This document shows positions 1 to 34,394 of a stretch of 34,394 nt of DNA, in pieces. Source of the stretch: Candidatus Symbiothrix sp. Its GTDB lineage: Bacteria; Bacteroidota; Bacteroidia; Bacteroidales; Azobacteroidaceae. How positions within the stretch are numbered: position 1 is the first letter of the stretch; every line of letters starts with the position of its first letter. The position numbers and the translations under genes are program-made. The notes beneath the pieces are model-generated. The model did no database searches, had not been told where the DNA came from, and worked only from the letters and a program-made list of their open reading frames with translations. The stretch lies in NCBI GenBank assembly GCA_031261295.1, contig JAISKT010000203.1, forward strand, positions 1-34,394. Direction: 5' to 3'.

Positions 1-431
1 AATTTTACGATGAAGTATTCGATGCTTTGTACCGGCAGGAAATCAATGCGGAACGGGTAATCATCTTGTTCGGATTGCTCGCCGTCATCATTGCCGTTGC
101 CGGAGTGTTTGGTTTGGTGCTGTTTGAATGTACCTACAAGCGCAAGGAAATAGGCGTTCGCAAAGTTATGGGTTCGACGGAACCGGAAATTCTCTTACTT
201 TTCAACCGGATTTATTTGCGTATTTTCGGCGTATGTTTCGTGATTGCCGTTCCAATCGGTTATTATATTGTAAAACGTTGGTTAGAAAATTTTGCTTACA
301 AAACGCATCTGGATTGGTGGGGATTTGCCTTAGTCGGATTGCTGGTATTACTCATCATCGTGTGCACGGTCAGTTGGCAAAGTTGGCGGGCGGCAACAGC
401 TAATCCGGTAAATGCATTGAAAAGCGAATAA
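1..431 (+). CDS. FtsX/MacB-type ABC transporter permease, C-terminal part (gene begins outside window)
   Basis: The frame is open from base 3 (first codons read FYDEVFDALY) to the TAA at 429-431, so this is the 3' end of a longer gene and the internal TTG at 27 is not its start. It shows the last FtsX core: a TM helix (IILFGLLAVIIAVAGVFGLV), the conserved cytoplasmic motif KEIGVRKVMGST, two more hydrophobic segments, and the usual end NPVNALKSE. In the family this domain is half of a permease that works with an ATPase on efflux or lipoprotein/peptide handling; the substrate is unknown. The next gene at 524 is a paralogue on the same strand, typical of arrays of such permeases in Bacteroidetes. 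No ATP-binding subunit lies in the window. Confidence 0.88.
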   Translation, partial: FYDEVFDALYRQEINAERVIILFGLLAVIIAVAGVFGLVLFECTYKRKEIGVRKVMGSTEPEILLLFNRIYLRIFGVCFVIAVPIGYYIVKRWLENFAYKTHLDWWGFALVGLLVLLIIVCTVSWQSWRAATANPVNALKSE

Positions 432-444
432 GTAGTAAAAAGCG

Positions 445-477
445 AAACCTTCCAGGTTTTAAAAACCTGGAAGGTTT
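445..477. repeat. Near-perfect palindrome between the two permease genes
   Basis: The arm at 445-460 (AAACCTTCCAGGTTTT) is the exact reverse complement of 462-477, with one base between. It could fold as a hairpin in the mRNA between the two permease genes. No T-tract follows, so it is not a standard intrinsic terminator. The sequence type resembles small interspersed palindromes that I recall as common in Bacteroidetes genomes; copy number here cannot be checked. Confidence 0.85.
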
Positions 478-523
478 ATGCGGGTTAGGTTTATACAGTC
501 AAATAAAATAATAAATAACAGTC

Positions 524-2866
524 ATGAAACAATTTATAAGGAATTTCAACAAACAAAAGGTAGTCGGACTGCTCAATATCTGTAGCCTGAGCCTCGGCAT
601 CATGGTGGCCGTGACTGTCGGACTGTGGGCAATCAACGAACTGAGTTTCGATAACTTCCATCAAGACAAAGAACATATTTACCGTATCAACGTCCACGCT
701 ACTTTGAATGATGCGCCTACCAAACTGGGTTCCTCTTACCGGCCGTTCGGACAGGCAGCCCAAGATGAATTGCCTGCGATTGAAAGTATGACGCGCGTAC
801 TTTATAGCTGGGGCGATTTGAAAGTCAATACCGTTTCCTATCCGGATACAAGGGTGCTCGTTGCCGACGACAATTTCTTTTCGTTCTTTACTTTTCCCTT
901 GAAAGAAGGCGACCCGGCCACGGCGCTTTCCGCTCCCGCTCAGGCAGTAGTCAGCGAGTCGGCGGTTACCCGCTATTTTTCCGGGAAAAATCCAGTAGGG
1001 AAAATGTTTCATCTGAAAAGTCCCGATGGCGAATACGATTTCACCGTTACCGGAATCATGAAAGATATGCCGGACAATTCCAGTTTGCAATCCGATTTTG
1101 TGGTTTCGGCAACCGGCAATTTTTTATCGCTATCCTGGGGCGACAACGATATGTACCTCACTTTTTTCCGTATTCCTTCCGGCAATGATATACCTTCGTT
1201 GGAAACTTCTTTAACAAAGATTTTATACCGGAAATATGAATTTTTCAAGACAGCCAATGCCACCGTAACGCTGGAGCCGATGAAAGAAATGCACTTCAGC
1301 AGCGGGTTTATGATGGAGTTTTTACAAAAAGGTAATCAATCGCTTATCGGGGTATTTGTATTAGTCGCTTTGGTGATTCTGATTATTTCGTGCATCAATT
1401 TCACCAACCTGTTTATATCCACCTCTTTTATCCGGGCAAAAACCATTGGAATCAAGAAATCGCAAGGTGCAGGGAAGCAATCTTTAATCATTGATTTTTA
1501 TGTGGAAACGGCTTGTTATGTGCTTATTTCTATCGCTTTAGGTATTTTCCTTGCCTATCTGGTTTTGCCGGTATTCAATAATTTTACTCAAACAAGTATA
1601 AACATCGACCTTTTGTCTCCGCAACTCTACTTGTTTCTGGCTATCCTGTTCGTTTTCACAGTATTACTCGCCGGTACATTCCCTGCTTTGTATATGACTA
1701 AATTCAATCCCATTCAGACTTTGGGAGGAAAATTCAAGGGGAAAAATATTTCGATATTTCAGAAAAGTTTGATTATCATCCAGTTTGCAGCTTCTATTGC
1801 GCTGTTGATTGTGGTCGGCTTCATGCAACAGCAAGTGGACCGGATGATTCATTACGATTTGGGATTTGATACGGAAAATGTGATTCATGTCTATGGGCAC
1901 AACCGTTTCGGAAAAGAGTTTAAATCGTTTCGCAACGAAATGCTGAAAAATCCTTCGTTTACCGATATTACGCAGAAAAATTGCCTCCCAACACAATGGA
2001 ATCAAGGTTGGGGTATTCATAGAGCCGGACAAGACAATGTGTTGATAATGGAAATCAATCATATCCAGCCCAATTATTTCGATTTTATGAATATGAAAAT
2101 CATTGAGGGGGAAAATCCTTTTTTCTTGGAATCCAACGATTCGTTGCGGCCGGTTGTCCTCAATGAGAGTGCGGTTAAACTACTTTTCAAAGAGGAATCA
2201 CCTTTGAATCAAATCATTACCAACGGTTATCAACGGTTGATTGTGAAAGGAGTCGTAAAAAACGCCCACATCCGTTCGTTGCGGGATGAAATCGACCCGC
2301 AGGTTTATATAAAACTCACTTGGGCGGGTGACTGGCTTCCGGTCTTTTTCAAAGTGAACGGCGACCCGCAGCAGGCCATCAGCGTCATCCGCGCCAAGTG
2401 GGAAGAATTGGAACCGGAATATCCGTTTGAATATCATTTTTTGGATGATACTTACAAGGAACTTTATACGTCGGAAATGAGTTCCCAAAAAGTACTGGCT
2501 TTTGCCATGCTAATCACTTTCATCATCAGTGTAGCCGGACTGTTCGCGATGGCATTCTACGTCACGCAACGGCGAATCAAGGAAATCGGCTTGCGCAAAG
2601 TGAACGGCGCTACGCTCAAAGATTTGCTCTTGCTGCTCAATAAAGACTTTGTAATTTGGGTATTAATTTCATTTCTCATTGCGTCACCGGTTGCTTATTT
2701 CAGTCTGCAATCGTGGTTGAACGGTTTCACCGTAAAAACGCCGCTGAGTATCTGGGTATTCCTGGTGGTGGGTATTATCGCCCTGGCAATTGCGCTACTG
2801 ACCACCAGTTTCCAAACCTGGAAAGTCGCCACCATGAATCCGGTAAAAACGCTGAAAAATGAATAA
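524..2866 (+). CDS. FtsX/MacB-type ABC transporter permease (fused double-FtsX form)
   Basis: 780-aa membrane protein. An N-terminal TM helix (about residues 14-36) is followed by a MacB-like periplasmic domain. A first FtsX core (about 275-400) contains TM segments and the motif KTIGIKKSQGA, then comes a second periplasmic domain and a C-terminal FtsX core (about 655-780) with KEIGLRKVNGAT and the ending NPVKTLKNE. This double architecture is the usual one for Bacteroidetes MacB/FtsX-like permeases, which pair with a separate ATPase. The role (efflux or envelope export) is inferred from family only. The start ATG follows an A/T-rich stretch without a Shine-Dalgarno sequence, normal for this phylum. 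Its stop lies 2 bp from the stop of the convergent GH2 gene, leaving no room for a terminator. Confidence 0.9.
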   Translation: MKQFIRNFNKQKVVGLLNICSLSLGIMVAVTVGLWAINELSFDNFHQDKEHIYRINVHATLNDAPTKLGSSYRPFGQAAQDELPAIESMTRVLYSWGDLKVNTVSYPDTRVLVADDNFFSFFTFPLKEGDPATALSAPAQAVVSESAVTRYFSGKNPVGKMFHLKSPDGEYDFTVTGIMKDMPDNSSLQSDFVVSATGNFLSLSWGDNDMYLTFFRIPSGNDIPSLETSLTKILYRKYEFFKTANATVTLEPMKEMHFSSGFMMEFLQKGNQSLIGVFVLVALVILIISCINFTNLFISTSFIRAKTIGIKKSQGAGKQSLIIDFYVETACYVLISIALGIFLAYLVLPVFNNFTQTSINIDLLSPQLYLFLAILFVFTVLLAGTFPALYMTKFNPIQTLGGKFKGKNISIFQKSLIIIQFAASIALLIVVGFMQQQVDRMIHYDLGFDTENVIHVYGHNRFGKEFKSFRNEMLKNPSFTDITQKNCLPTQWNQGWGIHRAGQDNVLIMEINHIQPNYFDFMNMKIIEGENPFFLESNDSLRPVVLNESAVKLLFKEESPLNQIITNGYQRLIVKGVVKNAHIRSLRDEIDPQVYIKLTWAGDWLPVFFKVNGDPQQAISVIRAKWEELEPEYPFEYHFLDDTYKELYTSEMSSQKVLAFAMLITFIISVAGLFAMAFYVTQRRIKEIGLRKVNGATLKDLLLLLNKDFVIWVLISFLIASPVAYFSLQSWLNGFTVKTPLSIWVFLVVGIIALAIALLTTSFQTWKVATMNPVKTLKNE

Positions 2867-2868
2867 AA

Positions 2869-5313
2869 TTAAAAAACACGAATTTCTATTTGACCGGTTT
2901 TCAGGCCCTTCGCTTTAGCCTCTAAAAGGAATCGGCCCTCCTTTTCCCCTGCTTGTACAATCGTCGTTAACTCTCCGTTGAAAGCGTGCATTTGCGGCGA
3001 ATGAAACAAACCCAAACAAGTAGGGTCGCCATTGGCAGAAGCTTTGTATTTGCCTTCTCCCTTTACGGAAAAGGAAATCAAGCGTTGGTCGTTCGGACAG
3101 AGATTGCCGTCTTTATCCACTACGCTTACGCGGATATAGGCTAAATCTTTTCCGTCCGGAGCTATTTGATTCCTATCGGCAGTTAATTGAATATGATGCG
3201 GTTTTCCGGCAGTGCGGATGGTTTCTTCTCCGGCTATTTTTCCCTGCGCATCGTAAGCAATCACTTTCACTTCGCCCGGTTCGTACAGGACATTCATCCA
3301 CATCAGACGATACCGGTTTTGTACAGTCGTGTTGTTTTTATGCTGCTTTCCGTAACTTTTCCCGTTGACAAACAATTCGGCAGACGGGTAATTCGTATAG
3401 ACAAATACCGGCGTTTCCTGTCCTTCGCGTCCTTCCCAATTCCAATGCGGAAGAATATGCAAAGTGGTTTCATTTTTGTTCCAAATACTCCGGTATAAAT
3501 AATAGCGGTCTTTGGGAATACCGGCTAAATCAATGATACCAAACAGGGAACTGTGATTGGGCCAACCGGTATCGTAAGGAGTAGGTTCGCCCAGATAATC
3601 AAATCCGGTCCACACAAATTGTCCCATAGTCCATTCGTGGTCGTCCGCCCAGGCAAAATCATCGTCCGGCAGATTCGACCACCAGCAATATTCCATATCG
3701 TAAGACGACGATTGGTGGTCGTCGTAAACGGCATTCGCTTTTTTCTCCACCGGAAATTTATATACGCCACGCGAACTGACGGTGGAGGCTGTCTCCGAAC
3801 CCAACAACAAGTTTTGCGGCAGCTTATTGTATGCTTCCTGATATTTGTGGAGCCGGTAATTAAATCCGGGAATGTCCAGCATGGAAGCAAAACCATTGTT
3901 CAATACGCAATCCGCCTGGTCCATTCCGCAAGTTACCGGACGGGTGGGGTCTTCGCGGTGGCAAATATCCTGTAGAAACAAAGCTACTTTATAGCCATCT
4001 TCAGAGCACTGAGTGGGTACTTCGTTGCCAATGCTCCACATGACCACACAAGGATTATTCCGGAAATGGCGAAGCATATTGACCATGTCTTTTTCCGCCC
4101 ATTCGTTGAAAAACCGGTGATAACCGTTCTTGCATTTGGCAATATCCCATTCATCAAAAGGCTCTATCATCATCATAAAACCCATTTCATCGCAGAGTTC
4201 GACCAATTCCGGAGCAGGCATATTGTGCGTCGTGCGAATGGCGTCGCAACCCATATCTTTGAGCAAAGTCAGTTGCCGGCGGAGAGCCGCCTTATTAACG
4301 GCAGCGCCCAACGGCCCTAAATCGTGATGGTTACAGACGCCTTGGAATTTACGCCGTTCGCCATTCAGGAAAAACCCTTTTTCAGCCTCTAAACGAATGT
4401 CCCGAATGCCCAAACGAGTGGAATACGCATCGACCTGTTGGTCATTGACATAAATTTTGGAAACGGCGGAATACAAATAAGGCGTTTCGGGCGACCACAA
4501 ATGCGGTTGTTCAACGATCAAATTTTGTTCCAGCGGCCGGTCGTGATTGACTCGTTGCGTATTCTCCTTGCGAGCCACGACTTCTCCTTCGGGATTCCGG
4601 ATTTCGGTTACAATCCGAATATCCGTTCCGGTGGCATTGGCCACTTCTGTTTTTAGTTTTACGGTCGCCTGTTCTTTTGAAACGTAAGGAGTTGTGATGT
4701 ATGTTCCCCAAACGGGAATATGTATTTCGTTACTAACCACCACTCTGACATTGCGGTACAATCCTGCGCCGGGATACCAACGGGAAGATTGCGGCCGGTT
4801 TTCCAAGCGGATGGCAAGTGTGTTGTTTTTGCTATCTGTTTGTAATAAATCGGTTACGTCGCAGTGAAAAGAGTTGTATCCATACGCCCAAAAGCAAGCT
4901 TCTTTGCCGTTTACATACACTCGCGCCTCGCTCATGGCCCCGCCAAAAACCAACGAAACCCGTTTTTCTCCTTTTTTGAAACCGTTTACATCAAACACTT
5001 TCCGGTACCAACCGGCGCCGATGTAAGGAAGTCCCCCGGTACGACCGGTTTTTACAGAGGCTGCTTTTTCCCCGTTTTGGGTAATAGCCACTTCCTGCAC
5101 ATCATATTGGCTGTCGAAAGGCCCGTAGATTGCCCAATCGTGAGGGACTGTCACAGATTCCCATTGGGTATCATTAAAATCGCGGCGAGCGGCGTCAGGG
5201 AAATCGCCTTTGCTGAATTTCCAGTTTTTTTCGAGTAAAAATTCTTGCCGGAGGGTTTGCGCCTGCAGGTTGCAGGCCAGCCCTATTAGCAGTATCAGTA
5301 TTGTCTTTTTCAT
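2869..5313 (-). CDS. Glycoside hydrolase family 2 beta-galactosidase, secreted/periplasmic
   Basis: 814 aa with a type I signal peptide (residues 1-18, likely cleavage LQA|QT). It has the GH2 sugar-binding jelly roll (about 25-190, with WYRKVF and SRWYPGAGLYRNV), an Ig-like domain (about 200-300), and a TIM barrel (about 305-610). The acid/base is in MWSIGNEVPT (E430) and the likely nucleophile in LLLGSETAST (E507). C-terminal beta domains of the DUF4982/Ig type follow. It lies 58 bp downstream of the GH53 gene at the end of the susC operon, so the expected job is to release galactose from galacto-oligosaccharides in the periplasm. GH2 members can also be beta-glucuronidases or beta-mannosidases; galactose specificity rests on the GH53 neighbour. 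Confidence 0.9.
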   Translation of the reverse strand: MKKTILILLIGLACNLQAQTLRQEFLLEKNWKFSKGDFPDAARRDFNDTQWESVTVPHDWAIYGPFDSQYDVQEVAITQNGEKAASVKTGRTGGLPYIGAGWYRKVFDVNGFKKGEKRVSLVFGGAMSEARVYVNGKEACFWAYGYNSFHCDVTDLLQTDSKNNTLAIRLENRPQSSRWYPGAGLYRNVRVVVSNEIHIPVWGTYITTPYVSKEQATVKLKTEVANATGTDIRIVTEIRNPEGEVVARKENTQRVNHDRPLEQNLIVEQPHLWSPETPYLYSAVSKIYVNDQQVDAYSTRLGIRDIRLEAEKGFFLNGERRKFQGVCNHHDLGPLGAAVNKAALRRQLTLLKDMGCDAIRTTHNMPAPELVELCDEMGFMMMIEPFDEWDIAKCKNGYHRFFNEWAEKDMVNMLRHFRNNPCVVMWSIGNEVPTQCSEDGYKVALFLQDICHREDPTRPVTCGMDQADCVLNNGFASMLDIPGFNYRLHKYQEAYNKLPQNLLLGSETASTVSSRGVYKFPVEKKANAVYDDHQSSSYDMEYCWWSNLPDDDFAWADDHEWTMGQFVWTGFDYLGEPTPYDTGWPNHSSLFGIIDLAGIPKDRYYLYRSIWNKNETTLHILPHWNWEGREGQETPVFVYTNYPSAELFVNGKSYGKQHKNNTTVQNRYRLMWMNVLYEPGEVKVIAYDAQGKIAGEETIRTAGKPHHIQLTADRNQIAPDGKDLAYIRVSVVDKDGNLCPNDQRLISFSVKGEGKYKASANGDPTCLGLFHSPQMHAFNGELTTIVQAGEKEGRFLLEAKAKGLKTGQIEIRVF

Positions 5314-5327
5314 TATTGTTGTTGTTT

Positions 5328-5372
5328 TTTAAGAATCTTAAGGAGCTTAAGGGGCTTAAGTACCTTAAGAGC
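5328..5372. repeat. 9-bp-period CTTAAG tandem repeat between GH2 and GH53 genes
   Basis: Five 9-bp units run back to back: TTTAAGAAT, CTTAAGGAG, CTTAAGGGG, CTTAAGTAC, CTTAAGAGC. The core CTTAAG is itself palindromic and the last three bases vary. The array fills almost the whole gap and reaches the stop codon of the GH53 gene. A related five-unit array of the same period lies inside the histidine kinase gene at 19799-19843. Confidence 0.9.
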
Positions 5373-6394
5373 TATTTATAAGCCTCTAAAGCAATGGTCG
5401 GTTTTCCGGAATCGTCGAATGCACCTAAGGTATAGCCGTTCCAGTTGCTGTACGATTGCGGTTCCCAGTAGAATACGCCTTGGCATTTTGCACCGGCGAT
5501 CTGTTTTGCTTGAGAAATCAGGTCGCTCAAAAATGCTTTGGCAGCTGTGGATTGATTCCAGGGCATTCCTACTTCGCAAATCATCACTTCCGTTCCGTAG
5601 CGGCTAATTACATCTTTCACATTGGCGATGCAGCGGTTGTTCTTCTCTTGCCAATTGTCTGCACTTGGATAGAGCGACATACCTATCATATCCCATTTAC
5701 CGTTATTCTTTTTCAGTCCGTCAAACAGCCAGCGATACAAGTTGTTGTTATCGCCGTTAGGCAAGTGAACAATTACCTTGGCATCGGGAAATACGGATTT
5801 TACGGCATCGTATCCGGCATTGTTCAAGGCTGCATAATTCGCCATATTGGTATCTGCCTGTCCCATGGGCCAAAGCATTCCATTGCTTGTTTCATTGCCA
5901 ACTTGTACCCACTCCGGAGTGAGTCCTTTGGATTTTAGTAATTCGAGAGTTGTGGTGGTGTGAAGCGCTACCGCCTGTTTCATTTCTTCCAAATTCAGGT
6001 TTTCCCAAGCGGCGGGAATGGTTTGTTTGCCGGGGTCTGCCCAGGAGTCGCTGTAATGGAAATCAATCATTAGCTTCATGCCGAGATTGTGTGCACGAAT
6101 GGCTTTCACCAACATATCTTCCTTGTTACACCAACCGTTAGCCGGATTTACCCAAACGCGCAGGCGTATGGCGTTTACACCCTGTTCTTGCAAGAGCGCC
6201 ATACAGTCCATTTCGCGACCGGACGTATTGTAAAATTTACGCCCGGCTTTTTCCATTTCCGTGAGCCAGCTAACATCGGCGCCTTTGGCAAAAGTATCCG
6301 GCGCTTGCGGTTTTTCTTCCGGAATAGGGTCTTCCGAGCATGTTGAGAAAAATAGCAGGCTAATAAAGCAGAAAAATATTGTTGTTGTTTTCAT
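5372..6394 (-). CDS. GH53 endo-beta-1,4-galactanase, outer-membrane lipoprotein
   Basis: 340 aa from the ATG at 6394; a GTG five codons upstream is less likely because the hydrophobic signal begins right after the ATG. It has an SPII signal with lipobox LFFSTC and mature Cys19, followed by acidic residues as in surface-exposed Bacteroidetes lipoproteins. The single clan GH-A barrel shows GH53 hallmarks: GADVSWL, RLRVWVNP, DFHYSDSWADPGKQ, acid/base in WVQVGNET (E168) and nucleophile in MICEVGMPW (E274), then GVFYWEP near the end. GH53 enzymes cut internal beta-1,4-galactosyl bonds of pectic galactan. The gene is downstream of the glycan-binding lipoprotein gene and is the main evidence for the substrate of this PUL. 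Confidence 0.95.
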   Translation of the reverse strand: MKTTTIFFCFISLLFFSTCSEDPIPEEKPQAPDTFAKGADVSWLTEMEKAGRKFYNTSGREMDCMALLQEQGVNAIRLRVWVNPANGWCNKEDMLVKAIRAHNLGMKLMIDFHYSDSWADPGKQTIPAAWENLNLEEMKQAVALHTTTTLELLKSKGLTPEWVQVGNETSNGMLWPMGQADTNMANYAALNNAGYDAVKSVFPDAKVIVHLPNGDNNNLYRWLFDGLKKNNGKWDMIGMSLYPSADNWQEKNNRCIANVKDVISRYGTEVMICEVGMPWNQSTAAKAFLSDLISQAKQIAGAKCQGVFYWEPQSYSNWNGYTLGAFDDSGKPTIALEAYK

Positions 6395-6404
6395 ATTTTT
6401 TTTG

Positions 6405-6474
6405 TCCACGAATTACACAAATTTTCACGAATTTCATAAACACTTAATTCGTGTCAATTCGTGTAATTCGTGGA
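6405..6474. repeat. Inverted repeat built of CACGAATT-type units
   Basis: The left arm (6405-6434, beginning TCCACGAATTACACAAATTT) pairs with the right arm (6445-6474, ending GTGTAATTCGTGGA) around a short AT-rich loop. Each arm has about three 10-bp units with the core ACGAATT or AATTCGT. It fills the gap between the SusE/F-like gene and the GH53 gene inside the presumed operon. No T-tract follows. The family looks like an interspersed repeat I recall from other Bacteroidetes. Confidence 0.85.
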
Positions 6475-6484
6475 TAGTTTTCAA

Positions 6485-8179
6485 TTATTCAAATTTGTAT
6501 GTCAAATTCACTAAATCGACCGTCATTTGATAGGCGCCGGGAGCGAGTGAGGCATCATCGGTAATGTTACTGCCTTGATAATATAATTTCCCCTCGGAGC
6601 CACCGAATTTATAAGTCCAAGAATCTTTCAAATTAATGGTAAATCCCCAGGGCGAAGCGCTGTTAATCGTAATACTGCCGGAGAAGACACCGGGCGTAAC
6701 GGTTGCCGCCAATGGCGTATTAAAATCCCATACATCGTGCAAACCTACCACATATATTTCATTACCAACACTTGTGAGATTGTAAGTAAGCTCTTTGAGC
6801 GAGGTTTCTATCAAATAAAGACCGGCAGCCGGAGCGGGAAGGTCACCGTTTGTTCCTTGAAAAACAAGCGTTCCGCTATAAGCATCGCCTTCGCCTAAAG
6901 TATATTTATCCGCCCAATTATCTTTTTCGGTGTTGATGGTATATCCCCATAAAGAGTTCACATTCACAACGCCTGCATAAGTCAGTTTGTCTTCATCGAA
7001 AAGAGGTAATTTATTATCAAAATTCCAATCTCCACCCGTAATGCCATCGTCTATGCCCGGCAGATAAACGCATGGATTTACCTCTATTGGTCCGGCAGAG
7101 CCACTTACCACTTCATACGTCCATTCGTTCGGATTGCTGAGGTCGATAACCAAAGTATATTCGCCTGCTGCGGGTACATTTACTGTGATATCGCCTGCCG
7201 AAGATGCCAATACCAGCCGGTTGCCTTCTTGTGTAAACGCTAATGCTTGACTTACGGAGGCGTCGGTACCGGTTTGCGCATTGTAAAGTTGCCCTGCCGA
7301 ATTGAGTTTGATTTTCAATGTCGAAGCTGCTGTGGCATTAATGGCATAAGTCCATTTCACATTGGGACGGTCGAAAATCATATCGCCGCTCAGGTCGCCG
7401 CTTACAGTCAATACAGGCAGCAAGAGCGCCGACCATTCTTTGGCGGCAGTGTTTATATTTACATAGTAGCAACCTGCTGTGCCGGGAAACCAAAAATTCC
7501 ACGGGTCTGCGGAAGAAATAAGAAATGCCGATCCGTCCACCGGAACGTTGCCCCAAATGGTGCCGTCTCCTTCCTGAAGAAAGAAGTTCTGGTAACCGAC
7601 TACTCCCATGAATCCGGTATAAATGCCATCGGATTGCGGAGAGGAAAGGGTACGTCCGGTATCTTCCTGCTCTTTGCTGAGGATAAATCCAATACTCATA
7701 TCTATGGAGTAAGGCGTTATATTAACCGTAACGACATTGCTATATACCGGTTCCATATTGTTGCCGACACTCGACCGTATTCTAAAATAAACAGGAGAAG
7801 CTATATCGGGCGTTAATTGGAGATTTTTCGCAATCGTGTTTAGCTCTGCGCCGGTGTAAGCTTTGGACGGACTTTTTTCCAAAATTTCTATTACATTCGT
7901 TGCAAAATCACTTTGATTGGAAACTTGCACATACGTTGAAAGGACATTGGGCGCTTTCTTGTCGGGATTGCTTACCGAGAGCGTGCTGTTGTTCCAAGCC
8001 AATGACAACACAATTTCTTGGGACGTTTCCTGGCTCAGTACAACATTCTCTTTTGTGGCTGCTAATTCATTTTCTTCCAGACCGGAAAGATAGAGGCGTT
8101 CGCCGTCTTCTTCGCAAGCGCTTATTGCCAGCAGCAATAGCAACGTCCAAAGGCAATTATTTATTATTTTAGTTTTCAT
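6485..8179 (-). CDS. SusE/SusF-like outer-membrane glycan-binding lipoprotein
   Basis: 564 aa. The SPII signal ends in AISAC (mature Cys22) and is followed by EEDGE, a typical lipoprotein export context. The N-terminal region (about 30-150) looks like a SusE Ig domain (AATKENVVLSQE, VSNQSDF, PVYFRIRSSVG). After it come repeated beta-rich modules, each with a 'W-G-F/Y-T-I-N' type strand pattern (LWGYTINTEKD, PWGFTINLKDS) and a YxLxVDL ending, as in SusF/SusE carbohydrate-binding domains. It follows susD by 22 bp in the operon. The expected role is binding galactan at the cell surface beside SusC/D. It has no catalytic motifs. Confidence 0.88.
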   Translation of the reverse strand: MKTKIINNCLWTLLLLLAISACEEDGERLYLSGLEENELAATKENVVLSQETSQEIVLSLAWNNSTLSVSNPDKKAPNVLSTYVQVSNQSDFATNVIEILEKSPSKAYTGAELNTIAKNLQLTPDIASPVYFRIRSSVGNNMEPVYSNVVTVNITPYSIDMSIGFILSKEQEDTGRTLSSPQSDGIYTGFMGVVGYQNFFLQEGDGTIWGNVPVDGSAFLISSADPWNFWFPGTAGCYYVNINTAAKEWSALLLPVLTVSGDLSGDMIFDRPNVKWTYAINATAASTLKIKLNSAGQLYNAQTGTDASVSQALAFTQEGNRLVLASSAGDITVNVPAAGEYTLVIDLSNPNEWTYEVVSGSAGPIEVNPCVYLPGIDDGITGGDWNFDNKLPLFDEDKLTYAGVVNVNSLWGYTINTEKDNWADKYTLGEGDAYSGTLVFQGTNGDLPAPAAGLYLIETSLKELTYNLTSVGNEIYVVGLHDVWDFNTPLAATVTPGVFSGSITINSASPWGFTINLKDSWTYKFGGSEGKLYYQGSNITDDASLAPGAYQMTVDLVNLTYKFE

Positions 8180-8201
8180 ATCTAACGTATTTAAGAATCA
8201 A

Positions 8202-9794
8202 TTAATATTTTTCGTTTGAGAGATTCGGATTGGCTGAAAGTTCGGTATAGGGAATCGGATAAATATTGTATTTTTCATCCGTAGCAATGCCTTCTTTCGC
8301 GCCGCCTTTCCATGACCAAATGTAGTTATCTCCTGCAAATTTTCCAAATCGTATCAAATCCGTTCTGCGGGTACATTCCCAATACAATTCACGCGCCCGT
8401 TCATCCAAGATAAAATCTAAGGTCAATTCGGCATCTGATATATTTCCGGATTGACTACGGTATGCTCTTTCGCGCAACAAGTTAATGTATCCGCGAGCGT
8501 CAGAAGGAGAAGCGCCTGTTCCACCGCGCAACACCGCTTCGGCAAACATCAGATAGACATCAGCCAAACGAAACATCGGGAAATCGGTGTTTACGCCGTC
8601 TGCCGACACGTTGGATGCTGTCTGACCTGCATCGGTCTTATTCGTCCATTTTTCCACACAATAACCTTGCGCCTGGTCGGTCATCACATCCAAATTCAAT
8701 GATTGACCTTGCGTATAGAACATGGCGCGGGAATCCTGCGTAGTGTTGACATCGCCGAATTTGAGCGGAAGCTCTTGTCTGACACGAAACATCCCCCACG
8801 CTTCGTTTACGCCATAATCATCAGGACTTGGGTAGGCGGTGGTAATGGCTCCGGCTACGACGTAAGTAGTGGAACCCCACGAAGTAGTATGTTCCGCATC
8901 AACGGCAAACGGGAAAATGATTTCATTCGTCCGCAAATGATTGTCGGCATTGAACAGTTTGGCATAATTTGACTCCAGCGCATAACCTTCGGCAAAAACA
9001 TTTTTACAAGCGGTTATACATTCGGTATAATACTTTTTCTGTACATACACTTCTGCATTGAGATAGAGTTTTGCCAACAAGGTATAAGCGGCTCCTTTGG
9101 TAGCACGCGCATATTCTGCACCTGCTTTAGATGGTAAGACAGGCGCGATTTCGTTCAATTCGCTTTCGAGGTATTCAAACAATTGGGCGCGGGTATAACG
9201 TTGCGGAATAAACGCGCCGACCGGATCGTTTTCGGTCACAAACGGAACGCCGTCAAAAAAATCCAAAGCATGATAGTAGGCCAATGCCCGCAAAAACCGC
9301 GCTTCGGAACGAAAATCACGAATATCTTTTTGTTCGCTTTCCGAAAATTTGGCAATCTGTCCATCGGTGGCATTGCGCAGAAATTCGTTGCACAGCGCGA
9401 TGGTGTAATAAATATGATAATACATATCCGATACCCAAATATCAGTGGCTTCCCATTTCATATAGGCAATATTCGCCATATTATTTCCTTCGAGCCAGGT
9501 ATAGGCAATTTCTTCCGTCGGCGCTTCCTGCAAATTAAAATAGATACGCATATAGTCGGCATTTTCGCCGTTATCGCTGGAAATATCAGCATTTCCGCCG
9601 CCTTTTTCCTGTCCGGAGATAACAAACGAGGCATAAAGTTTCGCCAATACCGATTTGTAGTTGGCGGGATTTTCATACACCGATGCCGAAGTGGTTTCCA
9701 CATGAGGCATTTGGTTGAGGTCGTCCGTGCACGAATTGAAAAGGACGATTCCCAATGCCATTATTCCTAAAAATATTTTATTTCTTTTCATCAT
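8202..9794 (-). CDS. SusD/RagB-family nutrient-binding outer-membrane lipoprotein
   Basis: 530 aa. SPII signal with lipobox LFNSC (Cys22) followed by TDDLNQ. Family features are visible: the N-terminal SusD-like region (SVYENPANYKSVLAKLYASFV), TPR-like helices (RDFRSEARFLRALAYYHALDFFDGVPFV), and the C-terminal block FRLADVYLMFAEA, LLRERAYR, LDFILDERARELYWECTRRTDLIRFGKF, ending in YPIPYTELSANPNL. SusD caps the SusC barrel and delivers oligosaccharide. The gene is 8 bp downstream of susC. Two ATGs are adjacent at the start and either may be used. Confidence 0.96.
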   Translation of the reverse strand: MMKRNKIFLGIMALGIVLFNSCTDDLNQMPHVETTSASVYENPANYKSVLAKLYASFVISGQEKGGGNADISSDNGENADYMRIYFNLQEAPTEEIAYTWLEGNNMANIAYMKWEATDIWVSDMYYHIYYTIALCNEFLRNATDGQIAKFSESEQKDIRDFRSEARFLRALAYYHALDFFDGVPFVTENDPVGAFIPQRYTRAQLFEYLESELNEIAPVLPSKAGAEYARATKGAAYTLLAKLYLNAEVYVQKKYYTECITACKNVFAEGYALESNYAKLFNADNHLRTNEIIFPFAVDAEHTTSWGSTTYVVAGAITTAYPSPDDYGVNEAWGMFRVRQELPLKFGDVNTTQDSRAMFYTQGQSLNLDVMTDQAQGYCVEKWTNKTDAGQTASNVSADGVNTDFPMFRLADVYLMFAEAVLRGGTGASPSDARGYINLLRERAYRSQSGNISDAELTLDFILDERARELYWECTRRTDLIRFGKFAGDNYIWSWKGGAKEGIATDEKYNIYPIPYTELSANPNLSNEKY

Positions 9795-9802
9795 TTTACT
9801 TT

Positions 9803-12763
9803 TTAAAATTCAAGGCCTAAACTAAGTGAAAATATTCTCGGACGCGGATAAAACGAACTGTCGAATCCGTTGGGAACCTCCGGGTCAACACCCGAATAGT
9901 TTGTCCATGTAAATACATTTTGTATCATAACGGAAAGATTCAGATTCACCCCTTGGGCTATTTTTCCGAAATTGTATCCGAGCGTGAGATTATCCATTTT
10001 CAGGAAAGAAGCGTTTTCCACGTAATAATCGGAAAGATATTGACGGGTTTGGAAACCGGTTTTCAAATAACTCGAATGTACGTTATTGAGTTGAAAATCA
10101 TTGTAGGATATGGTTCCGTATGCTCCGGTATTCATTGCCGTACCGTTGTAAACATAATTGCCCACGTTGGCGCGGAATCCCATGCCCAAACTCCATTTTT
10201 TGTATTGCAATTGGGTGCTCAGTCCGAATATTACATCGGGAGCGGGCGAATGATAGCGATACAAGTCGCCGGAATTGGTTTCGCCGTTTTCATCCAAATC
10301 CACATACGCTCCTTCGATGGGTCTGCCTGTTTTTTCGTCATACAGTTGTTTGTACACATAAAACATATAAGGAGCATATCCTTCCGTAAGTACTTGTATA
10401 GGCGTGTTATCGACCGTTGGCCCCGCCGGAGTATTGACTACATTAACCCCTTTTACTAATGATAGATTATCTATTTCCACTTGTTGATACGTTACGTTAA
10501 ACGCAAGGTTCCAGGTAAAATCCCGGTTGGTTATCGGAATAGTGTTGAGGGCAAATTCCCATCCGTTGCTGTCCACATTCCCGACATTCGTCATAATGGT
10601 TTTGTTGAAATTTGCACCTGCGGGCGCCGGAACAACGGCCAGCAAGTCTTTTGTTTTCCGGGTGTAATAATCCAAGCTGCCGGAAATCCGTCCGTTCAGA
10701 AATCCGAAATCAAATCCGCCATTATAAGCGGTGGTGCTTTCCCATTTCAAATCCGAATTGTAGGCTTCCGGACGGTAGGTATAATAATATTGGTTGCCAA
10801 AAAGGTATTGGGCGCCATCTTGTCCGTAAGTATAAATCGGCAAATAAGCGTAATTACCGATGCCGTCCTGTTGCCCGGTAACGCCATAGCTGAGCCGGAG
10901 TTTCAGGTCGCTGACTACGGAATTATCTTTCAGGAAAGCCTCTTCCGACAATCGCCAAGCCAATGCAAGCGAAGGAAATGTTCCCCATTTTTCTTTGAAA
11001 CGCGAAGTCCCATCGCGCCGCAGGGTTGCGGTAAGCAGATAACGGGAATCATACGAATAATTCAAACGGGCATAATACGATAACAGCACGTGCCGCTGGT
11101 CGGCCGGTGCGGAGGAGGATTGTTTTACACCGGCTATATTCAGTTCTTCATAAGCCGCGGAGGTCGATTTCCAGAATTGGTAATCGTAGCCGGCTGTGGC
11201 GTCAAGGGTGCTTTTCGCCTCCGGAAAGGTTTTGTTGTAATTCAGGTAAGCGGTAAACAAACGGTTTTCGTTTTTTTGCGGACCATATACATAATCGCGA
11301 CCGCCGGAAGAGTAGGAATAAGCAGCTTCTGCCGGAACATACACTTTTCCTTCACCTTTGGCATAATCGTATCCTAAGGTGACGTGCGCCCGCAATGCCG
11401 GAAGGAAGTGCATTTTGTAATCGGCATCTACATTTCCGATTACCCGGCCTACGGTACTGGTCGATTCCCGTTCTTCGAGTATCCCCAACGGATTCAATAC
11501 GGCGCGAGTAACGAGTTCCCCTTGACTGTTGACGGCTTCGTTGTATCCGCCGTATTGGTTCGTGTCGGAATAAACCGGAATGGTTGGATTGTAAGTAGCT
11601 GCATTCCATACCGCCCCACCGTCTGCAAAACGGTTTTTATTCATCGCGCCTTTTACATTGACATTGAATTTCAGATAATCATCTAAAAAAGAAGGACTGA
11701 GTGAAAGACTTCCGGTGTAACGGTTGGCATTGTCCGTTTTCAGTAATCCGGCTTGTCTATAAGCGCCTAACGAAGCCCGGAACGGCAGATTTTTTGCAAT
11801 TTTACCTGACAAACTCAAATTATTGTCCGTACCAAAAGCATTGTGAAAAACTTGGTCGTTCCAATCGGTGGAAGCATTGCCGAGCAACGATTTTTGCAGG
11901 GCGGTTCCTTGCGACTGGATGACTTCCCTGAATTGATTTTCCGAAAGCATATCCGCTAATTTTGTACGGGCTTGGATAGAATTGGTGGTACTGAAATTCA
12001 TTTTCAATTTGTCGTCCGTCCCTTTCTTGGTCGTAATAAGCAATACACCGTTGGATGCTCGTGAGCCGTAAATAGCAGTCGAAGAAGCATCTTTCAGTAC
12101 GGTCATCGTTTCGATGTCGTTCGGGTTAATCAGGCTCAAAAAGTTATTGTTGTTTCCGCTGATTCCACCCATTTCGAGCGGCACGCCATCTAAAACTATC
12201 AATGGATCGTTGCTGGCATTGAGCGAAGCGCCACCCCGGATGCGGATACTGCTTCCGGCAGTGGGCGAACCGCTATTCGACATAATCTGTACGCCGGCCA
12301 CTTTTCCATTGATCAATTGTTCGGGCGAACTGACCATGCCTTTGTTGAAATCTTTGTCGCTAATGACTGAAATTGAACCGGTAAGGTCTTTCTTTTTCTG
12401 TGTTCCGTATCCGATGACAACGATTTCATTTATCAACTGAGCATCCGGTTGTAATTGGATGTCTATCACCGATTTGTTTCCAACGGTTACGATTTGTTTT
12501 TCGTAACCTAAAAAGGAGAACTCAAGTTGGTTTTGCCCTTCCGGTAAGTCAATCTGATACTCTCCCCATAAATCGGTTACCGTACCCAGCGTAGTTCCCA
12601 GGACTTGGACAACACCTCCAATAATTATTTCCCCTTTTTCGTCCACAACAACGCCTCTCACATTCTTGGACTGTGCGTTTGCTACCCATGGGAGCAACCA
12701 CAATAAGGCAGTCATTGTCCAAAGACAAAACCGAAATTCTTTACGATTTTTGTGTTTTTTCAT
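9803..12763 (-). CDS. SusC/RagA-family TonB-dependent outer-membrane transporter
   Basis: 986 aa. Signal peptide cleaved after VANA. It has an N-terminal carboxypeptidase-like regulatory domain (about 33-115: RGVVVDEKGEIIIGGVVQVLG, LEFSFLGYEKQ), a TonB-box-like stretch (NEIVVIGYGTQKKKDLTGSI), and a plug domain with the SusC signature around LIVLDGVPLEMGG and VLKDASSTAIYGSRASNGVL. A 22-strand-type barrel ends in the aromatic terminus SLGLEF. No N-terminal anti-sigma interaction (STN) domain is seen, in line with control by the nearby sensor-regulator and not by an ECF sigma factor. Expected to import galacto-oligosaccharides. It is the first gene of the operon running to the GH2 gene; no clear TAnnTTTG element was seen upstream. 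Confidence 0.96.
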   Translation of the reverse strand: MKKHKNRKEFRFCLWTMTALLWLLPWVANAQSKNVRGVVVDEKGEIIIGGVVQVLGTTLGTVTDLWGEYQIDLPEGQNQLEFSFLGYEKQIVTVGNKSVIDIQLQPDAQLINEIVVIGYGTQKKKDLTGSISVISDKDFNKGMVSSPEQLINGKVAGVQIMSNSGSPTAGSSIRIRGGASLNASNDPLIVLDGVPLEMGGISGNNNNFLSLINPNDIETMTVLKDASSTAIYGSRASNGVLLITTKKGTDDKLKMNFSTTNSIQARTKLADMLSENQFREVIQSQGTALQKSLLGNASTDWNDQVFHNAFGTDNNLSLSGKIAKNLPFRASLGAYRQAGLLKTDNANRYTGSLSLSPSFLDDYLKFNVNVKGAMNKNRFADGGAVWNAATYNPTIPVYSDTNQYGGYNEAVNSQGELVTRAVLNPLGILEERESTSTVGRVIGNVDADYKMHFLPALRAHVTLGYDYAKGEGKVYVPAEAAYSYSSGGRDYVYGPQKNENRLFTAYLNYNKTFPEAKSTLDATAGYDYQFWKSTSAAYEELNIAGVKQSSSAPADQRHVLLSYYARLNYSYDSRYLLTATLRRDGTSRFKEKWGTFPSLALAWRLSEEAFLKDNSVVSDLKLRLSYGVTGQQDGIGNYAYLPIYTYGQDGAQYLFGNQYYYTYRPEAYNSDLKWESTTAYNGGFDFGFLNGRISGSLDYYTRKTKDLLAVVPAPAGANFNKTIMTNVGNVDSNGWEFALNTIPITNRDFTWNLAFNVTYQQVEIDNLSLVKGVNVVNTPAGPTVDNTPIQVLTEGYAPYMFYVYKQLYDEKTGRPIEGAYVDLDENGETNSGDLYRYHSPAPDVIFGLSTQLQYKKWSLGMGFRANVGNYVYNGTAMNTGAYGTISYNDFQLNNVHSSYLKTGFQTRQYLSDYYVENASFLKMDNLTLGYNFGKIAQGVNLNLSVMIQNVFTWTNYSGVDPEVPNGFDSSFYPRPRIFSLSLGLEF

Positions 12764-12800
12764 GATTTTACTATTATTTATATTAACTGATTTTAAATGA

Positions 12801-12941
12801 GATGTCTCGACTTCGCGTTGGGCTGAGGCTCCAGCGTTGGGCTGAGGCTGGAGCCTCAGCCCTATTATGTTTGCAGGCTGGAGCCTGCATGGATAAACCG
12901 ACGGAGGTAGAACCTCCGCCGAACGAGCGAGTTGAGATATC
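12801..12941. repeat. Composite cluster of palindromes upstream of susC
   Basis: The 177-bp gap between the GH5-like gene and susC is mostly repeat. A 19-bp direct tandem repeat (12815-12833 and 12834-12852, starting GCGTTGGGCTGAGGCT) overlaps an 11-bp-stem palindrome at 12839-12862. Two further palindromes lie at 12872-12889 (TGCAGGCTGGAGCCTGCA) and 12902-12918 (CGGAGGTAGAACCTCCG). Outer imperfect inverted arms (12801-12815 and 12924-12941, GATGTCTCGACTTCG against CGAGTTGAGATATC) enclose them all. The cluster starts at the stop codon of the upstream gene and could act as an mRNA 3' end or leader structure. Confidence 0.85.
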
Positions 12942-15442
12942 TATTCTATCCATACATTGCCTAAACTAAGCATTGCCTCTTGCGGTACTTCATCGACCGT
13001 AGCAATTTCGAACATTTCAATCGTTGATATATCGAATGGAATTTGACTGTCCGGCGTAAAATACCGCTCCAAAAATACCGGATAGGGCGAGGGTAATAAA
13101 GCCGTTTTATCCTGTCGCAATTCCGATAAAGGAATTTTAACCAGCCCGTTTTCTTTATCCGGTTTGAACCCGGCCGTATAGGTAAATCCGGCGGAAGTGA
13201 TGAATCCGGCTTTCAGACGGTCAATTCCTTGACTGTTTTTCAGCTGCACGCAAAGATAGCGGGCTGTGTGCAAAGCATCCGGCCGCATTTCCACTTGGTC
13301 TTTGATGTATTTTCGTACTATTTTTAAACTTTTCCCTGTAAAAGACCATTCCGGAATGCTGTACAATTCCATTCCGTTGTTCTCATCCGTAATGCGTACC
13401 AATTCTACCGGACTTCCGGCATTCACTACCCTACTCTCCCAATAAGCCGTTTGATACGCATCCCAATCCAGCGGACTTCCTTCTACATTGGCCGGAAAAG
13501 TGTATGTATGTCCTTTCGTGAATACCACTATATCGTATTTGAAAACGCCTTCTTGTATCATTTCCGCCGGTATTTCGGCTTGATAGGTATATCCTTGTAT
13601 CCGTTTCATTTTCCAGTACGGATTGTTGTCAAACCAAAACGAAACTTTATCGGTATAAACGAGTACGGAATCGGGGAAAGACGTGTCCACAATCTGCGCT
13701 TCAATTCGTAAAGGTTGATTGCTTTCAATTATTTTTTTCGGTTGATGAACAAAGCCCAAGCCCCCCTTAATCCCCCCACAAGGGGGAAATGTCTGCGGAC
13801 TTTCGGGAGCGGCAAACTCGCCGAGAGAAATATTTTTCCATTGGCTTGAAGCTGTCCACGAATTTTGTGAAGTATGTCCGGTACGTTCCAGAAGATAGAC
13901 GCCCGGTTGAATAGCAAAGTTGCTATCTGACGATTTTGTTTGATAGGAATTTCCGGCATTCAGGGCGGTAATCTTAAAATCCGTTCCCAAATCGAGGAGT
14001 TTTACCTGCATATTCCACCTGTTCCATACAATAGAAACCACTTCTTTTTTCAAGGATGGTTTTTCAAAAGGGTCACGTACTTGAACGGCATCGGGCATTA
14101 CTTCCAATCGCCACAAACCGGATTCCAAACGGTCTAAAAAGTAAGCGCCCGTTCCCTCGTACTGCACCACAACGGAATTGCCGTAACCGGCTATTTCTTT
14201 CAAATCGCCGGGCGCAACCGGATTTGAAATCGTATGATTGGAATAAAAGAACTTTTCCGGCGTATTCAATTCGCTTAAATCGGATAAATAACTTACATGA
14301 AACGCATTAAAAACGGTATCGTTCGGATATTTTGCAAATGAAGCGTTGCGCGGAACCGAATACGCCACCTCTGCTGCAATTTTCATACTGAGCGCCTTGC
14401 GGGGCGTATAAGCCAGATTGAGAAAATGAGTCTGATATTCGGTATTTGCCCAGGCAATGTCGATCGGGTCGTAAGCAAATTGCGTAATCCATTGAAAGCC
14501 TTTGCTACGGAAAGTCCGCGCCATGGCCGGATACAGATAGGAATAGGTCACGTCGGCAGGGTCAAATTCATACACCAATTTGGCTTTTTTGTCAAAACCT
14601 TTCACGTTGGAGAAAGGAATCGCATAATCATCCACGTAGGGCAGGAAATTGCCTTTGCGGGTATGTCCGGCAACCAATCCCACGGGATACCATTGATAGG
14701 TCGTTCCTTGAATATTAGTATCGTAATAAGCAGCTACATGCGGCATGTTGTGACTTACATTATAAAAAACCGGTTTGCTGTTTCCTGCTTTTTTGAGGGT
14801 AGCCAACATTGTATTGATATATTCTTTGGTTTGCGCGGGCGTTTCGGCATGGCAGGGTTCGTTGTTTATTTCAAATCCGATGATGTAAGGGTCGTCTTTG
14901 AGCGCCTGCCGGGTGTAGGGATTCACGTGTTTGACAAATTGACTGATATACTTCGTTTGTGCGGCAATGGCATTGGGGTCGCTGTGCACTTTGCATTTAT
15001 CATATAAATAGGAAAATCCTCCGGTTGGCTTATTCTTTTCCGGATAACCGTTGCCGAAATTGGTCATGGTGGTCAGCACGATGCGGATATTGCGTTCCTG
15101 TAACTTGGCAATCAGGTAATCCAATAAATCCAAATGTTCATTTTCGATGATATTTCCGGTACTGTCGGATATTTCCACATCCCACACATGCACACGGTAG
15201 GCATTGAATCCCAAGCGGGCAAAATGATACACATCTTTGTCAATAGCTTCTTTGTGATTTTTTCCGGTATAATTTATCGCCCGGTACGCATGAGCAAAAG
15301 GTAACGTATAATTTACTCCATAAAACGAGGCTTCTTTCCGACTGTCCGACCAGCGCATGACGCCTTCTTGGTCAATATAAACCGTTTGTGCAAAAGATGA
15401 TAACGAAAGGAATACGCAGAGTATTGATAAAATGTGTTTCAT
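12941..15442 (-). CDS. Secreted clan GH-A (GH5-like) glycoside hydrolase with C-terminal beta domains
   Basis: 833 aa. Type I signal peptide (cleavage SSFA|QT). The barrel (about 25-365) has clan GH-A features: FYGVNYTLPF, LGFNAYRVHVWD, acid/base in GFEINNEPCH (E195) and probable nucleophile in KLVYEFDPAD (E292), then QWITQFAYDP. The rest (about 366-833) is beta-rich with no motif I recognise and ends in a carbohydrate-binding-like domain. In a galactan PUL it may be an exo-acting beta-galactosidase (GH147 is a candidate family) or an arabino-/galacto-active GH5-type enzyme; I cannot tell which. It has its own promoter and sits between the regulator and susC. A short repeat is inserted in frame at residues about 551-563. 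Confidence 0.8.
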   Translation of the reverse strand: MKHILSILCVFLSLSSFAQTVYIDQEGVMRWSDSRKEASFYGVNYTLPFAHAYRAINYTGKNHKEAIDKDVYHFARLGFNAYRVHVWDVEISDSTGNIIENEHLDLLDYLIAKLQERNIRIVLTTMTNFGNGYPEKNKPTGGFSYLYDKCKVHSDPNAIAAQTKYISQFVKHVNPYTRQALKDDPYIIGFEINNEPCHAETPAQTKEYINTMLATLKKAGNSKPVFYNVSHNMPHVAAYYDTNIQGTTYQWYPVGLVAGHTRKGNFLPYVDDYAIPFSNVKGFDKKAKLVYEFDPADVTYSYLYPAMARTFRSKGFQWITQFAYDPIDIAWANTEYQTHFLNLAYTPRKALSMKIAAEVAYSVPRNASFAKYPNDTVFNAFHVSYLSDLSELNTPEKFFYSNHTISNPVAPGDLKEIAGYGNSVVVQYEGTGAYFLDRLESGLWRLEVMPDAVQVRDPFEKPSLKKEVVSIVWNRWNMQVKLLDLGTDFKITALNAGNSYQTKSSDSNFAIQPGVYLLERTGHTSQNSWTASSQWKNISLGEFAAPESPQTFPPCGGIKGGLGFVHQPKKIIESNQPLRIEAQIVDTSFPDSVLVYTDKVSFWFDNNPYWKMKRIQGYTYQAEIPAEMIQEGVFKYDIVVFTKGHTYTFPANVEGSPLDWDAYQTAYWESRVVNAGSPVELVRITDENNGMELYSIPEWSFTGKSLKIVRKYIKDQVEMRPDALHTARYLCVQLKNSQGIDRLKAGFITSAGFTYTAGFKPDKENGLVKIPLSELRQDKTALLPSPYPVFLERYFTPDSQIPFDISTIEMFEIATVDEVPQEAMLSLGNVWIE
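13755..13790. repeat. Palindromic C/G-run repeat inserted in frame in the GH5-like gene
   Basis: The segment has two C-runs and a G-run (AAGCCCCCCTTAATCCCCCC, then ACAAGGGGG) giving a palindromic core. It is read on the minus strand as TFPPCGGIKGGLG in the middle of the protein, between ordinary beta-domain sequence (GEFAAPESPQ before, FVHQPKKIIESNQPLRIE after). Its base composition is unlike the flanks, and the Pro/Gly-rich peptide looks like an inserted linker. Similar C-rich palindromes are, from memory, interspersed repeats in many Bacteroidetes. Confidence 0.75.
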
Positions 15443-15469
15443 GTTGTTTTCCTAATATTAGATTAAGTG

Positions 15470-15477
15470 CAAATATA
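15470..15477 (-). promoter_or_regulatory. Bacteroidetes-type -7 element upstream of the GH5-like gene
   Basis: On the minus strand this reads TATATTTG, matching TAnnTTTG. It lies 28 bp before the ATG at 15442. No clear -33 TTG is seen at the usual 19-21 bp. The element suggests the GH5-like gene is transcribed separately from the regulator gene, which ends at 15551. Confidence 0.5.
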
Positions 15478-15550
15478 GGGTTGAAACGATGTTTTGGAAA
15501 GCACAAAATGGACAAATCAGGAAAGAAAAAGGACAATCGGTTGGAATTTT

Positions 15551-18514
15551 TTATTCTTCCGGATACTTCTTCGGCGATTTTCCGAACTCCGCCTGAAAAC
15601 ATTTGGAGAAATAAGACGGGCTGGAAAATCCCACCATATACATTACTTCCGAAACCGTGAATTTGTTCTGCGATAAAAGCATTGCCGCTTTTTTCAGCCG
15701 GATGGAACGGATATATTCAACCGGCGATTTGCCGGTCAGTTGTTTGATTTTCCGGTAAATTTGTTTAGAACCCATACCGGACAGGATGCTGAGAGAATTG
15801 ACATTCAAATCGAGGTCGGAGATCCGGTCTTCGATGATGCCGGTCATTTCCGACAGGAATTTTTCATCGGGGGAAGTTATTTCAACCGGTTTTAGGGTGG
15901 TGAGTGTTTCAAAAGTGATTTTCTGTTTTAATTGCTGTTGAATCAACTCATTCAAATTCAACGCATTTTGCATGACCGACTCCAATTGTATTTTCTTATT
16001 ATTATCTTTTATGTCCGGCAATAGTTTTCTTAATGGGTTGATAATCAAATTTAAAGGCGTTTTAAATTCATGGGAAACATTGTTGTAAAAATCGATTTTC
16101 AGGTTTGAAAATTCGAGTGTTTTTTCCCTTTCAATGCGTTCGATACGCAGATTATTCCGCATCCTGAAAAAAATGAATATCCACAGTAACAGACCGGCTA
16201 TCAGGAGAATATAAATACATTTGGCGGCCGTAGTATAATACCAGGGAGGCGTAATGCGGATCATAAACACGAACGGCGTGTCAGAAGGTTCTCCCGATGA
16301 ATCCAATTTGCTGATAATCAAACGGTATTTCCCGTATTCTACGTTTTGGTATGAAATGCGATTGGTCTGTTGTTTTAATATATTCCACTTCGTATCAATC
16401 CCTTCCAACCGGTAAACAAATTTATTGCCTTGTTCATTGTAATACTGTAAGTCCGAAAATTCAAGGATCAGATTATTTTGTTTGTAGTTCAGTTTGATCT
16501 CATTCAGATAGCGTACACTCAAGTTTTCCGGATGATACAATTCGCCGTTCACATAAAGCGCTGTGAGAATGACCGGAGCATTTATTTCCGATTCCTGCAA
16601 CAATGACGGCGAAAACAAGGCCAATTCATCGCTTGCCCCCAGATAGATTTTACCGGACGTCGGATCATAAAATCCAGCGGTAAACAAGTTATTGACAATA
16701 TTCAGGTTTTGCACTTTTTCCGTTTGCTTATCGACTATCCAAACGCCTTCCGTAGTCGAAATCCAGAGATGCCGCCCTTCTTCCACCATAGATAGTATTT
16801 CGCAGGTATTGAACAGGTTAAGCCGGATAAACTTCGATTGGTTATTCTCCGGATCCATTCGGATCAATCCATTCGGAAATCCGATCCAGATAAATCCTTC
16901 ATTATCGCAAAGAATATAATCGGGTTGGTTATTTTCATTTTCGGCATCCAGGAGAATTTTGGTTATTTTATTTTCTTGAACATCAATTTTATTGACTCCG
17001 TTTTTATAGAACAACACCCACACATTTCCTTTTTTGTCGGGCGCTATCCGGTTGACAAAACTTCCCGAAAGTCCGTCCTGAACAGTATAATTCCGTTCGG
17101 CAACGTAAACGCCCGTCGATTGCATCAACCGTTGTTTATCGACCACGAATATTCCGCCGAGGCAGGTGGCAATCCACAAGCGGCCCCGGTCATCTTCGAA
17201 GAGATCATACGCCCAATTGGAATTGTAGGTATGCGTACTGTCGATAATGGAATAATGGACAAACTGCTTTTCCGGATAATCGTACCGGCTGATACTGCCG
17301 TCGGAAGCAATCCACAGCTGGTGGTCTTTATCTTCGTATATCTGCCGGATACGGTTGTGGGAAATGGGATAGTTGGAATCGCCCATCCGGTACCAGATCG
17401 AAGTTTCCGGATGGTTGAGCGAAGGAGCAAAAATCAATCCGTTTGTTCCGCCCAACCAGAAATTTTTGCGTGAATCGCGGAACAAAGCATGAAAACGGTT
17501 TCCGTTGCCTATACCGGTTATCCGGGAAATAGGAATAAACTGAAACGCTTTATTGTAGCGCGCCAAGGAAATATTGTAATCGGTTCCCAGCCAGCTATTC
17601 CGTTCCCTATCCGAAAAAATGCTCCATATTATATTGTTTGACAACGATTTATCATTTCGTGAGTCATGCACAATGTGTTGTACACTGTTGCTTTCTTCAT
17701 CATAAACGTAAAGCCCATTGTCTGTTCCGACAAGTAAATTTTCATTCGGATCAATTGCCAGCGATTTGACCGAATTATTGCGGAAATGATTTAAAGCTTC
17801 CGCCCGGTTCTGTGCCGGAACATATTTATACAGTGTACCTTCCGTTCCAATCCAAATACATTTTCGTAAAGTATCTTCCAGCAAAACATTGATAAACTGA
17901 TTACTTCTTTTGAAATCGGATGGAAGCGCAATTTTTTCAAATTTTCCGGTACCGGGTACGTATTTACAAAAACCGTTATACGTTCCGATATACAAGGTAT
18001 GATCCGATTGAATAATGGAATAAATCGTTTGATGCGGAAGACCGGAAGATTCGTTTGCCGGGATATTTTCAAGTGTATGGTTCTGAAGATGATAGCGAAA
18101 CAGACCTTTCAACGAGCCTATCCACAAAATGCTGTCGCAAACCGTCATTGTCCGCACATCGGTTGGAAAAACAACACCGGACGGTTCGGATTGATCCGTT
18201 TGGTAGTTATAAAAAAATACGCCGTTGTCTGTTCCGAGGCACAGATGACTTTTATTCAGAATCAAAATACAATAAACCTGATTATTTGTTTCGATTGAAG
18301 TATGGGCTTGTGCCGAAAAACCATCGTAACTATACAATCCCCGGTTCGATCCCATCCATATCAATCCCTGATAATCCTGGGCAAAACAATTGATTGCGGA
18401 GGCGTCAGCGCTCAGAACAATATTTTCAAAAGTATGGTAATCTGCTTTTTGTCCGTGCAAGCAAAATACAAATAAGAAAGAAAATAAGAAGCCATATAAG
18501 AATTTTCCGTGCAT
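15551..18514 (-). CDS. Propeller-type sensor/AraC regulator of the PUL, lacking ATPase and receiver domains
   Basis: 987 aa, inner membrane. Signal peptide (1-21), about 14 Reg_prop propeller repeats (W-G/S-x-GL-Y type, about 30-640), a Y_Y_Y domain (about 685-755), and one TM helix (about 766-784). A phospho-acceptor helix follows with the H-box NVSHEFKTPLNLI (His815, codon 16070-16072), and an AraC-type DNA-binding domain makes up the end (about 880-987; SKQIYRKIKQLTGKSPVEYI, FSSPSYFSKCFQAEFGKSP). Classical hybrid two-component systems of Bacteroides are about 1300-1400 aa and have HATPase_c and REC domains between these parts. Here the protein goes from the second DHp helix (LNLNELIQQQ) straight into the usual pre-AraC linker (TSPDEKFL) at about residue 862. 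It has its own promoter and should activate the galactan operon. Confidence 0.9.
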   Translation of the reverse strand: MHGKFLYGFLFSFLFVFCLHGQKADYHTFENIVLSADASAINCFAQDYQGLIWMGSNRGLYSYDGFSAQAHTSIETNNQVYCILILNKSHLCLGTDNGVFFYNYQTDQSEPSGVVFPTDVRTMTVCDSILWIGSLKGLFRYHLQNHTLENIPANESSGLPHQTIYSIIQSDHTLYIGTYNGFCKYVPGTGKFEKIALPSDFKRSNQFINVLLEDTLRKCIWIGTEGTLYKYVPAQNRAEALNHFRNNSVKSLAIDPNENLLVGTDNGLYVYDEESNSVQHIVHDSRNDKSLSNNIIWSIFSDRERNSWLGTDYNISLARYNKAFQFIPISRITGIGNGNRFHALFRDSRKNFWLGGTNGLIFAPSLNHPETSIWYRMGDSNYPISHNRIRQIYEDKDHQLWIASDGSISRYDYPEKQFVHYSIIDSTHTYNSNWAYDLFEDDRGRLWIATCLGGIFVVDKQRLMQSTGVYVAERNYTVQDGLSGSFVNRIAPDKKGNVWVLFYKNGVNKIDVQENKITKILLDAENENNQPDYILCDNEGFIWIGFPNGLIRMDPENNQSKFIRLNLFNTCEILSMVEEGRHLWISTTEGVWIVDKQTEKVQNLNIVNNLFTAGFYDPTSGKIYLGASDELALFSPSLLQESEINAPVILTALYVNGELYHPENLSVRYLNEIKLNYKQNNLILEFSDLQYYNEQGNKFVYRLEGIDTKWNILKQQTNRISYQNVEYGKYRLIISKLDSSGEPSDTPFVFMIRITPPWYYTTAAKCIYILLIAGLLLWIFIFFRMRNNLRIERIEREKTLEFSNLKIDFYNNVSHEFKTPLNLIINPLRKLLPDIKDNNKKIQLESVMQNALNLNELIQQQLKQKITFETLTTLKPVEITSPDEKFLSEMTGIIEDRISDLDLNVNSLSILSGMGSKQIYRKIKQLTGKSPVEYIRSIRLKKAAMLLSQNKFTVSEVMYMVGFSSPSYFSKCFQAEFGKSPKKYPEE

Positions 18515-18534
18515 TTTTAGGAATTAGATCCGTA

Positions 18535-18565
18535 CAAACATACATGAAAATTCCGGAATTTACAA
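18535..18565 (-). promoter_or_regulatory. Promoter for the sensor-regulator gene
   Basis: On the minus strand the -7 element TATGTTTG lies at 18535-18542, and a -33 TTG lies at 18563-18565 with a 20-bp spacer, both fitting the Bacteroidetes consensus. It is 20 bp upstream of the ATG at 18514 and diverges from the toxin-antitoxin promoter. Confidence 0.65.
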
Positions 18566-18593
18566 GTCTTAGCGTTATAAACAGGAAAAAGAC

Positions 18594-18624
18594 TTGCCTT
18601 ATAAAAAGGAAAAATATATCTTTG
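18594..18624 (+). promoter_or_regulatory. Promoter for the toxin-antitoxin pair
   Basis: A perfect -7 element TATCTTTG is at 18617-18624 and a -33 TTG at 18594-18596, with a 20-bp spacer. The 54-aa gene starts 30 bp downstream at 18654. Confidence 0.75.
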
Positions 18625-18653
18625 CGGTATCCAAATTTTAAATAAAAATTAAT

Positions 18654-18818
18654 ATGAAAACGACAAAAGAAAAAATCACCCAAAAGGAATCTCACATGGA
18701 CAAGGTAATAAAAGATCGGATAATGAGAGGGGAAAAATTATCAGCAATCGCCAAATATTGGCTCAGCAAAGATGGTGGAAATTGGGAAATATTGGACATG
18801 AAAGCGGTATTAAAATGA
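18654..18818 (+). CDS. Small antitoxin-like protein (54 aa) preceding PIN toxin
   Basis: Reading from the ATG at 18654 gives a 54-aa charged protein beginning MKTTKEKITQKESHMDK and ending GGNWEILDMKAVLK. A possible internal start at Met15 would give a 40-aa form. I do not recognise a named domain. The middle (RIMRGEKLSAIAKYWLSKD) could be a short helical or HTH-like unit, and the tail resembles small proteins found next to PIN genes in Bacteroidetes. The TGA stop overlaps the toxin start as ATGA (18815-18818), which implies translational coupling. Position, size and overlap argue for an antitoxin; binding to the toxin or its own promoter is inferred. Confidence 0.7.
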   Translation: MKTTKEKITQKESHMDKVIKDRIMRGEKLSAIAKYWLSKDGGNWEILDMKAVLK

Positions 18819-19234
18819 GATATTATTTAGACACCAATATATTAATGTTCATTTTGTCTAAGAAAAAACAGAGTGATATTAGTTCAAAGATAGCCAGCCT
18901 TTTGTCTGATTATGCCAATACGTTTTATGCTAGTTCTGTGGCGGTTAAAGAATTAATATTGCTGCATAGAATAGGAAAAATAAAAAATCAATTTTATAAA
19001 TCGGAAGAAGATCTATTAGACGAAATAACAAGATCGGAAATCAAAATTGTCTTTTTTAATGAACATCATTTTTCCAAATATACAAAACTGAAGATCGTTG
19101 AAGGCCATAAAGATATGAACGACCATGCCATTATTTCACAAGCCATGTCTGACAAAATCGCACTTATATCTTCCGATGGAGAATTTGAAAATTATGCTGC
19201 TCAAGGATTGAATTTTGTTTTCAATAAACGATAA
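18815..19234 (+). CDS. PIN-domain ribonuclease toxin (VapC-like)
   Basis: 139 aa from the ATG at 18815, which overlaps the upstream stop. A longer in-frame TTG start at 18758 would read out of frame through the antitoxin gene and is rejected. PIN features are all visible: YLDTNIL (Asp6), a helix with Glu46 (VAVKELILL), DMNDHAIISQA (Asp103) and ALISSDGEFE (Asp121). These acidic residues bind the Mg2+ or Mn2+ used for RNA cleavage in the family. The usual role is to cut tRNA, rRNA or mRNA when its partner is lost. Its stop is 15 bp from the convergent stop of the histidine kinase gene. Confidence 0.88.
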   Translation: MRYYLDTNILMFILSKKKQSDISSKIASLLSDYANTFYASSVAVKELILLHRIGKIKNQFYKSEEDLLDEITRSEIKIVFFNEHHFSKYTKLKIVEGHKDMNDHAIISQAMSDKIALISSDGEFENYAAQGLNFVFNKR

Positions 19235-19249
19235 TTTCTTCTTTTTTTA

Positions 19250-20590
19250 TTAGAAAATCATGCTGAAAACGGTCATGCCGTCTTTGGAGGTAGAATGTTG
19301 CAGTTTGCCGCCATGCAGACGCATGATGTAGCGCGAAACGCTGAGTCCGATGCCCGAACCCGATGCTTTGGTTGTAAAAAACGGTATAAAAATATGCGGT
19401 AAAACAGCAGCCGGAATGGGTTGGCCGGTATTGGCAATCGAGAGACTAAACTTATCCGGTTCGTGTTTGCCGGCAGAAATGACTATTTTTTCCCGGTTAT
19501 CGGGTTCTACCGCTTCAATCGCGTTTTTCACCAGATTGATGAGTACCTGCATCGTCAGATTTTCGTCGGCATGGATAATGACCGGTTCGGGAAGGAGGAT
19601 GTTTAACTCAATATTCTTTTCCTTGATAGCCGGTTCGTGCAGTTTGATGACCTTGTCAATCAAGGCATTCAGGTTAAAATCGCGTTTTTCCGGTTTGGGT
19701 ACGGAGGTAAATTTGCGGTAGGATTCCACAAAAGACAATAAACCGGAAGCCGTTGTGTTGATGGTTTCAAACGCTTCTAATGAGTTAGATTTCAGTTTGT
19801 TAAATTCCTTAAGGTACTTAAGGAATTTAAGGTCCTTAAAGACAAACATCATGGTTTCGCTCAATGACGTGATGGGCGCAATGGAATTCATAATCTCGTG
19901 AGTCATCACCCGGATGAGGCGAATCCACGATTCCATTTCTTTCATTTCCAATTCGTTGCCAATATTATTCAGGGTGATCACCCGCATCATTCCCCGTTTG
20001 AGTCTGATGTGCGAAATGCGCAGGCTGATGGATTGTTCTTCCCGCTCGGTCGCCAATGAAATCTGGAGATTATCGCCGGCTTTCAAACCGTGAAACAGCG
20101 CCGGATAAGTCTCGTTAATGGATTGCAACTGATTGATATGCGAAAAAACAGGCAATCCCAACATATCCAGAGCCGCCTGATTCACTTTTTGGACAATTCC
20201 CCGGTCATCCAGGATAATGATTCCGGTGGAAACGCTTTCGAGAATCAAGCTCAGGAAATTTTCATTTTCAATCACTTCCTTGCGGGCATTGGCCAGGATT
20301 TCCTTGATGCGGTTCATCATTTGGTTCATTTCCTTTTCCCGGGAGGAAAGTTTGGTTTCCGAAAAATGAAAGGAATAATCGCCGTTATCCAAGGCATTGA
20401 GCAAAAACAGGATATTTTGGTTGTAGCGTTGGTAGCATTTGCTTAAGGCAGAAAGACAAAGAAAAATCAATAGTATGCCGATGACGGCATAGATATATCC
20501 TTGGGCAAAAAAAGCAAAAGTAGTCCCTGCCGTTGCTACAATCAACAATGCCGTATAAATGTAGAGTTTGTATTGAATGGACTTAAACAT
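19250..20590 (-). CDS. NtrY-like sensor histidine kinase
   Basis: 446 aa, membrane-bound. Two N-terminal TM helices (about 8-50) with almost no periplasmic loop, a linker/HAMP-like helix (about 55-108), a PAS domain (about 110-215: ESVSTGIIILDDRGIVQKVNQAALDMLG), and HisKA with the phospho-acceptor His231 in RVMTHEIMNSIAPI. HATPase_c follows with N-box LINLVKNAIEAVEP, G1 SIANTGQPIP and G2 GSGIGLSV. The start overlaps the end of the response regulator gene by 8 bp, so the two form a pair. A periodic L-K-rich segment encoded by a 9-bp DNA repeat lies in the HisKA helical hairpin at residues 250-264. The signal is unknown. Confidence 0.93.
   Translation of the reverse strand: MFKSIQYKLYIYTALLIVATAGTTFAFFAQGYIYAVIGILLIFLCLSALSKCYQRYNQNILFLLNALDNGDYSFHFSETKLSSREKEMNQMMNRIKEILANARKEVIENENFLSLILESVSTGIIILDDRGIVQKVNQAALDMLGLPVFSHINQLQSINETYPALFHGLKAGDNLQISLATEREEQSISLRISHIRLKRGMMRVITLNNIGNELEMKEMESWIRLIRVMTHEIMNSIAPITSLSETMMFVFKDLKFLKYLKEFNKLKSNSLEAFETINTTASGLLSFVESYRKFTSVPKPEKRDFNLNALIDKVIKLHEPAIKEKNIELNILLPEPVIIHADENLTMQVLINLVKNAIEAVEPDNREKIVISAGKHEPDKFSLSIANTGQPIPAAVLPHIFIPFFTTKASGSGIGLSVSRYIMRLHGGKLQHSTSKDGMTVFSMIF
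19799..19843. repeat. 9-bp-period CTTAAG-type repeat inside the kinase coding sequence
   Basis: Five 9-bp units: GTTAAATTC, CTTAAGGTA, CTTAAGGAA, TTTAAGGTC, CTTAAAGAC. They have the same core and period as the intergenic array at 5328-5372. On the minus strand they encode residues 250-264, a three-residue-period peptide (VFKDLKFLKYLKEFN). The 9-bp period equals three codons, so unit gain or loss keeps the frame. Confidence 0.85.
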
Positions 20591-21947
20591 TGTATTTTTT
20601 CATCTTGCTGTACAAGGTCGGCCGTGTGATTCCTAATTCCGCCGCTACAGCAGACAAATTGTCTTTATTTCGTTTCAATGAATTTTGAATAAGTATTTTT
20701 TCGGCTTCATCCAACGTCAGGTTATCCAATCCGGGGTCGGTGGAATTTGATTTTTTCAAATAAAAATCAGAAGCCTGCAACAGGTTGTTTTCCGAAAGAA
20801 TCACCGCCTTTTCTATGGTATGTTGCAATTCCCGGATATTGCCCGGCCAATTGTATTCCAGCAGTTTATCAATGGCGTTTGCCGAAAAAGCCATGTCGCC
20901 TTTGTCATATTTTCCGGCATATTTCTTCAGGAAAAACTTTGCCAGCAACGGAATATCTTCTTTCCGTTCCCGCAAAGCCGGCATCTCTATCTGAATGGTA
21001 TTGATGCGGTACAATAAATCTTCCCGGAACTCTTCTTTTTGCACAGAATCTTGTAAATTACGATTGGTGGCGCTTATCAAGCGGATATCCACCGGAAGGG
21101 GTTTATTGTCCCCTACCCTCACGACTTGCCGGGATTGCAGGACACTCAGTAATTTCGCTTGCAACGGATAGGATAAATTCCCTATTTCATCTAAGAACAA
21201 TGTTCCGCCGTTAGCGACTTCAAACTTACCGGCTCTATCGGCTTTGGCATCTGTGAAAGAACCTTTTACGTGGCCGAACAACTCGCTTTCAAACAACGAT
21301 TCGGTAATAGCGCCCATATCCACCGTTATCAAAACAGCCTTGTGACGGGACGAAATCCGGTGAATTTCGCGGGCAATCACTTCTTTTCCCGTACCGTTTT
21401 CGCCGGTAATCAGGATGTTGGCATCCGTTTTCGCCACTTTTTGAATCATCCGGTGTAATTCCTGCATCACCTCCGAATCTCCCCAACAAATCTCCTGCTC
21501 CTTATTCAATTCCGCCTGCAAAATATCCTGCTTCTCATGCAATTGCTTGACCTCTTTGCGGGATTGCCGCAACGAATAGGCCGCTTGCAAGGTAGCAATC
21601 AATTTGGCATTGTCCCAGGGTTTGACCACAAAATCGCTGGCGCCCTGTTTCAACGCTTTCACAGCCAAGTCAATATCGGCGTATGCGGTAAAAAGTACGA
21701 CCGGCAGTTCGGTATCAAATTTTTTGATTTCCGACAGCCAATACAAACCTTCATTTCCGGTGTTAATGCCGGCGGAAAAGTTCATATCCAGCAACACCAT
21801 ATCAGGCGATGTATTCCGTAAAGTAGCCGGGAGTTGATTGGGCGAAGATAAAAGGGTGACGGTCTCAAAGTATCTTTCGAGTAACATGCGCAAGGCTGTC
21901 AAGACATTTTTATTGTCGTCAACGACTAATATATTACCCTTTTTCAT
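20583..21947 (-). CDS. NtrC-family sigma-54-dependent response regulator
   Basis: 454 aa. REC domain (about 4-118) with acidic pocket DD10-11, phospho-acceptor Asp54 (LLDMNF), TA89-90 and Lys109. AAA+ domain (about 155-390) with Walker A GENGTGKE (182-189), Walker B GGTLFLDEIG and an arginine-rich sensor region (EFREDLLYRIN). Fis-type HTH at the end (LSAVAAELGITRPTLYSKMKK). The sigma-54 contact loop reads GSFTDA (229-234) where the canonical form is GAFTGA; D at the fifth position is, from memory, common in Bacteroidetes homologues. The ATG lies inside the 3' end of the dehydratase gene upstream (14-bp overlap), and the kinase gene follows with an 8-bp overlap, so it is translated from the polysaccharide operon. 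Confidence 0.95.
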   Translation of the reverse strand: MKKGNILVVDDNKNVLTALRMLLERYFETVTLLSSPNQLPATLRNTSPDMVLLDMNFSAGINTGNEGLYWLSEIKKFDTELPVVLFTAYADIDLAVKALKQGASDFVVKPWDNAKLIATLQAAYSLRQSRKEVKQLHEKQDILQAELNKEQEICWGDSEVMQELHRMIQKVAKTDANILITGENGTGKEVIAREIHRISSRHKAVLITVDMGAITESLFESELFGHVKGSFTDAKADRAGKFEVANGGTLFLDEIGNLSYPLQAKLLSVLQSRQVVRVGDNKPLPVDIRLISATNRNLQDSVQKEEFREDLLYRINTIQIEMPALRERKEDIPLLAKFFLKKYAGKYDKGDMAFSANAIDKLLEYNWPGNIRELQHTIEKAVILSENNLLQASDFYLKKSNSTDPGLDNLTLDEAEKILIQNSLKRNKDNLSAVAAELGITRPTLYSKMKKYNV

Positions 21948-23883
21948 TGGTATCGTATTCCGAATATTTGGAGTTCAGGCTTATAAATTCCGGAACGATT
22001 GCTTTCATTCGTTTGACTACTTCTTGCGATTGATAACCTTTAGCAGCCTCTAACAGTTCGGCTAAAGAGGTAACCACTTTTTCATAATCATACTCTCTTA
22101 CAGAACCAATCTTAATTTTAGCATTGTGTGTCGGTTTGACGGTTTCTTTATCATATAACAATTCTTCGTACAGTTTTTCTCCCGGACGCAATCCAGTAAA
22201 CACAATGTTAATATCCTTATACGGTTCAAATCCGGACAAACGGATCATTTCTTCCGCCAGGTATTTTATTTTTACCGAATCACCCATATCGAACACAAAA
22301 ACTTCACCGCCTTTCCCAAAATTTCCGGCTTCCAATACTAAACGGCAAGCTTCCGGAATGGTCATAAAATAGCGGATAATATCCGGATGCGTAACCGTTA
22401 CCGGGCCTCCCTCACTTATTTGTTGCTCAAAACGAGGAATCACCGAACCATTGGAAGCCAATACATTACCAAAACGGGTGGTAATGAAACGAGTCGCATT
22501 GTCTCCTTTTTCTTCCTTTAATTTTTTGAATAGCGATTGCACGTAAATCTCGGCAATGCGCTTGGAAGCTCCCATTACGTTGCCGGGGTTCACTGCTTTA
22601 TCAGTCGAAATCATGACAAAAGCTTCTACGTTGTATTCCACTGCTAAATCAGCCAAATTCTTAGTTCCCAATACATTGGTCAGAACAGCTTCGGAAGGAT
22701 GATCTTCCATCAAGGGAACATGTTTGTAAGCGGCGGCATGGTAAATCAAATCCGGCCTGTACTTTTCAAACAACTGTTTCATCAGGTCATAATCCCGCAC
22801 GTTGGCTATGAGCGGTTTGTATTTAATATGCGGATATTTATCATTCAACTCCATACTGACCTCATGTAGAGGGCTTTCAGCAATATCGCAGACCAGCAGC
22901 AAGCCTACTTTGAATTTACTTACCTGCCTTACTATTTCGTGGCCGATGGAACCGGCGGCTCCAGTAATCAGCAACGTTTTTCCCTCCAGGTTTTTACCAA
23001 TGGAGTTTATATCTATTTCTATCGGAATCCGTTGCAAAAGATCTTCAATCTTTACTTTTTTCAGGTTCTTGAATTTCCACTGTTCGTTGCCCAAATCTTC
23101 AAGAGGCGGTGTTGACAGCAGTTCTTTTTTATATTTGATACATTCTTCCGAAAGCAATCGTTTCTCTTTTCTTTCTATTTCTTTTGGATTAATAACGATC
23201 GCATTGAATTGCGATTTTATCTTTTCATTTCTAAACACATCCTCAATGTAATAGACAGGCATATTGATTATCCGTTTATTCGCAATATTCGATTCCGGAG
23301 AGATAAAACCGACCGGTTTGTATTTCGATGCTTCCGAATGGTTTAACAAGCGAACTAAATCCACACTGGATGGACTCACTCCATATATCAAAACGGGAAT
23401 ATCTTTGTGCCTTTTTGAATCGTTTATTTTAGCATAATCAAACAATAAACGGATAGTCATCCTGCCAAAAAAAATAGCTGTAAATGCCACTATAAAGTTA
23501 ATGAAAAACCCAACGTCCGGCATAATATAATGTTCAAAATTGGCATTGATTAGATTATTGAATAAAAAAAGGACAATGTTGGCACAAAATAAAGAGAAAA
23601 AAACGCGCAAAGCATCCCTAAAGCCTGAAAAGCGGATCACCCCGTAATATGTTTTGAAAACATAGAAAAAAAATCCGGATACTGCCAAGCAAAGAAGCAT
23701 CTTTACTACATAAGGAGTTAAAACAAACGGAGCTTTAATCAAATGAAAACAAATCAGATAGGATAGGGTGAACGAAACAAATATAATAAAAAGGTCAACT
23801 CCAAAAATAATCCATTTGGGTAAAAAAGGAACCTTTTCTAATCGTGAAAGAATAGAAACGAGTAGTTTCCGCAGGTTAGACAT
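21934..23883 (-). CDS. Membrane-bound UDP-sugar 4,6-dehydratase (PglF/WbpM/CapD-like), copy 1
   Basis: 649 aa. Four N-terminal TM helices (about 25-145), a small Rossmann-like domain (about 160-255), and a C-terminal extended SDR domain. The NAD(P)-binding motif is TGAAGSIG (307-314), followed by AAAYKHVPLME. The catalytic triplet is in ISTDKAVNP (Thr-Asp-Lys 427-429), which replaces the usual Ser-Tyr-Lys as in PglF-type enzymes, then NVMGASKRIAEIYVQ and the GLRPGEKLYEELL motif. The family converts UDP-GlcNAc to a 4-keto-6-deoxy sugar. It ends by overlapping the response regulator gene and is a paralogue of the next gene upstream; a -7 element at 23924-23931 suggests independent transcription. 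Confidence 0.94.
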   Translation of the reverse strand: MSNLRKLLVSILSRLEKVPFLPKWIIFGVDLFIIFVSFTLSYLICFHLIKAPFVLTPYVVKMLLCLAVSGFFFYVFKTYYGVIRFSGFRDALRVFFSLFCANIVLFLFNNLINANFEHYIMPDVGFFINFIVAFTAIFFGRMTIRLLFDYAKINDSKRHKDIPVLIYGVSPSSVDLVRLLNHSEASKYKPVGFISPESNIANKRIINMPVYYIEDVFRNEKIKSQFNAIVINPKEIERKEKRLLSEECIKYKKELLSTPPLEDLGNEQWKFKNLKKVKIEDLLQRIPIEIDINSIGKNLEGKTLLITGAAGSIGHEIVRQVSKFKVGLLLVCDIAESPLHEVSMELNDKYPHIKYKPLIANVRDYDLMKQLFEKYRPDLIYHAAAYKHVPLMEDHPSEAVLTNVLGTKNLADLAVEYNVEAFVMISTDKAVNPGNVMGASKRIAEIYVQSLFKKLKEEKGDNATRFITTRFGNVLASNGSVIPRFEQQISEGGPVTVTHPDIIRYFMTIPEACRLVLEAGNFGKGGEVFVFDMGDSVKIKYLAEEMIRLSGFEPYKDINIVFTGLRPGEKLYEELLYDKETVKPTHNAKIKIGSVREYDYEKVVTSLAELLEAAKGYQSQEVVKRMKAIVPEFISLNSKYSEYDTNEKG

Positions 23884-23923
23884 TTAATTTTAATTCTTAA
23901 TTTGACAATAATTGTTAACTATA

Positions 23924-23931
23924 CAAAGATA
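23924..23931 (-). promoter_or_regulatory. -7 element upstream of dehydratase copy 1
   Basis: The minus strand reads TATCTTTG, a perfect -7 match, 41 bp before the ATG at 23883. The nearest -33 candidate (TTTG at 23961-23964) is farther than usual. It would drive dehydratase copy 1 together with the two-component pair. Confidence 0.5.
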
Positions 23932-23967
23932 TAAAAAAAATGAATAATAAAAAAATGACACAAAACT

Positions 23968-25932
23968 TTATCTTTGCACATCTAAAATTTCATATACAGA
24001 ATTGGCGCTCATAAATTCAGGAACAATCTCTTTCATAATTCTCACCACCCGTTCATCTTCGTATTTTTCTATCGCGGCAAAAAGTTGTTCCATGTAAAAT
24101 TTCACCTCTTCATATTCATAATTATCCCGAACCGTTCCTATCATAATTTTCTTGTTATGAGTCGGTTTGGTGATTTCTTCATTGGCCAGCAATTCTTCAT
24201 ACAATTTTTCGCCGGGACGCAAACCGGTAAAAGTTATTTTGATATCTTCCTCCGGTTTAAATCCGGCCAAACGAATCATTTTTTTCGCCAAATCCAAAAT
24301 CTTAACCGGAGTTCCCATATCGAATACAAAAATCTCCCCGCCTTTTCCCATATTGGCGGCTTCCAAAACCAATCGGCAGGCTTCCGGAATAGTCATGAAA
24401 AAGCGGATAATTTCCGGATCTGTCACCGTTACCGGGCCGCCTTTGGCTATTTGTTCCTTGAAACGAGGAATGACCGAACCATTTGAACCCAATACATTTC
24501 CAAAACGAGTGGTAATAATCCGGATTTGATTATTCTTTACTTCCGGATTCCCCTTGATGTAGTTGTATAAAGATTGAACGTATATTTCAGCAATCCGTTT
24601 GGAGGCTCCCATGACATTGGTCGGATTCACCGCTTTATCCGTCGAAACCATGACAAAAACTTCCGCACCGTATTTTACCGATAAATCGGCCATATTCTTG
24701 GTTCCCAAAACATTCGTATGGATCGATTCGCACGGATGCTTTTCCATCAAAGGTACATGTTTGTAAGCGGCTGCATGATATACATGGGACGGGCGATGCT
24801 CTTTAAAAATCTTTTGCATTCGCACATAATCACGTACATCACAAATAATCGGAAGAAAATTCAATTTAGGAAATTTTTCTTCCACTTCTAATTGCAGAAG
24901 ATGCAAAGGACTTTCGGCCATATCACACAAGAGCAACAAACGGGGACGGAACTTGCCTATTTGGCGTACAATTTCACTGCCAATAGAACCGGCCGCACCG
25001 GTCACCATGACACATTTTCCTTCCAGATTTTTACTGATCTCCCCTATGGAAATAGTAATAGGGACACGGCCCAATAAGTCTTCAATCTGTATATTTTTAA
25101 TCTTATCCAAGCTAAAATGCTCATCCTGCCAATTCGCAACCGGAGGAAGCGCCAAAATTTTCAGGTTATTTTTTTCACAATAATCCGCAATGGCTTGTTT
25201 TTCACGCCTGCCCTGTTCCATCGGGCTAATCAACATCGCCGCAGGTGATTTCCGTTTGATTAACCGGCTGTCTTTATCGCTCATCGAATAAACGGGAACG
25301 CCCGAAATGGATTTATCCCGTACATTATTGTCAGGAGATACAAATCCAACCAGGCTATAAGGCGCTGCCGGATTGTTTTTTATCATTTCAGCAATCGCAA
25401 CAGTTGTTGCCGAAACATCAAAAATAAGAATGGGTGTATATTTTTTATCGGAAGTATCTCTATTTCCGGCAAAATCGTGCATCAATTTCACTAACATCCG
25501 GAACGAAAACATAAAAAAAGAGGTCAATAAGAAATTGATAAACAGACCAATCTTACATAGAATAGTATAACTGAATGCTTTTTCGGTGATATAATTAAGA
25601 ATAATCAGACTTACCAATATGCACATAGTCGCAGCAAAAACCCGGACACCATCCTTGAAACCGGAATAGCGGATAATGCCTACATAGGGTTTGATTATAT
25701 AAAAGAAAAATAAGGTAACGACAACACCGATAAGCAGTTTTAACAAAAAAGGGATTAGCAATACCATTTCATGCTGCAATTGTTGACACATCAAATACGA
25801 AATGGTAAAGGAGGAAATAGAAATAAATAAATCGATCATCAGTACCATCCAACGCGGCAGGTAAGGAAAGCTCCTGAATAAGGAAACTTTCTTAATTATT
25901 AATTGCTGAAAATTTTGTTTATTTAAATTCAT
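23968..25932 (-). CDS. Membrane-bound UDP-sugar 4,6-dehydratase (PglF/WbpM/CapD-like), copy 2
   Basis: 654 aa with the same architecture as its downstream neighbour: four TM helices, a Rossmann-like spacer domain, and an SDR domain with VTGAAGSIGSEIVRQIG, YHAAAYKHVPLMEKHP, MVSTDKAVNPTNVMGASKRIAE, FFMTIPEACRLVLEAANMGKGG and FTGLRPGEKLYEELL. It is expected to make a UDP-4-keto-6-deoxy-HexNAc for the aminotransferase encoded 26 bp upstream. The TM and spacer regions differ more from copy 1 than the catalytic half does. Whether both copies use the same substrate is not visible from sequence. Confidence 0.94.
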   Translation of the reverse strand: MNLNKQNFQQLIIKKVSLFRSFPYLPRWMVLMIDLFISISSFTISYLMCQQLQHEMVLLIPFLLKLLIGVVVTLFFFYIIKPYVGIIRYSGFKDGVRVFAATMCILVSLIILNYITEKAFSYTILCKIGLFINFLLTSFFMFSFRMLVKLMHDFAGNRDTSDKKYTPILIFDVSATTVAIAEMIKNNPAAPYSLVGFVSPDNNVRDKSISGVPVYSMSDKDSRLIKRKSPAAMLISPMEQGRREKQAIADYCEKNNLKILALPPVANWQDEHFSLDKIKNIQIEDLLGRVPITISIGEISKNLEGKCVMVTGAAGSIGSEIVRQIGKFRPRLLLLCDMAESPLHLLQLEVEEKFPKLNFLPIICDVRDYVRMQKIFKEHRPSHVYHAAAYKHVPLMEKHPCESIHTNVLGTKNMADLSVKYGAEVFVMVSTDKAVNPTNVMGASKRIAEIYVQSLYNYIKGNPEVKNNQIRIITTRFGNVLGSNGSVIPRFKEQIAKGGPVTVTDPEIIRFFMTIPEACRLVLEAANMGKGGEIFVFDMGTPVKILDLAKKMIRLAGFKPEEDIKITFTGLRPGEKLYEELLANEEITKPTHNKKIMIGTVRDNYEYEEVKFYMEQLFAAIEKYEDERVVRIMKEIVPEFMSANSVYEILDVQR

Positions 25933-25958
25933 GATAAATTAATTAAACTGAAAATTTA

Positions 25959-27098
25959 TTAATTTAATGTGCCTTTAATAACATCCACCACTTCCGTCAA
26001 CTCTTCTTCCGTCAAATTGGAGCCGGAAGGTAAACACAAACCCGTATGAAATAAATGTTCGGAAATATCCTTTCCATAAAACAAACAATTACTAAATACC
26101 GGCTGTAAGTGCATGGGTTTCCATAAAAAACGGGATTCGATACCGGATTTCGCCAATTCTTCCCGGAGGATTTTACAATCCACACCTCCTGTCAATTCCG
26201 GATCAATCAATATACATGACAACCAATAATTTGAAAAATAATGTTCATCCGGTTCTTTATGCACCTCAATACCGGGAATAGTGGAAAATGCCTCCCTGTA
26301 AAACCGGTTATTCGCTCTCCTCGCTTCTATCCTATCTTCCAAAACAGTCATTTGTCCACGACCAATACCTGCCACGATATTACTCATACCATAATTGTAA
26401 CCAATCCGGGAATGTTGATACCAAAGCGCTTCATCGCGCGCCTGCGTTGCCAAAAAACGAGCTTCCCGAATAAATTCCTTATTCCCAGACAATAACATTC
26501 CTCCTCCCGAAGTAGTGATAATCTTATTTCCATTAAATGAAATTACGGAAATATCACCCAAAGCGCCACATTTTTTCCCTTCATAAGAAGACCCTAAAGA
26601 TTCGGCAGCATCCTCCAATAGAGCGATGTCATACCGTTGTGCCATTTTTCTGATTTCGTAAATTTGAGCAGGCATTCCGTATAAATTGACCCAGATAATT
26701 GCTTTGGGTTTTTTACCTTTACGGATGCAATCCTGTATGGCTTCTTCCAAAAAAACAGGCGAAATATTCCACGTCTGCGTTTCACTATCCACCAATACCG
26801 GTTCAGCTCCTAAATAAACAACCGGATTCACCGTGGCTGCAAATGTAAAATCCTGGCATATAACCAAATCACCTTTGCCGACACCCAATAATATTAAAGA
26901 TAAATGGAGAGCGGCTGTCCCTGAATTGAGCGCGACAGCCTCCCCTTCGTTTCCTACATACGATTGAACATCCTGTTCAAAGCCTGTTACATTATCACCT
27001 ATGGTAGTAATCCAATTCTTACTAAAAGCATCTGCCACATACTCCATCTCTTTTCCCGAAAGATGTGGCGGAGAAATCCAAATTCGATAGTTATTCAT
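25959..27098 (-). CDS. DegT/DnrJ/EryC1-family PLP aminotransferase (PglE-like)
   Basis: 379 aa. N-terminal IWISPPHLSGKEMEYV, GSGTAAL-type PLP phosphate loop (NSGTAALHLSLI), QDFTFAATVNPVVYLGAEPVLVDSE, LLEDAAESLGS, and the PLP lysine in SVISFNGNKIITTSGGG. These are hallmarks of sugar aminotransferases that aminate 4-keto-6-deoxy UDP-sugars. The gene abuts the sugar transferase gene (ATG directly before its stop) and precedes dehydratase copy 2. Together the local genes match the dehydratase-aminotransferase-phosphoglycosyl transferase trio of bacillosamine-type pathways. No PglD-type acetyltransferase is beside them. Confidence 0.92.
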   Translation of the reverse strand: MNNYRIWISPPHLSGKEMEYVADAFSKNWITTIGDNVTGFEQDVQSYVGNEGEAVALNSGTAALHLSLILLGVGKGDLVICQDFTFAATVNPVVYLGAEPVLVDSETQTWNISPVFLEEAIQDCIRKGKKPKAIIWVNLYGMPAQIYEIRKMAQRYDIALLEDAAESLGSSYEGKKCGALGDISVISFNGNKIITTSGGGMLLSGNKEFIREARFLATQARDEALWYQHSRIGYNYGMSNIVAGIGRGQMTVLEDRIEARRANNRFYREAFSTIPGIEVHKEPDEHYFSNYWLSCILIDPELTGGVDCKILREELAKSGIESRFLWKPMHLQPVFSNCLFYGKDISEHLFHTGLCLPSGSNLTEEELTEVVDVIKGTLN

Positions 27099-27704
27099 TT
27101 AATTTCCCCCATTAAACCATTCCATTGTCAGTTCTTCTGATGCGTTCACATTATGGGTCTGGAATATTTTTTTCATGGTTTGAAAAAAGATTTTCATATC
27201 CAGACTAAATGACAGATTTTCAACGTACCAAACGTCCAATTCAAATTTCTGCTGCCAACTAATAGCATTCCTGCCATTGATCTGCGCCCATCCAGTTACA
27301 CCGGAGCAAATATCGTGCCGCTTTGCTTGTTTTTCACTATATAACGGCAAATATTCTTTTAACAATGGACGTGGACCAATTAAACTCATATCTCCTATTA
27401 AAACATTCCAAAGATTGGAAAGTTCATCCAAAGAATATTTACGCAGGAAAGCGCCGGTTTTAGTCAGCCTTTGCATATCGGGAAGCAGTTGTCCCTGTTC
27501 ATCTTTTTTTTCATTCATTGTCCTGAATTTGACCAGCGTAAATAATTGACCGTTTTTTCCCGGCCGCTGTTGAAAAAAGAAAGGTTTCCCTTTGTTAACA
27601 ATGCTCAAAACGATAATTATAATAACAAAAAACGGCGATAACAGGATTATTCCGAATAAAGCCGCTGTAAAATCAATCATTCGCTTGAAATATTTTTTAT
27701 ACAT
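27099..27704 (-). CDS. Initiating phosphoglycosyl transferase (bacterial sugar transferase, PglC-like)
   Basis: 201 aa, the length of the minimal one-domain PglC type and without the extra TM helices of WcaJ/WbaP. It has one N-terminal membrane segment (about 10-34), then FFFQQRPGKNGQLFTLVKFRTM, LRKYSLDELSNLWNVLIGDMSLIGPRPLLKEYLP with the Asp-Glu catalytic pair, and VTGWAQINGRN. It transfers a sugar-1-phosphate from UDP to undecaprenyl phosphate and so starts repeat-unit assembly. Its neighbours suggest a 4-amino- or diamino-6-deoxy sugar as substrate. Confidence 0.94.
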   Translation of the reverse strand: MYKKYFKRMIDFTAALFGIILLSPFFVIIIIVLSIVNKGKPFFFQQRPGKNGQLFTLVKFRTMNEKKDEQGQLLPDMQRLTKTGAFLRKYSLDELSNLWNVLIGDMSLIGPRPLLKEYLPLYSEKQAKRHDICSGVTGWAQINGRNAISWQQKFELDVWYVENLSFSLDMKIFFQTMKKIFQTHNVNASEELTMEWFNGGN

Positions 27705-27729
27705 TATTGTCTATCCAAGTCTTTCGTTT

Positions 27730-28986
27730 TTAACTTTTTAAATTATATAAAACGCTATTCTCTTTCAATAAACTTGAATAATCTATTTTTTCAAATTCCT
27801 GGTGAAGAACCGCCACGACTACCGCGTCAAATTTTTCTTCCGGCAACCGGGTGACAATATCCAATCCGTATTCCTGCTTCACTTCTTCCGGATTCGCCCA
27901 CGGATCGTAAATAAGGATATTTGTATCGTATTCTTTCAATGACCGGATTACTTCCACCACTTTGGTATTCCTGACATCCGGGCAATTTTCCTTAAACGTA
28001 ATTCCCATGACCAAAATATGGGAATCTTTCACCGGAATTCCTTTCAATATCATTTTCTTTATGACTTGAGCGCCCACATATTCGCCCATGCTGTCGTTCA
28101 ATCGCCGGCCCGCCAAAATAATTTCCGGATGATAGCCGTATTCCTGGGCTTTCTGAGCCAAATAATACGGATCCACTCCAATGCAATGTCCGCCCACTAA
28201 ACCCGGCCGGAATTTCAGGAAGTTCCATTTCGTGCCGGCAGCTTCCAAAACAGCTTGGGTGTCAATGGCCATCCGGTCGAACATCTTTTTCAATTCGTTG
28301 ACAAAAGCAATATTAATATCGCGCTGGCAATTCTCGATAATCTTCGCCGCTTCCGCCACCTTAATTGTTGGGGCCAAATGTGTTCCGGCGCTAATTACCG
28401 ACCGGTAAAGTTCATCTATCTTTTTCCCGATTTCCGGTGTAGAACCGGAAGTTACTTTCTTTATTTTTTCAATCGTATGCTCTTTATCGCCCGGATTGAT
28501 CCGTTCCGGAGAATAACCGGCAAAAAAATCCCGGTTGAATTTCAATCCCGAAACAGCTTCCACTACCGGAATACAGTCTTCCTCGGTAGCGCCCGGATAA
28601 ACCGTTGATTCATAAACGACAATATCTCCTTTGGAAATAACTTTACCAACCGTTTCACTGGCTTTTTTCAGCGGAGTCAAATCCGGATGGTTGTTTTTAT
28701 CGGCCGGAGTCGGAACGGTAACGATGTAAAAATGGCAATCTTTGAGGTCTTCGATGGTATCTGTGCAATACAAGCCCCCCAACCCGACCCGGGACTTGAG
28801 TAAGCAGGGATTTAAAACGGATTGCAAATTTTCGTCCGATACTTCCAAGGTATGGTCGTGTCCCTGCATCAGTTCATCGATCCGTTTTTTATTTATATCA
28901 AAACCGACGACCGGATATTTTGTCGCAAATAATCGCGCCAAAGGCAAACCCACATAACCCAAACCAATGACCGCAATTTTCATCAT
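27730..28986 (-). CDS. UDP-sugar 6-dehydrogenase, UDP-HexNAc type (TviB/WbpA-like)
   Basis: 418 aa. NAD-binding IAVIGLGYVGLPLARLF at the start, FYIVTVPTPADKNNHPDL, YESTVYPGATEEDCIP, and the catalytic cysteine in LVGGHCIGVDPYYLAQKA, then the C-terminal UDP-binding domain (ILVMGITFKENCPDVRNTK). The 'ADKNNHPDL' and 'TPLKKASETVGK' style is that of UDP-GlcNAc or UDP-GalNAc dehydrogenases and not classical UDP-glucose dehydrogenase; this is family inference. Two ATGs are adjacent (28986 and 28983). It directly follows gmd with no gap. It would supply a uronic-acid HexNAc for the surface polymer. Confidence 0.92.
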   Translation of the reverse strand: MMKIAVIGLGYVGLPLARLFATKYPVVGFDINKKRIDELMQGHDHTLEVSDENLQSVLNPCLLKSRVGLGGLYCTDTIEDLKDCHFYIVTVPTPADKNNHPDLTPLKKASETVGKVISKGDIVVYESTVYPGATEEDCIPVVEAVSGLKFNRDFFAGYSPERINPGDKEHTIEKIKKVTSGSTPEIGKKIDELYRSVISAGTHLAPTIKVAEAAKIIENCQRDINIAFVNELKKMFDRMAIDTQAVLEAAGTKWNFLKFRPGLVGGHCIGVDPYYLAQKAQEYGYHPEIILAGRRLNDSMGEYVGAQVIKKMILKGIPVKDSHILVMGITFKENCPDVRNTKVVEVIRSLKEYDTNILIYDPWANPEEVKQEYGLDIVTRLPEEKFDAVVVAVLHQEFEKIDYSSLLKENSVLYNLKS

Positions 28987-30138
28987 TTACTCAAAATAAT
29001 TCATAATCCGGTAGCCGCCGTCTCTTAAATACGCTTCTTTTTTCATGGCCTTCACATCGCTGGTCATCATGTCTTTGATAAGCGTATCCAAAGTATATTG
29101 AGGTTCCCAAGACAATTTGGTGCGCGCTTTGGTCGCATCCCCAATCAACAATTCCACTTCTGTCGGACGGAAATATTTCGGATCCACTTTCACTACTTTT
29201 TCTCCAATCCGACTTTGAATAGCAGCCAAATAAGCTTCCCCGATTTTATCTACAAACAGGTCTTTATCAATCCCAATAATTTCGCCGGTTTCGTTGGCGC
29301 CTTCGCCTCTGAATTCGACGATTACGCCAATTTCCTTGAATGCCCTGGAGATAAAATCGCGAATGGTAGTCGTCACTCCGGTAGCAATCACATAATCGTC
29401 CGGTTGATCCTGTTGCAGAATCAGATACATCGCTTTGATGTAATCTTTGGCATGCCCCCAGTCGCGTTTGCTGGAAAGGTTTCCCATATACACTTCGCCC
29501 TGAATGCCCAAGGCAATACGCGACAATGCGCGGGTGACTTTCCGGGTAACAAAGGTTTCCCCACGAAGCGGAGATTCATGGTTAAACAATATACCGTTGC
29601 AAGCAAACATGTTGTAAGCTTCGCGGTAATTGACTGTAATCCAGTAGGCATACATTTTCGCTACGGCATACGGACTTCTCGGATAAAAGGGCGTAGTTTC
29701 TTTCTGCGGAATTTCCTGTACCAATCCATACAACTCCGAAGTAGAAGCCTGATAAATCCGCGTCTTTTCCGTTAATTTCAAGAGGCGAACCGCTTCCAGG
29801 ATACGCAGAGTACCCAAACCATCTACATTAGCGGTATATTCCGGCGTGTCGAAACTCACTTTCACATGACTTTGCGCCGCCAAATTGTATATCTCATCCG
29901 GCTGGATATCACTGATAATACGCGTGATATTCATCGAATCGGTCATATCTCCATAATGAAGAATCAAATTCCGGTCATTCAACTGCGGATCTTGATACAA
30001 GTGATCAATCCGGTCGGTGTTAAACAAGGAAGCCCTCCGCTTAATCCCATGCACGGTATATCCCTTTTTAATTAAATACTCTGATAAATACGCTCCGTCT
30101 TGTCCGGTAATACCGGTAATTAATGCTACTTTTCCCAT
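28987..30138 (-). CDS. gmd: GDP-mannose 4,6-dehydratase
   Basis: 383 aa from the ATG at 30138; the GTG one codon upstream is less likely. The Rossmann motif [16 protein letters not shown] is followed by [19 protein letters not shown] and the NADP/substrate region [18 protein letters not shown]. The active site is in [10 protein letters not shown] and [24 protein letters not shown] (Thr/Ser-Glu-Tyr-Lys), then [16 protein letters not shown] and [10 protein letters not shown]. It converts GDP-D-mannose to GDP-4-keto-6-deoxymannose, the substrate of the fcl product encoded 100 bp upstream. Confidence 0.98.
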
Positions 30139-30152
30139 CACTTTAAGTTAAG

Positions 30153-30244
30153 AACTAAAAACTAAAAACTAAAAACTAAAAGTTGCGCGAAGCGCGGTAA
30201 CAGGCGTCAGCCAACTTTTAGTTCTTAGTTTTTAGTTCTTAGTT
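30153..30244. repeat. Inverted repeat made of 7-bp tandem units between fcl and gmd
   Basis: Four copies of AACTAAA (30153-30180) followed by AGTTG face four reverse units (TTTAGTT or CTTAGTT, 30217-30244) preceded by CAACT. The two arms can pair over about 33 bp around a GC-rich loop (30186-30211, containing GCGCGAAGCGCG-like sequence). The right arm includes the TAA stop codon of fcl, so the repeat begins at the stop. It may shape the fcl-gmd mRNA. Confidence 0.9.
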
Positions 30245-31315
30245 ATTTAAATACCATTTATATAATTTTTTAACTCCTTGTTGAATATCTATTTGATGAT
30301 GCCATCCCAATTGGTGCAATTTGGAAGGATCGGTCAATTTACGCAGGGTGCCGTCCGGTTTGCCGGCATTGAAATTGAATGTTCCTTTGTAACCTACCAC
30401 TTCGGCAATAATTTCAGCCAACTGACGAATAGAGATTTCTTCGCCGGTTCCTATATTAATATGTGTATTGCGGATTTCCTTTCCTTTCGGTTTTAAATCC
30501 TCAAAATCCACTTTTTCCATCACATACACACTTGCATCGGCCATTTCTTCGCTCCAAAGGAACTCACGCATCGGCTTACCTGTTCCCCAGATTTCCACGC
30601 TGTCTTTTTGAATACCGTATTTGTTCAACTTCCCCTGAATGGCTTCATTGGAATCATTTCCGGAAACGCCTTCAATCGGCAACCGGTTCAAATCCTTGCG
30701 GATAGCGTCCCAATCATCATTCATCAGGCATTTGGCCAGATATACTTTACGCAACAGAGCGGGCAAGACATGCGATTTCTCCAAATCGAAATTATCGTTG
30801 GGTCCATACAGATTTGTTGGCATCACGGCGATATAATTCGTTCCGTATTGCAGGTTGTAACTTTCGCACATCTTGATTCCGGCAATTTTCGCCAAGGCGT
30901 ATGGTTCGTTAGTATATTCAAGCGGGGAGGCAAGCAAACAATCTTCGGGCATCGGCTGAGGAGCCTCACCCGGATAAATGCACGTAGAGCCTAAGAAGAG
31001 CAATTTTTTCACACCATTCTTATAGGCCGCATGAATCACATTGTTTTGTATCTGTAAGTTTTCGTAGATGAACTGTCCGCGGTAAGTGCTATTGGCCACG
31101 ATTCCTCCGACTTTGGCTGCAGCCAGGAAAACATATTCGGGTTTTTCTTTTTCAAAGAAATCAAACACCGCTTGTTGATTCGTCAAATCCAACTCGTCGT
31201 GTGTGCGCACAAGTAAATTTGTATATCCTTTCGTCCGTAGATTTTTCACTAAAGCCGAACCTACCAAGCCCCGGTGACCGGCTACATAGATCTTAGCATT
31301 TTGATTCATGTTCAT
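30239..31315 (-). CDS. fcl: GDP-L-fucose synthase (GDP-4-keto-6-deoxymannose epimerase/reductase)
   Basis: 358 aa. YVAGHRGLVGSALVKNL (NADP loop), FLAAAKVGGIVANSTYRG, FLGSTCIYPGEAPQPMPEDC, catalytic Tyr-Lys in EPYALAKIAGIKMCESYN, the MPTNLYGPNDNFD motif and WGTGKPMREFLW are all GDP-fucose synthase signatures. It carries out the epimerisation and reduction that give GDP-L-fucose after Gmd. Starts at 31315 or 31309 are both possible. A -7 element sits 18 bp upstream. It is the first intact gene of the polysaccharide block after the IS remnants. Confidence 0.98.
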   Translation of the reverse strand: MNMNQNAKIYVAGHRGLVGSALVKNLRTKGYTNLLVRTHDELDLTNQQAVFDFFEKEKPEYVFLAAAKVGGIVANSTYRGQFIYENLQIQNNVIHAAYKNGVKKLLFLGSTCIYPGEAPQPMPEDCLLASPLEYTNEPYALAKIAGIKMCESYNLQYGTNYIAVMPTNLYGPNDNFDLEKSHVLPALLRKVYLAKCLMNDDWDAIRKDLNRLPIEGVSGNDSNEAIQGKLNKYGIQKDSVEIWGTGKPMREFLWSEEMADASVYVMEKVDFEDLKPKGKEIRNTHINIGTGEEISIRQLAEIIAEVVGYKGTFNFNAGKPDGTLRKLTDPSKLHQLGWHHQIDIQQGVKKLYKWYLNN

Positions 31316-31333
31316 TCAATTATATTAATTTTA

Positions 31334-31341
31334 CAAAGGTA
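31334..31341 (-). promoter_or_regulatory. -7 element upstream of fcl
   Basis: The minus strand reads TACCTTTG, matching TAnnTTTG, 18 bp before the fcl ATG. No convincing -33 was found. It may restart transcription of the polysaccharide genes downstream of the IS remnants. Confidence 0.5.
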
Positions 31342-31451
31342 AGGATTTAAAACTAAAAAAGTGTTTTAAATATTGGCTAAATATTAAATTGAGGTGCTGG
31401 AAAATAATTAACCATACGAAAATGTCTATCTTTACGGGCAAAAAAGGAAAG

Positions 31452-31856
31452 ATGGAGAAATTACTACAAAGTTTAATAACAACGTTATTGCCGGAAGAAA
31501 TCAGTCTTCATTTTGAGTTGGTATCGGTAATAGAACATCCGGACAGGATAGAATTGCGCATGGAAGAGTACGCAGAACTGGTACCGGAAAACATGTCAGA
31601 GCGATTCCATGTTGTATTGGATGGCTTCTGTAATCCGGTAGAATTATTGAATTATCCCTTGCGGGACAAGCCTACCTATCTGAAGATTTACCGTCGCCGC
31701 TGGAAGGCATCCGGGAGTAATGAGCATTATAGCAACACCTACGATTTGCATCCGGAAGGAGTAAAAGCGACGCATAGTTTTGCGTCTTTTTTAAAAGAAA
31801 CAGTTGGATACACTCCAAAGCAATACATCCGTGATTTCTACGGTACTTCAGATTGA
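31452..31856 (+). CDS. ISAon1-family transposase N-terminal region protein
   Basis: 134 aa from the ATG at 31452; a longer TTG-started frame from 31389 is less likely because the -7-like element lies inside it. It starts MEKLLQSLITTLLPEEISLH and holds FPLRDKP-like and YLKIYRRRWKASGS segments and the end SFASFLKETVGYTPKQYIRDF, typical of the small first gene of ISAon1-like elements in Bacteroidales. It contributes the DNA-binding part of the transposition system. The frame is intact but its partner downstream is broken, so it is probably non-functional. Confidence 0.75.
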   Translation: MEKLLQSLITTLLPEEISLHFELVSVIEHPDRIELRMEEYAELVPENMSERFHVVLDGFCNPVELLNYPLRDKPTYLKIYRRRWKASGSNEHYSNTYDLHPEGVKATHSFASFLKETVGYTPKQYIRDFYGTSD

Positions 31857-32904
31857 CAATCAGCTGTTGTGGCGTTGGTATCGCGAACATTTGAGCGGTT
31901 TTCGGGAATCGGAACAGGATGATCATTATCAGCATGACCTCCACCTGTCAGAAAAAGAAGTGGTTCGTGTTCCGATTTTCAAGCCGGAAAATATAGGCGA
32001 ATTCATGGCAATTGACGAAAAACAAATCGGGGAAGATATGCACACGATACTCAGCAATCACCGGAGTGGAAAGATAGCGGTAATGATTAGAAGTTTGCGC
32101 TATCAAGACTGCGGAAAGTGCTGGAAAAAGCAGAATCAGCCTGTCGTTCGGTCACAACCCTTACCCGGGACTTGTCCCCGCTTTATGCCAAAGTTAGCAG
32201 TGAACTGTTCTTCAACGCCAGTCCGATAACCGACAAGTTCCATATCATCCGCTCTCTGATGGAAGCCTGTCAGGATATTCGGATTCGCTTTCGTCAGGAT
32301 ATGCTTAGAGATAAAAGAATGAAGTATGAGTTATTTAAGAAACAGGAAAAAGAGAAGAAGAAAGAGTGTTTATCCCGTGGCATTGAATATCAAAAGGGCA
32401 AATTTAATCAGGAAGATATATTGCTTTCCAATGGCGAAACTGCGCTGGAAGCATTAGCCGGAAGTCGTTATCTGCTTTTCAAATTTCCCGACGATTGGAC
32501 TCCCTCTCAACGAATCAGAGCCAATGCTTTGTTCGATAAGTTCCCCGAAATAAAGAAAGTATATGACTGTGCCTGTCAATTTAGAGATTGGATGAAAAAA
32601 GAAAATGTGGGGAAAAGCATCTTAGGGTTAAAAAAAAATTACAGACTTGGTTTAACCGGGTGGATAAAAATGATATGGATGAAATGCTCAACTTCAAATC
32701 GTTAGTAGAAAAAATGTGTTGCCTATACTCAACTACTTTCGATTTGGTGCTACAAATGCCATTGCTGAAAATATCAACAGTAAAATACAACGATTTAGTA
32801 TGGTTAATCAGGGTACAAGAGATAGAGAGTCCTGTTTTCCGCACGAAAATTTTCTAAAAATTTACTTTTTTGATAATCAGCATCTTACGATTATAAAAAA
32901 ATGA
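31804..32904 (+). pseudogene. ISAon1-like DDE transposase, broken by three frameshifts
   Basis: The catalytic gene is readable only by joining frames. Frame 1 gives QIDNQLLWRWYREHLSGF, FMAIDEKQIGEDMHTILSNH (first DDE Asp) up to SLRYQD. One missing base after 32109 would restore VRKVLEKAESACRSV and on through SPITDKFHIIRSLMEA. A missing G in the run at 32609-32612 would restore KHLRVKKKLQTWFNRVDKND. A last shift near 32713 leads into ILNYFRFGATNAIAENINSK and VNQGTRDRES. All parts are in order, so this is point-mutation decay, not rearrangement. Confidence 0.85.
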
Positions 32905-32909
32905 GTTTT

Positions 32910-33900
32910 GGGTGTCCCGGCCGATTTTTTTGTAAGTTTGCGTTATGTTTGTACGCAGGAAATGGAACAAATCGGGTAAAATCAGCATTCAGGTGGTATC
33001 ATCCAAGGGAGGCGGCAAGTACAAAGTTTTGCGCAATTTTGGGGTTGGCAGCACCGAACAGGAGCTTGTTGGCATGGAAGAACAGGCACGGAATTTTATT
33101 GTCGAAAGTCAGGGGTTTGTCGGTGAGTTGTTTGAGGACAGAGCGGATGTTTTGCTGTCGGATTTTGTGGCAACTTTTTCCAACGAACAGATTCGGGTGG
33201 TTGGTCCGGAACTGATTTTTGGTGCGCTGTACGACAAAATCGGTTACCATTCGATACCTAATGATATGTTTCGGCATTTGGTAATTTCCCGCCTTTTCAG
33301 TCCGGGCAGCAAACTCAAAACGATTGATTATTTGGCACGTTATCAGGGAACGGTGTATTCCATTGACAAGATTTACCGGTTTTTGGATTCGCTTTGTTTT
33401 GATAAAAAGAAACAAGAAAAAAGGCAAAAAGAGGCAGAATTGGCAGAAAAAACAGACATTAAAACGACTGTTGAAAAAATCACTTTTTAGCATACGAAAA
33501 AGGTTTTGCGAGGCAAAATCAGCGTTGCGTTTTACGATATGACCACACTTTATTTTGAAGCGTCGGACGAGGACGATTTGCGCAAAACAGGATTTTCAAA
33601 AGACGGCAAACACCAGTGTCCGCAGATTTTTCTCGGACTTTTGGTTGCTTCGGGCGGCAATCCGATTGGTTATGAGATATTTGAAGGGAATATATTTGAA
33701 GGGAACACTTTCATTCCTGTTTTGGAAAAATTAGCAAAAAAGTTTTCGTTGGGCAAACCGATAGTAGTCGCCGATTCAGGGCTTTTATCAGAAAAAAACA
33801 GAAAATCGCTGGAAGAAAACGGCTACAAATACATTTTGGGGGCAAGGATAAAAAACGAAAAAGAAATTGTTAAGCAACAAATTTTGGCGTTAAACCTGAA
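32910..33900 (+). mobile_element. Truncated IS1634-like insertion sequence
   Basis: The left end probably lies near the GGGTGTCCC sequence at 32910-32918, and a -7-like TAAGTTTG sits at 32933-32940, just before the transposase ATG. The right part, including the last catalytic residue and the right end, is missing; similarity stops at about 33900, where a glycosyltransferase fragment in the opposite direction begins. Confidence 0.7.
32945..33900 (+). pseudogene. IS1634-family transposase with in-frame stop and lost 3' end
   Basis: The frame opens MFVRRKWNKSGKISIQVV, the usual IS1634 start, and runs to a TAG at 33488-33490. The same frame continues through it into HTKKVLRGKISVAFYDMTTL (catalytic Asp), KTGFSKDGKHQCPQIFLGLLV, GNIFEGNTFIPVLEKL and PIVVADSGLL (second Asp), ILGARIKNEKE. 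The stop is probably a CAG-to-TAG change (Gln). After LALNLKK at about 33900 the protein no longer matches the family and ends soon after, so the region with the catalytic Glu is gone. About two thirds of the gene remains. Confidence 0.88.
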
Positions 33901-34006
33901 AAAAATCTTCTTTTTTCATTATTGCCGACAGCAATTGTTGCCAAACAACTGAAATGCCACCTGCACGCTGTAACGAAAAAACAATATTGTCAAAAATAAT
34001 TTTCAT
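33890..34006 (-). pseudogene. N-terminal stump of a polysaccharide glycosyltransferase, cut by the IS junction
   Basis: From the ATG at 34004-34006 the minus strand reads MKIIFDNIVFSLQRAGGISV, then VWQQLLSAIMKKEDFF, followed by a stop at 33890-33892. The opening is the typical first strand and glycine loop of GT4/GT1-type glycosyltransferases of Bacteroidetes surface-polysaccharide loci. Only about 35 of several hundred residues remain, and the break is near 33900 where the IS1634-like remnant ends. The ATG overlaps the original stop of the acyltransferase gene (ATGA), so the two were translationally coupled. Frame limits rest on my manual translation. Confidence 0.7.
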
Positions 34007-34394
34007 TTTCTTCGTGCATCAATATAAATTTTCAAATCATCGCCCAACCAAAAATCACTATGCACTTTCTGGCGTTTTGCAAATTCCACAGCAGGATTAC
34101 CACCAACAATACTCATTTTTTACGACTACACTACCCGCACCAACTACTGCACCTTTTCCAATCTTTCGACAAGAGGGCGTTACTAATACTTTGGTTGCTA
34201 TCCAAACATAGTCGCCGATTTCAATTCCATAATATTTCTCTTCATAGAGTGGAGAGTTTACATAGTGTGAAACAGTAATGATTTCCACATCTCGACCAAT
34301 TATTACATTATTTCCTATTTTTAATGGAGAACGCACATCAAGCATGTTGCCTTTAATTTTGCAGTTATCCCCAACTATCAAATTTTTATTTGCC
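34003..34394 (-). pseudogene. Left-handed beta-helix acyltransferase (hexapeptide), frameshifted; 5' end outside window
   Basis: The minus frame enters from the right window edge (ANKNLIVGDNCKIKG) and shows hexapeptide turns (SPLKIGNNVIIGRDVEI), the catalytic-type His (VSHYVNSPLY), YGIEIGDYVWIATKVLVTP and IGKGAVVGAGSVVVKN. It then runs out of frame to a stop at 34097. In another frame the expected continuation SIVGGNPAVEFAKRQKVHSD follows from 34113 and ends at the TGA at 34003-34005. Compared with the family pattern SVVTKDVPPYSIVGGNP, about 11 bases are missing at 34114-34115. Such enzymes O- or N-acetylate sugars of surface polysaccharides, so the gene belonged to the adjacent locus. Confidence 0.82.

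Follow-up and report, generated by a model that had tools for sequence, protein, structure and literature searches.

The window analysed here, 34,394 nucleotides, opens a 99-kb contig of a Candidatus Symbiothrix sp. MAG (388 contigs, completeness 87.75%, contamination 5.33%) and contains a PUL with its regulator gene. The regulator, P0001, is a protein of 987 residues encoded in a single minus-strand open frame that runs from ATG to TAA with no internal stop (Table 1). Its sensor matches PDB entry 3ott, which we take to be BT4673, with 908 bits over residues 20–759 (phmmer). The genes downstream of P0001 code for a BT4672-position protein, SusC, SusD, a SusE-type protein, GH53 and GH2, an order consistent with that of the B. 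thetaiotaomicron galactan PUL as reviewed in PMC8002723. The locus that carries the corresponding B. faecis gene (L199, gene L066/L133) has seven genes identical in order to the window PUL. P0001 is the regulator of a BT4667–BT4673-type galactan PUL. Galacto-oligosaccharide is given as the BT4673 signal in the same review, a strain with disrupted BT4673 reaches 21.6% of wild-type growth when pectic galactan is supplied (PMC3243724), and a structure paper on BT4673 is cited in PMC5121618. A HATPase_c kinase gene is located at 19250–20590, 0.7 kb upstream of the P0001 gene; it overlaps the gene for an NtrC-type regulator, next to one for polysaccharide synthesis, and is probably unrelated to P0001.

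Table 1. Features of the window at and downstream of the P0001 gene, with the evidence for each where given
Feature	Position	Strand	Evidence
Probable one-component galactan-PUL regulator gene, P0001, 987 aa	15551..18514	-	open frame, Pfam, phmmer
Periplasmic sensor, residues 20-757, Reg_prop propeller and Y_Y_Y	16244..18457	-	Pfam; PDB 3ott match residues 20-759
Hydrophobic transmembrane stretch, ~residues 764-786	16157..16225	-	read by eye
DHp remnant, residues 807-862, weak HisKA, drifting	15929..16096	-	Pfam, invariant-site comparison
His815 codon	16070..16072	-	
Junction; ~305 residues (HATPase_c and receiver) absent relative to L050 and L031	15920..15935	-	alignment
Pre-AraC linker helix and AraC-type DNA-binding domain, residues 880-984	15563..15877	-	Pfam
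Candidate operator TGTCC-N16-TGTCC, 21-bp spacing, upstream of next gene	15510..15535	-	
TATATTTG, which we take to resemble the Bacteroides -7 promoter element	15470..15477	-	
BT4672-position gene, 833 aa, no Pfam family, first after candidate operator	12941..15442	-	
SusC-like transporter	9803..12763	-	
SusD-like protein	8202..9794	-	
SusE/SGBP-position protein (SusE, DUF5111, DUF5114)	6485..8179	-	
GH53 endo-beta-1,4-galactanase	5372..6409	-	
GH2 enzyme, beta-galactosidase type by position	2869..5313	-	

A Pfam scan of P0001 returned Reg_prop (1.3e-34), Y_Y_Y (4.3e-9) and HTH_18 (8.8e-19), with HTH_AraC also matched, and a HisKA match at residues 807–860 that scores 21.8 bits against a cut-off of 26.9. 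Neither HATPase_c nor Response_reg, or a receiver with a phospho-Asp, was found in P0001 at E values up to 1, a range in which the filters remove most weak matches above ∼0.1. Under the same scan, the full-length L050 protein from the same genus gives HisKA, HATPase_c and Response_reg at 40.0, 95.4 and 87.9 bits, respectively, and the absence in P0001 is thus not due to weak models; its chain therefore contains no phosphorelay. Among 25 NCBIfam matches listed for P0001, no family scores above its cut-off. Depositor labels were rejected as a decider: the 3ott chain is called 'Two-component system sensor histidine kinase', and the 3v9f label contains '(One-component sys'. When aligned with L050 and L031 (sensor identity to P0001 is 74% and 67%, respectively), P0001 lacks ∼305 residues at a junction that presumably joins DHp helix 2 to the receiver end. 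The position of His815 is exact, and the residue is retained together with the H-box residues E816, T819 and P820. The initial annotation had described a propeller, Y_Y_Y, a membrane helix, a DHp with His815 and an AraC domain in one open frame without HATPase_c and REC, an architecture that is borne out here by the Pfam search of the 987-residue protein, in which the DHp scores below the HisKA cut-off, and by reading the membrane helix by eye; its estimate of the deletion, 230–270 residues, was too small.

Close matches to P0001 occur in 20 of 393 genomes of the order, window genome included. Seventeen of the other 19 are frames of 1224–1331 residues, and two (L039 and L049) end at contig edges. 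Within the genus, 4 of 38 genomes have a match; the proteins from G421 (L050, also numbered L054) and G394 (L052) are full length. The G405 protein (L051, also numbered L056) has 944 residues from the first Met and proceeds from the membrane helix through a short linker directly to the AraC domain; DHp, ATPase and receiver are all missing. Its PUL is retained as far as GH53, where the contig stops. When the same 393 genomes were searched with residues 797–987 of P0001 (at most 8 candidates scored per genome, E 1e-27), no contiguous DHp-AraC junction other than that of the window was found among the matches listed: none of them starts before query residue 38, and none is thus contiguous through the DHp. 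We examined 20 shorter frames from this search, of which 18 contain ATPase and receiver and two (L176 and L178) give no ATPase, receiver or DHp match. The initial annotation had counted a lack of homologues with the same architecture against its reading; the exact junction indeed has no second example among the matches listed from these genomes, but orthologues that lack the receiver or the kinase do exist.

To compare the wider family, a profile search of genome contigs with the sensor alignment yielded 79 loci, 18 of which were left out before the tree (cut by contig ends, frame-broken, containing X runs, or distant); seven of these 18 (L073, L093, L095, L113, L117, L127 and L130) have the full set of DHp, ATPase, receiver and AraC. 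Seven of the 23 loci from the order and genus searches were also left out, five as partial and L050 and L051 as duplicates of L054 and L056. Of 158 genomes searched in the genus around G165, 46 contain a match (49 rows), and 32 loci were examined, 30 together with L204 and L205, which stay outside the tree. After removal of 27 duplicates, 81 of 108 sequences were kept for comparison.

We find a receiver in 69 of the 81 distinct orthologues, and the remaining 12 lack it in four architectures. The phospho-Asp is present in all 69 receiver-bearing proteins and the phospho-His in 68 (L077 has Arg), so that the relay is still in use in the greater part of the family. Eight receiver-less sequences form one Bacteroides clade (including B. 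faecis, B. congonensis and B. finegoldii), in which the ATPase is kept and Asn replaces the phospho-His in 8/8 cases. L141 is receiver-less with His and ATPase kept, whereas L056 and L099 contain no DHp, ATPase or receiver and L099 also gives no Y_Y_Y match. On a quick tree of the 81 sequences, calculated with the relay columns excluded, receiver presence changes four times (three times when L099 and L056 are omitted). P0001 and L056 are grouped with weak support (61/50) in a careful 12-sequence tree and are separate in the quick tree; if they share one loss, the number of receiver changes is three. L204 (from G546) and L205 (from G553), which are distant (∼32% identical), represent a further receiver-less group beyond the tree: the phospho-His is replaced by Asn in L204 and by Ala in L205, the ATPase match is weak in L204 and missing in L205, and neither has a receiver match, with L205 leaving its contig inside the AraC domain. 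As a control, we used two other HTCSs of the window genome as queries and found no internal ATPase or receiver loss among the 300 matches listed, with the best two or three candidates scored per genome, a setting unfavourable to short proteins. Frames of less than 1250 residues numbered 7 among the 150 matches listed for the first query and 5 among 150 for the second; judged by query ranges and frame lengths, these 12 begin late or finish early in the query, or are split into two halves.

Four genomes with receiver loss (G436, G446, G453 and G472) consist of a single contig, and the loss as such is therefore not an assembly effect. For the P0001 junction itself, the true gene could be full length and the MAG, through misassembly or strain mixture, joined across two similar helices. 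Both flanks in L050 carry the 7 bases TCCGGCA (in LIRQ and LLRQ codons), and a mis-join is thus conceivable in an assembly this fragmented and contaminated, for a junction seen in one genome among the matches listed. We consider such an artefact unlikely, however, as the junction is in frame and located in the interior of the 99-kb contig, the drift of the DHp (see below) suggests that the lineage had already changed, a congener has been stripped differently (L051/L056), and receiver loss also occurs in the single-contig genomes. A displaced copy of the missing segment in the window genome was rejected: the best match elsewhere in the assembly is only 37% identical and corresponds to a paralogue.

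Between the P0001 gene and the next gene we located a pair of TGTCC motifs 21 bp apart, the sole TGTCY-N16-TGTCY match in the window (expectation is 0.09, and 8 of 100 shuffles contain one). HTCS sites have been described as direct repeats spaced 21 bp apart on average (PMC3878776). Downstream DNA is available for 70 of the 81 family members, and 22 of these regions contain TGTCY pairs spaced by exactly 21 bp (3/12 receiver-less, 19/58 full-length). Using YGTCY, a relaxation chosen after inspection of the Bacteroides-clade sequences, the count is 32/70 (9/12 receiver-less, 23/58 full-length), compared with a mean of 0.2 and a maximum of 3 in shuffles, and with 3 at the next spacing. The 21-bp repeat is a putative operator, and its presence beside stripped and full-length genes suggests that both read the same kind of site.

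To assess constraint after the deletion, we compared sites invariant in 10 full-length relatives. P0001 departs from these at 8/242 positions in the sensor, 1/56 in the AraC domain and 8/36 in the DHp, ∼7 times more often in the DHp than in the sensor (Fisher p = 2e-4). Unique changes in P0001 versus the full-length congener L054 amount to 38 and 66 in the sensor and 11 and 4 in the DHp (p = 0.01), and to 4 and 10 in the AraC domain. Judged by these counts, constraint persists on sensor and output and has relaxed on the phosphoacceptor helix. A dead or decaying gene, in which the deletion broke the regulator and the remainder has still to decay, could account for the DHp drift and for the single genome with the junction among the matches listed, but is quite improbable given 987 codons without a stop, fewer unique changes in sensor and AraC domain than in a full-length congener, and the presence of repeat and PUL genes. 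The initial annotation also considered a separate kinase, for which the DHp would act as phosphoacceptor, with His815 phosphorylated in trans. This is, if anything, a little less probable than decay: although His815 and its E, T and P neighbours are kept and the HATPase_c gene lies nearby, P0001 offers no receiver for the phosphate, its DHp has lost 8 of 36 invariant sites, the congener L051/L056 has no DHp, the eight-sequence receiver-less clade has Asn at this position, and the nearby kinase gene overlaps the NtrC-type regulator gene. Retention of His815 alone neither shows nor excludes its use.

HTCS receivers hold the DNA-binding domain via an S/CHIP-DK contact, the His of which is 91% conserved, and suppress DNA binding until phosphorylated, as described in PMC11253607. 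In the BT4673-type family, this inhibitory His is present in 1/69 receivers, with Thr in 55. It is found in 7/7 motifs read from the window genome's 8 receiver-AraC proteins (none from L015) and in 16/17 motifs read from 18 other receiver-bearing HTCSs (none from L188); an off-strand SSTP match in L009 was excluded from the count. The inhibitory contact seems to have gone before receiver loss, and the receiver may have been shed because the contact was already gone, a correlation and not proof. The retention of phospho-Asp and phospho-His wherever a receiver remains (69/69 and 68/69) speaks against such a predisposing role. A constitutive, ligand-blind activator, always on because receiver loss frees the DNA-binding domain, would follow from the suppressing role of HTCS receivers, but is the least probable reading of all, as the P0001 sensor residues are still strongly constrained and the inhibitory His is mostly gone from the family's receivers, so that unlocking by receiver loss need not follow. 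We regard as evenly balanced the broader proposal that one orthologous sensor lost the inhibitory contact nearly family-wide and afterwards lost its relay domains again and again (the receiver alone; His plus receiver; ATPase plus receiver; or all that lies between membrane and AraC domain), keeping the sensor, the DNA-binding domain and often the 21-bp repeat.

Taken together, our comparisons make it probable that P0001 is a real, working membrane-bound one-component activator that derives from a hybrid galactan sensor of the BT4673 family and acts without phosphotransfer. An internal deletion leading to a one-component transmembrane activator, as the initial annotation proposed, is supported by the full-length close relatives, by the differently stripped orthologues and by the repeat kept upstream of the next gene. 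Points against the reading are the fragmented MAG and the single genome with this junction among the matches listed, the retained His815 and H-box residues, the phosphotransfer residues kept in the receiver-bearing orthologues, and the 3/12 receiver-less genes with a repeat under the stricter pattern. Since relatives have lost the phosphorelay in other ways too, P0001 probably signals by a shape change through the membrane. Binding of galacto-oligosaccharide, the presumed ligand, would shift the geometry of the propeller/Y_Y_Y dimer, and this shift could travel down the membrane helix into the DHp remnant, perhaps reduced to a dimerising helical connector. Two AraC domains would then be placed side by side on the direct repeat with its 21-bp spacing and switch the PUL on, with no need for phosphate. 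Scissor-like closing on ligand is reported for a related sensor (a title cited in PMC10269533); such a movement would reorient the membrane helices and, via the DHp remnant, the AraC pair. The family may tolerate loss of the relay as nearly all of its receivers already lack the His of the inhibitory contact.

The proposed reading bears on BT4673 itself, which appears among 36 HTCSs listed in PMC3878776, all said there to carry kinase, receiver and AraC domains. The B. faecis L133 sensor (the same gene as L066) matches 3ott with 1549 bits over 706 residues, and BT4673 thus very likely shares the Asn and the receiver loss, a state we infer from the sister species. The open-licence literature searched contained no statement that receiver or His is missing from BT4673 or its orthologues. 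HTCSs are commonly viewed as phosphorelays complete in themselves, and that PUL switching requires phosphate has largely been taken for granted. If our reading holds, phosphotransfer would be dispensable for PUL sensing by members of the BT4673-type family, and a widely cited HTCS, BT4673, would operate as a one-component regulator. Natural deletion mutants of one sensor, each short of different relay parts and several of them by the same type of output site, make the need for phosphate testable by domain swaps in a commensal laboratory strain, the stripped regulators offer minimal glycan sensors, and annotating PUL regulators from the sensor alone miscounts HTCSs.

One-component membrane regulators are a common and known class, with Y_Y_Y reported in 7.7% (PMC10269533), but the literature searched gave no account of their repeated derivation within a single family of orthologues. 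P0001 shares the periplasmic propeller and Y_Y_Y sensor, the membrane helix, the AraC-type DNA-binding domain and the PUL linkage with the HTCSs of Bacteroidota, has a drifted DHp with His815 that matches HisKA below the cut-off, and differs from them in having neither HATPase_c nor receiver. BT4673 (HTCS_Pga) has the orthologous sensor, PUL gene order and AraC output in common with P0001; in sister species such as B. faecis, the ATPase is retained, Asn replaces the phospho-His and the receiver is missing, whereas P0001 keeps the His and has lost ATPase and receiver. BT4236, an HTCS with Gln for the phospho-His, has been proposed to be phosphorylation-independent (PMC11253607); as in P0001, phosphotransfer is lost and output kept, but by a point loss in a different gene, and not by loss of whole domains. 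In the TTR proteins (ToxR, CadC and Vibrio TfoS), sensor, membrane helix and DNA-binding domain are found in one chain with no phosphorelay, a layout that P0001 matches (its membrane helix is read by eye). TfoS is a membrane-bound AraC-family protein that couples chitin sensing to competence (PMC7564644). In contrast to the TTR proteins, P0001 derives from a hybrid kinase, of which the DHp persists as a fossil, and orthologues with the full relay still exist.

The compact proteins of loci L176 and L178 form a one-component, more distant branch of relatives of P0001, the galactan-PUL regulator of the window. Both run from a Reg_prop sensor through a membrane helix and a linker, coiled-coil-like as judged by eye, to AraC, and the relay domains (DHp, ATPase and receiver) are absent from both. 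Nearby genes include GH35, GH43 and GH10 at L176, and GH43 and AXE1 at L178. The L099 orthologue joins propellers to a membrane helix and AraC, with no match to Y_Y_Y; genes for altronate dehydratase and a LacI regulator adjoin it, and the 13.9 kb covered there show no match to any of the other PUL genes of the window.

Coordinates of P0001 relatives, other sensors and a neighboring gene (positions within each locus unless marked window)
Feature	Position	Length (aa)	Remark
L176 relative	858-3287	810	compact
L178 relative	189-2663	825	compact
L099 orthologue	5914-8460	849	
L077 orthologue	4350-8396		full-length
L084 orthologue, B. reticulotermitis	5911-8852		two frames
L204 distant relative	95-3667		Asn at phospho-His
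L205 distant relative	1-3231		Ala at phospho-His
L203 (G000:C341)	1140-4037	965	Y_Y_Y + LuxR-type (GerE)
Histidine kinase + NtrC-type regulator genes	window 19250-21947		
BT4672-position gene	window 12941-15442	833	conserved

Among proteins altered at the phospho-histidine, L077 carries Arg at this position and retains the receiver Asp. The H-box of L084 carries Asn, and the split of this orthologue across two frames could be a draft error or a dying gene. In L204 and L205, the ATPase domain is weak or undetected and there is no receiver.

The window's histidine kinase contains PAS and HATPase_c domains, with no match to HisKA; its gene overlaps that of the NtrC-type sigma-54 regulator, and a polysaccharide-synthesis gene adjoins the pair. 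The same genome encodes L203, a further one-component-like sensor. No Pfam family matches the protein encoded at the BT4672 position, that of the first gene after the regulator in the B. thetaiotaomicron galactan PUL BT4667-BT4673.
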